Assembly: GCF_000234665.1 (NCBI RefSeq)
Contig: NC_018338.1
Span: 846,084 to 910,083, forward strand
DNA from: Leishmania mexicana MHOM/GT/2001/U1103
Lineage: Eukaryota > Euglenozoa > Kinetoplastea > Trypanosomatida > Trypanosomatidae
DNA: 64,000 nt
Direction of reading: 5' to 3'
Part shown: piece after piece, positions 1 through 64,000 of the stretch
Layout of the letters: each line of letters begins with the position of its first letter
Numbering within the stretch: position 1 is the stretch's first letter
Made by a program: the position numbers and the translations under genes
The notes under the pieces: model-generated
The model's database searches: none
Told to the model about the DNA's origin: nothing
The model's input: the letters and a program-made list of their open reading frames with translations, nothing else

Positions 1-1
1 C

Positions 2-712
2 GCGCTGGTGCTGCTCGTCTTCTCTTACAAGCTCCACTACTCGGTTCAGGACAGCGGCGCCACCCCGTCGTTCCTGATGGCTGTCAGCCACTCTGGTGTG
101 CGCCGCACCTTTCAGTGCGACACCCTCACCGCACAGCAGATTCTGCAGCTGCGCCGCATCCAGTGCGCCCAGCTGCGGTGCATGCAGCTGCAGGTGGAGG
201 AGCGCGTGAAGGCGAATGAGAGCGAGAAGCTCAGTGCAGTGCTGAAGAGCGCCAACAGTGACTTTGGATTACCGGATAGTGCCATGAAGACGCCCTACCT
301 CATCCCTACAGTTCTGCAGCACGGCCTGAAGCTGCTCGTGAGCCGACTGAAGGGCTCGCCTTCTTACACGGCGCAGCGACGCGGCATCGCGGAGTTCCCG
401 CCTGGTACGCCGTACTGCAAGCTCGCTCACGGCGTGGAGCTGCCGCCGCCGGTGCTGCAGTCGGTGCTCATCCACAGCAACAACGGCCTCTCCGTGCTGC
501 AGCCGACAGCAGCGGCGGCAGCCGCCGCGGCCCCCTCGGCGACAGTCGGAGCAGCTACTGGTGCGGCGGAGCATAGCGATGTGGTGGCCGTCGCACTGGC
601 GGAAGCGCCCTCTGCAGGAGTGGAAAGTAAGTCGGAAAGCGAGGACGACGATGATAGCGACCGCAGCAGCGACTCTGCTGCACATGTGCCAACATTCAGC
701 TATGACATTTAG
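2..712 (+). CDS. C-terminal part of an unrecognised protein (5' truncated by window edge)
   Basis: The frame is open from the first bases of the window to a TAG at 710-712, giving about 236 residues of the C-terminus; the true start lies to the left. I do not recognise the family. Visible features are a Leu/Gln/Arg-rich helical stretch (about residues 45-85 of the visible part), a run of nine alanines, and a Ser/Asp/Glu-rich tail (SESEDDDDSDRSSDS) ending in FSYDI. GC-rich codon use matches the other genes, which supports real coding. The acidic tail and Ala run are typical of trypanosomatid low-complexity extensions and say nothing about function. It is the most upstream gene visible in the + strand cluster. 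Confidence 0.75.
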   Translation, partial: ALVLLVFSYKLHYSVQDSGATPSFLMAVSHSGVRRTFQCDTLTAQQILQLRRIQCAQLRCMQLQVEERVKANESEKLSAVLKSANSDFGLPDSAMKTPYLIPTVLQHGLKLLVSRLKGSPSYTAQRRGIAEFPPGTPYCKLAHGVELPPPVLQSVLIHSNNGLSVLQPTAAAAAAAAPSATVGAATGAAEHSDVVAVALAEAPSAGVESKSESEDDDDSDRSSDSAAHVPTFSYDI

Positions 713-1919
713 ATGTGCTCGAGAGTGATGGCGGGCCCGAGGCGTAGCCCTTGAAAGGGGGGAGCCCTTCGTGGTGTGATGGAGGCGCAAGCGGTATGCA
801 CAGAGAGCGGTAACTCGTGAGGGACTCACTTTCAAGGTCTGGCGTATGTGGGCCTCTTTTTATATTCGACCCCCTACTCCATGTGCCGCCGTCCCCCTTT
901 TCTTCTATTTTCCTGTTGGTCTTGAATGGCGCGACCGTGGGCATCCGCTCTGTGTTCTCTTCCCCCCTCCTTTCCTCTCCGCTCCTCGCCTCTCCTCTTT
1001 CTCGTCTGCACGCGTATTAGGTGTCGTTGTCTGCGTGGGTGGCGGTCACGTATTGAGCTAAGACTGTCTTCCTTTGTGTGGTCCTTTCCTTTGTTTTGTT
1101 TTTCTTTCCCGTTTCCCTTTCCACCTTTGTGTAATTTTGGCGTGTAGTACCCGACATGGTGATGAGGCCTTTTTGTTGTTGCTGCCCCCAGTGTGCGTGT
1201 ATGCGCGCGCGAGGGAGTTGTTGGTGTACTTGTTCTTTCCACCCCCTTTGCCCCCTCCCCCCTCCTTTTTGTTTTTGTTTGCTACGTCGCGCACCCACAC
1301 ACACGCACTCGTGTTTTCTTCTCTTCTTCCTTCTCCTATCCTATGCATTCAAGCTTTCCAGTCAGGGCATCAACGCGAAAAAAAAGTCGTTGCGCACGAA
1401 GGAGGGCGGGAGAGAGGAACCACGAAGACGACGACAAGCAGACATGGCGGCTCGTGAATAGTCTTGGGCGCTGTGCGGTTTGATCTCCTTCCTTCCAGCT
1501 CACCCGGACGTCTTCCTGTGTGTAAAGATATATATATGTACATGTATTTATACACGTATATATATATATCTATATATGTCGTTGTCGTTGTCGCTATGTG
1601 TGCCCGCTTCTGAGCATTACCAGTACATTCATGTTTAATTCATGTCGTCGTTGCTGTGGTGGTGGTGAAGATGAGTGGGTTTTGGGGTAGAGGCGGGAAG
1701 AGAAGGGAAGGGAGGAGAAAGGGGGAGGGCAGGGAGACAGGGGTAGGAGACAGCGTAGGCAAGACATAGAATGTGGGCAACTGCGGGTTGCCTCTGTTTT
1801 CCCTCCTTCCCTTCCCTTTGCTTCCTTCCTTCCTTCCCGACTTTTCCCCGCCACCATCATTTGATTACACCGCGGGTTCTCGAAGAGTATCCTAACATAA
1901 AGCAAATCATACCTCCACA

Positions 1920-1954
<35 letters not shown>

Positions 1955-2623
1955 CGAGAAGGAGAGAGACACGCCAGCTACAGCAACAGATCTTACTGTT
2001 TCACCGACTGGTAAAGTCTGCAGGCCGCGCCGTACTCTGCGCTCTGGGCTTCTCACAGGTGATGCAGAAAGGCAACGGAGAGGCGAGGTCAGCTTCCCGG
2101 GGTACAGTTCCTCACTAGCCTCGTGCTCTCCAAAGAGCGCCTACCACGAACATACCGTGAGATCGGGGAGAGGTTACGGGCATGATTGATGCGCGTGCGT
2201 GTCTTCCGTGATGCTGCTTTCTGTATTGCATCTTTTTGCCCCTCTCCCCTTCTATGATTCTCCTGTTTGCATCCAACACATGCAGTCTCATCCGCTAATC
2301 ACGGAGCTTTCTGTGTGCGTCGCTGCTGGCGGATTGTTGCACAAAGCTCACGCACCGTCCGTGTCTCCGTCTCCTCGCACGTTACCCGTGCTCAGGTTTG
2401 GAGACGTCCGCACTTGGGTGAATACCCCCCCTCCCCCACCGTTTCCACACATACGCACGCACGAACAAGTACTGCACCGCGACGGCGAAGAGCTTAGTGA
2501 GCTCATGAATAGCCAAGGGCTCTGGCAAGAAGGAAAGCAAAGGGGAAATTAGGGCATATCACGCGGCACACACACACGCACCGCAAACGCGCGAAAAAAC
2601 GACAACAAGCAAACAGCGGCAGC
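713..2623 (+). other. Intergenic spacer (3' UTR / 5' UTR), no gene seen
   Basis: This 1.9-kb spacer is alternately pyrimidine- and purine-rich. It contains an AT-rich microsatellite (about 1526-1580) and a 32-nt AC repeat (1921-1952). Open frames here are made of simple sequence (TH, PSFPSL and similar runs) and have no family features. A polypyrimidine stretch at about 2425-2450 followed by AG near 2468-2469 is a possible spliced-leader acceptor for the next gene. That would leave a 14-codon upstream ORF beginning at the ATG near 2505. Confidence 0.6.
1921..1952. repeat. (AC)16 microsatellite
   Basis: An uninterrupted dinucleotide repeat of 32 nt directly follows CTCCACAG. It is expected to be length-polymorphic and is a possible strain-typing locus. 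No other role is visible. Confidence 0.95.
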
Positions 2624-4021
2624 ATGGTCGGCACAAGCTACAAAAGTCGTCATGCCGACGAGGCGGTGGAGAAATCGGAAGGGAGCAGAAGTGGCGATGC
2701 CGCAGGTAGCAGCAGCAGCCGACGCCGGCAACAGCAGCAGCAGAAGCGAGAGCGCGATAGCTCGGCCCGAGCGACCAAGAACACCTTCGGGACACCGACC
2801 ATGCTTGGCATCCAGTACACCTCCGAGGAGGCGAGCAACATCTACAGCAAAGTTGGCACGCTCAACGGCTACACGTTTGAGGTGCCTCCAGTGAATCGAT
2901 TCCACAGCAAAACTGCAGAGGCGAAGTTCACCCAGCTCACCGGCAGCCTTAACCCGAAGTTCGAGGCCAGCCGCTTCGACCACCTGCGCGAGCGTCTCCA
3001 AGTGGCCGATAAGCGCGACAAGGACGGCCACTTGCAGGCGATCGCGATGCTGTACGCCGAGTTCCTCGGGAACAACTTTCTGAAGGCCACGAATATCAAC
3101 TACGCCGAAATGGAGCGCTGCTTCTACCCGAACTACGCACCCAAGTACGACACACTTTTGAAGTCGCTCGGGATGCCCAAGCCGCTGTGGTGGCGGCAGG
3201 GCATGTTTTCCTCGCTTGAGGACATCTCGCGTGTCCCGCTGGATCGCTGCAACGTGGAGAAGGAGACGTCGATGTCCTTCGAAGAGTGGTACTGCCTATT
3301 CTGGAACTACTACCAGCCCTTCAACACCCTCGCGTATCTGTGCATGGTCACGGCGCAGTCGATGGTGTACACGCGAGAGCTCGTTGACAGCGTGGCTGAC
3401 TACCTGGCCGAGCGACACGCCTTGATTACCGAGGCGAAGGCCAAAAGCGCACCAATCCTGTTCCTTGGCGCGCGCACGGGCAAGTTCGGCGCGCTGCTGA
3501 ACGCAACCAAGAAGCTGCCGGTCCAGGTCATTCACACGCACGAGAACCCCAACATGAACCCTTACCTGATGGTGATTCCGCAGAACAAGCAGGCCGAGTT
3601 CAAGCCAAACCCGATCGTCAAGATGAAGAATCAGGCAGCACTGGAGAAGTACGAACCGAGCATTGTGCTCTTCTCCGACATGATCATGAACAGCGATCCG
3701 ACGGCGCAGATCCGGCAGCAAGGCTCGGTGCGCGAGTACGTGTACTTTGGGGTGCCGGACAGCTACTGCGAGGGGCACGCGTGGGATACGTGGGGCTACT
3801 TCAAGTACCGTGAACGCGGCACCGATCACATTCCGGCGTACATGCGTGAGGGGTTTGGCAAGGTGAAGCTGCCGCACCTCTCGCGCTGGATGATCCACAA
3901 ACTGGACAGCGACATGCAGATGGGCAACGGTGCCGTGACAGCGTGGATCCGCACGCCGCTTCTGCCAGCGGCCAGCACGCGGTGGAGATGGCGCATGATG
4001 CGCCTCAGGCCATTTTTTTGA
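2624..4021 (+). CDS. Conserved-looking protein with possible SAM-methyltransferase-like core
   Basis: 465 residues from an ATG at 2624. The first ~58 residues are Gln/Arg/Ser-rich; an internal Met (2801, MLGIQYTS) marks where compact, globular-looking sequence begins and could be an alternative start. In the second half, APILFLGARTGKFGALLN (about residues 280-297) looks like methyltransferase motif I (hydrophobic strand, then a Gly-rich loop). It is followed by an acidic end of the next strand (VIHTHENPN) and a strand-like EPSIVLFSDMIMNSD. These fit a Rossmann-type methyltransferase fold, but substrate and activity cannot be read. The aromatic-rich middle (WWRQGMF, EEWYCLFWNYYQPF) is unlike standard small methyltransferases. 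The last ~20 residues are Arg/Trp-rich and may be poorly conserved. The coding assignment is firm; the fold assignment is a motif-based inference. Confidence 0.8.
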   Translation: MVGTSYKSRHADEAVEKSEGSRSGDAAGSSSSRRRQQQQQKRERDSSARATKNTFGTPTMLGIQYTSEEASNIYSKVGTLNGYTFEVPPVNRFHSKTAEAKFTQLTGSLNPKFEASRFDHLRERLQVADKRDKDGHLQAIAMLYAEFLGNNFLKATNINYAEMERCFYPNYAPKYDTLLKSLGMPKPLWWRQGMFSSLEDISRVPLDRCNVEKETSMSFEEWYCLFWNYYQPFNTLAYLCMVTAQSMVYTRELVDSVADYLAERHALITEAKAKSAPILFLGARTGKFGALLNATKKLPVQVIHTHENPNMNPYLMVIPQNKQAEFKPNPIVKMKNQAALEKYEPSIVLFSDMIMNSDPTAQIRQQGSVREYVYFGVPDSYCEGHAWDTWGYFKYRERGTDHIPAYMREGFGKVKLPHLSRWMIHKLDSDMQMGNGAVTAWIRTPLLPAASTRWRWRMMRLRPFF

Positions 4022-4895
4022 CAGGCGGTCCGAGTGCACGGGTACTCCCTCTGGCTTGGAATGTGTGGGAGGGGGGAGAGGGTTGGAGGGTCGCGGGAGA
4101 TGGCGAAGCCGGCGATGTGCCACACACAGGTGAGTTGAGGCCTCTTTTGCCTTTTCCCCCAGCACATACATACAGGCATATTCGCATGTGGACGTGTTTG
4201 GGCTGCTTCCCAAGCTGCTCGCCGACTTGCCAAAACGCATCGTAACACGTGAGTGTGCGTCTCCCCCCTCCCTTCATCCTTCGCCTGCCGTCCAGCTGGA
4301 AGGATGGACGAGACCAATGTGGAAGAGCAGACCGAGAAGGCGTCGGCTCTTGTTGCGTGGGGAAGGGAAGGGTGCACGCTGACTTCGGCGAGCTTCTGCC
4401 TTCGCTGCGAGTGTTCACATCTCTGGTAAGGTACGCCAACAACCATCAACTGGAGGGAGAATAGTGAAAAAAAAATGCGCAAGATCACGACGGCTCGAAG
4501 GTGCGCTGGGGTGCATTGTTTTCGAGGGCTTTAGGTGTTTCTCGCTGCCATCATCTTTGGGCGGCGCTGCTACCAAGAGGGACTCTCGGGCTTGATGGAG
4601 ACACCCCGTCTCCCGCCGCATTGCACAACAACCTCTCTTCTATTCCACTTTTTTCTTCCTTTCACCACCCCGCTCTCACGTTACCCGTATTCTCTATTAC
4701 ACGACTGCCTCACTAATTCCTTTCCGCGGACCGCGAGCCGCGTTTACGCGTCGCTGCTGCGCTACACTTCACAAACGCAAGAAGACGACATAGGCGGCAC
4801 CTTCCCCCCTTCACCTCTGGCTTGCGCGTGCGTGGAGAGCGCAAGAGCAGAAAAGACGTAAAAAGAAAGTACGATTGCATGTGTCTGCGCTACCA
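4022..4895 (+). other. Intergenic spacer with polypyrimidine tract before the large gene
   Basis: No gene seen. There is a run of nine A at about 4466-4474. A long pyrimidine-rich tract at about 4630-4730 is followed by AG at 4736-4737, a good spliced-leader acceptor candidate. The first ATG after it (4879) is out of frame with the main gene and opens a 43-codon upstream ORF ending at 5010. Confidence 0.6.
4736..4737 (+). promoter_or_regulatory. Candidate spliced-leader acceptor AG for the 4896-9440 gene
   Basis: First AG after about 100 nt of pyrimidine-rich sequence (4630-4730). The predicted 5' UTR is about 160 nt and carries one out-of-frame upstream ATG. Further AGs near 4835 could also be used. 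Confidence 0.45.
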
Positions 4896-7800
4896 ATGCG
4901 CACAGATCAGGGCGGCCGCCCAGTGTGCATGCTGGTCTTCGCACTTTCCGCGGACGTTGCAGCGCTGCGTCGCGCTGTCGCCGCTGTGGCGGGGCCAGCA
5001 ACGTCGATGAACTACGCTGACGAGCCCCACAGCGAAGATGGAGGAGCTGCTGAACAGACAAGCGTAGCAGCGGGCGCCACTCGAGGCGTACTCAGTGATG
5101 ACGCGTGGGTGTTTGCTTCCGTTTCAGGCTCATGTAGCTTGCTTGCCACGCCAGACTCGCCGAGCCACCTCCCGCCCGCCGGGTATCAGGCGGCGGCGCG
5201 CGAGATGCGGCAATGGCAGTGCCTGCTGAGCCTAGTGCGCTTACCTCACCTGCATGCAGGTATCTCATGCAACAGCGGCCCTGCAGCTCGCGAGAGACAG
5301 GCAAACGGTGCGACTTCCAGGGCGCGCACAAGTGTGGCGGCAACAGAAACTGTGGACGAGTCGGTTTCTTGCGAGCAACACGTTGATACGGTCTCTAGTG
5401 CCGAAGGCACTGAGCACTCATACCTACTGTGGGCACACGTTCCACACACTGCTTTAGGTGCCGAGTTTGCGGAGTTTGATGCCAGTCGCTCTCGGGGCTG
5501 CGCTGCACGTGGCGGCATCGCCGCAGATGTCTCTCCCCCTGCAGGGCATCATCTGCTGTGCATCGACGTTGGCGGCATCTACCTGGCGAGCTCACGGACA
5601 CACCCTGCGGCAGGGCGCACACAGAGTGTACCGCCGCAGCCCGCAGACGCACCCGCGATGAAGACAGCAAAGAGGTCAGAGCGTGCCTCGAGGAGGCGGA
5701 ACGCGGCGCGCGTTAGACACGTCCGTGCTCAAACAGAACAGAGATCATCGCTCGATGCACGTCAAAACAACGCCAAGGCCATCAGCGAAGAGAGGGAAGC
5801 TGAGGCGCTCCAGAGCCTATGGCGCCTGCTGCAACAGCGCTTTGCGACTGCAACACGCTCTTGTCCGTTCAGGACGGACGCCGCTGCCACAGCGCTTCCG
5901 CTGATGCTCACGGAGGTATGGGTAATACCCCTGCTGACTGCGGAGCGCGACAGCGAAGAGCCCTTGCGCAGTGCAGCTCTGGGCATCGCCGCCTTTCCAC
6001 TGCTTGTGCAGGACAAGCATCACCGCAACTCCGCTGATTGTGCCACCGTGGACGGTGACGGCGTGCAAGTCTTCCGCCTAGCGCGCCATCCCCCAGCCCA
6101 CGTGCTTCGCCTCGCTGTAGATGACGGCGCGCATTCAACTGACCCGCCGTCTTCTACCATGTGTCAGGCGGCCGCGCTTCGGTCGCGAAAGAGGCTCCGT
6201 GACAGCGCGGCGGGGCGACAAGATGAGGCAGAGGGGAGTCAGTGGCTGGCCGCACACGCCACACCTCTATCGCCGGACGCCGTGTTTCTGCACTCTTGCT
6301 ACGACGGCGGAGGCGCCGACTCCGCGGCACCGGAGATGTCCGCTCTGCGACTTCGGATACTGGAGCGCGACTTCCTGCTTCGCAGCTGTTACTTCTCGGA
6401 GTGGTGCTGCATCGCTGACTTTGACATCACAAGTGACTTTGCCAGTCCACGTCTGGGCAACTGGACAAGGAGTGCAACGGCTTACCACGCCTTCTACAGT
6501 GTGCTGCGGCGGTGTGTGCTGGCTGAGGACGCGCTTGTGCAGCACTCGATAGAGAGGGAGGCAGGAAAGTGGGTCGCGTCGTGCGGATCACTCTCTGGCG
6601 CTGACGTCACGAGCATCTCCGGAGCAGCCGCGCTGCCGCGCAGCCCCACCGAGGCCCTCTTCAAGGAGAGCGCCCTTGAGGGGAGCAGCGCGGACGACTC
6701 AGGCGCTCGCGGGAGTGAGCAGGTGTGGCCTATAGAGGAGCTGTGGGACCTGTGGGTGCGACTGGGGTGGACCCCTCCATTGACGTGGCCGCGTGTGCGT
6801 GTGTGCCTGCGACTCACTGAGGGTCTTGACCTAGGCAACGTGGGCCAGCGCTCTGTTTGGGAGCTGTCACCGCGCGCTCTTTTGGCACTCCTGTCACGGG
6901 TGGCGACAGCAGTGAACGCGGCATACATTGAAGCGAAGCAGCTGCAGCCGACTCATGGCCCTCGAGGAGATGGTGTGACTGCGGAGGTCGAGAGCGATGA
7001 CGATGCCGCCGGCGCAGACCTCGACCGGGTGAGTGACATGGGCTGTGCGCACAGCTGCCAGGAGAGCATACCGTCTTCTTCGGCTGCTCGATGTGAGTCG
7101 TTGGTGCAGATGCAACGGCTGCTTGAGTTTCAGACAGCACTCTCCGTTGCCCCAGAACCTGTCACCGGCCCAGCGTTGGCGGATCTGTCCGATTTGGCCG
7201 TAGCGGCTCCCTGCGTCCCCACCATCAACTCGTGCACCAGCAGTGCATCCGGGGACGCTGCTGGGGGCTCTCTTGTTCTCAGCGTCGCCGCACGTGACCT
7301 TGCCGCGGACATTGCCGCCACCACGGTGCTTTCTACCTCGCATCCTGTCGCGTCCCCGGCAGGCAGTGTTGCTGATGTCGTGGCGTTAACCGTGACATGG
7401 CTTCGTGGTGTGCTCGAGTCCCCAGCGTTGCTCATTCTTCCGCTCGGTGTGTCTGGACATGTGAATGAGAGAGAGAGGGCCGATGACTCTTCGGGCGGCG
7501 CTGGCGCGTATTCTTCCTGCAGGATCGCCGCGGACAAGGAGGCGGCGTTGCTTACTGCACTGCTCGCGCGTCGATCGCCATTTCAGCCAGAGAAGTTGCT
7601 TCGGGGGGAACTGGATGTTTCTTCGGCTTCGCATTCTCCGCAGATCCCTCCCCCATTCTCGCTGCCCGCCGCCGAGATGTACTGCGAAACCGCCGATGTG
7701 GCAGAGCTGCGCTGGTGCTCCCCACAAGCGACCACGGCGACGGCGACCACCACGGCGTATCGCGAAACGCTCTCCTCCGCCGCTTTTCAGAACCCTACGC

Positions 7801-9440
7801 TGTGGTTGGGCAGTTCGGTATCTTCGACTGCGTCCTGTTGCGCCCTCGCTTGTGTTGAAGTGGCGCGACTGGCACGCACGGAGACGGCCGACGAGACTGT
7901 CAATGTGTACCGTACATCGCACCAGCAGCTCAACGCCACAAACCCATTGGCTGCATTTCTGTACACGCGTTTCGCTGCATATCTTCAAGAGCAAGGCGTC
8001 GTGACTGTTGCGTCACCATCGGGAGAGGGGAGCAGTGAGGGAGAAGCGCAAGATCTTGGAAGAGAGTATGAGCACATACCACGTGATGCCTGCCCGGCAC
8101 GACGCTCGGCTGTGACAATGCCCTCTTCATTCCACCACCTCATGGTGCGGGATGGAGGTTATACTCAGGGCGGAGCGGCAGCCGTGTCTTTGCCCGAGGA
8201 TGGCGGCTGCCTCAAAGACAAGAGTGGACCCTCAGGGGATGGCGATGCAGTCGAGTCACTATTGGCGGAGGCTGTGGTGCGCGTCGTTCAGCAGAACAAG
8301 TCCGTGGTACGGCGCATACTAGCTCTTATTCAGTCCTACAGTGGCGTCATCGCCGCAGCCACGGCAGAGGGCAATGGCGGTGCACGATGTGTCTCCAGCG
8401 CGGACGAGGCAGCGACGATAAAGAGCAGTGACACTCAGCCAAACGACGCCGTTGTGCAGGACTTATGGCGCTGTCTCGCACCGGAGGTAAATACTGCCAT
8501 TTCTGTGGATGATGCGGCCAGTCAGGTGACGTCGTGCGCCAAAGCGATGGCGCGGCGCCTGGTACAGGCGTTTTGGGAAAACGTCGCTGCAACCGTCCGC
8601 CTACACCTGCGCAATCGGCTGGGTGCGTTTTCAGGCAGTGAGGAGGGTGCAACCAGCGATTCGGATGAGGAGGAGTCGGCCGGGGGGTCCGCATCACCAC
8701 CGGCAAGGCAGGCCGGCGCGGCCTATTCGCCAGCGGAAGCGGCGACACCGACATCTGCAGTGAGGCAACACAGTTTCGCCGCCAAAGAGAGCGGAGCGGA
8801 ACCGAAGACGGCGAAGTCGAGCGCGTCGTTGCCTTCGTCCTCTGAACAGGGACGTGCTTCTCCGGGCTTCCCCTTGCTTCCCTCTGCGTCGCTGTCGCAC
8901 CAGCTTCCCTCACCGAACCCTGTCGGGCAATCTCCTGGAGCGTTGAGTCAGGCGGTTCGTGCACTGGACGGGGCCCAGGCGATGGCGCTGTACATGCAAC
9001 ACATTCTGGGGTGCTCCAACGCCGCCGGCCACCGGCATGGTCAAGCCCGACTTGGCGGCTGCACTTTGCTCAGCTGCGCAACGGAGGCGCCTGGGAGAGC
9101 ACCGCCCACCACGGCGGACACTGCAGCACCGCCCACCCACCCTCAACAGCCTAACCACTGGCTTCACCACGCACTCTTTCTTTTGAGCTACGGGCTCGCG
9201 TGTCCTGCTGATGAGCTGTTGATGTCCAGTGCTACAGCATCCACCCCAGCATACGCCTCCGCAACGAGATGCCACTCTGTGGGCTCATACCAAGAAGCAG
9301 ACGAACTCGCACTACCGCCACCCCCTGCGCTGGCGGCGTTTCGCGCCCTACGTTGCGGGAAGCTTTCGCTCGATGGGTGTATTGGCGAGGCACTGGAAGT
9401 GTACGTGCAGCGGTGGACGCTCAGCATACAGGCCCAGTGA
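4896..9440 (+). CDS. Very large unrecognised protein (1514 residues)
   Basis: Open for more than 4.5 kb with coding-like composition, so it is real, but I recognise no domain. The first in-frame ATG is 4896; a second at 5007 (MNYADEPHSEDGG) is an equally plausible start because an out-of-frame upstream ORF (4879-5010) ends in an ATGA overlap exactly there. Visible elements are compact hydrophobic stretches that look folded (about residues 180-230, 330-380 and 475-530, 610-680), long Ser/Ala/Glu-rich linkers, an acidic Ser-rich segment (SDSDEEESAGGS, about residue 1250), and a final folded-looking piece near 1415-1440 (HWLHHALFLLSYGLACPADE) followed by a C-terminal helix. There is no signal peptide, convincing membrane segment, P-loop or kinase motif. 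The mix of conserved islands and disordered linkers suggests a scaffold or trafficking protein, but that is a guess. Profile-profile comparison of the islands is the informative test. Confidence 0.8.
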   Translation: MRTDQGGRPVCMLVFALSADVAALRRAVAAVAGPATSMNYADEPHSEDGGAAEQTSVAAGATRGVLSDDAWVFASVSGSCSLLATPDSPSHLPPAGYQAAAREMRQWQCLLSLVRLPHLHAGISCNSGPAARERQANGATSRARTSVAATETVDESVSCEQHVDTVSSAEGTEHSYLLWAHVPHTALGAEFAEFDASRSRGCAARGGIAADVSPPAGHHLLCIDVGGIYLASSRTHPAAGRTQSVPPQPADAPAMKTAKRSERASRRRNAARVRHVRAQTEQRSSLDARQNNAKAISEEREAEALQSLWRLLQQRFATATRSCPFRTDAAATALPLMLTEVWVIPLLTAERDSEEPLRSAALGIAAFPLLVQDKHHRNSADCATVDGDGVQVFRLARHPPAHVLRLAVDDGAHSTDPPSSTMCQAAALRSRKRLRDSAAGRQDEAEGSQWLAAHATPLSPDAVFLHSCYDGGGADSAAPEMSALRLRILERDFLLRSCYFSEWCCIADFDITSDFASPRLGNWTRSATAYHAFYSVLRRCVLAEDALVQHSIEREAGKWVASCGSLSGADVTSISGAAALPRSPTEALFKESALEGSSADDSGARGSEQVWPIEELWDLWVRLGWTPPLTWPRVRVCLRLTEGLDLGNVGQRSVWELSPRALLALLSRVATAVNAAYIEAKQLQPTHGPRGDGVTAEVESDDDAAGADLDRVSDMGCAHSCQESIPSSSAARCESLVQMQRLLEFQTALSVAPEPVTGPALADLSDLAVAAPCVPTINSCTSSASGDAAGGSLVLSVAARDLAADIAATTVLSTSHPVASPAGSVADVVALTVTWLRGVLESPALLILPLGVSGHVNERERADDSSGGAGAYSSCRIAADKEAALLTALLARRSPFQPEKLLRGELDVSSASHSPQIPPPFSLPAAEMYCETADVAELRWCSPQATTATATTTAYRETLSSAAFQNPTLWLGSSVSSTASCCALACVEVARLARTETADETVNVYRTSHQQLNATNPLAAFLYTRFAAYLQEQGVVTVASPSGEGSSEGEAQDLGREYEHIPRDACPARRSAVTMPSSFHHLMVRDGGYTQGGAAAVSLPEDGGCLKDKSGPSGDGDAVESLLAEAVVRVVQQNKSVVRRILALIQSYSGVIAAATAEGNGGARCVSSADEAATIKSSDTQPNDAVVQDLWRCLAPEVNTAISVDDAASQVTSCAKAMARRLVQAFWENVAATVRLHLRNRLGAFSGSEEGATSDSDEEESAGGSASPPARQAGAAYSPAEAATPTSAVRQHSFAAKESGAEPKTAKSSASLPSSSEQGRASPGFPLLPSASLSHQLPSPNPVGQSPGALSQAVRALDGAQAMALYMQHILGCSNAAGHRHGQARLGGCTLLSCATEAPGRAPPTTADTAAPPTHPQQPNHWLHHALFLLSYGLACPADELLMSSATASTPAYASATRCHSVGSYQEADELALPPPPALAAFRALRCGKLSLDGCIGEALEVYVQRWTLSIQAQ

Positions 9441-9914
9441 GCTGTGCGACAGATTTTTTTATTCCTTCTCTTCCCTCTGTTGTGTATCCCAAAGAAGCAC
9501 ATGCACGCCCATGCGGAAGCGTCAGACGCTTTTCTTTTCTTGGACTCTCTGTCACTGCTTTACTGCTGTTGATCTGCTACACAGATGTACTCTTGCTTGG
9601 TACTCTGCTCTCTACGATCAGAAAAAAAACATGGAAAAGACACACACACACACACACATACATACACGCGCGCAGACAGTCTGGTCGCGCCTCGGTGTGC
9701 CCGCCCGTCTCTCCGTCGACAGCTATTACACACTCGCACGTGAAGAGAGAACTTCATCTCTGCTATACTCGTTGCCATCTTCTCCCTCTCCCCCTCTCTT
9801 GCACTGCCGTTGCACAGCGCCGTTTTCCGTCCAGGCTCGTCGTAGAGCTTCCACGAGAGAAACGGGTCGGACAAAGAGGTCCGCGCCACCTCCATCATCG
9901 TTTTCACGGCGTCC
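9441..9914 (+). other. Short intergenic spacer
   Basis: 474 nt, no gene seen. It contains a (CA)n tract (about 9640-9658) and a C/T tract (9777-9800) that precedes the AG at 9816-9817, with no ATG until the next start at 9915. Confidence 0.65.
9816..9817 (+). promoter_or_regulatory. Candidate spliced-leader acceptor AG
   Basis: It follows the tract TCTCCCTCTCCCCCTCTCTT at about 9781-9800. The next ATG downstream is the proposed start at 9915, giving a 5' UTR of about 97 nt without upstream ATGs. Confidence 0.6.
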
Positions 9915-11396
9915 ATGCATCGTGTCGCCCGACGTTTTGGCGCACTCGTGTGCCACAACCGCCGTAGCGTTGGCCAGAGGCAACTGCGAGTCGGTCGAAA
10001 CACCCCGTCATCGCCGCTTTCTCTTGCGATGCGTTTGTGCAGCAGCACTCCACCGCCACCACAGCGCCCTTCCGCTTCTTCTTCTGCCCTGTTCGCTGGT
10101 GAGGGCGAGTTTGGCGCTGGTGGCGAGAATGGGCGAAACCCGGTGAATGCGGAGCACTCGCACTATCCCGCATCGATGCCGTTTATGTCGTCCATGAATG
10201 CCAATGAAGGATTCACAGAGCAGATCGTCGAGACCCCCGGCTACTCTGAAGAGGATGCGTTCGGTCACCGGGACCCCTTCAAGGCTGTCGAGCATACACT
10301 GAAGACGAAGAGGAAATCCTCGGCTTGCGATACTGCCAGCGGTCGTGACACTCAGACGGAAGAGATCGGCGCATCGCCAGCGTACGACTCCACCGTTGAC
10401 TCCACTGTCACTTCGGCACCGGATACCGACTTGGCGAAGGAGGTGGACGCGGTGGCGAGTGGCCGAAACCGCCGCCGCAACCGCCGCAAGCGCACCGCGG
10501 ACGCCATCCTCGGCGATGTCCTGCACGACGCCCTCCTTCTGCGCGACATGGGCGAGAAGCCGACCGCTGACTTTGTGTATAAGCGCACGCAAGAGCGGAT
10601 GTACGAGGAGGAGTACGGTCGAAAGCCGCCAAGTGCAAAAGAAAACGCCGCGAAGTTCATTCCGTTCCCGCCTGACTTTCACCTGCACCGCCTGCTGCCG
10701 CTCTTTGGGGAGTGTGGCCGCGATGCTGCCGAGGACGTCGCGACGGACTCGGCTTCTGGTGGTGCGGCTCGACCTGTCACCCCTGCGCCGGTGTACACGA
10801 AGAACTTCATGAACACCTACGCGCTTATGGCACCGGATCCGTGGCCAGAGAGAGCTGTGACGCCCGAGAACCCGGTGTGGACCCGCCGCGACGTGGATGC
10901 GGACAAGGAGAAGACCGGCGGCCGGGGACTGAAGGAGTGGGAGGAGCGCGTTTACGGCCCACGGCCCGGCTACGACGTCCATGGAGAGTTCCTCGACGCC
11001 ATGGATGAGCTGGGGCACTGGGAGGTGCAGCTGATTCACTTCCTACGCGTGGTTCCGCTGAGTCAGCGCCGCAGCCTGCCGTTCCTTCATGAGTGGTATC
11101 GTCTTCTGGTGCATCGCGTGATTCGCGCCGAGCGCCGCTATATCCGCGTCCGTGACGCTGCTCTAGCAAACACCAAGGTCTCCACCTCACTGTTCAAGCG
11201 CACGGAGAAGCCGATTGATGCCGTCCGCAGCTACTATGCGGAGGCGCACCGATCCTTGGCCAGCGCCAACTACGACCCGCTGCGCATGAAGAAATCGGCC
11301 CTCGCGCCTCTGATGCGCATGACGGACGAGGAGTTTGCCGAGTGGAAAGAGGTGCAGCGGCAGCGTCGGAACTCGCTTGCTGCGGAGCTTGCTTAG
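9915..11396 (+). CDS. Probable mitochondrial protein of unknown function
   Basis: 493 residues. The N-terminus (MHRVARRFGALVCHNRRSVG) is Arg-rich, nearly free of acidic residues and fits an amphipathic mitochondrial presequence. Residues ~35-180 are Ser/Thr/Pro/Asp-rich and likely disordered. A basic patch (GRNRRRNRRKR) sits at about 182-193, followed by compact sequence to the end with helices rich in Arg/Glu and conserved-looking aromatic/Pro motifs (FIPFPPDFHLHRLLPLF; WEERVYGPRPGYDVHGEF; HWEVQLIHFLRVVPLSQRR). I do not recognise the family. The basic, helical C-terminal half with a presequence would suit a mitoribosome or mitochondrial RNA-processing component, but this is inferred from character only. 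The start is the first ATG after a strong splice acceptor. Confidence 0.8.
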   Translation: MHRVARRFGALVCHNRRSVGQRQLRVGRNTPSSPLSLAMRLCSSTPPPPQRPSASSSALFAGEGEFGAGGENGRNPVNAEHSHYPASMPFMSSMNANEGFTEQIVETPGYSEEDAFGHRDPFKAVEHTLKTKRKSSACDTASGRDTQTEEIGASPAYDSTVDSTVTSAPDTDLAKEVDAVASGRNRRRNRRKRTADAILGDVLHDALLLRDMGEKPTADFVYKRTQERMYEEEYGRKPPSAKENAAKFIPFPPDFHLHRLLPLFGECGRDAAEDVATDSASGGAARPVTPAPVYTKNFMNTYALMAPDPWPERAVTPENPVWTRRDVDADKEKTGGRGLKEWEERVYGPRPGYDVHGEFLDAMDELGHWEVQLIHFLRVVPLSQRRSLPFLHEWYRLLVHRVIRAERRYIRVRDAALANTKVSTSLFKRTEKPIDAVRSYYAEAHRSLASANYDPLRMKKSALAPLMRMTDEEFAEWKEVQRQRRNSLAAELA

Positions 11397-12506
11397 TGTC
11401 GTGGAGGAGCCTAGGAGAAGGAAAGACTAGGCTGAGTGGCGTCAGTTGCGAAGGGTTGCCTGCGTGATGGATTAACGGACGCCAGCTTTCGTGTGGCGAG
11501 TTTGACGCATCTGTATTTCTATCCGCACCTTGCACGCGCGTTTTTGTTTTCCACACTAAACGCGAAGTGGGCACGCGTCCGTGAGTGGTAAGCTGCCCTC
11601 CCCCTCTCTCTCTGTTTGCAAGCGTCGTGCGTGCGTGTTGGTGCGCTTACAGAGTGAAGCTCTATTTTTTTGGGGTTTGCGAAAAAAAAAATCGTCCGAA
11701 TACCGAAAATAGAAGAATGCAATCAAGGAGGCCAGAAACGACGATGGCGTTGTGGTGTACCAGAGCGGAAAAGGCGCCTGCACATGTGTGGTGTAACGAT
11801 CGAGGCGAAGAGACTATCGTTACCGCCCTCTTCTCATGGGTATCTCATGCCCCCTCCCCTCTCCTGAGTTTTGCGTGTGTGCAGGCAGAGCGCGCTGCTG
11901 TCTTGTAGGACGACACACGGCACGGCACCCTGTCCGCAGCAGCCCAAATTCCAAGCCACGATCTACTTATCCGGCATCCTTTGCTCGCCTCTTTCGTAGG
12001 AGTCTCACGCGGCCGTCTCACCACCGCGCACGTGGGCGTTTTGCGCGCGCACCTGCTTTCGTTCTTTCTCCGTACATGTGCCACATCCATCTTGTCTCTC
12101 TCTCTCAATCTTTCTGTTGCCGCTGCTCACACCTCCCACCACGCACACGTTTTCTCTGGTGCACCGCTGCCCGGCGTGGCAGTGCGCGCGAACATAATTT
12201 ACAGTGACACTCAGAGAATAGGCTTTTTGCGCGACGTGTGCATGAGCGGCGAGACACGGGCCGCACACGCCCTCGACTCCCTTCTGTGGCACGTCTCTGC
12301 TGTTGTTGTTGTTCTTTCCTTTTCGCCTTTGGCGTTTATCTTCTTTTTTTCGTTTTTGATTCGACTTTTCGGAGAACATCACGTCGGGCGCTCGTTGCCG
12401 GCTGCTGGCCATCGTATGCGCGGGAAGGACAGGCGAAGGAGCCCCTCTCTTTCTTTTCTTTTTTTCTCTGTCAGGGGCACCCTGGAACGCCTCTTCGGCG
12501 TCATCG
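11397..12506 (+). other. Intergenic spacer, no gene seen
   Basis: 1.1 kb of low-complexity spacer with a run of T and an A9 run (about 11665-11690). The last ~170 nt become strongly T/C-rich (CTCTCTTTCTTTTCTTTTTTTCTCTG at about 12446-12471), immediately before an AG at 12473-12474. Confidence 0.6.
12473..12474 (+). promoter_or_regulatory. Candidate spliced-leader acceptor AG for the PAM16-like gene
   Basis: A textbook pyrimidine tract ends in GTCAG. The first ATG downstream is 12507, giving a 32-nt 5' UTR. Confidence 0.7.
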
Positions 12507-13268
12507 ATGAGGCGTCTTCGGATGGGTAGGCGGACAGTCGCGACACCAACTGTCGGGACATCGGTCTCTGCCGTGTCGTACTCGAGCGCTGTGTATACGA
12601 CGTTGACATCTCGGCGGCGCCCCGCCGCCACCGCCACCTCTGCAAACGCTGCGGTGGCGACAAGGAGGGGGGCACTTCGAGCAGACTCGCCTCAATTTTA
12701 CGGCTGCGTTGGCACAGGAGGGTCGTCGCCAGCGCTGTTTCGCCCCACACGCGTCGTCCGCATTCCTCCGCAGCTGGCGCGGTTCTTGATCGCCGGTAGT
12801 GCTGCTCTGCTGCAAGTGTTTATGGTTGCGTACAAGCAGGAGAGTCAGAAACTGAGTCAGGAAGAGCAGGCGCGTGGTGCGGTGGGATCAGAACAGGATA
12901 CCACAGGCATTGGGAACCCTCGTGTGATGTCCGCGATGGAGGCAATGCAAGTGCTCGGCCTTGACCGCAGCTTCCCTGATGTTTACACGAGTGTGCAGCA
13001 GGCGGAGGCCAGATCGGCGTCGACATCAGCGTTTCTCCCACTGGCGCCTGGGAAGGCACGCAAGACTGCGCAGCAAAACTTCGAGCGAATGTTCGACCTT
13101 GCCGACAAGGAGGGGAACGTGTTCTTGGCAGGCAAGCTGAGTGCCGCCTACCGCATCTGTGTGGACCCAAGGTGGGATCAGGCGCCGTCAGGTGAAGAAG
13201 AAACGGCGGACGCCAACACACGATCGACGACGGCGGCAAACGCTGGTGAGCAGGGGCGCTCCTTGTAG
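12507..13268 (+). CDS. PAM16/TIM16 (Magmas)-like mitochondrial import-motor protein
   Basis: 253 residues. The C-terminal part matches the PAM16 pattern: a hydrophobic N-terminal segment (LARFLIAGSAALLQVFMVAYKQ, about residues 90-111), then MSAMEAMQVLGL (about 140-151, the equivalent of the family's 'eAxxILg' helix). After it comes the degenerate J-like hairpin, QQNFERMFDLADKEGN (about 188-203), then FLAGKLSAAYRIC. As in PAM16, the HPD triad of true J-proteins is absent, here replaced by LADKEGN. PAM16 normally pairs with PAM18 on the matrix side of TIM23 to control mtHsp70. Differences from the ~120-150-residue family norm are a ~90-residue basic, Ala/Thr-rich N-terminal extension that may be a presequence, a ~20-residue insertion in the J-like domain and a hydrophilic C-terminal tail. 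In Trypanosoma brucei the PAM16/18 orthologues have been reported as dispensable for general import, so the role here need not be classical. Confidence 0.82.
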   Translation: MRRLRMGRRTVATPTVGTSVSAVSYSSAVYTTLTSRRRPAATATSANAAVATRRGALRADSPQFYGCVGTGGSSPALFRPTRVVRIPPQLARFLIAGSAALLQVFMVAYKQESQKLSQEEQARGAVGSEQDTTGIGNPRVMSAMEAMQVLGLDRSFPDVYTSVQQAEARSASTSAFLPLAPGKARKTAQQNFERMFDLADKEGNVFLAGKLSAAYRICVDPRWDQAPSGEEETADANTRSTTAANAGEQGRSL

Positions 13269-14960
13269 GAGGACAGCGTGGGTCGGGGCGTGTCGTTTCT
13301 AGGTAAAGGTGCACACGCGTGGTGCCGCCCCTCTAGTTGCCACTCTTTCGTGTTCGTGCCAGTGTCCAAGTATGTATGTGTGCGCGGTCTCCCTCGTGCT
13401 CTTTGTGAATGAAACACGGTTTACTCCACCGTATGTCTCACGTGTCTTTGTTACTGGTCTTTTAGGTAACAAACTTCTTTTGCCCCTTCTGCGTCTTCTG
13501 GTGGTCGCCACATCTCGGCGCCTGATTCACCGTTGCACTGCTTCTCGTTGCTGTTCCTCCTCACGAGCTGAGGCACATCCTTGGGTGACCAAGCGCGTAG
13601 GCTATAATCACCCTCCTCCCCTTGCGTGCATGCAGTCGGAGAAAAGCGAAGACGACGCCGCTAACTGGATGAGTTCCGTGTTTGCGCGTCAATGCACGTT
13701 TCTTTGGAGACTGCACCAGCAGTCGTTGCGTGCACTCAGCGCTCTCTCTCTCCCCCCAACGCTGCCTCTTTCTCACTCGCGAGCTTGCGCGCGCTTGTTC
13801 CAGCGCCGTCCTTCTCCCAATATGCCATCGCAGACGTAGTGCTTCTCCACCACTTTTTAACGTGCTCTGCTACCGCTCTCCCTCGCCTTCGTTTTGCTCT
13901 TGTGCCGTCGTCGTTTGCCTTTCGGCCTCTCTCCCTTGCTGCCACCCTACTTGCGCAGTCATCTGGAGATCACACACGCACATCCTATGTATATCCTTTA
14001 GGAGTCGGTGGCACTGTACTAGTAAAGCGCAGCCACATATTTTTTTTCTTCACCCTCCCGCCCCTTCCTCGCCTCAACTGTTGCATTCTTTTGTCTGTGC
14101 GACGCGCACGCTTTCCACGTAGTCCATCAGCGCCCACGACACCACACCACACACCCCTATCTCGTGCTCTCCTCCGTGCTTCCTTCGAAGAAAAAAAAAC
14201 ACCGAAGTCACAAAGCACCTCTTTGCTGCTCTCGAAGCACCTACGGGGGAGGGGGTAGGGGTCGCTCGCGTCGGCGAGAAAGCGAGAGAAAGGGGGCAGG
14301 CGCGCGCCCAACACGTCAAAGACGTAAATACACACCCACCCACACACACACGGAAACACGCCCATACATGCATTAGGTACGAAAGGACCGCTCAAACAAC
14401 GCCCCTCTTCCCCCCTCTCTCCCCTCCCCCCACCGCACACACGTACACACACAAAAAAACAAACAAACAGAGTTTTCCGACTTCGTGTCTACACGCCGCT
14501 GCACACTCTCTCTGTTTTTTTTCGTCTTTGATGCTGCATCGTTTTATTCGCTCCTCTTCATCACCCTCCTCTCCTCCTCCTCCTCCGATTCTTTTTCCTC
14601 CGTGACATCTGTTCGACTCATCTATTCTTTTATTTCTGTTTTCCTTTGCACCTCCTTTTGTTTTTCCTTCTCCTGCGGGCCGCTGACGAGTGAGAGGTAA
14701 ACAGAGCGGATCTTCATTCTTTCGGTTCTCTCGTTCTCTTCACTCAATTTTTTGTTTGCATTTTTCGTTGTTTGCTTTTTTTTTTTCGCGCTGCCGCGCC
14801 GCTCATTAGTGCTGTGCTCTCTTTTTCAGTCGAGGAGGCCTCGCTCTTGCACACGCGCATCGATACCCATTAACGCGCAGCCACCTCCTCGGGCGACGGA
14901 AGTGGTTGCGGCGACCTTCTTCTCCACCTGCTTTTTGTTTTCAATTCTGGAACTAGTCTA

Positions 14961-14979
14961 ATATATATATATATATATA
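14961..14979. repeat. (TA)n microsatellite
   Basis: Alternating AT tract following CTAGTCTA, one of several TA tracts in the spacers (others near 1526-1580, 15664-15677, 33899-33910, 48105-48116 and 61989-62004). Confidence 0.9.
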
Positions 14980-16320
14980 AATACATTTATTTGGCACCTT
15001 CCCTTTGTCGTTCCTCTTCTCCTGCGCTCAGCGAGAGGCCCCCCCCCTTCCCCTCCACCCTCCCTCAAGAAAAAAACGAAAAGGAGGCTCGACGTATCGC
15101 GACTGCGTCTTTCGTGTATTGATAGTTTCTTTTTTGCTTTTTTTTGAGGAGCGTGCGTTGCTGTTGTGCGTGTGTACGTGTGTTTCTCTCTTGTATCTGA
15201 GAGCTCGTGCGTGGGCACGTGAAGTCGCACCTCCTTGTTCTCCCGTTTTATCGTAACAGTGCCCTTTTTTTCCCCCCTTTACTTCTTTGTTCTTGCGTGC
15301 GTGTGCCTGTGTCTGTGTCTGTGTCGGCCTGTCTGTGTGTGTGTGGGTGCTGTTTTTCTCTCCCGTGCATGCGTGTTTCGCCTTTCCATTGCCGCTTTCC
15401 TTCTGTGCAACATAAAACATCCTCCCCTCGTTCATTCCTCACTCTAATCCTCTCCCTTAAGCCTGAATCGTCGTTGATCTTTGCGCTCCTGTGCTGGACG
15501 TCTCGCCAGGTTGGATGACGCGGCAAGATCTCCCCCAGAAAAGAAAGGAGATCGACCGCTTCGCCTGCACACATACATACCGAGAACTAAGTGTCGCGCA
15601 GACGTAAGCAAACACAAGTAGACCCTGGTGAAGGCTGTTGTGACGAGGCGGCGCATCTCATACATATATATATATATGCTTTTTTATTGTTGTCGCGAGC
15701 AAGGCCGAGTGCAAGCCGCGGAGAGAGACTTTCAACCTGTTTTGAGCTCTGTTACAGCGGTGTCTGTGTGCGTGTGCCTCACTTACGCGTCACTTGCTCG
15801 TCACCATATCTCCCTGCTGTGGCGCATAGAAAAAAAACTGAGAACACACACGCATTGCTGCGTTGCTGGGCTGCGAGTACAGGCGAAAGGAAGAGAGTGA
15901 GAGAGTAAGGCTAGAGGTGCAGAGAGGAACAAAGACGAAACAGGCAAACAGAACGCACTGCCGGGGTTTGCGGAAAAAAGCTGTAGTGTGTGTGTTGTGT
16001 GTCTGTTGTGTTTTCGATTCGCCTGCTCCAGTTCGAGCTGTACCGCCATTGGGGTGGCCTCCTTCTTTTTTTGTCTACACCTTTCGCCTTTTTTTTCTGT
16101 AATAGAATTTTGGAACGTTTGGGGCTTATTTCGTTTTATGTTTGCATTTCTTTCATCGCCGTGCCCCTCGCCATCTTGTTCTCCCGATCGCGTCTCTCAG
16201 GCGTACGCCATCGCATATCAGTCAACTGGGCGCCGTGCCAGAGAACGGGCACCGCTCGGAGGTATCTCGCATCTTCGGTCGTTGTGTTCTTTCCCGATTC
16301 CCTTATCCGTTTCTTTTTAC

Positions 16321-16322
16321 AG
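16321..16322 (+). promoter_or_regulatory. Candidate spliced-leader acceptor AG for the kinase gene
   Basis: It ends the tract CCGTTTCTTTTTACAG at about 16307-16322. The first ATG downstream is 16361. A second acceptor-like CTTTCCCTCAG ends at 16356, only 4 nt from the ATG. Both support the ATG at 16361 rather than any upstream extension. Confidence 0.6.
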
Positions 16323-16360
16323 GCGATTCTTCCGGACCACGTTTTCTTTCCCTCAGTCGA

Positions 16361-19300
16361 ATGATCAACTCACGAGGCAAGGTGAGCGGCTATGTCAAGC
16401 CGGCTTCGCCGGGCTCGGCGAAGGATGCAGTTCCGTTCTTCGCTGCCGCCCCCAGAGCATCTTACTCGAGCAGCGATGGGCACAACCCCCTCATCAAAGA
16501 TCTCTTAAAGGACCTTGACAGGAACTCTTCCCTTGATGACGTCTACGGTGTCGGCCACTTGCAAGCACCGAACGCCAGCAACGATGATACCTTTTCGAAC
16601 CTCGACCTACAGCTGCGGCGGCCCAGCGAGGAATCGACGGCGAGCTGCCGTAGCAGCGCCCGAAACCGTGACAAGGCAGCCACGGATATTCTCTGCAAGA
16701 CCGGTCAGCGCTTTGTGCACGCCATGTGGATGCACAAACTTGATGATTTCTTCAGCCCTGCTCGCGGTGAGAGCGCCGAGGACGTCCTGCGACGTCAGCT
16801 ACGCAAGAAAGATCAAGAGGAGGTGGAGGCAGTGGTGCTGTCGTTAGTGGAGCTGCTTGAGGAGGTGCGCAAGGCAAGGAGCCAAATAGTGCCGGTCGCC
16901 GGCTCGCTCTCGTTGCTCGACACGCCTGGGCGAAGGCGTACCTCCTTCAACAGCATGCACTCCGCAGTGAGCACGGCCAGCCTCATGCGGCCACCGGTGC
17001 ATGAGACGAATCAGCTCGCCATGGCGTACGATCAGCAGGGAAACCGCATGATTAACTGCTATAGGGTGATCGCGAATCTAGGACGTGGCGCGTACGGCAA
17101 AGTCAAGCTTGGGATCGACACCAATACCGGCCAGAAGGTAGCTATCAAAATAATTGACAAGAAGCTGCTCAAGAAGCTCGGTGGCCTAGGCACCAGCAAC
17201 CAGGAGGCGGCGCTGAAGCGCGAAATCGCCATCATGAAGAAAGTGCGCCACCGGAACTGCGTATCCCTATACGAGGTTATCGACGACCCAGATTCGCACA
17301 TACTCTACCTAATCATGGAGTATGTGCCAAACGGGCCTGTTGTCAGGCTGAAGCCGCAGGGGCTTAGCAGTACTGCCCTGGAGTCCATCGAGGCCGGCAT
17401 TCCGCTGAATGGCGAGGTCTGCAACAAGGCCCTGATGCGGTGTGCGGTGCGGCAGTCCGCCAACGGCGATACTGCGTCCCTCACCGACGCGGAGATCAAC
17501 AGTAATCCGACGGTTTTCCTCTGCAAGCCGCTTAGCCAGCACATCTGTGCACTGTACCTGCGCCAACTTGTGAGTGGACTGCGATATATGCACAAGCGAA
17601 ACCTCGTTCACCACGACATCAAGCCGGACAATATCTTGGTTGGCACCAACCATCACGTTTTTCTCAGCGACTTCGGCGTTAGCGAGATCCTCTCCACCCG
17701 GCGGGAGGTGGAAAATGCCGTGAAGAAAAACCGTGGCGGCCCGAGCAGCGACTTCAGTAGCGAGCACTCCTTGAAATCCGATACTAGCGATTCGACCAAT
17801 GAGGATGACACTGACAACAAACCTCGCCTGGGTGGTGGCACGCTCCTCTTCACCGCGCCGGAGCTGTTTGACGGCTCGGTGAATAAAAGATTGCTCGATC
17901 CCCACCTGACCGACGTCTGGGCGCTCGGCGTCACGCTCTACTGCATGCTTGTTGGCATGTCCCCGTTTTTTGGTAGCACGTACTCCGAGGTGCGCACAAA
18001 CATCCTGATGCAGACGTTCCCGTGGTGCGGCAAGACAATGTATGGGACGCCGCTGGCGGCGGAGTGGCGGGTTGTGCTGAACGGGCTGCTGGCCAAGAAC
18101 CCCAACAATCGCTGGTCGCTGGTGCGGCTCAAGGCGTTCCTCGACCGGAGCAGCTTCCAGCAGACCATGCGACAGAGTGCGTTGCTCGAGGCATCGACGC
18201 GGGCTCGTTCCTTTACCTCCCTGGACGGTGACGCATCCCCCTCCCCTTCTACAGCGCAGCGCGCCGCTGGCTCGGTAGCGTTGTTGTCAGCCGGGACATC
18301 TGCCAAGGGACTCAAGCTGCCGCTCGCGTGTGGCTCGGTGTCGAAGGACACGAACGTCTCCCTCCCTCTCCCCCGTGTGGTTTCTTCTTCCAAGACCGTT
18401 TCCGCCTTGTCAATGGAGGCGGGCAGCGCTGCTCGCAGCTTCTTGTGGGACTTTGGCATCTCGGAGGAGGAGGTGCGAGGCGCCACGCGAACGGTGAAGG
18501 TCGAGGTGATGCGGCAGAAGACCGTCCTCTCGGCGCACACGCGCACCATTGTGCGTCGCTACGTCGAATGGATTCGCGCGCGCATGCACGCTCGGAACTT
18601 CGTTCCACTGAGCTGCGCCTCCCCTTTAAGGAGAAGGTCGCACGTCGGCTCCCTGGTCTCCGTGCAGATGTGCGCTGGCGCCAACAGGAGCGGCAAGGCG
18701 TTGACCTCCAACAGCGAAAGGGTACATGTGACGCACGTCCCTGTCCTCGCTGTGGCGTCAAGGCTTCACCGAGCCAGCGAGGTCAGCCCCATAGGCGCTA
18801 GATCTTTCTTGTTTCCTCCGCAGAGGAGCCCCCATTCCTCGGCGGGAGATGCTCGCACGGGGAGGCAGCGGAACGGTAGCTGCAGCAGCAATAACGGCAG
18901 TGGTCGCGGGCTTGCTTGTGGCAGCGTGGAAAACCGTGGCTTGGACGGCAGATTACAGTCACTGGATGCCGCCCTCTCTATAGTGAACTTGCAGAGCACC
19001 ACCGATGCGCACTCCCTCACCTTTTTTAGCTTGACGTCATCGAGTGCCTCGTCGCAGGCTTCCTTTTCTTTGCAGACCGGGTACCGTGGGCATCACGTCG
19101 ACAGGGAAACCGGCTACAATGACAGCATCCTGGCGGGCAACTTGGCAACTTCGAGCGAGGATACGCCGGCGTCCAGGAACGGGATGGCCGACAAAGTCAG
19201 TTGGTGTAATGTACAGACGCCATCGACGGTCGCGCAGACGATGCTGCCCAGCAGCGCGACGCCTTCATATATTGCTGTGGAGGAGAGCCGAAAAGGGGTG

Positions 19301-19735
19301 GGCGCAAATGGCAGCAAGAGCCGGTTCCAGCAATTCATGCGCGGCAAGAAAGCACCGAGCGGCGCCTCTGTCAGTGACGACCGCACCTCTAATCAACCCA
19401 CGCTTGCACCCAGGTCACGTTCCACGGTGTCGCCGCTGCTCGATTCGGTTCTCTGCAGCGGCACCAGCGGCTTGGGAGACAGCAACTCAGCTGGGTGCTG
19501 TAGTGCATTCCCTAACCCGAAGACTGTCAGCGTGGCTGGCCGTTGTCTTGCCGTGCCACCAGACGAGCACGCCTCGACGGTGCAGTTGCCAGGCTCGATG
19601 GGCAACAAATACCCCGTAGGGCCGATGCAGGGGCGCCTTTGTGACGGTAAACTGGCTGTTCCCGCCTTGACATCCTTTGAGCAGGTGCCGCGCGTCACGG
19701 TCTCGAAGCGGCTTCCCTCTGTTGTTCGGAAATGA
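16361..19735 (+). CDS. CaMKK-like serine/threonine protein kinase
   Basis: 1124 residues from the first ATG after the splice acceptor. The kinase domain spans about residues 232-600: glycine loop LGRGAYGKVKLG (~240), VAIK lysine (~262), KKLLKKLGG and an extended N-lobe loop before the alphaC Glu. Next come the hinge region YLIMEYVPNGPVV, a catalytic loop HHDIKPDNILV (~417), SDFGVSE (~436), FTAPELF (~497) and DVWALGVTLYCMLVGMSPFF. The 'LYEVIDDP..LYLIMEYVPNGPV' and 'DVWALGVTLYC' segments closely resemble CaMKK/LKB1-type upstream kinases such as yeast SAK1/TOS3 that activate SNF1/AMPK, so the expected target is an AMPK-like kinase (inference). Oddities: HRD is HHD, the DFG-APE interval is about 60 residues with an acidic Ser-rich insert, and there is a ~70-residue insert between hinge and alphaE. 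The ~520-residue C-terminal tail is mostly disordered, except for a conserved-looking DFGISEEEVRGATRTVKVEV (~700). No autoinhibitory calmodulin-binding helix is obvious. Confidence 0.9.
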   Translation: MINSRGKVSGYVKPASPGSAKDAVPFFAAAPRASYSSSDGHNPLIKDLLKDLDRNSSLDDVYGVGHLQAPNASNDDTFSNLDLQLRRPSEESTASCRSSARNRDKAATDILCKTGQRFVHAMWMHKLDDFFSPARGESAEDVLRRQLRKKDQEEVEAVVLSLVELLEEVRKARSQIVPVAGSLSLLDTPGRRRTSFNSMHSAVSTASLMRPPVHETNQLAMAYDQQGNRMINCYRVIANLGRGAYGKVKLGIDTNTGQKVAIKIIDKKLLKKLGGLGTSNQEAALKREIAIMKKVRHRNCVSLYEVIDDPDSHILYLIMEYVPNGPVVRLKPQGLSSTALESIEAGIPLNGEVCNKALMRCAVRQSANGDTASLTDAEINSNPTVFLCKPLSQHICALYLRQLVSGLRYMHKRNLVHHDIKPDNILVGTNHHVFLSDFGVSEILSTRREVENAVKKNRGGPSSDFSSEHSLKSDTSDSTNEDDTDNKPRLGGGTLLFTAPELFDGSVNKRLLDPHLTDVWALGVTLYCMLVGMSPFFGSTYSEVRTNILMQTFPWCGKTMYGTPLAAEWRVVLNGLLAKNPNNRWSLVRLKAFLDRSSFQQTMRQSALLEASTRARSFTSLDGDASPSPSTAQRAAGSVALLSAGTSAKGLKLPLACGSVSKDTNVSLPLPRVVSSSKTVSALSMEAGSAARSFLWDFGISEEEVRGATRTVKVEVMRQKTVLSAHTRTIVRRYVEWIRARMHARNFVPLSCASPLRRRSHVGSLVSVQMCAGANRSGKALTSNSERVHVTHVPVLAVASRLHRASEVSPIGARSFLFPPQRSPHSSAGDARTGRQRNGSCSSNNGSGRGLACGSVENRGLDGRLQSLDAALSIVNLQSTTDAHSLTFFSLTSSSASSQASFSLQTGYRGHHVDRETGYNDSILAGNLATSSEDTPASRNGMADKVSWCNVQTPSTVAQTMLPSSATPSYIAVEESRKGVGANGSKSRFQQFMRGKKAPSGASVSDDRTSNQPTLAPRSRSTVSPLLDSVLCSGTSGLGDSNSAGCCSAFPNPKTVSVAGRCLAVPPDEHASTVQLPGSMGNKYPVGPMQGRLCDGKLAVPALTSFEQVPRVTVSKRLPSVVRK

Positions 19736-21159
19736 GATCGACAGGCATAGAAGAGCACAGAGGGGGAGGTTGCGAGGCGATACGGAGGGAAAGGGAAGAA
19801 CGAAAAATGCGCAGGGAAAGCAGAGGTGCTCTTTTTCACTGACCGGAATGCAAGAGAGCCGAAGGCAGACGTGTTCGATGTAGCGCTCAAGACTGCAACC
19901 ACGTGATCATCTCGTGGGTAAGCGCACGTGTCTTGTACTCTCAATTCGTGTCGGATGAGGTAAGGATGTGATGTAGGGCATGCCACTTCCCCCTAACGCT
20001 CTGCTTTGAGTTTCCTTCTGTGTGCTTTTCTTCCGCGTCACGCGACTCCAGCTCCGTGAAGAGCAGCTCTGGATGTAAACGGCACTTCCCTTCACATGTG
20101 TCAACATGCTACTTTCTTCTGTTCGAATGTTTTTTTTTTCGCGCATCTATGAGTTTTCCCCTTCCTGTCTTGCGAGACTCTTGAAAAGTCGTCGATGCTT
20201 TCACGGTTTGCTCCACCCTGCTGTCTCTCTCTCTACCCGTACGTCTGTCCCCCCTCCCCTCTTTTCCTCCTCCCTCCAACCCATCTAGGTCGGCTACGTT
20301 GAACCACACGTGTGCCTCCTCTCGTACCACAGCATCTCCCTCTCTTAGTGTTGAACTTCGTTTTATTTTATGTGTGGCTTGCTTTTCCTTTCCGGCGTTT
20401 TCTTCATCATGTCTTCATGTCGTCATCGCTGTCCGCAATTTTTATTTTATTTCGGCTCGTCTGGTCCCTTCACGCTTTTTATTTTTCGTCTTTCGGTATT
20501 GTTCTATTTTTTTGTGTTTATGCGTGCGCGTGTGTGTGTGGTTTCCTTCTGTTGGCCGTTTTGACTCTTCCTGGAAGTTCGTCAGTGTACAGTATATCTC
20601 TCTAAGTTTATGTGCCTATGCACGATGCCCACCTTTGCCCACGCCCACGCTTCCCTCCCTCTCCCCCCTCGCCACCTCTCCCCCTTCCCCTCACCGGACG
20701 CGAAGCACACATAGAAGTCCCTTTTTTTTCGTGTTTCGTTGTTGGATTGGTTTGTGCTCCCCCCTTTGTAAAGATCGCGTTCTGCTGCTCGCTCATTTCC
20801 TTCAGCTTCTTCCTTCTGCCTTTTTTTGTCGTTGCTTGCGTGCTTGGCCCGTTGATGCTGTCACACGCCGCCTCCTGCGCTCTTTTCCCCTCCCTTCCCG
20901 CGTTGATGTACCATAGTCTTCCCTTCAAACCGCTGGAAGAGAGGAAAGGCATGAGGAAGGGCCTACACGGGGTACGAGAGCAGCACAGCAGAACGCGAAA
21001 TAAAAGAACAACAACAAGGAAAGCCTCACACAGGAAAAACGGAGCGTCATGGAAAACGCCGCGCCCGTTTCTTGTTCTCCTTTGTTTTCGTTTCCATTTA
21101 TGTATCCGCGTCTTTGATGCGTGATAAGCATTTATTGGGGGCGAAAGGACTCATTCAGC

Positions 21160-21836
21160 GTGCGTCGACAATCGAGGGTGCACGTGGGCACTTACGTTTG
21201 TGCCTCTCCGCACGGTGTACGTCGATGATCTTGTTGCCGCTTTGTTACTGATCCTCCGATGACAGGGGCGCCACCCCAGTGTGGCATCTCAGGGTTCAGT
21301 GCTCCACTGTCTGGGGAAACCAGTCATCTTCCCTTTCCTCTTTCTATACCGAACCACGTGCGGTGATGATAGAGTCAGCTGCCTAAAGCGCAGCGAAGTC
21401 AAAGCGATGCGTCGCTGCTGATGTTTGCGGTCACATCCTGGACGGCGTTGCGTTGGAGAGACCGGCGGCGGTGCACACGTACGATTCTTGGGATAGGCAG
21501 ATTGTCAGTGTAACTCGAACACATCCCACACCTGGGCTACGCATTTCTCTGCTGCTATGGGGAGCCTGAGCGCCCACCCCCTACGGGAGGATGCACACCA
21601 GGTGGCGACCGGTAAAATGGGAGGAGCTGTGAGGCAACCCGCGTGGCGGATGGGTGGCCAGAGATTGTGCCAGGGGCCGTACTCAGATAAATGAGTACGG
21701 CGCATTGGCTGTAGTGCATGTGTCTACGGTGGCTTCGCACCACGCGATTGGGCCTCTGTGGCAGGCCGGGTAACGTGGAGTTGAACGCATGTTTTACAGA
21801 AGAGAGAAAGCGGACACGTTGAAAAGCTAAAAAAAA
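21160..21836 (+). repeat. SIDER-like degenerate retroposon (+ orientation)
   Basis: The core at about 21254-21462 aligns by eye with the reverse complement of about 50902-51115. Shared blocks include CCAGTGTGG...TCTCAG, TCAG.GCTC.CTGTCTG and GGCGTTGCGT.GGAG, in the same order and with near-identical total spacing (~205 versus ~211 nt). The unit lies in a probable 3' UTR, has non-coding balanced composition unlike the T/C-rich surroundings and ends at an A8 run (21829-21836). These properties fit the SIDER class of extinct non-LTR retroposons that populate Leishmania 3' UTRs and affect mRNA stability or translation. Outer boundaries are approximate, and class membership is inferred rather than checked against a consensus. 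Confidence 0.6.
21676..21701 (+). promoter_or_regulatory. Perfect 10-bp hairpin inside the SIDER-like element
   Basis: GCCGTACTCA (21676-21685) and TGAGTACGGC (21692-21701) are exact reverse complements separated by a six-nt loop, GATAAA. In the 3' UTR of the kinase mRNA this would form a stable stem-loop. It is not a bacterial terminator (no T run, eukaryotic context). A role as an RNA-protein binding or decay element is inference. Confidence 0.5.
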
Positions 21837-23016
21837 CGGGACACACTCTTGTTATCAGCGAGTTTGCCGTTGCGTGTGTCTTGCTATTTATTCCCCTTTC
21901 TTCTCTCTCTCAGCTACTTTTCTTTGTGTGTGTGTGTGTGCTTGTGGGCGCGTCTTTGTGGTTGTTCATGTGCTCATGTGCCCTGCTTTCGTCGCGTCTC
22001 TCTCATGTTAACTCTTGGCTCCATCGGATTATGATGTTTTTCTATGCTTCTCCTCGTTATTACTTTGGTACACGGAAACACCAACAAACCAGCTCAAAAA
22101 AAGACAAGGGGGAGCGCTAAACAACTGCGGACTCCTGCTTGTGCCCCTACCCGCCACTGGCCGACTCTGCAGACCCAGGCACTTGTGTGCATGAGAGCAT
22201 GGGTGTCTATCTGAAGGAGCGTGCGTCTGAACGCTTTTGCCACACCTTTTCCGTCGCGTCGCTGCACAAAGCTGACGCCCTCTTTCGCCTCCCTCTGCAG
22301 CCTCTGTTTGCCTCCTCAAGCAATGTAAAGGGGAGGGCAAAGCGATATGACCGCATGCGTGCAAGAGGACGAGTTTTGTGGCGGGAGTGAACGCTGGCGC
22401 GGGTGCGCCTTTGCACCAGTACGTCTCCACTTGGGCGGGCAGGGCGGAAAAGCACAGGGGGGGGGACGGAGATTTCTCGTGTCGCGCTGCGCGAAAGGAA
22501 CGAAAAAAGAGGAAAGCGGGCAGCACTATTCCTGAACAATGACGGTCACCAGAGTCCATTTTGCTCCCTCTATCTTCCTCGCGTTCTTCCTTCTTGCCTC
22601 CACGGCCCGGATCGGCGGGGTTGCAGGTTTGCCTAGAGGGGGGAGGTGTGTCACAAAAAAAAAGATAAGGAAAGGGGCGAAAAATACAGTACAGATTCGC
22701 AGCAAGGAGGGACAGGTTTTTGAGGATTGTGTCAGTGTGTCTCAGCTCACGCTGAACAGCACATCACGCGTTCACGCTAGTTGACACGGTAGAGGCCTAC
22801 TTGAGTTGCCATCTGCGTGTTTGTGCACACACACACACAGAGAATACTCACCTACCGTAAAGAAAAAGGATTGTGCGGAGTAGGAGGGCGGCTTGCATCC
22901 TTCTTGGCCTTTAGTATGCACGCTTCACCATTCAAACGGACGTACACACACAGATACACAACAGCAGATTGACTTTGACGACGGTGGGGCGAGTGCAAGC
23001 CCTCGCGTGCCTGTCC

Positions 23017-25776
23017 ATGACTTCCATTGCATCACAGATCCTTGGGGCACTGGCGGCTGCCTCCAGCCCTGTCGCCGAGACGCGCCATGCAGGTGATCTT
23101 CAGCTCCAGCAGCTGAAGTTGAACGCCACCGCCTACTTCTCCAGCTGTGCAGAAATCTTCGTCTCCCAGCAGGCTGATCTACGCGGACGGCAGTTAGTGG
23201 GCTTCCAGCTCAAGAATAGTCTCGCAGACCCCGCGTGTGCGCAGAACGCGCAACTTCAATCGGCGGTGTGCGAGCAGGCGGTCGCCGACCCGCAGCGCAT
23301 CATCCGAAACGTCGCCGGCAGTATTATCAGCGTGGCGGTGCGTGAGGGGCTGTGGCCTGCGGAACCGGTCGTCCGACAACTCGGCACCATTCTCACTCAG
23401 CGGAGCAATGAACTGGGCGCTGTGCACGGTGCCATCCGCACCTTGTCGTACATCGTCGATGATGCGATGCCGCTGCTCGACGCCGCGGGGCTGACGAAGC
23501 CGGTGCTGCTCGCTGCGCTGCCGTACCTCACGTCCACCGCCTTTGGCACGACCGGAGCAGATGCACTCGAGATACGCGTCAAGGCCCTCGAGATTGTCGC
23601 ACTGATCTTGGAACATGCGGGGATGGACTTCGAGTCGAACAGCTACAAGAGTCTGCAGGGCGGCGTCATCAGCGTCGTGCAAGCGTGCTTCGACAACCTA
23701 AAGGCACCCCTCTCTCAAACCATCGCCACACAGTGCATTCGGTGCATTGCGCTGTCCCTCACGTTTTACCAGGAGATTAACGACGACCTGTTTGGGCAGA
23801 TCGGCCAGCTCATGTATCAGGCGACCACTGCAGGCAACGGGGCTGCCCCGGCCAACGCAGAGGAGGAGAGTCTCCGCATTGAGGCGACGGAGTTCTGGCG
23901 CGCCATCTTGCACTTCCCTCACTTTGCTGAGGTGGCCCAGTCGACTGTCGTACAAATAATTCCGGTGATAATTCGGTCGATGATCTACTCCGAGATGGAG
24001 ATTGGTATGCTGCAGGCGAGCGCCGAGGACTGGCAGGTGCCGGACAAGATCGACTCGATCCGTCCACGCCACTACACAGAGCTCAACAAAGCCGCTGCCG
24101 ACGGCGGCAACGACGGCGAGGAGGACGAGGGCGATGACGATGACGAGGTGGAGGAGTGGAACCTGCGCCGCGTCTCGGCGTTGACGTTAGATGAACTCAG
24201 TCAGTACTACGGCGACCTTCTTCTTCTGCCAGTGCTGAGCTGTGTTGAGGGAATGATCCGCTCTGGGCCGGCCGGCTGGCGCCAACAGGAGGCCGGCGTG
24301 CTTGCCATCGGTGCATTTTGCGAGGGCTGCTACGACTCCCTGGCACAGTTTCTGCCTGATATTTGCCCGATGCTTCTGCAGCTGCTCGAGGCGGCTGATA
24401 CGCATTTTCTCGTTGTTAGCATTTCGCTCTGGTCATGTACGCGCCTCGGCAGCTACTTCCTCTCGAACCATTCGTTGATGGAGCGACTGATGGCGTGCAT
24501 TCTGCGGAAGATGGAGAACCCGTCCAAGATGGTGCAAGGTGCCGCCGTGGAGGCGCTGCGCAGCATGCTGGAAATGGCGGAGGAAGGCCAGGTGGACGCG
24601 GCTGCCCCGGCGATTGTGCGCTCTATCGCGACATGCTTCGGCGCCTATCAGCTCAAGAACCGTGTGCTTCTCTTGGAGGCAGTGCAGTCTGTATGCCAGA
24701 CCCTTGGCGCTGCCGTGCGCGGCAGCGAGGAACACATCTCCACCCTTCTTGCGCCGCTGGGTCAACTATGGTCGCAGACTCCGAATGACAGCCCCCTGCT
24801 GTGGAGCCTGTTCGACTGTATGGCAACCGTGTGCGCCACGCTTGGGCCAGCGATGCAGGCCATGGCTGGCGAGATCTTCAACCGCAGCTTCTCGCTGCTG
24901 CGTGAGCATCTGCAGCAGCGACACGCCGCCCTTCAATCGGGCGACATTCCGCCGGATGAGGAGTTCACCGTGACCTCGTCCATCTTGCTGAGTGGACTGT
25001 TTGACGCAATGGGGTCGGGTCTGGAGCCTTTGGTGGCTCAGAATGAGCCGGTGTTCATGCAGCTGACGCTCTCGATGCTCTCCGACGCGTCACCGCACAT
25101 TCGGCAGAACGGCTTCTGCCTCGCGAGCGATTTGGCACGCACGTGCCCAATGCACTTGCAGCAGGTTCTCCCCCAGTTCTGCGACGTGGCGGTGCAGAAT
25201 GTCACGATGGCCGACGAGTCGTGCTACGGAGTGGTCAGCAACGTTGCCTGGGCGGTGTGCAACTTACTAGAGCATGAAGTGGATGGCACTGGGGCTCCGA
25301 CGATGCAGACAAGCCCGGCCATGTCGCAGCTGTTTGCACTCTTTGCAAAATTGCTGGGACACACCAACATTACCTCGGATATGCGCAACATGGCAGAGAA
25401 TGTGTCGCTGTGCCTCGGCGTCATGCTCTACGTCGACGCCGACGTGGAGTCGAAGGCGGGCTGCTCCGTGGAGCTCTTTGCTGGTGCGTTTTGCCGCTTC
25501 GTGCGCAACGTCCGCGAGTCATCGTCGCTGCTGGAGGCGAGCACGAACGGTTTTCTGATGGCAGTGCAGCAAAAGCCGAGCGCTGTGGTGAACAATCTTG
25601 TCCTCTTCTGCGATCTTGGTTGCTCCGTGGCAGTGGAAGGCGTGGAGGCAAGCCGCATGATCCGTGATTTGCTTTCTAACGCCTCGCGAGCGAACCCCGA
25701 CGCGTGGCGCCAGGCGCTTGCCGCCTGCACTGAGCCGACCCGCAAGAAGCTATACGAACGATACGGCTTTCGGTAA
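23017..25776 (+). CDS. Transportin / karyopherin beta-2 (importin-beta family)
   Basis: 919 residues starting at MTSIASQILG; in-frame sequence upstream has no ATG. The length is close to transportin-1 (~890). The protein is built of tandem HEAT-like helical pairs throughout. Near residues 360-385 is the diagnostic acidic loop (GEEDEGDDDDEVEEWNLRR), matching the H8 loop of transportins that ends in 'DWNLRKCSA' and releases cargo on RanGTP binding. Nearby segments also follow transportin order: EATEFWRAILHFP, IRSMIYSEMEI, RQQEAGVLAIGAFCEGC, NPSKMVQGAAVEALRSMLE and, near the end, PDAWRQALAACTEPTRKKLYERYGF. The expected role is RanGTP-regulated nuclear import of PY-NLS cargoes such as RNA-binding proteins. 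The N-terminal HEAT repeat includes ADLRGRQLVGFQLKNSL, as expected for Ran contact. Confidence 0.93.
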   Translation: MTSIASQILGALAAASSPVAETRHAGDLQLQQLKLNATAYFSSCAEIFVSQQADLRGRQLVGFQLKNSLADPACAQNAQLQSAVCEQAVADPQRIIRNVAGSIISVAVREGLWPAEPVVRQLGTILTQRSNELGAVHGAIRTLSYIVDDAMPLLDAAGLTKPVLLAALPYLTSTAFGTTGADALEIRVKALEIVALILEHAGMDFESNSYKSLQGGVISVVQACFDNLKAPLSQTIATQCIRCIALSLTFYQEINDDLFGQIGQLMYQATTAGNGAAPANAEEESLRIEATEFWRAILHFPHFAEVAQSTVVQIIPVIIRSMIYSEMEIGMLQASAEDWQVPDKIDSIRPRHYTELNKAAADGGNDGEEDEGDDDDEVEEWNLRRVSALTLDELSQYYGDLLLLPVLSCVEGMIRSGPAGWRQQEAGVLAIGAFCEGCYDSLAQFLPDICPMLLQLLEAADTHFLVVSISLWSCTRLGSYFLSNHSLMERLMACILRKMENPSKMVQGAAVEALRSMLEMAEEGQVDAAAPAIVRSIATCFGAYQLKNRVLLLEAVQSVCQTLGAAVRGSEEHISTLLAPLGQLWSQTPNDSPLLWSLFDCMATVCATLGPAMQAMAGEIFNRSFSLLREHLQQRHAALQSGDIPPDEEFTVTSSILLSGLFDAMGSGLEPLVAQNEPVFMQLTLSMLSDASPHIRQNGFCLASDLARTCPMHLQQVLPQFCDVAVQNVTMADESCYGVVSNVAWAVCNLLEHEVDGTGAPTMQTSPAMSQLFALFAKLLGHTNITSDMRNMAENVSLCLGVMLYVDADVESKAGCSVELFAGAFCRFVRNVRESSSLLEASTNGFLMAVQQKPSAVVNNLVLFCDLGCSVAVEGVEASRMIRDLLSNASRANPDAWRQALAACTEPTRKKLYERYGFR

Positions 25777-28700
25777 GGTGGGACAGCGCGAGAAGTCTGT
25801 TGTGGTTGAGTCGGAGGTATACCGCCGGCGTCAGCTGATCACTAACAGGCGGAAGAAAAAAGAAAATACAACAAAGGATATGGAGTGCACACGTGGCCTT
25901 CATGGGCGCCAACCGTGGACTCGGTGCGAGAAACAGCCCACCGTTGGCGTGCGTAGCGGCGCGCCTGCATATCGGGTTGTTCCTTTCCACCTTTTTTTTT
26001 GGTTCTATGTTTGCACGTGACGCACCTCCGTTCGCCGCTCCCTTTTTTTTGGTGTGTGTGCGTGCGCATGCGCCCCTCGTGTGTTCCCGCTCCAGCAGTG
26101 GCCTCGTTAAGTCTGTTCTCTCCTTGGCTCAACGCAGAAGAGCGCCAACGCAGCACGAAAAAGAAAATGGAAGTCAAGCCGAGAGATGGGAGAGTGTGTG
26201 TTGTGTGCGTGCGGTGGTGTTGTAAGTACGTCTTTGTGTGCCTGTGTAATTTGGTCTCGTCGTCTAATGGAGAGAAGAGGTAGAGGTAGCAAGCGGGGGG
26301 AAGGGGAGGGGAGGGGGTTATTTCTGCCCATCTCTCCACTCATCATCTGCCTCTTGTCGCCACCTCCCCATTTGTCCTCGCTGCGCCACACCTTTCTTGC
26401 TCTCTGATCTTGCGTTATTGTCTTTTCATTTGGTATCCGTGTACGACACCAGCTTCTCCCGTCTTACGCGCTCGCTTTCTCTCGCGGTCTCCTCCATCGC
26501 TTACCTCTCTCACGCCCTGCCTGGCGCACGGCCTTTTCTTTTGGCTTGCTTCTCTCAGCGTTTCGGTTGTCTCTACCCTCGTACCCGGCCCTCCCCACCC
26601 CACTCCGCTCGAGCATTGTTGCGCCTGTTGCTCCTTCGATGTAACGGCGTGGAGGAGAGGGAATGAAGGAGGCGTGGGGTGGGAGTTCTGGATGACACGG
26701 AGCTGATGCCGAGGCACGGTGTATGACAGGGAGAATGCAAACAGCGCATCGAAGAGCTGACGAGGGAGCATCTGTGTATCGCGCCAGTCACTGCCACTCT
26801 CAGTGCAACGGCAACCGTTTAAAAAAAAGTGCATAAACGGCAGATTAGCTGGCGATCAAAGAAAGCATGCACTGACACGCAGGTAGGCCTACCCTACCCC
26901 TTCCCTGTGCACTGCGTCACGCGCGCACTCGCAGATGACGCAGTTCGCGTGCACGAGAACACTCGTCGCTCATTGCCATCCCCCTTCGTACGAGTTATGG
27001 AGAGAAGGTGAGGTGGTGAGTGGAGGAGAGACGCCGGAGGTGGCGGCACCGCGCAGGACTTGGTCTCTGCTAAGTAGGGGACCGTTTTGACATGTGTGGG
27101 GCGGCAGTTGTCATCTTGGTCTCTCTTTCTCTCTGTCATTTTCTTGTGCCGCCCCTTCCCCCCGCACACATACATATGTGCCCGCAGGGAAAACTGGACG
27201 GTGCTAACGCCCGGACGTGCCTTGTCCAGTTGGATTTCCTTTTATTTCTTCTCTTGCAGGTACTGTCCGAGATTGTGTTGTGGCACACTGCGCGTGATAC
27301 GGCACAAGTGGGTCGAATACCAAGCGGCAGGAGGTGAGGAGCGGAACGAAGGGGCTGGTTGGCGAGGGACAAGGGAGGGAAAGAGATACAAGGACGCGCC
27401 GGTATCGGGCTGTGATTTGGGAAGCATGTAAAAACATAAGGATGCTCGAAGGAGCACGACCGTCTGTTGGGCAACGCGAACGACTCGATTCAACCATACG
27501 TCCCTCTCCTCTCCACTTTGCCCCGCAAGCCCGCAGTGTGACGCAGGTGCGTAGATCCATGTATGCTTTTCACTGTCTATTCACCGTCCTACACTCACGG
27601 ATAACCATCTGCATTCCATCTTCCCTCGATCATTGCGGCATGCCTTTCACACAAAATTTCACAGACACATACATACGCACACATATGTGCACCCCTACGC
27701 ACGTATACCATGACGTGGGCGCGCCTTGGATAATTATCACTACTGACGACTAGCTCTCGCTCTCGCTTCTTCCTCACCCCCTTCCTACGCCGGCAGGCGA
27801 GTGTGTGCGAGTCGCCGCGGACCAAAAGAAAAGAGGATGCGTTCTGCTCTTTGCTGTTTCTAGCTGCCTTTGTGCGCTGTTCTCTGGGCATGACGGTGCG
27901 ACGCGATCGGGGGTGGGGGTGGAGGGCGATCGAGGGTACGGTGCCGAGTGGAGGCGATATCTTTGCTCCGGGTGCGCCAGCGTTGCTTCTGGTCTCCCTT
28001 TTGTTTGAGAAAGGCCCCCAGTGACCTTGCAGCCCCGTCTTTCTCGTTCTTTGCACTGTCTGCGCCTCCAGAGTAGGTCTCGCCCATGTGAGCTCCTTGA
28101 TGTTTTCACCCGTGCACGACAGGACGCTGGAAGGACGGGTGGCCCCGAAATGTTGCCTGTGCACAGGCACGGGCCTATACGCGTATCGACGCGCTCTGTT
28201 CCTGCCGCTATGGCCCTCGGTGTAAGCGGCATAATTCCACACACCAGCCCGGCAGTCGGATCGCTGGAGACGAATGTGCTGAGTCGCTGACTGGCCTCGG
28301 TGCAACGCGCTCACACCTCTTCTCTCTCCTCCTCTCTCTCACGCTGGCGAAAGAGCGGAAGTGTTCGTACACACACACACACGCACACGCACGCCATTAT
28401 CCCGAAGACCTCCTCTTCCCTCCGCAAGCCCATTTTCTTTTGCTGTTCGCTCTCTGCTCACCTCGCCCCCTTTATTCCATCTCTGTGAGGCGTGCGATTT
28501 ATCACTTTGTTTTCCGCTGCGCTATACGTAAACGTTTTTGTGTACGTTGAGACGGACCAGGACGTCCCCGTTCCTCCTCTCTCTGTGATCGGTCGAGGTG
28601 ATGTAGGTGGCACGGACACCATCACGCACTACACCACTCCGTGACCGCTTTCTTGAATCTTTACTTATCTCTTCCCCTTTTTCTCTTGCGTGGATACCAT

Positions 28701-28964
28701 ATCCGCACACACACACGCAAAGCTAACAGAGGCACCCGGGCACACACATAAACACGCAGTCGTGCGCTCGATCACAGTTATACGCGTTTGCCGAGTTGCC
28801 GTGTTGCCTCTTGTTGTTGCTCCCACTTGCACGTTCTTTTATCTCCCTCGGGTCTCGCACTCTCACTTCTCCACGACGGCCTAACCCACCCTCCCCTCCC
28901 CTTCCCCGCCACTTCAGCCTGCTGCTTGCGGTGTGCATAGAACTCTGAAGCGCAGCCGGTAGCG
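25777..28964 (+). other. Long intergenic spacer (3.2 kb), no gene seen
   Basis: Alternating pyrimidine-rich (25980-26650, 28290-28900) and mixed-composition stretches (26650-27100, 27780-28290). The mixed stretches have lower simple-repeat content and could be degenerate repeats, but I could not align them convincingly with the SIDER-like core. A 16-bp perfect palindrome lies at 28154-28169 and (CA)n near 28371-28392. The last 35 nt before 28917 form an excellent C-rich splice tract. Confidence 0.5.
28916..28917 (+). promoter_or_regulatory. Candidate spliced-leader acceptor AG for the PARN gene
   Basis: A C/T tract of about 35 nt (28880-28913) ends in ACTTCAG. There is no ATG before 28965, so the 5' UTR is 47 nt. 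Confidence 0.7.
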
Positions 28965-30998
28965 ATGGAAATTACCAACAGCAACGCGGTGTCGCTGTTG
29001 CCCTACGTTGGGACACTTTTGCGCGACTGCTCCTTCTTTGCGGTGGACCTGGAGTTTTCCGGCATCGACCATGAAGGCACCGAAGCTGACGCGGAAACAC
29101 CAGAGCAAGCTCTCCACTCTCTCATGCGAAAGCCATCTGACCTGTACCCGGCAAAGTTGCAGGCTATCAAACCGTACAGCATGGTGCAGATCGGCATCTC
29201 CGTCTTCACGGAGTTAGCGTCCGGTGACGCCAAAGGAGTCACGAGCGCGAGCGGGGCAGCGTCTTTGACGTTGCCCTCCTCGGCGGCGGCTCACCTGAGA
29301 AAGGAGGTGGCGGAGTTTTTGGCGGCGAACGTCGAAAATCACATTACCTATGCGGAAACCACCGCCGTGGTGGAGGGATTGCTGACGAGCGCGAACGGCG
29401 CGGCCGCGGGCTTCACCGCGGCGTTCAAGTACATAACTGAGCAAATGATGGCTGTTGCGCAGTCGCTGGAGGTTGTTGCAACGTCCAGCGGTATTTGTGC
29501 CACGGCAGAGCAGCATCCGCAAATTCAGTCGCTCCCTGGCCTGCGGTACCATTACCGCTTCTTAGAGGCTCTCAGTCGCGCTGTTGCCAGCTATCGGAGA
29601 GAAATCACCGCCATCGGCGCGGCGGCGTTAGAGGCGCCGGTGGCGCGCTACAAGGTGCACACGTTCTCTGCACTGACGTTCCCGGCTGCAACCGACTCCG
29701 CGGCGGACGTCACGCTCAACATCGACACCGCCGAGTTTCTCGTCAAGAACGACATGGACCTCACGCGCTGGGTGAAGGAAGGGCTCCGCTTTGCGCCGAT
29801 AAAGGTGGCAGCTGCCCAACTCGCCAAGGAAGCGGAGGCGAAGTTGCAGCAAATGAACCTGCTGGCGCAGCCGCACACCGTGCTGCCAGGGTACAAGGAA
29901 TGCATCGGCAGGAAACTAGACGAGTTGCTTCCCCTCTCTCCAGGCGAGCTGCAGCTAGTAAGATTTGTCATCTCTCTCCCGGACGCGGGGTCCGGTGATA
30001 TGGCGGCAGCCAGGGTGAAGCAGTTCTACGTCGGAGCACTTCGTCCCCTTATTTCCTTCGCGCGCGGCATTGTTCCAGAGTCGGCGCTGCCAGAGTCCAT
30101 CTACACGAGAGACAAACTCTTCAAGGACGAGATGGACGCGCTGGCGGCCATTGGGATGACGAAGATGAGCCGCAAATTTATGAGGGCAGCCATCACCAGC
30201 AGCTGGGGCAGCGGGTGCGGCTCCAGTCTTGTCTCTCATAGTTATGGCAGCACCCTCTTGGAGACTCTCTTGTATGCAACCGAAGTGCAACGGAAGCCCA
30301 TCGTCTTCTACAACGGCTACACGGATGTGATGTTTCTGCTGCTCGCGCTTTACGGGCCGCAGAACATGCCGCCGGACCTGTCGTCCTTTAAGTCGCTGGT
30401 GCGCCGTCATTTCCCGTCCCTGTTCGACACGCGCATCCTCAGCTGCTCTGGGCCGCTTCAGGGCTTGGGGAACTTCACAGGGAAGCTCTCGAGTGTGGTT
30501 GATGAGATGAGCAAAGTGAACTCTATCGGGCCACACGTGTCGTTTAACTTTGATCCGCTCGTCTCTGGTGGGCGTGACGCGACGCAGCACTTGGTGGCCC
30601 ACAACGCGGCCTTTGATGCCCTGCTTACTGGCAAACTGTTTGCGTTTGCCAAGTACGGACTCGAAAATGCCAACGTCAGCGTCAACTTGTATGAGAACTT
30701 CTTGGCCACCTATACTACGTTGATGTCGATCAACCTGCAAGGCAGCGTAGACAGTGTGCTGCAGGAAGGGGCTGTAAAGGTGTACTACCTGCCGAACACG
30801 TCTGGGCTGCGGGCGGATACGATACGTGAGGCACTCGCGGGATGTGGGATCACAGCCATGGTGATGTACCGAGGGAGCGGTTATACCATTCAACCAGTAG
30901 GTGCTGCGTGTCAGATGCCGGATCTGATGCAGGTGATGAAGGAGGCGCTGTGCGCTAGGGCTCGCTCGCAAATCGAATTGTATCACATTTCACTGTGA
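28965..30998 (+). CDS. PARN-family poly(A)-specific 3' exoribonuclease (DEDD deadenylase)
   Basis: 677 residues. The catalytic DEDDh set of poly(A) ribonuclease is present: D28 and E30 in FFAVDLEFSGI (same numbering as human PARN), a third acidic residue at D454 in FYNGYTDVMFLLLALYG, and H546/D551 in HLVAHNAAFDALLTGKLF with the family's five-residue spacing. Between the first and third motif there are about 160 more residues than in human PARN; I see no clear R3H consensus there. The conserved KPSDLYPAKLQAIKPYSMVQIGISVF after the DE motif also fits PARN. The C-terminus (VYYLPNTSGLRADTIREALAG, MVMYRGSGYTI) resembles the compact RRM-like end of the family. Its role would be removal of poly(A) tails from mRNAs or non-coding RNAs. 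Trypanosomatids carry several PARN paralogues and I cannot say which one this is. Confidence 0.9.
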   Translation: MEITNSNAVSLLPYVGTLLRDCSFFAVDLEFSGIDHEGTEADAETPEQALHSLMRKPSDLYPAKLQAIKPYSMVQIGISVFTELASGDAKGVTSASGAASLTLPSSAAAHLRKEVAEFLAANVENHITYAETTAVVEGLLTSANGAAAGFTAAFKYITEQMMAVAQSLEVVATSSGICATAEQHPQIQSLPGLRYHYRFLEALSRAVASYRREITAIGAAALEAPVARYKVHTFSALTFPAATDSAADVTLNIDTAEFLVKNDMDLTRWVKEGLRFAPIKVAAAQLAKEAEAKLQQMNLLAQPHTVLPGYKECIGRKLDELLPLSPGELQLVRFVISLPDAGSGDMAAARVKQFYVGALRPLISFARGIVPESALPESIYTRDKLFKDEMDALAAIGMTKMSRKFMRAAITSSWGSGCGSSLVSHSYGSTLLETLLYATEVQRKPIVFYNGYTDVMFLLLALYGPQNMPPDLSSFKSLVRRHFPSLFDTRILSCSGPLQGLGNFTGKLSSVVDEMSKVNSIGPHVSFNFDPLVSGGRDATQHLVAHNAAFDALLTGKLFAFAKYGLENANVSVNLYENFLATYTTLMSINLQGSVDSVLQEGAVKVYYLPNTSGLRADTIREALAGCGITAMVMYRGSGYTIQPVGAACQMPDLMQVMKEALCARARSQIELYHISL

Positions 30999-32179
30999 GC
31001 GCACTCATGGATAGAAGCGAAGGGGGGTGGTGGTGGTGGCAGAGAGCGCGGTTGTGCAGGTGGTACAAAGAGGGCGGGGCTGAGGGCGCTCACTAGTACT
31101 GCGTGTGTGTGTACGTTCGCATACGTTGACCGTGCTATGATAGCTACGTGGGCTTCGGGGTGACAGAGTGCAGTTGAGGGAGGCATGATGTGCATCGGCG
31201 AACAAGAGTGAGCGAAAAAAGAAAGTGAGGCGCTCTTCAACATGAGCTGAAGACTGTGCAGCGGTGTTGCCATCTTGGCCATACCCGCTCGCCATGCACC
31301 ACCGCCTCGTCCCTCCTCCGTCTCCGTCTCTCTCTCTTTCGCTATCTCTTTTTTTTTCCGTGTCGTTCTTTCTTCGTCACGTTTTGGGCCTGCTTGTGGA
31401 GGTGCTGCAGCTTGGAGCAGCATGCGACACGGGAGACGACAAGACGTAGGAGGCGGCTGCGTCTTCACTGTCCACCACGCGAAACAGCAGCACAAAAATG
31501 CGAGTTGGAGGTGTTTGCCGTGGAGAGACACAGAGCCACAGTACAAAAACTGTCTGATAGCGGCACCAAAGTTGATGCGAAGCGCAAGAAAGGCGAAGGG
31601 AAGGGGAAGGGGGGGGGGCAAAACTCTCCCTCTCTCTTGCGGGCTCTGTTTTGCATCTGCAAACAGCGCAGTCTCTTTCTCTCTCGTTGTAGCAGCGAGT
31701 GCGACATTGAAGGGCACCGGGTTCTTCACGCTGCCCCCCTGCTCCTCTTCCTCCTCCTCCCATGTGCCCCAGCCCCGCCCCCCTTTGACAACATGCCACC
31801 TGCTTGTCCTCCTTCATCTCTTTCCGTTTTTTTCTTTTCTTCTCTTTTTGGCGTTGTGTAGCAGAGCTCTGCGGTTCCCCATTCTTCCTTTTGCTCGTTT
31901 TTTTTTGTGCTCCCATTGCCGCTCCCCAACCCCTCCACCAGCCCTCCCCCTTTCCTTTGTCCTTCTTCCTCTGCTCACCTTTCCCAGGCAGCGCTACGGC
32001 GTTTTTCTGTGGCTGCGCTATCGCCTTGACGAGAGCACGTCAAGTACATCACAGACGACATTCTTCAACCCCCCTCCCTGCTCCCGTACTGGAGCAGATT
32101 AAGTCGCACGTCGGCGTCTTTGCAGCACTTCTTCTTGATTACATTTATCTTATTCACTTCTTGTGATATAGTTTCGACA
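30999..32179 (+). other. Intergenic spacer, no gene seen
   Basis: Mixed sequence at the left (31000-31260), then strongly T/C-rich to 32090. A tract ending in CTCCCGTACTGGAGCAG (about 32076-32092) is one acceptor candidate; a second T-rich tract ends in GATATAG at 32171, only 8 nt from the ATG. No ATG lies between the first acceptor and 32180 in the M24 frame. Confidence 0.55.
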
Positions 32180-33634
32180 ATGTCCGCCCACGATAAGAGC
32201 TTGGCGTACCCCTTCCCCATCTCGATGAAGATGTATCGAGAGCAGTGTGAGCGGCTGGGCGCGTCGCTCCAGCAGGCGTTCCCGGAGGGTGGCCACGCGG
32301 CGGTGCTGCAGGCCGCCTCTGAGGTGCCGGTGAACTCGACGGACTGCAACTACCTCTTCGTGCAGGAGAGCTACTTCAACTACCTCTTCGGCGCGGAGAT
32401 TCCGGACGCGTACGGCGCTGTGCTCGCGGGCGGCAAAACCATCTTCTTCATTCCGCGGCTGCCGGTGGATTTTGCGACGTGGATGGGCCCGCTGCCGACA
32501 CCGCATGGTGTGAAGGCGCAGCTGGAGGTGGAAGAGGTGCACTACGTGGACGAGATGGAGCAGGTGCTGATGGGCTGTGGGGTACACACCGCCGAGGTGC
32601 TGAAAGGCACGAACACGGACAGCGGTCTCGAGGTGCTGCAGGCGAAGCTGCCAGAGGGGACTGCGCTGAGAACGTCCACCGACTACCTTTATCGCGCGCT
32701 GAGCTCGCAGCGCTGCTACAAGACGGCCCTTGAGGCGGATGTGCTCAAGTATGTGTGCCAGGTGTCGAGCGCCGCGCACGTCAAAGTGATGCAGATTGCG
32801 AAGCCCGGCATGTCGCAGCACCATCTCGAGTCTACATTCCTCCACGACGTGTACTACAATGGCGGCTGCCGTCGTGTAAGCTACACTTGCATCTGCGCCA
32901 CGGGCCCCCACGGTGCTACGCTGCATTACCCGGACAACAACTGCGTGATCGAGGACGGCACGATGGCGCTGCTGGACATGGGCGGCAACTACCGCGGCTA
33001 CGCCGCCGATATTACCTGCAGCTTCCCTGTGAACGGCAAGTTCACCGAGGCGCAGAAGATCATTTACAACGCGGTGCTCGACGCGCACGACAGGGTGATG
33101 CGCACGATGAAGCCGGGTGTTGAGTGGATGGACATGCACCTGCTCGCCATCCGCACAATTTGCACGCACCTGATCGAGGCGGGCATTCTCAAAGGCGACA
33201 TCGAAACGCTCATGGCGAAGGAAATCATGCAGTACTTCCAACCACACGGCCTCGGCCACCTTCTCGGTATAGACGTGCACGACGTTGGCGGCTACATGGA
33301 GGGTTGCCCTGAGCGGCCGACGAGGAAGGACTGCTGCCGTCTGCGCACTGCGCGCCCGATCGAGGAGGGGCTTTACATGACCATCGAGCCTGGCTGCTAC
33401 TTTAACAAGGCACTGCTGGAGATGGCGAAGGCGAACCCGGATATCCAGGAGCACCTGAACATGGAGAAGCTCGAGGTGTACGCGAACTTTGGTGGCGTGC
33501 GCATCGAGAGCGATGTCCTGGTCACGAAGGACGGCGTGGTGAACTACACTCTAGTGCCACGCACGGTGGAAGAGATCGAGAGAACGATGGCGGGTGCGCC
33601 CTTCACGAAGGAGGTGGAGGTGTACCACAACTGA
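32180..33634 (+). CDS. Xaa-Pro dipeptidase (prolidase)-like metallopeptidase, family M24
   Basis: 484 residues; ATG 32180 is the first in-frame ATG, and sequence upstream in the frame has no Met. An N-terminal creatinase-like domain (about 1-170, YLFVQESYFNYLFG; IFFIPRLPVDFATWMGP) precedes the pita-bread catalytic domain. All five metal ligands of prolidase-type M24 enzymes are in place: the two Asp of LLDMGGNYRGYAADIT (~266 and ~277), His in PHGLGHLLGIDVHDVG (~357), Glu in MTIEPGCYF (~402) and Glu in GGVRIESDVLV (~442). Its length matches human prolidase (~490). It should hydrolyse X-Pro dipeptides with two Mn/Co ions in the cytosol; no signal peptide is encoded from this start. An aminopeptidase P specificity is less likely because of the length and the 'GHLLGIDVHDVGGY' context. 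Confidence 0.93.
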   Translation: MSAHDKSLAYPFPISMKMYREQCERLGASLQQAFPEGGHAAVLQAASEVPVNSTDCNYLFVQESYFNYLFGAEIPDAYGAVLAGGKTIFFIPRLPVDFATWMGPLPTPHGVKAQLEVEEVHYVDEMEQVLMGCGVHTAEVLKGTNTDSGLEVLQAKLPEGTALRTSTDYLYRALSSQRCYKTALEADVLKYVCQVSSAAHVKVMQIAKPGMSQHHLESTFLHDVYYNGGCRRVSYTCICATGPHGATLHYPDNNCVIEDGTMALLDMGGNYRGYAADITCSFPVNGKFTEAQKIIYNAVLDAHDRVMRTMKPGVEWMDMHLLAIRTICTHLIEAGILKGDIETLMAKEIMQYFQPHGLGHLLGIDVHDVGGYMEGCPERPTRKDCCRLRTARPIEEGLYMTIEPGCYFNKALLEMAKANPDIQEHLNMEKLEVYANFGGVRIESDVLVTKDGVVNYTLVPRTVEEIERTMAGAPFTKEVEVYHN

Positions 33635-35390
33635 ACCCGGCTGTAATAACAGCAACAGGGGCGGCATTCAGGATGCTACCCGGGTGGGTCTTTTGCTCCA
33701 ATGGTGTCTAAATACCTGATAGGCGCGCCGACACCCGCCTGTGGCGTGAGCCGTCCGTAGAGCAGACAAGGAAAACAGACCCGGATAATACGGCCAAGAC
33801 AGATGGAGACTTGCACACGTGCACGCGCGCATTCACCTGTGCTGACAAAGACAGTGGGATGGGCTCCACCAAATCCCATCGTGACGGTGTACTTCTCTCT
33901 ATATATATATGATCATAGGAAAAGACCAGGCACACACACTCACACACATACATCTACGCCTTCTGTGTTGTTCTTGTTCGCCTTCTGGTGCGTGTGCAGA
34001 ATGCTTGAGTGTTATCTTATATATCTATATATGTTTTTCTTTCTACGTCGGTGCGTGTCTTGGATGAGTCTCGAGCAGTAACTCGCTTCTTCTTTGTTGT
34101 TGTGTTTTCGCTCTGATCGTTGCGGTTCGGGGGCGTGTCTCTCCGGTGTGGGACGCGGGCGGAGGTGAGAGGGAGAGAGTGGGGAGCTCGATCAAAAGGA
34201 GAGCGGCTGCTAAGGCCGCAACTGTCGGAATGCGAGCGAGAAGGGCAGCAAGAACGGAGGAAGTAGTCGGCGCTCGCGTTGCGCTGGTGCACGGGTTGCT
34301 GTGAATGTGCACGAGAAGACTAGACGAGAGCAACCCAGAAGAGACGGTTGGGGTAGCTGCACGCCGTGCGTGATGAAGGACTCGAGCACGATTGATAAAA
34401 GCTTTTATAGGCGACCCATTCTCCTCAACCGTCTTTTCTCGCTCGGCGTGCAGTTCTCCTCGCGGCCTTCCCTTTCCCTTTTTTAGCTCCCTTCATGTTG
34501 CTCTGCTCTTCGACTCGGCTCTCTCCGTCATCGCCATTGAAAGTATGTGAGGGCGTGCCTTGTGTAGATCCTTACCCCTTCCCTCGCATCGATCTCTTTT
34601 TGAATTCTCGTCCTCTCGCGCGGTTCGCTAGGGCCCGCCCCTCACCCGCCTTCCCACGGAAATCGAGTGTGCTCTGGCGCTTGTTTTGCCCGAAATGGTG
34701 GTGGTCGGGGAGTGGGTGATCGGGGGAGGGGGGAACGCAGGCCTCGGGGATGCGGCGCTACTCTCCGTTGATCGGGAACGGGTCAAAAAAAAAAAGATAG
34801 AAACAAGCAGGATAAGAAAATCCTTTCAAAGTTCACCAAACGAAGAATCAGGGCAGTTGCAAAGCAACAAAATAAATAAACATTGACAGAGCGAGTGTCA
34901 GCAGTGCTCGTGAGGCGGAGGGCCCTGCTGAAAACGGAGCGAAGGCGGCGCTTCACACTCGTCAAAACTTTCTGTTTTCCACGACACCCGCGATGGCAGC
35001 ATGATTAACCATGGTTGTGGGCTTTGGGAGTGGGGTGTCCTGCGCAGGGGGGGGGGATGCGCGTACTCTGTCCTCTTGCATGGATTGGAAGGGTGAACTG
35101 GACACACATGCGAGGCGGTTGATGGGCGCGCGAGTGCGCGCGTGCGCCTCCTTCACTTGCTTCCACACCCTTCTCATGCAGGGTCCCGTTCCTCGCTCAT
35201 TTCCTCCGCTGTATCGCTGTATAGATATGGCTTTGTTCTTCGTACTCTTTACCTCCATGTTTTTCCTCTTTCGCTCTCCTTTGGGCTCCCACAGTCGTCA
35301 GAGCGACACGCAGCCGCCCCCTTTTTCCCACGACCACGGAGTGCTGCGTCTATTCACCAGCCCCCCTCCTCTTCCTGGCTGTTTGTGTAC

Positions 35391-35392
35391 AG
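35391..35392 (+). promoter_or_regulatory. Candidate spliced-leader acceptor AG for the DUF1764 gene
   Basis: It follows the C/T tract at about 35360-35385 (CCCCCCTCCTCTTCCTGGCT) and GTTTGTGTACAG. The 69-nt 5' UTR contains one short upstream ORF. Confidence 0.6.
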
Positions 35393-35407
35393 TTCACAAC
35401 AGGACCC

Positions 35408-35440
35408 ATGCGTCGTTTTCGAGACTTGAGAGCGGCGTAG
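35408..35440 (+). other. Upstream ORF of 10 codons before the DUF1764 gene
   Basis: ATG at 35408 reads ten sense codons to TAG at 35438-35440, in frame with and 21 nt ahead of the main ATG. If the acceptor at 35391-35392 is used, it lies in the 5' UTR and could reduce translation of the main frame. Confidence 0.4.
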
Positions 35441-35461
35441 CAAGAGTAATAAAACTTCAAG

Positions 35462-36061
35462 ATGAAGTCGAAGCAGGCGCCTCGCGCCTCTGCCAAGCAG
35501 ACAACATCGGTTTCCAAGATGAATGGCGGCACGACCACCAAGGTAATCACCACGTCCACCGCCTCCCCCTCCACTTCCGACTTGGACGAAGTAGCATCTC
35601 TGTTCAACACCATCAAGCAGACCAAAGTGCAGAAGCACGGCAATGCCTCTGCCGCCCAGCTCTCATCCCTGCAGAGGGGGGCTGGGGGAGCATCGATGAA
35701 GGTGCATAATATTAAACGCTCGTCAGCTGACGCTGGAGCGCCTCGTCTGTCGTCCTCGCCGGGGGCTCAGGCGAAACCTGTTCGCGATGGACTCTACCGC
35801 GCCCCAGAGAAGTCGGTGCAGATGAGTGACAACCAGTTCTTCAGCGGCACTTGGCTGAAGGAAGACCGCACAGCCGCGACCACTGCCGTCGCCACCTCTG
35901 CTGTCCCAAGCACAGAGTCTCCCGAGGCGTCCGAGGAGTTGCTGCGCAGGGAGGGGGTGGATCGCATCGTGTCCATGGACGAGCTTTCCAAGATGCTTTC
36001 GCATAACTCCAGGGCTGGCACCACTCCCAATTGCCCGTTCGACTGCGACTGCTGCTTCTGA
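35462..36061 (+). CDS. DUF1764-family protein of unknown function
   Basis: 199 residues. The N-terminus is Lys/Ser/Thr-rich and basic, followed by DLDEVASLFNTIKQTKVQK (about 41-59), which fits the family's first conserved helix. In the middle, FFSGTWLKEDRT and, further on, REGVDRIVSMDELSKML match the family's second block. The protein ends in TPNCPFDCDCCF, the Cys-rich C-terminal signature I associate with DUF1764 (CPFDCdCCF at the very end). Function is unknown; the Cys cluster could bind metal. Compared with typical DUF1764 proteins (~110-160 residues), the linker is longer and Ala/Ser-rich. The coding call is firm; the family call rests on the C-terminal signature. Confidence 0.8.
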   Translation: MKSKQAPRASAKQTTSVSKMNGGTTTKVITTSTASPSTSDLDEVASLFNTIKQTKVQKHGNASAAQLSSLQRGAGGASMKVHNIKRSSADAGAPRLSSSPGAQAKPVRDGLYRAPEKSVQMSDNQFFSGTWLKEDRTAATTAVATSAVPSTESPEASEELLRREGVDRIVSMDELSKMLSHNSRAGTTPNCPFDCDCCF

Positions 36062-37012
36062 TCTGCCAACCGGAAGGCTTGGGTGGGAGTGTGTGTGAGG
36101 GAGAGGCTGCACAGCCGACGAGAAAGAAATCGCGTGTGCTGTGGCTGCACTCGAATATTTCTCTCTTGGATGCCGCTGCAGCTACAGGGAGAAACGTGCA
36201 TCAAGCGCCGCGCGTCTGGTGCGGTGATCAGTCTGGGTAAAGATGCTCACTTCAGCGATATGAGCAAAATAAAACCGACACAACGAAGCTTGATCCGTAG
36301 TCTCCTGCTGTGCAGAGGAATGAGATGTGCCGCTGTGAATGCCGGCGCATCTGAAGGCCCGCCTGCCGCCGCTCAATGTGGCTTCCTTTTTCCTCCGGCG
36401 ATGCTGGCAGCTCCATTTGCGCTCATGCAACCGTCGTCCTCACTCGTTTGTTCGTTTCCTTGTTTTACATTTTTTTTGGCGGGGGGTGCGCGATCTTCTA
36501 CGGCCTCCCTCTCGCGCATGCTTTGTTCCTTCTCAGACTCACTCACCCTCGTGACTCATCTGCCACGCACCGACTCAGGCGCGAACAGGGCGAGAGAATC
36601 TACTCGTCCCTACGCTCTACCCGCAGAGGACTCAGCACTACCACGCTCCTGCGAGAAGGACGACAGTGCTGCGTTTGGTCCTGCGCGATGTGGGATACGA
36701 GCCTTCCCTGTCACTTTCTGGCCCACACCCGCACGCGTCTCTGCCTCCGCTCCCGTTGCGCGCAGTCTCCCATCCGCGGAGGATAAGCCACTCGCTGCAG
36801 GCGCGGAGCTGTTACGGAAACAGCACTCATCGACAGAGCACAAGCATTCGAGAGAGCGGTGGAATAGATTTGTAGACACGCGGTGAGGAGGGGGCAGCAC
36901 CGCTGAGTCGAGCGCTCGTCTTCTGCTCCGTCCCCTGCTACGCCCCTTCTCAGGCAAAGCGATCGGTCGAAGCAGAGGTGCTCCCACGCAGGTAAGCGCT
37001 GCGACGTCTACA
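36062..37012 (+). other. Intergenic spacer, no gene seen
   Basis: About 950 nt. Its composition is more balanced than in other spacers, so open frames up to ~267 codons (36083-36886) appear, but they have no family features and several frames are open in parallel. A C/T tract at about 36917-36950 precedes the AG at 36952-36953. Confidence 0.5.
36952..36953 (+). promoter_or_regulatory. Candidate spliced-leader acceptor AG for the SET gene
   Basis: The tract CTTCTGCTCCGTCCCCTGCT and CGCCCCTTCTCAG ends here. The first ATG downstream is 37013. Confidence 0.6.
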
Positions 37013-39709
37013 ATGGCCTCTGCCTCGTCGGCTGCTGCGGTGAGGGTTGCGGCTCGTGATGACCCTTCGCCTTTTCCGCCACCATCACGAACAGCAACGC
37101 GACGTCCTCGCCTGAATGTGCTGGGAGGACTGCAGTGCACGCCGTCCCGTCGCTCGCTGAAGTTTTCCGCCACCTGGCATGCGCGGCAGTTTCTCGCCTT
37201 CGACACGGCAATCAGCCGCGACGAGCGGCTCTTCTTGTTTATGGAGCTGTTTGTGTTCCGCCAGCAACTGGTCGATCGGCGCGTGCTGCCCGACTTCCAA
37301 TTCGCCACGTACGCTCCGGAGGAGCTTCTAGAGGTGCGCGTCATCACTGACCCGCGCCACCCCGCCTACGGGCAGGCTGGCCTCTTTGCCAAGAGCACGA
37401 TCCCGTCCAACACAATCGTCACGCCTTACTCGGGTTTCATTGAGGTCTTCGCCACGTCGTGCAACTCCCGCACGTACACAATGGGGTTTGGTGCCGTCGG
37501 AGACGACTATGCGCTCGACGCGGAGTTTGTCGGCAACTATGGGCGCTTCGCGAACGACCCGCGTGGCGTCGGCACTCTGCAGGCGAACCTCTCCGCTGAA
37601 AACCGCTTTAACAGTCGCGGGGAGTCTTTCACAGCACTCGTGTCGCGGCGACAGATCAACGCGGGGGAGGAGATACTCATGTCCTATGGCAAGGCACATC
37701 GACTGAGCGCGACACCATGGATGAACGTCCAGGGAGAGCCCATCATGCGACCGCGCCTCGGCGGTATCGTACCGTTCCCGTCTTTCCGCACTGAATCTGT
37801 CTCCGCTGTCACTGATTCGACCTCTGCGTCCCCTGCGCTCGCCACATCGTTGTCGCAAAGGTCTGCCGACGGCGCCAAGACCGAGGACGGCTGTGCAGCT
37901 GAGGGGTCAGGCGTCGCTGCCGTCAGCGCCTCTGCGACAGGTGGTTCCGCCTCATTATCCGAGGTTGATGGCGCATCAGCGCCGGCCATCGATCCCGCGG
38001 GGGCCACCTTGAACGCGCCAGACACGAAGCAGCCGGTGGCGCTGTCGAGATTCTTACCTGACGTCGCTAACGATCTTCTTTGGGAGTGCACGCAGTGCGG
38101 TATGTGGTCGATCTGTGAGGCATCCACGGCGGATGCGCCGCTGCCCTGCGCTGCTTGCGCCACCCCAAAACTGAGTGGCGCACGGCTAGTGAGTCTGCTC
38201 AGCAGTCCAGCCATCACACAAGCGATGTTGCTAGCAGAAGCGGGGCTTGACGCTCAAGGGCCCTCTGCAGCAAGTACCTCCACGCCGCCGCCAACTCAGG
38301 TCTCCGCTGCGTCGCTTACCTCCTCTACTAGCTTCAGCTCTGAGCACACCGACTGGCCCATGAACGTGCCGTTTCTACCGTGGCAGGTCTGGGATGCGGC
38401 CGTGCCACTGACGGTGCTGGCGAAGCACTCGCGCTTCGAGACCCAGGGACACATATTCGTGTACACGGTCGACACCGGGCTGGGCCGAGAGAAGCGCGGC
38501 CGCAGTGTGCGTGATGTCCACGGGAGTGGGTCCTCAGTGACTGCGCACATGCCGCCAGGGACCCCCGACGCGGAGCCATCGCAGGAAACCCGTTCCTCAA
38601 CGGTGGCCCGGTTCCAGCTTCATTCGCGTAACGCAGATGACGCCTCGCTAGCGGGGCTGCGAGTTCGTGACGAACACCCTATTGTCACCGAAGAGAACCG
38701 GACCGGCGGCGGCAGCGCCGGCCACAGCAGTGGCCGCTCGAAGCGCAACGCGCTGTGGGAACGACAAGGCGATTTGGACTCGGAGGAGCTCGCACTTCTC
38801 ACCCCCGGTATTGCAACGCTGCCCTTGCTCTCATCTTCCGTCTCCGCCTACTCGCCGGCGCATGCTCTAGCCTCTGCCGCCTCGCCGACGAAGCTGCCTT
38901 TTCTTGAGTGGACAACATCGGCGAGCGGAGAGGGTGGTACTTCCACAGGCGAGCACTTGGGCCTCGCGCAGATGGGAAGTCTCACTGCGGTTCCTTCGCA
39001 CGAGACAAGTGACTCCGTTGCAGGCATGTTGACCCGGCCCCCACTCTCTTACCTCTTGTCCACGACGCAGGAAGTGGACCGGCTTGTCGTTCTGCACCGT
39101 GCCGCTGCCAGTGGGCCGTCGCCGGTTGCTGGGACGTCGTATTCGCCGCAGATGGCCCTTGTCCGCCGGCGTTTGCAGTGCATGACGCGCAGACTTTTCA
39201 CTGGCAAAGCGTTTCATCCAGGTGACGTCGTCAGCTACGTTGGTGGCCTTGTGCGGCGGCGCGGTGACTCCCGATGCCGCGTGTCGAACTCCTGCCTCGA
39301 GATCCCTCTTCGCTTCTTTCTCCCGCCACGACTGCGCCACCGTTGTGGCGGCAGGGCTTGCTTGGCACGCTCAGGAGATTCGCAGGGCGACACAGCGGAG
39401 GACGCAACGTTGCAGACCTTCTGTGAGCGCCTCGATCGCCTTTCCCTTGTTGTGACAAACGAGTTCATGTACTGCCCCTGCCTCGTGCTGGAGGTTACGC
39501 AGGAGGAGGATAGGGCGCCACTGATAGGGACAGAGGTAAGCGACTCTGCCAGCGATAGTGCTGGGTATGAGGACGAGGTGGATGATGCGCTCGAGTCCTG
39601 CAACGTGGCCCTCGTGCTCACGTTGGACACTCTTGGCAGCCCCTTCGCGTGTGCAGTGGCGATCAAGCCCATCGGCGCCTTTGAGCCCCTTCTGGCGCGT
39701 GCGCAGTAG
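37013..39709 (+). CDS. SET-domain protein with central Cys4 zinc-finger-like motif
   Basis: 898 residues. A SET domain lies near the N-terminus (about 105-225): AGLFAKSTIPSNTIVTPYSGFIE, then VGNYGRFANDPRGVGTLQAN, where the usual NHS is NDPRG as in SET subgroups with an N-D-x-R-G motif. It closes with RRQINAGEEILMSYGKAH, containing the GEE and the SYG tyrosine. There are no pre-SET or post-SET Cys clusters around it. At about 357-387, LWECTQCGMW...PLPCAACATPK forms a CxxC-x16-CxxC finger with a preceding Trp, resembling RanBP2-type or CW-type fingers. A third conserved-looking region (about 720-880: GKAFHPGDVVSYVGGLVRRR; VVTNEFMYCPCLVLEV) could be a small beta domain. The expected activity is SAM-dependent lysine methylation; substrate and compartment are unknown. 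Confidence 0.85.
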   Translation: MASASSAAAVRVAARDDPSPFPPPSRTATRRPRLNVLGGLQCTPSRRSLKFSATWHARQFLAFDTAISRDERLFLFMELFVFRQQLVDRRVLPDFQFATYAPEELLEVRVITDPRHPAYGQAGLFAKSTIPSNTIVTPYSGFIEVFATSCNSRTYTMGFGAVGDDYALDAEFVGNYGRFANDPRGVGTLQANLSAENRFNSRGESFTALVSRRQINAGEEILMSYGKAHRLSATPWMNVQGEPIMRPRLGGIVPFPSFRTESVSAVTDSTSASPALATSLSQRSADGAKTEDGCAAEGSGVAAVSASATGGSASLSEVDGASAPAIDPAGATLNAPDTKQPVALSRFLPDVANDLLWECTQCGMWSICEASTADAPLPCAACATPKLSGARLVSLLSSPAITQAMLLAEAGLDAQGPSAASTSTPPPTQVSAASLTSSTSFSSEHTDWPMNVPFLPWQVWDAAVPLTVLAKHSRFETQGHIFVYTVDTGLGREKRGRSVRDVHGSGSSVTAHMPPGTPDAEPSQETRSSTVARFQLHSRNADDASLAGLRVRDEHPIVTEENRTGGGSAGHSSGRSKRNALWERQGDLDSEELALLTPGIATLPLLSSSVSAYSPAHALASAASPTKLPFLEWTTSASGEGGTSTGEHLGLAQMGSLTAVPSHETSDSVAGMLTRPPLSYLLSTTQEVDRLVVLHRAAASGPSPVAGTSYSPQMALVRRRLQCMTRRLFTGKAFHPGDVVSYVGGLVRRRGDSRCRVSNSCLEIPLRFFLPPRLRHRCGGRACLARSGDSQGDTAEDATLQTFCERLDRLSLVVTNEFMYCPCLVLEVTQEEDRAPLIGTEVSDSASDSAGYEDEVDDALESCNVALVLTLDTLGSPFACAVAIKPIGAFEPLLARAQ

Positions 39710-41942
39710 CAGTTGTCATAGAGACAGGCGTCTACACAAGCGTAGGCGGTCTCCGCGATGTGTTTTCCGTTCTCTTATTCTCGGCGCCATTTTTTCTTTG
39801 TTGTTTTGCCTCACCCAGCGTATCCTCTTGAGCGGCCGTCTTGGCCCTCTTCGTGATGCCGCGACAGCCGAGGGCTACTGTGTGTGGCTGGGAGTGCTAT
39901 GCTACTCTGGAGCGGCAGGGCTTCTCTGCCAGAAGCGGCTGCGGCACGCCACGGGCTGAAAGGGATTCGACACGTGTAAGCATGTCGCCCTCGATACCCC
40001 TTGGACGAAAGAACAAAACACGCACGATTGCCTCTTCTCCGCTACAGTGGCAGTGGGGTACACAGCTCACTTGTGCACGATGCTCTCTGCTGGTGCGAGG
40101 GGCCGTGGAAAGTTTTAAGCGGAGGCATTGAAGCACGCAAAGAGAACAATGCGCGATACTCCATACCCTCCCTCACACTCACGTGCACGGACTTCAGCTG
40201 ACCTGCGAAGCGATGGGGACGTTCATGCATCAGTCCCGCGCGCATGCCGCTGCCATTCATGATACTTCTATACGTCTTCCTTTCCCTCCGCTCTCCCTCC
40301 TTCCTATCATCGCTGTAGCTTGCATACCCACACTGCCCTTGAATTCTCCTTTGTTTCGGGGCTCAGCATCACCCAAACTCCACTGGCGCGCGCACACACG
40401 TCTATGTGTGTGCTGCTCGCCGCCTCTCCTCTCATTTCGCGTGTATGGCGAATCGGTATCTCGGCACGTCCCTACTTTCCCATCTCCATGAACACTCGCG
40501 GCCTTCCTCCCTCTCTTCCCCTCATCAAGTCTCCATAGGAGTGCGCGCCTGTGTCTCTCTGCCGCCATAATTTTCAGGCGGTGTGTCGGTGCATAGTGTC
40601 GAGTGCCTTGTTCTTTCCTTCTTTCGAATATCTGTTGCTGTCCGTGTTGCCGTGGTATACGCGTGGATCGGTGCCATTCTTTTGCGTCCTCTTCTTCTGT
40701 TTCGCCCCGCTCGCCTTAGCGGGTATCTCTCTCTCACCTTCCCCTGCTTCTCTCCGTCACTCACCACCAAGACACCTCCTCACCCTGCAGGGCTGACCGG
40801 ATCCCTCTCGCCCCCGCCCCAGGTGGACGCGCCGAACTCCCCTTGTTCACCTTCCTTTTTTTTTGGCCTGTCGCACCGCTTTTTCGTTGCTCTCCGCAGC
40901 GCACGGCTTTGTGTCTTCGCCATTTTTTTTTTATTTGCCGTGCTCGTCTTCCTTATCGCTTGGCCTTTGGTGAGGGAGGCAGCGAGAAAAGGGTGAGCGC
41001 AGGCAAGAAGGGAAGGCACAGCGGATTGTTTTCCTTCCCTCACAGAGCGAGAGCGAGAGCGGACGAGGAAGAGGGAAGAGGGAAGAGGGAGACACGTTGT
41101 CGCGGCAACAGAGGGGGGGGGGTGAAGGGGCGAGCGAGCGAGAGGCAACGAGGCCGAGAGCGTGAGGCGAGCGAAACGCGCTCAGTGAAGGGTGAGTACT
41201 TCCAGCCTTTTCACGGACGCTCTCTGCGTCCGTGGACTGAGGCTGCTGCGACAAGAAGAAACGTTGCAGGGGTTGAAGCAGTGCTGTCAATATCATTTGT
41301 GTTCGTGTCCTCACTTCCGTGTCTGTTGTAGCCTTTTTTTTTCTGTGCTGGGCCTCCTCGCCTGTCAGCTGTGTCTTGGGTTTCCGTCCCGTTTGGCGGT
41401 TTTCGTTCATCTCCCCCACCTACTTCAACTCAGTTGCCTTATACATTGGTTATCCTGGTTTTTCATCTTTCTTTTTCTCGTGTGTGTGTGTCGACTGCGG
41501 GTTTTTGTTCGTTGCCCGCCATTTCACCGCACTGCGCGCGCGCCTCCTCTCCTCTTGCCTTTAGCGTTTTGCGTCTTTGTAACTAGGAAAAGAAAAAAAA
41601 CCAGACGCCCTTGACCTGCTCGACTGCTGCCGTTCATGTGAACAGGTGTGTCGAGACGTGCCAAGGTGTACCTGTCATTCACTCTCGCACTCTCTCGCTG
41701 TCGGTGTGTGTACTAGGCTGGCGTTCTCTTCCTTTGTGCGTCGACGCGTTAGCTTTCGAGTCCCAATTCTTGTTGTTGTTGAGTCTGCTGCCCTTCCCTT
41801 TTTTTTGCTTGCTTCGCTTTGGTTCTTTTGTTTTTTCCTCCTCTCGCCAGTTTTTCGCCGACGTCGCGGGCGGCCCTCATCTCGGCAGGAGACGGAAAAA
41901 TCCCAGTCACCGATTGGCATACACGCGGGTGCCGTGTCTGTC
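39710..41942 (+). other. Intergenic spacer, no gene seen
   Basis: 2.2 kb. The first ~550 nt have mixed composition; from about 40260 it is T/C-rich, interrupted by a purine-rich block (40980-41190) that contains a G10 run (41113-41122). The final tract (about 41800-41848) is strongly T-rich and ends in the AG at 41849-41850. Confidence 0.55.
41849..41850 (+). promoter_or_regulatory. Candidate spliced-leader acceptor AG for the PP4R3 gene
   Basis: It terminates TTTTTTCCTCCTCTCGCCAG after ~50 nt of T/C-rich sequence. There is no ATG between it and 41943, which fixes that ATG as the likely start and excludes the longer upstream open frame. Confidence 0.7.
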
Positions 41943-44900
41943 ATGAGCGGAAGTGAAGGAACAGGTAGCGGCAGCGCCGCAGGGCTCTCCAGCAGCACCA
42001 ACACGAACTGTAAAACATCTACTTCAGCGAGGAACAGTGGCAACAACACGAAGAACAGCTCGATCAGCGCAGGAAAGAAGCCAAAAGGGTCTGCAGCATC
42101 TGCTGCGATGACGTCTGAGACGTGCGGTGACAGAAGCGGCTATCCCGCACGCACTTCGATCAGCCCCACCCCTACATCAGATGGAGGCAGCGTGGCGAGC
42201 TTGACTGCCGCCACGGCAGGCAGCAGTCCGTCGAAATCGCCACCGACCCCGACAGAGACGATCGGTGCGATGTCAGCAGAGAGCGTCATGACGCTCCATT
42301 CACCGGCGGAAACCCCGGGTCGAGCGCGCAAGTCGTCGCAGGCCTTCGCCACGTCGCTGGTGAACCTCGAGGTGAAGGTGCTGACGCAAGCACTCGGCGC
42401 GGAGAACCAATGGGCCGAGCAGGGCGATGGCCGTGTTGTGTTTAGTGACTTCACCATCCGTGTCATCGCGTCTGGCGTCGGAAAGGATGAAGAGCAGAAG
42501 GAGAAGGCAGCCGGGCTGACTTCCTCTGGCGCCGCTGATGCAGCTACGGCAAACGGAAACGGCGACGTAGGGGCGGCGCCACGGAAGGGCGTGGCCACCT
42601 CGGATGTGTCGGCACTGTCGAACACGGTCTCAGAGTTCGAAGAGGACGACACGGCCGACGAGTCGATCATTCTGGAAGACACCATCAACAACGACACCCC
42701 GTTTGTCGGGGAGAACTGCTGCATTGTATGGAACAGCTTTGAGAAACAGCTCTCTCTGTGCCTCATGTATGCCTCGGAGGAGGGCTACTCCGCGTCATGG
42801 AGCGCGCTCGTGGCGCTGCAAGATAAGAGCTATCCGCCGTTTCGCTTTGACCTCTTAGGACGATGCCGGCCAGTCAGCGAGCGGACGGCGCTGGCACCGG
42901 GTGATAGTACGTCCTCCGTCAGCCCATCCACGGCGGCGACCGACAAAACAGAGGAGGTGGTGCTCCCGTACTCGTACTTCATCCACACCAAGTACGACCC
43001 CCCACTCGGCTTCATCGAGCATCACGCCTTGTCACTCTCCATCATCGAGCACCATCACGCGACGAACCCGGCCCTCTACGCGGACAAGGAAACGGTACTG
43101 AAAATGCTGAACATGGCGAACGCTGACCTTCTGGACTACCTCATATCAGAGGACACGTTCCCTCTGCTTCTCTCGGGGCTGCAGTGCACGGCCACACCGT
43201 GGAGCTGGTCGGTGCAGGAGCCGCTGCGGCTGCTGCAGATACCTGACGAAGTCATCACGCTTATCCGGAAGGACCGCTGGATCGGCTTTCTGCAGAACAC
43301 AGTGCTTCCGAGTTGCGGCCCCGCAGACTCGGTTACTGAGCTGATCGCTAAGTACGCAACTATGAGTCGGCGAATTCGCAATGACATTGTGTGCACGTTG
43401 CTCACCTGTGACAGCATGTTCTCGGAGGCCTGCGAGGCGCTCCGGGTCGTGCCTCAGGTGACGCCGGCAACGATGAGCGGTGGGACGAGTGCGCGCAACC
43501 GCGGCCTGTCTGTTGAAGCTTCGTTGAGCGCGACCTCTCTCAGCTCTGAGGGCCGTTGTAGCATGAGTGCAGTAGGTAACGGCGCACCGTCGCCCATGTC
43601 CACACCACCGGCGCTCGACACCGTGCCTCCGGCGCAAAAGGCGGAGCTGCAAGTCCTCGCGCACCTACGCTTCTTCCACGAACTCGTCACCCTTAGCATT
43701 GCCGAGCTCGGACGTGAGATGGTCGGGCCGATTGTAGGCAAGATTTATCAGAGTGGCCTGCTGGAGCCGCTCTCCCTCGTGGCGGAGCGGTTTGCGATGC
43801 CGAGCGGGACGGCGGCGGCGTTCGCCAAACACATTATGGATGGTAGCGGGGGCGCACTCAACGATTCCCGGCGCGGCGGCGGTGGCGGTTCGACCTCCAA
43901 CTCGAACAGCGCCGCCGCTGGTGGCACAAGCAGTACTGCCAACTACTACTCGCTCGCGGTGGAGCAGGAGCTGGCGGCAGTGCTGGACGTCACGCTTGTG
44001 CGGCTGAACGAGCGGCAGGAGGAGCAGCTGATGAACGAGCACGTGCGGTCGCCGATTTTGGCGGACCCCCTTAGATACAACGGCATCGTCACATTCATGC
44101 TGCGCCAGTTAATCATGGGGGGCCCTATCGGGCCAACATTCGCGACCAGCGGCACTGGCACAAGTTCGACTCGCCCCTCCTTGTCCATCTTCCCGCCACC
44201 AAAGCGTATCCTTCGAGACAGCATGTCCTCCACCAACCCATTTGCGCTCTTTCACGTCCTGGGACTTCACGATGACGAGGGATCTGCCGCGACGGAGCGC
44301 AAGCTGGACTTCGAGAGCACGGGCATCCGCAATCAGTTTCACAACTTCATCATCACAAAGTACATTGCCCACGCCACGCGTGGGGTCATGACACCGGTGC
44401 CGCTGCCCCCCTCCCTCGGCGGCGTCGTTGGCTCTGCCCGCAACATGCCCATCGTACAGTTTAACAACGCCAACGCGTCCCAGAACGGCGGCGCTAGGCC
44501 CGTGCATCAGGAGGCCAACGGCAGCAGCACCGGCAACACGACGGTTGTGGTGCCGAACACTTGCCCAGCAGCTGGCGGAGGCGGCGCCTGCGGCGGCAGC
44601 GGTGCGGCTTCGCCGGTGTTACCGCTGCCGCAGGGAATCACCCCCGCGCTCGTCCGGGTCCTCGAGTACATGGTGAACCTCACTAACAACGCCAATCGCG
44701 AGTTGATTCTGAAGACTGTCTTCCACTACAAATCCCACATTTGGCACTTTGTCGAGGGCGTGTGCGACATCTTGTGCGGCGCAAACGGGGCCGGTGGACG
44801 GTGCCAGGTCGGATTAGATGTGCTGTGCGGCTGCGTGCGCTTTCTCAAGGTCGTCGTGATGCAGATGACGGTGACGACGGCAGAGGTAGATGAGAATCCG

Positions 44901-46109
44901 ATGTCGACGTACGCGTCTTCACGTGAGCCGTTGTCGCCACAACTCGTCACCACAATTTGCCGCCAACTCACTGTGGAGAGGGACACCTTTGGCTACCTCC
45001 TCAAAGCCTACAACGCGCTCGGTGGGCGACGTCGCAATTCCGTCTTCCACTCAAGCCTACTATCGGTGCTCGACATTATAGGCAAGCACTCCGCGCACGA
45101 GCCGGAGGACAGCACCACGAACAACCTACGCGACGTTCGCGACTACTTCTTCTTCAAGCATTTCACACGACTTCCGGAGGTGTTCGCCTGCCGTTACCGA
45201 GAAGCGCTCCTGAGCGAAGTGACGGTGCGCCTTGGCCAGGAGGCAACGCACTCGCCAAACGACAGCGTCTCTGTGCTGAGCAGCACTACAGGCAGTGAGC
45301 TGACTCGCTGCTCTAGCAAGCTTCGCTTTGTCGACGAGGTGGATGCAGTATCAGGCGGCGTGGATGGCACGGTGGTGCCCAGCAGTGTCGTGAACCCTGC
45401 CATTATGGTGAGCATGGCGAACGCGGAAGAAAAGCAGCGTAGGCGCAACGGTCGCTCGTCGATGGAGCAATGGAATGCAGCGACTAACCTTGTTATGGTC
45501 TTACCATCGCAAGTGCGTTCTGTGACTTCCTTCGGCTTGGCGGATGACCATGGTGGGCGGGCTTCTTCCTCATCCTCGCCAGCGAACCGCAAGAGCTCGC
45601 CGTTGACGATCAGCATCAGCCGCCCAGGTAGCGGTAGTAACAGCAGCGGCGGCAGCGCAGGCAGCGCCCGCGCCCCAGCGGGTGATTTGCTCAATGCAAT
45701 TGCCACTCAGCACAATGACTCTTCCGTGAATGACGACGGGCCGCTTGCTCAGGCCAGCCCCTCCAGCACAGTTGGGCCCAACGCCCGTAAAACCGACACG
45801 GTGCTGCGGCCGACCGCGCCGAAGGAGGAGAAGCCGCCGGTGCGCCCTCGTAACTTCGCGAGCGTCCTCGAAAACCCCTCGCGCACCAACGCCGCGGCTT
45901 CTGGAGAGCAAGGTAGCAAGAGTCGGAGCATGCCAAACGCCACGGCAAAGCACACGCCCCCCTCTCCGGAGGAGGTACTGTTGAGCAGAAGTGGACAAAG
46001 TTCCGTGCCGCAGGGTGTCGAACACGCCAATGGGACGGCACTACCCTCCAATGACAACGTAGTTCTTCCCAAGATCAAACCCCTTTCAACTGGTGGGAAG
46101 CGCTCGTGA
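41943..46109 (+). CDS. SMEK / PP4R3-like regulatory subunit of protein phosphatase 4
   Basis: 1388 residues. After ~125 Ser/Thr-rich disordered residues comes the family's N-terminal EVH1/PH-like domain (about 138-305): VNLEVKVLTQALGAENQWAE corresponds to 'VKVYTLNEDRQWDD' of human SMEK, followed by the ILEDTI..ND and IVWNSFEKQLSLCLMY strands. The SMEK helical-repeat region follows in pieces: LISEDTFPLLLSGLQ, IRKDRWIGFLQNTVLP (~440), LAHLRFFHELVTLSIAELG (~575), LVRVLEYMVNLTNNANRELI (~905) and a final block around 1040-1085 (YLLKAYNALGGRRRNSVFHS; FFFKHFTRLPEVFACRYRE). That last block corresponds to the family's '[20 protein letters not shown]..ENY' end. Human PP4R3 is ~820-850 residues, so Gly/Ser/Asn-rich insertions and a ~290-residue disordered tail account for the extra length. 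It should direct PP4 catalytic subunit to substrates via its EVH1-like domain, including in DNA repair and cell-cycle control in other eukaryotes. Confidence 0.88.
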   Translation: MSGSEGTGSGSAAGLSSSTNTNCKTSTSARNSGNNTKNSSISAGKKPKGSAASAAMTSETCGDRSGYPARTSISPTPTSDGGSVASLTAATAGSSPSKSPPTPTETIGAMSAESVMTLHSPAETPGRARKSSQAFATSLVNLEVKVLTQALGAENQWAEQGDGRVVFSDFTIRVIASGVGKDEEQKEKAAGLTSSGAADAATANGNGDVGAAPRKGVATSDVSALSNTVSEFEEDDTADESIILEDTINNDTPFVGENCCIVWNSFEKQLSLCLMYASEEGYSASWSALVALQDKSYPPFRFDLLGRCRPVSERTALAPGDSTSSVSPSTAATDKTEEVVLPYSYFIHTKYDPPLGFIEHHALSLSIIEHHHATNPALYADKETVLKMLNMANADLLDYLISEDTFPLLLSGLQCTATPWSWSVQEPLRLLQIPDEVITLIRKDRWIGFLQNTVLPSCGPADSVTELIAKYATMSRRIRNDIVCTLLTCDSMFSEACEALRVVPQVTPATMSGGTSARNRGLSVEASLSATSLSSEGRCSMSAVGNGAPSPMSTPPALDTVPPAQKAELQVLAHLRFFHELVTLSIAELGREMVGPIVGKIYQSGLLEPLSLVAERFAMPSGTAAAFAKHIMDGSGGALNDSRRGGGGGSTSNSNSAAAGGTSSTANYYSLAVEQELAAVLDVTLVRLNERQEEQLMNEHVRSPILADPLRYNGIVTFMLRQLIMGGPIGPTFATSGTGTSSTRPSLSIFPPPKRILRDSMSSTNPFALFHVLGLHDDEGSAATERKLDFESTGIRNQFHNFIITKYIAHATRGVMTPVPLPPSLGGVVGSARNMPIVQFNNANASQNGGARPVHQEANGSSTGNTTVVVPNTCPAAGGGGACGGSGAASPVLPLPQGITPALVRVLEYMVNLTNNANRELILKTVFHYKSHIWHFVEGVCDILCGANGAGGRCQVGLDVLCGCVRFLKVVVMQMTVTTAEVDENPMSTYASSREPLSPQLVTTICRQLTVERDTFGYLLKAYNALGGRRRNSVFHSSLLSVLDIIGKHSAHEPEDSTTNNLRDVRDYFFFKHFTRLPEVFACRYREALLSEVTVRLGQEATHSPNDSVSVLSSTTGSELTRCSSKLRFVDEVDAVSGGVDGTVVPSSVVNPAIMVSMANAEEKQRRRNGRSSMEQWNAATNLVMVLPSQVRSVTSFGLADDHGGRASSSSSPANRKSSPLTISISRPGSGSNSSGGSAGSARAPAGDLLNAIATQHNDSSVNDDGPLAQASPSSTVGPNARKTDTVLRPTAPKEEKPPVRPRNFASVLENPSRTNAAASGEQGSKSRSMPNATAKHTPPSPEEVLLSRSGQSSVPQGVEHANGTALPSNDNVVLPKIKPLSTGGKRS

Positions 46110-48429
46110 GATGGGCCTTTGGGGACCCTGCCCCCTTTTTTGTGCTGTTCACAGAGCGGTTTGACAGGTGCGCACGCACACTTACTAAAGTCTGGTGTCG
46201 CGGGTACTCCCCTGCTTTCGTGTTTCTCGAGTGTATATATAGCAACCCTTGACACTGTCTCGTTTCCTTTCCCTTCGTCTCTGTGTGCCGAGCGAAGCAT
46301 CTTCTCTCGCAGGTGTCACCTGAGGTGTGGCCGCAGCGCTCTCCACCTCATGTCGGGTCTCACACATCCACCATGCTCCCTCTTTTCCTCCTCATATCTT
46401 TCCTGCTGCTCTCCTTCCCTCCGTTTCGTCCCAGCGTCGCCATTCGATTCTTCGTTGTGTACGTTTCCATTTGTTGTTTCTTCCCTTTTTTTTCGGCCTC
46501 TTTGCTCCATTCTCTCTGTTGCCGTGCGCGCTCTCTGACCAGGCGGCGCATTCGACATGCAGGGATTACAGTCATCTCACCTTCTCCCTACATGGATGCG
46601 CACATGTGTATACAAATGTCCAAGATGAAAAAAAAAGCGGAGAAACGGAGCAAGTACTCGTGGCCCGCGAGGGAGTTCCTCAGGCCCATCTTGTGCTCTC
46701 TCTTTTTTTTGTGTTGTTGTTATGTATGGCTGTGGAAAAGGGCACATCGGCACTGGTGTTTACGTTTGTGCCTCTGCGCTGCACTCTAGCTCTCCTCCTC
46801 CCCCTCCCCTCCATCCCGCCTTCCTTCTCTTCTCTCTGCCATTCCTCCCCACCCCCACCCCCACGCCCCTTCGTAACTTAGTCTCTTCTCTTTGGTTTGT
46901 CTTCGGAAGACGTTGTTGGGCGTTTTCTCTTCTTTTTTCGGCATCTTCTCCCTATCTTGTTCCTACTCACGCGTCTGTTTTGCGTTTTCTTTCCTCTGTC
47001 AGTCTGTCTGCCCCCTTCCCCCCTTCCCCCCTCTCACTCGACTGCGTGCATCAGCGCTTCTCCTTCGTCCGCTTCGCGAGGCGATGGGGAGGGAGGGAGG
47101 GAGGTTCGAGGAAATCCAACACACACACACACAGTGACGGCACCACAAGAAACACGAAAACAGCACTGCACTTCTCCCCCTCGTTTTACTCGGTTGTTGT
47201 TTTACGCCCCTCTCTTGTTTATTGCCATGGGGCTCTCGCTCTCTCTACCCCTTCCGTCTGCGTGTGCTCGTGCGTGTGCGTGCCCTTTCCCGTTTCAAAG
47301 TGCGCTGTGCCTTTTATTGTTGTTTCTTCACTTTGGCTTTTCAACGTCATCGATGTCGACGCAGTAACGAGACCCGCGTCCCACGCTTCCCTTTCTTTTC
47401 AGGGGAGAGGGAGCTCTCTTCTGATACCGCTTCGCCATGTAAAAGGTGGCGGCGGCGGGGGGGGAAGGGGGGAAGCTAAACAGCAGCTGTGAGGGCGAAT
47501 CCGTCAAGGTGAACATGCGGAAGCGAAAGAAGACGAAGCAACGCACATGCGCGAAGACGGAGATGCAAGAGAACGCACACTGAGTACGCGCTCTCATGCA
47601 TAATGAGGCACGACTGGGGACAATGAGCGATCGGGCCAGCACGCATAAATTCACGCGCGTATAAAGAGGGTGAGGAAGGGGGGGGGACACGGCTGCGTTG
47701 TCGTCCTTTAGTATCCTTGCGAAGGTGGTGACGCTTATGACCGTGCATTCTGATATGCTGCTCGTTTCTAGTCGCTCTCAGACATGGATATCAATCCTTC
47801 TGTGCTCCGCCCATCTTCCCTCTCCCTATCTTGTGCATTTGTTCGTGTGGTCGACTCTTGCTCCCTTTCTTTTTTTTGCACTCACATGGCGTCTGACTTT
47901 CTCTCGCTGCCTGTGAGCGATTACGTCTCTCTTCCTGGTTGCGGTTTCTCCCGCTTTTTCTCACCTTACCCGTTTTATGTGGTCACCCAATACGGTGGTG
48001 CATCACACGCGCCCTGTGTGTTGGTTTCTTTGTGATGTGTGACGCCTCTTTACTTTCCTTTTTTTCGTTTCGCTTTCATGGTCATGTATGGTGTATGGTG
48101 TGCATATATATATATGTGTGTGCTCGTCTCCGGCGAAGATGGTGACTGGCGCGCATCGACATATCCTTCTTTTCACATGGGTGCGCCTCCCCTTGTCTCC
48201 CCGCCCCTCATGTGTCGCTTACTTTTCTCCTTCGCTCCTTCAACTTGGACGTGGGCTCATCGCGTCGCGGCAGCGTTGCTGCCGTCCCTCTGTACTTCTT
48301 TTTATGTCTCCTTCCTCATTACACTTCCATGGATTTTCTAAAAACTTTTTACTGCCTTTCGCGTCCACAAACGAGGTCACTGGGACGTCGCTCGGTGTCG
48401 CCTTGGCGCTTGATCGCTTCGTCTATGAG
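46110..48429 (+). other. Gene-free pyrimidine-rich spacer (left part of a 6.7-kb gap)
   Basis: Mostly T/C-rich with a few purine-rich blocks (47430-47690). Overlapping open frames of 100-256 codons (for example 46722-47492) encode simple Ser/Phe/Pro/Leu/Cys runs and no domain. A short TA tract lies near 48105-48116. I see no gene. Confidence 0.55.
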
Positions 48430-50590
48430 TGGGGGCCTCACCACGGCACGGAGCGATGACTGCGCGATCCAGCTCGCTGGCCACCATGACGAGGGATATG
48501 ACATGATGCCACCAGTCGTGACAGACGCCTCATGATACCCCTTCGAGAAGGGGGGCTGAAAACTGTGCCGCGCCGTGATGACCAAATCGATCCGCAAGGA
48601 CTGAATGCCCACCACTGCGGGAGAGAAGCGAAGACGCGCGAGCTTCAGAGTGCCGCGCTGACCCCGGCCACCACAAGCACCACAACGACACACGCACCAC
48701 TGCACAATTTCACTCAGGGATAAAGGGAAGCCTCATGTCTAGAGCGGTATCTCAGGCCACCAGGAGCACTGTCCTATCTGATGAATACTCGTGTAGACGG
48801 TTCTGACGCCAAAGCTGAGGCGATTCGAAGCAGCTTTCGAGAAGGCAGCCTCCGTTTCGCTCGCGCCTCCCCCTCTCTGGGACATGCTTATCAAAGAGCC
48901 AGCCTCGAGGGATGGACGCAGCCCTGCTGCGTCTTCACTCCGCCCCGCCCTATCACGCTGACCAGCACCCGGTGCAAAAGCCCTTCCAGCGGACCGCCTC
49001 GCGACGACTGCGCCGCCGTTCAGCGAGACAGGCCTTCAGCCGCACCCGTACAGCCTCCGTCCGCACCCCGCTCTGCGGTAGACCCACTGGGCCTGCTCCC
49101 CCAACAAGGCAGTGCCGCGCCAGCAAGGTACAAAGACAGCTGCGGCGTTTGTCGACCCTGCGCCCGCACGCTGGGCTCCCTACATCACGGCGCCTCAGAG
49201 GCCCGGCCGCAGCCCGCACCACACTCGCCGCATCATGCCTCTCCCAGATCATCGCCCCGCTAGTGTTCGCTCCCACAAGAGAAAGTCGAAGATGGCCAAG
49301 CTTGCACGCCGAGTCGCACAACCATCCTCCGCCCAGGGCCCTCTTCGCCTCATCATGGCGGCGGACTCCCTTCCCTGCGTGTGCAGCGCAACAGGACGCC
49401 AGCACTGCACCACGCCTTCTGTGCTCATCACACCACACTCCTCACATCCTCCGCGGACACGGATGCCATGCCGGCCACATTACAATTCGCCCTCAGGAAG
49501 GTGGCGCGCTGAACACTGACGCACATCATGCGGCGGGGGTGGGGGTGGGGGGAACCTCCAAAGCAAGGCACGCACTCGCCAGTGCGCTGCACCGCAACCA
49601 GCGGCAGCTCTCCGGTGCACGCACACGCGTATCTGCGGGACCCCTTCGACTGACACGGCCACGCCTGCCATAGGCGCGCGGGTGGAGAAGAGGGCGGAGT
49701 GCCTCCCGCTGCTACAGCCTCACGGCAGTTTGCTGGCGGTCGCGGCGCATGCGGGCAAGCCATCCAGGGACGCCCTCCCCCCTCCCCCCACGGTGGCACG
49801 GGCGGAAATGGACGGTGAAGGCATCGAGTCCCCGTCCTTCAGGCAAGAGCGCCGTCTTGAGGCAGGCCACAGGAGGCCCCCAATGCGAGCACTGTGCGCA
49901 GGCGGTGTGAAGCACAGCTAGCATGGTGCACCCCAGCGAGGCAAAGCACCCGGCGGTACGCGGAGCGCGAGGGGGGGGGGCGGGAGAGGCGCGAAGCGGC
50001 CCATGCCGATCACCCCCGACGAGCATGCCTGCGAAACATGCAGCAGCCCCGCTACATCCCGACGGGGTGGGCTGATGCGGCGGAGATGCGGGAAGCATGA
50101 CGAGAGAAACACCGGGTCCCGCAGACTCCCATTCGACGAGTCGTCGCACCACGTTATGGAATAGCGCGGCGTGCAGCGGCCCAGGGGGCGGAGCACGGCG
50201 CGCAGGCCGGGTCTCTGAGGGCCCTGCCCTGAGGCTGGCCCACTTCCGCCTCGAGCTCGGGCGGCATGCACCTAGGCCACCGCCGCCCGCTTCGCGCGCG
50301 ACAGAGACGCCATCGCGCGTGCCCTGGAGTGCAGGACGCTGTACACGACCTGCTTGGATCGAGGCATGCGCCCCGGCGCCGTTCGTCTGGAGCCCGAGGC
50401 GCATAGCACGTATGCGAAAGAGGTGCACGGGGAAGGACACGCGGATGCTACTAGATGCATCGCTCCGACTTGAAGGCCGACGGCGCGTTCCAGCCGACGA
50501 GGATGCAGCTGTTGTGCAGCAGCGACAGGTGAGGCGTGGTTGCGTATGCGGGGGCTTGTTGCCATGTCTGTTGGTGGAAGGACGATTGCA
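48430..50590. mobile_element. GC-rich block with broken frames: candidate decayed retroelement
   Basis: This 2.1-kb block differs sharply from both sides: it is GC-rich, not T/C-biased and nearly free of simple repeats, with open frames of 100-250 codons on both strands interrupted by stops and frame changes. No frame gives a recognisable intact protein. Near the right end, different frames alternate pieces such as RDRDAIARALECRTLYTTC, which read like remnants of a coding sequence disrupted by frameshifts. It directly abuts the inverted SIDER-like repeat. A degenerate ingi/L1Tc-related element (DIRE) would fit, but I cannot find a reverse-transcriptase or endonuclease signature. A decayed ordinary gene or a divergent repeat array remains possible. 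Confidence 0.35.
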
Positions 50591-50596
50591 TGAAAA

Positions 50597-51125
50597 CTTT
50601 TTTTTCTTGTAGCGGTTTGCATAGCTGTGTGTGTCACCCCTTCCCCTCGTCTTCGCGCGCGCTGTAGGAGCAGCGAATATGTGGAGAATCTCGAGGAGCT
50701 CTCTTCTGAGGAATGCTCCTGTGCCAGTTTGTACATGAAGTAGGTGTGCGCCGCGATATGGATGTTATGTCTGCTAATGTATAGTAGTCGCAGTTTGCTC
50801 TGCTATAAGCTTCTTTTATTATTTTTTTGTGGTGCATACCCTTTTCGCGGCTTCCTGCGTTGTCTATCTTATCGATGGCTCAAGTGTGTCCTATGTCGTT
50901 GGGTCGCTCCGACGCAACGCCATCTAGGGGCTGACGGCCAACATCCGTAGCGATGCATAGCTCTGACCTTCCCACGTCTTAGGTGCTCGACCCTGTCACG
51001 ACCAACAGTGGTACCGCACTGGAAGGGAGAGAGGGGTCGCTGAGCTCCCCCACACAGAGAGTGAGCGCTGGACTCTGAGACACCACACACTGGTGTGGTG
51101 CTCTCCGTCAGGAAGTGATGTCGGT
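50597..51125 (-). repeat. SIDER-like degenerate retroposon (- orientation)
   Basis: Read on the - strand, about 51115 down to 50902 aligns with 21254-21462 of the + strand, including CACCAGTGTGTGG.GTCTCAG and GGCGTTGCGTCGGAGCGACCC. On the + strand a T8 run at 50597-50604 would be the poly(A) tail of this inverted copy, giving a unit of about 530 bp, a normal size for the class. The 3' half is too diverged to align by eye with the 21-kb copy. As a transcript of the + strand cluster it would be read in antisense orientation. Confidence 0.55.
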
Positions 51126-52250
51126 GCAGATGTGAAAAAAAAACAAATGGGTGAGAAACAGCGACAACGCGTTCGTTATTATTATTATTATCAGAAGTGT
51201 TTTGTTTTGTGCATTTGGTGGTTCGCTTTCTTGCACATTGGAGCCTGGAAAGTGGAGTAGTTAATATTCCGGTAGAATAGCATTGCCTTCCTGGGTGCGC
51301 AGGTTTTTCGCCTCTCTCTCCCCCCTCGGTCTGCATGTCTCCGTGTATGCCACCACTTCTCGGTAATGGTGTATTTTATGCAGGACGTACAAGAAGCATA
51401 ATTATTCCCTTTTCCACTGTGTATCTGTCCTCATTTTGTCTCCCTCCCTGTGCGTGTATGTGTGTGCTGCAGGATGTTGTTTCTTCATTTCGTTTGCTGT
51501 TCATGCTTTGCATTCCAACTGACTCAGTTTCTCTGTCTGTCTCTCTCTCTCGGTGCACGGAACGCCTCTTCTCCCCGCTCCCGCCCAGCCCTCTCCTCCT
51601 ACGCGGCTGCTTTCTTTGTAGGTCTTCTGTGTTGATGTTGTCGTTCCTTTTCTTCGTATTGGTGTGCTGCGCTCATCATCTCTTGCCGGCCCTCTGTTGC
51701 ATCTTTGTCTGTCTTTCGCTTCCTTTCCGCGTGTCACGGCGTGCGTGTGTGTGCGTATGCGTATGCGTGTGCGTGTGCGTGTGTGTGTCATTCCTTCCTT
51801 TCTTCTTTTTTTTTTAAGGCCCCTTGTCGCCCTCCTCCCTTCCCTTTCTTTTCCTTCTCCTTCTTCTCGCTATTTGCGGCTCCTCTCCTTTTGGCAGCAT
51901 CCGTCATCTCGCCTGCCTCCACCGCTCCATTACCACGTTTTGCTCAGCTCTACCACCGTTTGCTTCTTCTTTTTTTTTCTTCCTCCTCTTCGTTCCTTTT
52001 TTTTTCCGTTTTGTTGTTTCTCTTAGGCGTGCGTTTGGGTGTCTGTTGTCTCTCTCCGTCTCCGTCTCCGTCTTTCTTATTTTATTTATTTGTCGCACAA
52101 CACTATGGCGATGGCGCCGTACAGACGAGTCAGACGAAAATGGCCCACGGAATGCAAACGAGATGGCCACAAATAATAAAAAAAAAACAAAAGAAAAAAA
52201 AGGAGACGACAAATGGCGAGCTCGACACTGTCGGTCTCCTCGTGCTTTAT

Positions 52251-52280
52251 TGTGTGTGTGTGTGTGTGTATGTGTGTGTG
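52251..52280. repeat. (TG)n microsatellite
   Basis: A 30-nt TG tract broken once by TA, inside the spacer upstream of the SPT4 gene. Confidence 0.9.
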
Positions 52281-52794
52281 CTTACAGATGTCGAGCGTGC
52301 AGAGATCTGGGTTTCAGGGCGACTAACAGCAGCCACCTTCTCTTCCGCATTGGTGTCACCTTCCTCTGTCGTACTCTTTGCAATCACACAAATGAACTCT
52401 TTGTTTCCCTCTTCGCTGATCGTCCTGTTTGTTTCTGCCCCCCCCCCCTTCCCTTTCTTCCCTAACATCGACGCACGCGCGCTGGTCACTGCATGGCTTT
52501 GCACGTCCACCTCCTCACCTCCGTGCACGCACACACACACACGCACACAACAACACCCGCATCTGAATGCACAGGAACTTATTCTTGGGCAGGTACGCAC
52601 ACATCGGTAACCTTGCCTTCAAAGACGCACTTGTGGTCTCCAGAGCAATCCACGTGCTGAGGCGACGCCGACCTCATCATCAGTTGTTCTTCTCATCTTG
52701 TACTCCTATTCCTGCTGCTGGTGCTGTAGCGGGGTTCTTGAGAAGGCAAAGGTGGTGCAATCTCCCCTGTTCTCCCCCTTCACCACTAAAACAC

Positions 52795-52796
52795 AG
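52795..52796 (+). promoter_or_regulatory. Candidate spliced-leader acceptor AG for the SPT4 gene
   Basis: It follows TCTCCCCTGTTCTCCCCCTT (52761-52780) and ACACAG. The first ATG downstream is 52844, so the 5' UTR is 47 nt. Confidence 0.65.
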
Positions 52797-52843
52797 CGTG
52801 AAGCCCCAGCGCCAACCTGGCGCTTAATTCTAGGACGGAAGCG

Positions 52844-53302
52844 ATGCAGACATCGCAGTCCCTTCACACAGCGCCAGCGGAGGCAGAGGTGGAGGCCCCG
52901 CCGCAGCTGCCACTGTCGGATGGGCGCTGCTACGCCTGCCGCCGGTGCCGTCGCATCTTGTCAGAGGTGCAGTGGTACGCGACGGGTTGCGTGGAGTGCA
53001 GCGCAACGATGGGCGTCCCGGACCGCGACAGTCTCCTCGACTTTGCAACCCCACACTTTCACAACTTTATCGGCCTGATTGCGCCAGGGCAGTCGTGGGT
53101 CGCGCGTCTAATCATGAAGAGCCGCGAGGCGACGAACGGCATCTTCGCCGAGACGCTGTCTGACGATGAGGTGGAGGACGAGGAGGATGAGATGGAGCCC
53201 TACGTGAGGGGCGCGGACGAGGAGGAAGGGGCAGCCTTGCTGGATAGAGAGGGCGGCACTGCCGAGCCCGTGAACGAGCTCGCTGCAGAGGCTCCAGAGT
53301 AA
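52844..53302 (+). CDS. SPT4-like transcription elongation factor (DSIF small subunit)
   Basis: 152 residues. The Cys4 zinc finger is C32-x2-C35-x13-C49-x2-C52 (YACRRCRRI...YATGCVECS), with the same spacing as human SPT4. It is followed by the family's order of motifs: LLDFATPHFHNFIGLIAPGQ (SPT4: '[20 protein letters not shown]'), SWVARLIMKS and ATNGIFAETLSDDE, the last strand where SPT4 has 'KPGVYAVSVTG'. SPT4 is normally ~117 residues; here the extra length is an N-terminal Ala/Glu/Pro lead of ~28 residues and an acidic C-terminal tail of ~45 residues (EVEDEEDEMEP and onwards). It should form a heterodimer with the NGN domain of SPT5 and support processive RNA polymerase II elongation, which matters in organisms transcribing long polycistronic units. 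SPT5 is not in this window. Confidence 0.88.
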   Translation: MQTSQSLHTAPAEAEVEAPPQLPLSDGRCYACRRCRRILSEVQWYATGCVECSATMGVPDRDSLLDFATPHFHNFIGLIAPGQSWVARLIMKSREATNGIFAETLSDDEVEDEEDEMEPYVRGADEEEGAALLDREGGTAEPVNELAAEAPE

Positions 53303-54644
53303 AGCCTACGCCCCCCCTTGTCGCCTGCAAAAAGAAAACAAGTCTGCTGAGCCTCGTTGCAGCTCGCCGTTGTGCCGATTCTGGCTTGTTGCACAAAGAC
53401 AGCCATCCATGCAGCTGAGGATTCTGTGTGGCTCCGCCTGGGCAGTTGCTGTGCGCCTTTCTTGGGAAAGGCGCTGAGACCCGCTGCGTACAGAGGTGGC
53501 TTGTGTTTTGCCCCCCCCCCCTGCATCCCACTCCTGTTTGCGTGCTGTCCTGTTGTGTGATGACCGCGGTGCGCAGGTGGCGTATGCGTCTGCGTTTCAG
53601 TAGTTGTGTTGGAACATCTCTATGCAGCTGTGTTGGTGTCTCCGCTACCCTTCGGTGCGCTGGGCTTCTCCCGTTTGTGTTGTTGAATGTGTGCGTGGGT
53701 GCGCACGCCTTGTTTGCCTAACCCTCTTCGTGGACCACGAAAAGAAAATAAGAAGGCGAGTTGAAACGGCCATCGCACGCCATGATCCGTACGCGTAGGC
53801 AACAACGAGCGGCAGCGTGACATGATCGAATGGACGTTTGAGAGTCGCTTCTCCGCCTTTCTCGTTTCCTTTTCCATTCACGTTAGACTGGGATAGTGAA
53901 CGAAGGAGGAGGAAGGGAGGTGGGTGGGTGGGGGTACGGCAAAGACGGCATCTCTGCTTTGATCAGCGAAGCGGATGCGTGCGTGCTTTGGATGGTGCGG
54001 CTGCGTTGCCCCTTCCGGCGACGGCTTTGTTTGCGTTTCTTCGCCTGTTTTGCTGCGCTCGTCTCTGCTGACGAATGAGGCTGATCGCACCCGCTGTCAC
54101 GCCAGCCCTCTCTCTATAACGTCTTCTCCCTCACTCGTTTACACGTTCTCCCTCTGTTGATCACCCGCACCGGGGTGGAACGTTTGATTTCTGTGTGTGT
54201 GTGTTGGGGTGGTGCTGATGGTGCTGCCGAGGGTGCGTGGCACACCTACATACGGGTACACTCACGCTTTGTCGATCACTTTGACTCTCTCTCTCCGTCT
54301 CCTTTTGCGCACATCGTCGGATGGCGCTGCATCAGACAGGCTGCCGCTCGTTCTCCTCCCCTCCCCTCCTCCCCCCACACACCGGCGTTGTTCTGTTGGA
54401 CTAGCTCGCAAAGATACCCTCTGTTCCGAGAGGATCCGTGGCGATATCGGATTGCAAACGAGCGAAGCCCTCCTCCCAGTAGCGGCAAGTGGGCTAGTGG
54501 ACGGGAGTACGTCGCACGCCATTCTCCCCAATAGCTGGCAGCGTGTGAACTGCTGTACCCCGGCCTGTTCTGCTCGTGTATTGTGGTCTTCTGTACTCTC
54601 CATCGATAAGGACATAGCGGTGCTGCGGCACGAGGAGGAAGAGA
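53303..54644 (+). other. Intergenic spacer, no gene seen
   Basis: 1.3 kb. There is a C11 run near 53511-53521, T/C-rich sequence at 54090-54400 and no coding frame with family features. From the acceptor candidate at 54403-54404 to the next start (54645) there is no ATG in any frame. Confidence 0.6.
54403..54404 (+). promoter_or_regulatory. Candidate spliced-leader acceptor AG for the LRR-STAND-WD40 gene
   Basis: A C/T-rich tract at 54348-54378 and GTTGTTCTGTTGGACTAG precede it. The ~240-nt region to 54645 contains no ATG. A later acceptor (54609-54610, ending a T/C-rich stretch) is also possible and leads to the same start. Confidence 0.5.
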
Positions 54645-57600
54645 ATGCAAAGCTTTCCTGCGGCAGCTGCGTCTCATGTTGCCGCGGTCAACTCCGCGGT
54701 AGCGCGCGGCGCCGCGGCGTCCTCCGTCGTTGATCCTTCAACGGTAAGCGAGTTCGAAGCGTGCTGCCGCGCCCTCAGTCAGAAAGTCAATAAGGCTGTT
54801 GTGGAGCAACTCCCAGTGCTACAGAATGGCACCGTTGTGGACCTGTCACACAACTACGTTGGCGCCGCCGGGTTGCAAGCGATCGCGGTCATTCTTCAGC
54901 ACAACCCAAATGTAACCGAGGTACGGGCACCGCGCAACGGCCTCACGAACGACGCAGTCGTGCTCTTCTGTCGCGCTATGCGAGGGCACCAGCAGCTGTT
55001 CGCGTTGGACTTGTCCGACAACCCGGACGTTTCGTTGGCTGGCGGGCTTGCCCTTGTGAACTTGGCACAGCAGACACCGTCCCTGCGTGTGGTGAAGTTG
55101 AACGGCACACATGTACTTGCAGCGGTGCTCGATAAGTTGACGCGCGCTCTCGATTACAATGCGTCGCACCACGGCACCACCTCGCCCAGCGTTGTCGCCG
55201 CACTGCCGACCGCAGCTGTGGTTGCCTCATCGTCGACGTCGCCATCAAGCGCTGCTGTGGGGATGTCTGACGAGGCACAGACACTGCAGACTCTTCGCGC
55301 ACGCGTGGAGGTGGCACTGGAGGAGGGCTATCTAATTCCGCCAGCATCCCCGCAAACAGGCTGGCGTGTTCTCGATGTGCCCATTCTGGCACCCCCGCTG
55401 CTGTTCGACAACGAAGTGCGTCTGTTGTGCAACGAGGTGTTCCCGCGACTCAACCAGGAGTTCGCCTCGCACCGTCTTATTCTCTGCCCTGTCGTTGTCG
55501 GCGGCGGTGCAGGGGCCGTCAAAGATGATGACAAGGCCAGTGATAGCGCGGTGTGCCTGCGGCCTCACCGCACAGCCGGGGCGTACAACCGTGCGCTACA
55601 CTTCCGCCCAGCCAGTGACGTTACCTCCATCGTTGAGCGCGGCCGGTTTGTGACGATCGAGCTCGTAGGCGACCTCCCCGGCGACTACGCGCAACTCGTG
55701 GCGAGTGCTATGCTGAGGTTGCAGGGGATCCCGCAGTCTGCCCCCCAACGCGTAGAAAGCCATGACGACGAAGAGCCTGAGGAGGCCGCCGCACCGCTTC
55801 AGCCGGTGCTGTACGAAGCGCACGAAGCCGCGCTGCGCTACACTCGATGGCTCCTCGTGGCGACGCGGCGCGACACGCGGACGCTTAAGGTGCCTGCCGC
55901 GCTAGCACCGCTGCTCACCGCCGACCCGATCATCGCACACCCAGACCGACACCGGAGCATCGTGCGCGCAATTTTCATCGGCGACGAGACCCCGTCCCCG
56001 AGTGTTGTGGGGCCAGTGAAGGTAGGTGAAGGCAGCAGAATCGGGGCAACATCGGCATCCGCTGCCATTCCCACCTCGCTCGAGTGGGACTACGCAACGG
56101 AAGAATACCAGTGGAGGCGACATGTGGACTGGCGGGAGCATGTTGTGGCCACGGCGCCAGTGGCGGAGCTCGTCATTCCACAGTACACGGCTACCTTTGA
56201 CTGTATAGACGCACAGGGTGGCGTGCGACTGAAGCACCTCGACGGGTTCCAGATGGCCGTGTATGCTCGACTCCGCACCGTTTTGGAGGCCTGCGTCGCC
56301 GCTGAGGCGAGTAAGCGTGAAGCCAGGGAGGCAACCGAGTTGGATGCAGGGTCAAAGTCACTGAGCCGACTGCTGCGGAACATCGGAACGCAACGGGCGT
56401 GGGACACAACGTACTTACAGGCCCTGGCCGCTACCAGTAGCGGCGCGGCGAAGAAGAACCTCATGAACCGCATGATACTCTACGCTGCGAACCCGCCTAG
56501 CCGCAACATGCTGGTTTTGCACGGCACCGACGCCGCCTCGCTCGAGAGTCTCATGGCGCGCGGCGCCGCCCGGCTGCAGACGCTTCAGCACGTGTACACG
56601 TTGGCCGTCTACACGGTACGCTCAGCTCTTTTGCATGAGGAGCCGACAGAGCTTCGCAGCGTTGTGACCCACGTTGTGTCTCAACTGACGAAGGATGCGG
56701 CGGTGCTGCGCTACGTGAATGCAGAGGTCGACATAGAGCGCTTGAGCGCGTTCTTCCTGCAGGTCATATCTGGCTCTGTGCCTAGTAACAACGTCGGCAG
56801 GCCGGCGCATGCCAACGGTGCGAAGACAGCAGCTGCCACGGCCATGGGCGAGGCAGGACTGCCAGGGTACGTGGCCCAGTACACCTTGAGTACCGACGAG
56901 GAAGCCAGCGCTGGCAACACGGCCTCCACCCACGCCTTTGTCGTCCTGCTGGACGGCTTGGAAGATTTGGCGATGCCGGTGCAGCCATGTGGTGCCCTTG
57001 TGCACCCGCCACGGAGCAGCGGCAACATTGCTGATGGCGGCGGTGCCGAGCCATCCAGCTGGTCGACAGAGAGGACCGCTCAGATGCCTTTTTCGGCGGC
57101 CCCGTCAAGTGTGACGTCGAAGACTCAGCCGAAGCCACGGAGAACGCCAATCGACTGGCTGCTGCCTCGTGCCCTGGCTCGCTACGTCCGCCTCATCGCC
57201 AGCTGTGCGTCGAAAAGCGCTGCCTTTTCATCTTTTTCTCACCTTGGTCGGGATAGTGCGGACATGCTTAGCTTCGGGGCGGTGTCGACGAACGAGGTGG
57301 AGCAGTACCTGTCCCCGGCTTCCCTCGCGCGCGTCGGCCTTGTCTTGTCAGATGACGAATACGAGTGCGCTCGCAGCAAGCGCGATGCCCCGATGGGGGA
57401 GTACATGAACTACCTGCTAGATGCCGCACGCAGCGTGCATGAGGCACCTGGTTTTCTGACGCAGATACAAGTGATTCAGACGTTCCCGGAGACCCTCCAG
57501 GAGGCCGCGCAGGGCGTGTACGATCGCCTCGTGCACACGTTTGGCCTCCCCCTCACCCGCCATGTTCTGGGGTTGCTGATGGCGTCCCGGTGGGGCCTGT

Positions 57601-60014
57601 TGCTGCCAGAGCTGCGCGACCTCTTGCCTAGTTTGTCCATGTGCCGACTGCAGGAGCTGCTGCGGTTGCTGCGGCCCGCCCTCGAGCAGGAGGCACCGGG
57701 TGCGGCAGCGGAGATGATGGGCGTTGGCAGCGGCAACGTGCTGCTTGGTGCTGTACGCCTAACTGCCCCGTCGTTCCTCGAGGTGGTGCAGCGAGAGTCC
57801 CTTCAGCAAGTTTCGGATGAGGTGCAGGCCGAGAATGATCAGCGCGTCTGGCATACGCAACTGGCACAGTACTATCTCTCTATCGTGTATCGATGGCTGC
57901 AACCTGGCACAGCGGTGGATGCGGCCCCCACCAAGGTGCGTCGCGTGAACGACGCGTCGGCTGCTGAGGCGTACGTTCGCCCTGAAACGCAGGCGCTGCA
58001 TCGACGCGCCATGAAGGAGGTGATTTACCACATGACGCAGAGCGGCGACTTCTGGTCGAGGATGGATGTGACGATCTTGTCTGTGCCTTTCATGGAGCAG
58101 GTGTACGAGTCCGAGCTGGGCTACGCATACCTGCGCGACCTAACAGCGGCCTTCAACGAGCGCTACCAGCGCCACCTCCTTGGCGAGGACATCGGGGAGC
58201 CATCGTGGCAGAAGCATCAGCTCGCCCGTGAAAACGGCGGAGGTGAGATCACCGCAATGGCAGCAGACGATGCACAGGCGAGCGGCACTCCCAGGTCGGC
58301 GGAGTCGAGCCTCTACGCCCTTCCTGCAGTGCTGATTCGCATGCGCGACTATATCTGCTTCGCCCACCAGTACGGCCTGCTTCTTTCCCTGCATCCAACC
58401 CTCGTGGCGCAAGTCGCGTTGCAGATCCCGGCGAGCCTCCTCAACGCTGTCCATCGTGATGCCGTCACGTACCTCTGCCGTCAGCTGCAGGACAACGGCG
58501 GATTTGTGGAGAGCAGGGCATCTCTGTCGCGTGTCTTCTTCGCCATGACGGCCGCGGAGGCTAAAACAGAAGGGAAGCAGCCGACTCATCTGCGCCCCAT
58601 CACGTGCGCCGCCTTCCTGCCGAATCGACTCTTCGTGGTGACGGCTAGCAGCGATCGCTCGTTGGCGTGGGTGAATCCAGAGAGCGGAAAGGTGGCGTGG
58701 TATGCCCGGCAACCGACGGCAGCGGTGGAGTCGCTCACGGTGTGCCGCACCAGCGCTTACGTTGCTGCCGTGTCGGAGGATCGCACGGTGTGGGTGTACG
58801 ACGGCCTGCAGGGCACTCTCGTTTCGCAGTGCCGCGGAAGCAAGTGGTTTGATGCCCCCATCGCGTCCCTCACATTCTCGGCTAGGGGTCGCTATCTCTG
58901 GGTCGTGACAACGGACGCGCGCGTGCGCTGCTTTGCCTGCGAGTCTGGCCAGCTGCGGTGCTCGATGAGCCTGTCGAAGCTGCTGCAGGTGCGTGTCGAT
59001 GAGTCAGCGTCGAACGGGGAGGCGATGCAGCTGGTGGGTGCCGGGGTTACCGCGGCAGAGGAGGGGATGCCCCTCGTCTCTGGTGAGTGGCGCCATCGCC
59101 GCCACTATCTGCACGTGCTCGTAGACGCCGAGGACGACGAGGTGTGCACGACGGTCGTGGCAACGGAGCTGCGACAGTGGCGTCTTCGTCCGTGGGATGA
59201 GCCAGTACCGACGGCAGGGGAAGACAGCCGACCAGCACACCAGAGCACAACCCTCATTGCGTATGAGATGACAATGAGCTGCTCTCTTAGCAAGGCGCCG
59301 GCAAGTGCCTCGGATGGGCCGTTAGGGTATAAACTCATGAAGCTATGGGAGTCAGCTAACGTGCAGTCGCCCGACATGTGTATTCTGGCGGTGCCACACG
59401 CCGAACCCGAGGTGCAGCTATTCACGCTGGAATACACCAGTGGCACTCCACGGCTGGTGGTTCGGTTCCCGCTTGCCGTATCTTCGTGCAGCAACTCAGG
59501 CGCGGCTCCAGCGGCACAGGAAGTCTCCGTGATGTGCACGTCGCCGGACGGTCGATGGGTCGCCGCCGGGTTGATTGGCGGCGCTGTGAGCCTCTTCTGC
59601 ATCGGCGCCGCATATCACGCGTGGCAACAGCAGCAGACGGGGGAAGCCCTGGTTTGCAGGCCGACGTGCGTCTACACGAGTCTGATGCCGACACCAGGTA
59701 TGTCGGCAACTCCGCTGCGCTCTCTTATGTTTCACCGCGATGGCCATTTTTTGTTTGCACTTGGCAATTGCCTTGTCTGCTGGCGCCTGCCCGACGCCGC
59801 CTCTGTGCCGCGCCGGGCCAACGCAGCGGAGGTCGTGCGCAGCACCGCTGATGGCCAGTACTTGTGTTCACACACACCGACATGCCTTGCCGTGCTGCCG
59901 CCACCGACACCATGCAAGAGCGACGCGGAGCTGCCTAGAAACGTCGCTGAAGTGGCCGTCGGCGATGAGGCCGGCCGCGTGACTCTACTCACGTTGTGGC
60001 GGCAGCTCATCTAG
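54645..60014 (+). CDS. Large LRR - degenerate STAND NTPase - WD40 protein
   Basis: 1789 residues in three parts. (1) About 55-165: ribonuclease-inhibitor-type leucine-rich repeats (TVVDLSHNYVGAAGLQAIA; LFALDLSDNPDVSLAGGLALV). (2) About 245-1300: a region like NWD1/NPHP3/TEP1-type STAND proteins. It includes a flavodoxin-like lead (LLCNEVFPRLNQEFASHRLI), an NTPase core whose P-loop position NMLVLHGTDAASLESLMARG (~620-639) lacks the GK[ST] signature, a Walker-B-like strand AFVVLLDGLEDLA (~764), and helical winged-helix-like sequence (~950-1300) containing EVIYHMTQSGDFWSRM. (3) About 1315-1785: WD40-type blades (ITCAAFLPNRLFVVTASSDR; VAAVSEDRTVWVYDG; SLTFSARGRYLWVVTTDAR; VMCTSPDGRWVAAGLIGG). There is no signal peptide or transmembrane segment. 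Such architectures act as oligomerising scaffolds or sensors in animals, plants and bacteria; with a broken P-loop, this one may be a scaffold. A flagellar/ciliary role (as NPHP3) or RNP role (as TEP1) is speculative. Confidence 0.8.
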   Translation: MQSFPAAAASHVAAVNSAVARGAAASSVVDPSTVSEFEACCRALSQKVNKAVVEQLPVLQNGTVVDLSHNYVGAAGLQAIAVILQHNPNVTEVRAPRNGLTNDAVVLFCRAMRGHQQLFALDLSDNPDVSLAGGLALVNLAQQTPSLRVVKLNGTHVLAAVLDKLTRALDYNASHHGTTSPSVVAALPTAAVVASSSTSPSSAAVGMSDEAQTLQTLRARVEVALEEGYLIPPASPQTGWRVLDVPILAPPLLFDNEVRLLCNEVFPRLNQEFASHRLILCPVVVGGGAGAVKDDDKASDSAVCLRPHRTAGAYNRALHFRPASDVTSIVERGRFVTIELVGDLPGDYAQLVASAMLRLQGIPQSAPQRVESHDDEEPEEAAAPLQPVLYEAHEAALRYTRWLLVATRRDTRTLKVPAALAPLLTADPIIAHPDRHRSIVRAIFIGDETPSPSVVGPVKVGEGSRIGATSASAAIPTSLEWDYATEEYQWRRHVDWREHVVATAPVAELVIPQYTATFDCIDAQGGVRLKHLDGFQMAVYARLRTVLEACVAAEASKREAREATELDAGSKSLSRLLRNIGTQRAWDTTYLQALAATSSGAAKKNLMNRMILYAANPPSRNMLVLHGTDAASLESLMARGAARLQTLQHVYTLAVYTVRSALLHEEPTELRSVVTHVVSQLTKDAAVLRYVNAEVDIERLSAFFLQVISGSVPSNNVGRPAHANGAKTAAATAMGEAGLPGYVAQYTLSTDEEASAGNTASTHAFVVLLDGLEDLAMPVQPCGALVHPPRSSGNIADGGGAEPSSWSTERTAQMPFSAAPSSVTSKTQPKPRRTPIDWLLPRALARYVRLIASCASKSAAFSSFSHLGRDSADMLSFGAVSTNEVEQYLSPASLARVGLVLSDDEYECARSKRDAPMGEYMNYLLDAARSVHEAPGFLTQIQVIQTFPETLQEAAQGVYDRLVHTFGLPLTRHVLGLLMASRWGLLLPELRDLLPSLSMCRLQELLRLLRPALEQEAPGAAAEMMGVGSGNVLLGAVRLTAPSFLEVVQRESLQQVSDEVQAENDQRVWHTQLAQYYLSIVYRWLQPGTAVDAAPTKVRRVNDASAAEAYVRPETQALHRRAMKEVIYHMTQSGDFWSRMDVTILSVPFMEQVYESELGYAYLRDLTAAFNERYQRHLLGEDIGEPSWQKHQLARENGGGEITAMAADDAQASGTPRSAESSLYALPAVLIRMRDYICFAHQYGLLLSLHPTLVAQVALQIPASLLNAVHRDAVTYLCRQLQDNGGFVESRASLSRVFFAMTAAEAKTEGKQPTHLRPITCAAFLPNRLFVVTASSDRSLAWVNPESGKVAWYARQPTAAVESLTVCRTSAYVAAVSEDRTVWVYDGLQGTLVSQCRGSKWFDAPIASLTFSARGRYLWVVTTDARVRCFACESGQLRCSMSLSKLLQVRVDESASNGEAMQLVGAGVTAAEEGMPLVSGEWRHRRHYLHVLVDAEDDEVCTTVVATELRQWRLRPWDEPVPTAGEDSRPAHQSTTLIAYEMTMSCSLSKAPASASDGPLGYKLMKLWESANVQSPDMCILAVPHAEPEVQLFTLEYTSGTPRLVVRFPLAVSSCSNSGAAPAAQEVSVMCTSPDGRWVAAGLIGGAVSLFCIGAAYHAWQQQQTGEALVCRPTCVYTSLMPTPGMSATPLRSLMFHRDGHFLFALGNCLVCWRLPDAASVPRRANAAEVVRSTADGQYLCSHTPTCLAVLPPPTPCKSDAELPRNVAEVAVGDEAGRVTLLTLWRQLI

Positions 60015-62541
60015 AGAGAGAAATTGAAAAAAGCGCTTTGAAGCGGGGTAAAGAAGTGATGGCGTGCCAGCCGACACCACGTCGGGTAAGAGGATGTGAT
60101 TGCGAGCGGTGTAGTGAACACGTGTTACTTTCTCTCTCTCGTTGTGTGGCCCTATGTGTATGCTTTGTTGGGTGTGCTTGGATGCGTGATAAGGGCTCTC
60201 TCTTTCTGTCGACGCCGCAAACGTTTATCTGCGGCTCCGTCGTCTTCGTTTTTTTTTTCCGGCTCACTTTTGTTGTTTTCCCGCATCTCGTTTCCGTGGT
60301 ACCACCTTCGCGCTCCTCCCTTTTCCTTCTCATTTGACACGCGCGCGACTGCCTGTCTCTCTGTGTGCGTGTCCCCATTCTGACGTCCCAACGTTGTCCT
60401 TCTTCAACTTTCCACTTGACTCCCCCCTCCTCACCCGAAACCGAGCGAGGCGGCACCAGGAAGGCGAAAAGGGAGCTGACAATGTGAACGAGCGACGAAG
60501 CGAGCAGACTTGCGCCCGGTCTCAGCGAGTTGTCCAAAACCGCCCACTCATACCCCCACTCCCTCCCCCTTGTCGGTTATGCCTTATCGATACCACAGAC
60601 TCGACGAGGAAAACCTGCGCCTCTCCCTCTTCTTTCGGGGTCGAAAGGGGGTACGATGTACAGTAGCAGCGGGCGTTTTTATTATGATTATTATTATGAC
60701 GTGTCTTTTGTTTGGAATTCCATACGGATTTTGTATGCAGAGTGCATGTGACACAGGTGCCACACCGCCACATCTGTATGCGTGTGCGTGGGTGCTGGGG
60801 TGGTATGTTGGGGGGAGAGGGAGGGGGAGGGCAACGTGCAATGGCGCGTTTTGCTTGTAGATCGAGGTGCTTGAATCCGTCTCCCAGTGTCGCTTGCACC
60901 CTTCCATCATGTATCCTTCACGTATCTCCTCTTTTGTTTTTCTTTTTACCTTCCACGATGCGAGCTCGCCGTGTGTGTGTGTGTCTGTGTGTGTGTGTTT
61001 GTGTGTAACAAAGAACGCGACACAAGAAAACGGAAGGGATGGGATCAAATTGCCAAGAAAAAGTGATCTACCGGCGCGTGCAGCTCCTCGAGGCCAGAGA
61101 CCGACATTCACAGACATCCGCTCAGGCCTCACGGGGGGGGGGCATAACTGAGCACATGGCTCTGCGAACGCGCTGTAGACGGCGCGCAACACCGGGGCTA
61201 CGGGAGAGACGCGCAGCTTACCTCAGCACTGTTGTCTTGCTTTTTTTTGGACAAGAACCGATGGTAGAAGGCTGGGGGTGTGAAGAGGGGGAGGGGGAGG
61301 GAAGAGAGACAGTGAGGCAGGGGTGATCAGTGGAGTGATCAATCACCCTTTCCGCAGCGCTCTCTTTGCTTCATCCCTCGCGCGCGCACATCAGCGCACA
61401 CCATTGCATCAACTCTCTTATGCTTCGCCGTCTGCCCCCTCTCTCTCCCAAGTATCATTGGCGTTGCCCGTTCTCCGTGAACACGCGCCCAAACATCCGC
61501 CACGGCACCCGGAAGCGTACGGGCTCGTTTGAGTGGGCTGCTTCTTGCGCCTTCTGCATACTTAAATACACCTTCACATCCACGGCGACGGCAATAGCAC
61601 GACAAACACACACACACACCACACATACACCGTCACGAAGCGAAGCCGAGGAACGTGAAGCGAACACCTTTCTTACATGCAGCGTGGCGGATACGCTACG
61701 GTCCTGTTCGCTTACCGCGAGCGTGGTGCTGCTTGTGCCCGCGCATTGCTTACGCTTTCTTTTGTTTCTCGAAGATATTTTTCCCTCCCTTCTTCGTTCA
61801 CTGGCGTTCTCTCTTCCAGCGCACAGAGAGACGCACGCGCGTTGTGTGTGTGTGTGTGTATGCGTGCGTGCGTGAGAGACTGTGTTGTATTTTTCAGCAA
61901 GATCCGCTCCACCTGCTTCACCCCCTTTTTTCCCCGCTTTGATGCCTGCCTTTCATCATTATACGACGTCATCTGCATTGGGCGAGTTGGTTATATATAT
62001 ATATTGTTACTCGTAGAGGCAAAGAGGATAAAGTGCGGTTACACGTTTCGCCTGCGTCTTGCTTGCCTGTGTCTCTGCGTGTGCATGTGTGCCTGCGTCG
62101 CGGTGGTCGTTTCCCCAGTAGTTCGGAACAGCGTCAGGGAGGAGTGGGTGCAGGCGCATTCGTTTGGCAGTCCTTTTTCTCTACGCGCCAACGGGTGCGT
62201 GCCTTTGCTGCCTCCCCCCTTCTCTCACGCACTCATCTTCGCTGCTCGACCATCTTTCCTGCGCTCCTCCGTGTGAGCCACAACAAGGAGCAGAAACAAA
62301 AGACCAATCCAAGAAAAATTCTTCAGTGCCTATTGAGGGTGACCCCGCGAAAGAGAAAAAAAGCTCGTGCCCACACACACGCACACGCACAGAAACACGC
62401 ACCAAGGTTGCATGCCGTGGGATCATCAGCAACAGCTCTCTTGTAGAATCCATAAGACAGCAGGCTTCAGGCTTCATTGTCAGCGAAAGTTAGCCACGCT
62501 CGCAATCGAAAGAATTTTCATCGCTCCCACAGACGCGCCTC
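60015..62541 (+). other. Intergenic spacer, no gene seen
   Basis: 2.5 kb, T/C-rich, with (TG)n at about 60971-61007, a G10 run at 61133-61142 and a TA tract at 61989-62004. A strong pyrimidine stretch at about 62205-62270 is followed by AG at 62276-62277, an acceptor candidate. An ATG at 62412 would then open an out-of-frame ORF running past the next gene's start to 62618. A weaker acceptor at 62531-62532 (ATCGCTCCCACAG) would avoid it. Confidence 0.5.
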
Positions 62542-64000
62542 ATGTCGGACACTACCGGCGACCCTTCCTTGCTCAGTCAACTGCAAGGAAGCAAAGCAGT
62601 GGTGAAGCGAAGGCGTAGCATGGGCACCAAGTCGTCCACTGCGTTCTCGCCTGTGAAGCGACGCTCTCCGAAGTCAAGCGCCACCGGTGCAACTGCTGCC
62701 GCCTCCACCGCCGCACCGGCACCCCCCGTTTTGGCGTTTCGGAAGTACAAGACGACAAAAACGACTGCAAGGGACGCGGACGGCAACACCGCGCCCAACG
62801 AAAATGGTGGTCACGGCGACGACCACAGGCCTCTGGAAGCGTCACCCGGCGATCTGCAGAATTTTACCACGTCTCTAGAGCGCAAATCTCTGACCGCGAT
62901 CAACAGAAGTGCCGAGTTGCCATGCGTCTTAGGCACCGACTCGCCGTCTGCTGCACAGGCTTCCAGTCCTCACGAGGACTCACATGGGTGCCAGGACAGC
63001 GCATCGATAAAAGAACCGCTGACGGGCGCTTCAGTGAGTACTTCGTGCGAAGCGCTGTCGTCTGGTGCGAATGAGGGAGCCAATGTGGTCAACACGGACG
63101 CTCTGCAGCCGTTGAGGAGGCCAAGTCGAGCTGCTGAGAACGGGTCTCCTGAATCCGACACGGCAGCTGCAGAGGAGTCACTCTGTAGCCAAACCGGCGG
63201 TGGTGCATTCAAAAATGCTGACACTACAAAGCACAGAGCCGGAGACGGGTCCCTTCGCCTTTGCTCATCCAATGCCGCGACGCAGAAAACGACGTCGCCC
63301 CCACGTGCGCGTCTGAACCAACCTTCAAAAGACATCTGCCCTTCTAGCCCCTCCACAGCGGAAGGGATCTCTCCCCCGAATGTCTCAGAGAATTTGGACG
63401 GCACCATCAAACCCACAGCGATGATCGAGAATGCCGACTCAAGCAATGTGCTTGTCTCTCGTCCACTATCTGCTTCTCACAGCCTCAGTAAAGGATCTGC
63501 TGACGATGCAACATCCATCGCCAGTGCGGGACAGGCCGTGCAAGGGCGGGATGAGGCAGGTGCGGCAAGAGTGTTGTTGGTGGTGCCGGAGCTGTCTCCC
63601 AGAAACGGGTCTAGCCCACCTCATCAAAGCCTCTCGCACGTTGACGGGCCCCCTCCCCTGCAGTCACGGGCGGGCGTGACGGCTATGGGAGAGAGGAACA
63701 ACACGGATAGCATCGACTCCTTTTCCGACAAAGGATCTTTGGCCTCACGCACACTGGGCCTCAAGCCTCAAGCTCCGCCAGTGCAACCGTCAGAATCTGC
63801 AGAGGCCAACAAGTCGTCGTTGTCGACGTCAAACCGTAGCTTTTCATTTGTCAGTGCGAAGGCGGTGTCAGCGCTCTCCATCTCTCGACTGCACGCCGCG
63901 CCGATTCCACTGCGCAATTTCGGCGCGACGTGCTATCTGAACGCGGTCGTGCAGTGCCTGCTATGTACACCTGACCTGCTGCACACGCTGAACAATGACC
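62542..64000 (+). CDS. Ubiquitin-specific protease (USP, peptidase family C19), N-terminal part, cut by window end
   Basis: Open from ATG 62542 (MSDTTGDPSLLSQLQG) through the last base, 486 complete codons, with no stop. The first ~455 residues are Ser/Ala/Pro-rich and likely disordered, with basic clusters (VKRRRS, VKRRSPK) that could be nuclear signals. At 455-481 the USP Cys box appears: PIPLRNFGATCYLNAVVQCL followed by LCTPDLL, corresponding to 'GLxNxGNTCYMNSxLQxL'; the catalytic Cys is residue 464 (TGC at 63931-63933). The Asn of the oxyanion region (Asn in 'RNFGATCY') is present; the usual Asn before Thr-Cys is Ala here. The His box and remaining catalytic domain lie beyond the window. 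It removes ubiquitin from conjugates; the substrate is unknown. Confidence 0.88.
   Translation, partial: MSDTTGDPSLLSQLQGSKAVVKRRRSMGTKSSTAFSPVKRRSPKSSATGATAAASTAAPAPPVLAFRKYKTTKTTARDADGNTAPNENGGHGDDHRPLEASPGDLQNFTTSLERKSLTAINRSAELPCVLGTDSPSAAQASSPHEDSHGCQDSASIKEPLTGASVSTSCEALSSGANEGANVVNTDALQPLRRPSRAAENGSPESDTAAAEESLCSQTGGGAFKNADTTKHRAGDGSLRLCSSNAATQKTTSPPRARLNQPSKDICPSSPSTAEGISPPNVSENLDGTIKPTAMIENADSSNVLVSRPLSASHSLSKGSADDATSIASAGQAVQGRDEAGAARVLLVVPELSPRNGSSPPHQSLSHVDGPPPLQSRAGVTAMGERNNTDSIDSFSDKGSLASRTLGLKPQAPPVQPSESAEANKSSLSTSNRSFSFVSAKAVSALSISRLHAAPIPLRNFGATCYLNAVVQCLLCTPDLLHTLNND

Follow-up and report, generated by a model that had tools for sequence, protein, structure and literature searches.

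FLAM5 of Leishmania mexicana is probably a doubly inactive relative of the TEP1/NWD class with an amino-terminal leucine-rich repeat region

The window, a 64,000-nucleotide stretch of Leishmania mexicana DNA located on contig C34 of its genome, contains a long open frame in which leucine-rich repeats (LRR), an NTPase-like middle region and a WD40 beta-propeller are present in one protein without a Walker A motif, as the initial annotation had described. This raises the question of whether the protein is a STAND NTPase, a derivative that has lost its nucleotide site, or something unrelated. The features are listed below in window coordinates.

54645-60014, + strand: FLAM5 coding sequence, one uninterrupted frame of 1789 codons (1789 amino acids)
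54756..55169, + strand: leucine-rich repeats, residues ~38-175, from solved LRR chains and an LRR_6 match below cut-off
55326..55967, + strand: likely degenerate DUF4062/TIR-like domain, residues ~228-441
55668..55682, + strand: GDLPG, residues 342-346, aligned with the DUF4062 GxRYG in profile and row alignments
55818..55823, + strand: A392-H393, invariant in 24/24 rows, from model and alignment; would map to the catalytic-Glu helix
56451..57314, + strand: STAND/NACHT-like NTPase core, residues ~603-890, from profile comparison with controls
56514..56555, + strand: degenerate P-loop VLHGTDAASLESLM, residues 624-637, from motif reading, alignment and profile comparison
56934..56963, + strand: Walker B-like AFVVLLDGLE, residues 764-773 (D770, E773), from alignment and profile comparison
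57180..57206, + strand: sensor-1-like RYVRLIASC, residues 846-854, from alignment and profile comparison
57312..58544, + strand: winged-helix/helical extension, residues ~890-1300, from collinear profile alignments and fold comparison
58554..60011, + strand: WD40 beta-propeller, residues ~1304-1789, from Pfam WD40

The database relatives of the window protein number 23 and have identities from 90% (the L. donovani protein) down to 32%. Their sources include Leishmania, Porcisia, Novymonas, Leptomonas, Lotmaria and Trypanosoma, the last represented by T. cruzi, T. conorhini, T. rangeli, T. theileri, T. vivax, T. brucei, T. congolense and T. grayi. Several orthologues, including those of T. brucei, T. 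theileri and L. tarentolae, carry the UniRef name Flagellar Member 5 (FLAM5), which we use here for the family. The window protein and its relatives were aligned in 24 rows, reaching from Leishmania to Trypanosoma brucei; three sequences with incomplete amino-termini (P0020, P0023 and P0024) were retained, and P0017, an LRR-CHAT protein with a match covering 6% of the query, was excluded from the alignment (A4). In the accessible part of PMC6022219, a protein of the name FLAM5 is predicted to be flagellar and palmitoylated, and its transcript was measured; the accessible parts of PMC11971395 and PMC6615630 name other FLAM proteins and not FLAM5. A link between FLAM5 and STAND, NACHT or DUF4062 was not found in the literature searched. 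Neighbouring frames of the window match protein kinase (16142-19735), HEAT-like repeat (22969-25776), CAF1 ribonuclease (28965-30998) and SET (37013-39709) families of Pfam, with a ubiquitin hydrolase match below cut-off at 62542-63999; at E 0.001, Pfam gives no match for five of the ten frames that were scanned.

The P-loop equivalent had been placed at about residues 622-635, and is found within two residues of this, at 624-637; the Walker B-like LLDGLEDLA said to be kept lies at residues 768-776. When residues 608-930 are aligned as a profile with two bona fide DUF4062-NACHT proteins, the lysine of the partners falls on Leu633 and their serine on Glu634, the same replacements that had been read from the motif. 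In the 24 rows, the lysine column contains leucine (16), valine (7) or methionine (1), and never lysine, from Leishmania to Trypanosoma. The following column contains alanine in 11 rows, threonine in ten, serine in two and glutamate in one, so that Glu634 is particular to the window sequence. The first glycine of the loop (Gly627) is kept in 21/24 rows and the last (Gly632) in 2/24. The Walker B acid fits the hhhhD pattern and is aspartate in 23 rows and glutamate in P0025; three residues on, a second acid is present in all 24 rows (aspartate in 16, glutamate in 8). Arg846 and Arg849 of the sensor-1-like strand are found in 24/24 rows. An intact GK[ST] elsewhere in the protein had been named as an observation that would count against a dead P-loop, and [AG]xxxxGK[ST] does not occur in the window protein; among the 23 relatives it is present in one, P0015 of T. 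conorhini, as GDILTGKT at its residue 669, off the aligned P-loop. The alignment thus demonstrates the loss of the P-loop in FLAM5, and because none of the 24 rows has the lysine, parsimony would date its loss before the split of Leishmania and Trypanosoma.

STAND switches work by binding, exchanging and hydrolysing a nucleotide in the P-loop. Since the lysine and the last glycine of the loop are absent, FLAM5 would not be expected to go through a nucleotide cycle and is most likely fixed in one conformation, in which the LRR and the WD40 propeller would provide two binding surfaces at opposite ends; with the nucleotide site broken in every relative examined, a fixed scaffold is probable. Our main reading, to which we assign a probability of roughly 0.6, is that FLAM5 descends from the TEP1/NWD class, has lost its P-loop and very probably its NADase site, and has the role of a constitutive scaffold in the structure of the flagellum. 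Its flagellar location is suggested by the database name. The initial annotation had proposed a non-hydrolysing scaffold derived from a STAND ATPase: the STAND origin and the loss of the lysine stand, and the scaffold role is what such a protein would presumably fulfil. Unusual nucleotide binding, through Walker B, sensor 1 and the backbone, with regulation in the absence of hydrolysis, is unlikely: the retention of the Walker B aspartate (23/24), the second acid (24/24) and Gly627 (21/24) is consistent with it, while a lysine count of 0/24 and a last glycine in 2/24 rows argue against it.

The genome (32.03 Mb in 545 contigs) was also searched for DUF4062, which was found at one place (E 8.1e-9), within a 4227-codon open frame of contig C26. 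The protein encoded there contains TROVE (E 2.9e-60), a DUF4062 domain that matches human TEP1 chain 11gz (E 1.5e-17), the P-loop GCDGDGKS, the Walker B motif VVMLDGLD and WD40 repeats; because of this combination it is, on sequence grounds, TEP1.

L017 1-8580 and L019 1726-5400, contig C26: TEP1 of this genome, TROVE-DUF4062-NACHT-WD40

This TEP1 keeps the glutamate of SVTELE and the arginine of GxRYG, and has leucine in the positions that correspond to TEP1 R908 and R954; it is a candidate NADase. FLAM5 itself was considered as the TEP1 orthologue and rejected: TROVE is absent from its Pfam matches, and TROVE, DUF4062, P-loop and WD40 are found in the separate protein just described. According to the accessible part of PMC12547018, TEP1 is a vault protein omnipresent in Trypanosomatida, most of which have three paralogues of MVP; in line with this, nine Vault repeat matches fall at three places of our genome, in frames L022 (C21), L023 (C20) and L024 (C5). 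The architecture had been called rarely discussed in kinetoplastids; TEP1 has been described in trypanosomatids in the same source, and FLAM5 orthologues have been named already.

An intact class member in the same genome bears on another reading. P-loop-degenerate sensor NLRs of plants act beside helper NLRs, and by analogy FLAM5 might be a P-loop-less sensor or adaptor that partners an intact STAND protein and keeps its oligomerisation surfaces. The presence of TEP1, and the conservation of Walker B, of Arg846 and Arg849 and of the helical extension despite the loss of the P-loop, would suit such a role; it is nevertheless improbable, as TEP1 is described as a vault protein (PMC12547018, accessible part) and FLAM5 is flagellar by name.

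The scaffold reading presupposes that the middle region derives from a STAND NTPase, and this was examined by profile comparison (hhalign). Two DUF4062-NACHT-WD40 proteins were taken as yardsticks, the TEP1 of this genome and a Chloroflexota plasmid protein. The plasmid search for DUF4062 gave three places, of which two were taken further and the third, at E 0.04, was set aside; another search of plasmids yielded six records, most of them WD40 parts, none of which was used. Two scans of the genome-contig collection turned up no relative of either the Chloroflexota protein or the DUF4062 of TEP1. Residues 225-1312 of FLAM5 align with TEP1 with a score of 60.6 (E 2.4e-6, 263 columns; 11 controls, at most 21.6) and with the Chloroflexota protein with a score of 67.2 (E 2.5e-7, 275 columns; 11 controls, at most 24.5), and residues 480-1312 reach 61.0 with TEP1 (controls at most 21.9). 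The core alone (608-930), compared with the NACHT cores of TEP1 and the Chloroflexota protein, scores 52.6 (E 6.6e-7; 20 controls, at most 17.1), with the P-loop, Walker B and sensor regions placed on their counterparts. NACHT matches in this genome number 30, of which eight were made into loci and used as controls. Thirteen other frames of the same genome do not exceed 23.8, even though seven of them show a Walker A-like pattern, one of these, in a vault-protein frame, probably by chance. In total, 55 controls (11 + 11 + 20 + 13) remain at or below 24.5, against 52.6 to 67.2 for FLAM5; the hhalign E-values are rough single-pair values, and the argument rests on the controls. After the hhalign filter, 22/24 rows were left for residues 225-1312, 21/23 for the DUF4062 part and 23/24 for the core. 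Collinear alignments over 217, 263 and 275 columns take in the helical extension, the match to TEP1 reaching across it from Walker B.

Structure prediction agrees with this more weakly. The model of residues 600-900 has low pLDDT, and its order of strands and helices fits a P-loop NTPase; in the fold comparison (VIA), APAF-1, Dark and a STAND protein rank at the top, from this low-confidence model. Foldseek returned 112 matches for the window model, none at E <= 0.001, with no STAND protein among the best 50 of 112. NACHT, NB-ARC and DUF4062 are not among the Pfam families listed for 22 proteins (P0020 and P0024 left out; 25 of 26 families listed in one of the scans), and the middle-region profile (A3) had no match when PDB sequences were searched with it. 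That the middle region is a long LRR-WD40 linker with chance motifs and no STAND origin is very improbable: the missing Pfam and Foldseek matches and the weak model would allow it, but STAND chains lead the fold list, and collinear alignments of 217-275 columns reach two- to threefold the score of the highest control in their own comparison. The core and the winged-helix/helical extension are homologous to known STAND members, a STAND origin that the profile comparisons and the 24 rows establish at the level of sequence and that bears out the proposal of a STAND protein with the lysine lost and Walker B kept.

Residues ~228-441, preceding the core, are likely to be a degenerate DUF4062 that the initial annotation had missed. 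At the position of the GxRYG arginine, the window protein has leucine; arginine is present in 17 of the 22 rows that are not gapped there. An invariant candidate for the catalytic glutamate of DUF4062 (TEP1 E1008) is not found in the 24 rows. By the order of the elements, the helix with A392-H393 would be the expected place of this residue; Glu394 follows in 20/24 rows, and the local DUF4062 alignment ends before it. The NADase site of the TIR-like domain has thus very probably also been lost.

At the amino-terminal end, LRR_6 reaches 13.9 bits in the window protein against a Pfam cut-off of 23.4, and is above this cut-off in the relatives P0014 and P0019. Among the best 60 of 84 PDB matches, residues 65-170 have one solved chain at E 8.1e-9, the others being weak, and there is no near-identical chain for FLAM5. 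The best LRR match, chain 9fqr_Km, is labelled Tubulin alpha-3, apparently wrongly. NLRP3 chains match the FLAM5 LRR at E 0.06, and LRR-like matches occur at other places in the genome. P0017, from Leptomonas pyrrhocoris, combines a FLAM5-like LRR near its amino-terminus with a CHAT domain (PF12770), and is thus another trypanosomatid LRR protein with a protease-type domain. At the carboxy-terminal end, WD40 is above its Pfam cut-off (34.3 bits vs 27) and the fold is that of a propeller. When PDB sequences were searched with a seven-row profile, WD40 filled the result (best 60 of 495), and in the T. grayi model the VIA fold comparison assessed the propeller only.

FLAM5 can thus be described as LRR, a likely degenerate DUF4062/TIR-like domain, a P-loop-less NACHT-like core, a helical extension and WD40. 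The order LRR-STAND-WD40 had been equated with that of NLR, NWD1 and TEP1 proteins, and it corresponds to neither layout, the LRR of NLRs following the NTPase and TEP1/NWD proteins being DUF4062-NACHT-helical; the amino-terminal LRR is an addition to the latter. Because the P-loop was looked for and is missing, FLAM5 is filed as a derivative of the STAND NTPases and not as a member, and is probably a doubly inactive relative of the TEP1/NWD1/NWD2/NPHP3 class with an amino-terminal LRR. The ancestor would have been a DUF4062-NACHT-helical-WD40 protein of this class, and its P-loop, and very probably its NADase site, would have disappeared before Leishmania and Trypanosoma diverged. A less probable extension of this is a TEP1/NPHP3-class protein in which both sites were lost in the common ancestor of Leishmania and Trypanosoma, and which gained an amino-terminal LRR, became a dedicated flagellar component and may still join or read intact STAND proteins there in a nucleotide-free manner. 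In the databases searched, FLAM5 has so far been a name with WD40 domains; it now has an origin and a testable model. Judged by its alignments, it is kin to the molecular switches that act in cell death and in immunity, and adds a case, outside animals and plants, of such a switch turned into an apparent structural pseudo-enzyme. As this genome encodes an inactive relative beside an intact TEP1, the effect of losing the switch is open to side-by-side study.

When FLAM5 is compared with known systems, TEP1 shares the order NACHT-helical-WD40, and probably the preceding DUF4062; its profile match is collinear, starting at Walker B and continuing across the helical extension, and when the cores are compared it already includes the P-loop. 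However, the TEP1 of this genome has TROVE, the P-loop GCDGDGKS and the glutamate of SVTELE, while FLAM5 has no TROVE, no P-loop and no invariant match to this glutamate, and carries an amino-terminal LRR. DUF4062 is a TIR-like domain that stands beside NACHT in TEP1, NWD1, NWD2 and NPHP3, and is a NADase in TEP1. The accessible part of PMC13174449 describes TEP1/NWD proteins as DUF4062-NACHT-helical, several with WD40 in addition, and purified human NWD1, NWD2 and NPHP3 as being without NADase activity. In these three animal proteins, as probably in FLAM5, DUF4062 adjoins NACHT and a helical domain, several having WD40. Their P-loops are intact, NPHP3 is a ciliary protein, and none of them is known to have an amino-terminal LRR. 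APAF-1 and Dark, the top fold matches, resemble FLAM5 in their NTPase-helical-WD40 layout. APAF-1 differs in its CARD and its two propellers (both as given in the accessible part of PMC13174449) and in its functional P-loop; FLAM5 has an LRR, a likely TIR-like domain and, apparently, a single propeller. LRR and NACHT-like parts are also combined in one protein in NLRs such as NLRP3. In NLRs the LRR comes after NACHT, whereas in FLAM5 it is amino-terminal (~38-175) to the NTPase-like core (~603-890) and the carboxy-terminus is WD40; FLAM5 was rejected as an NLR because its LRR sits at the wrong end.
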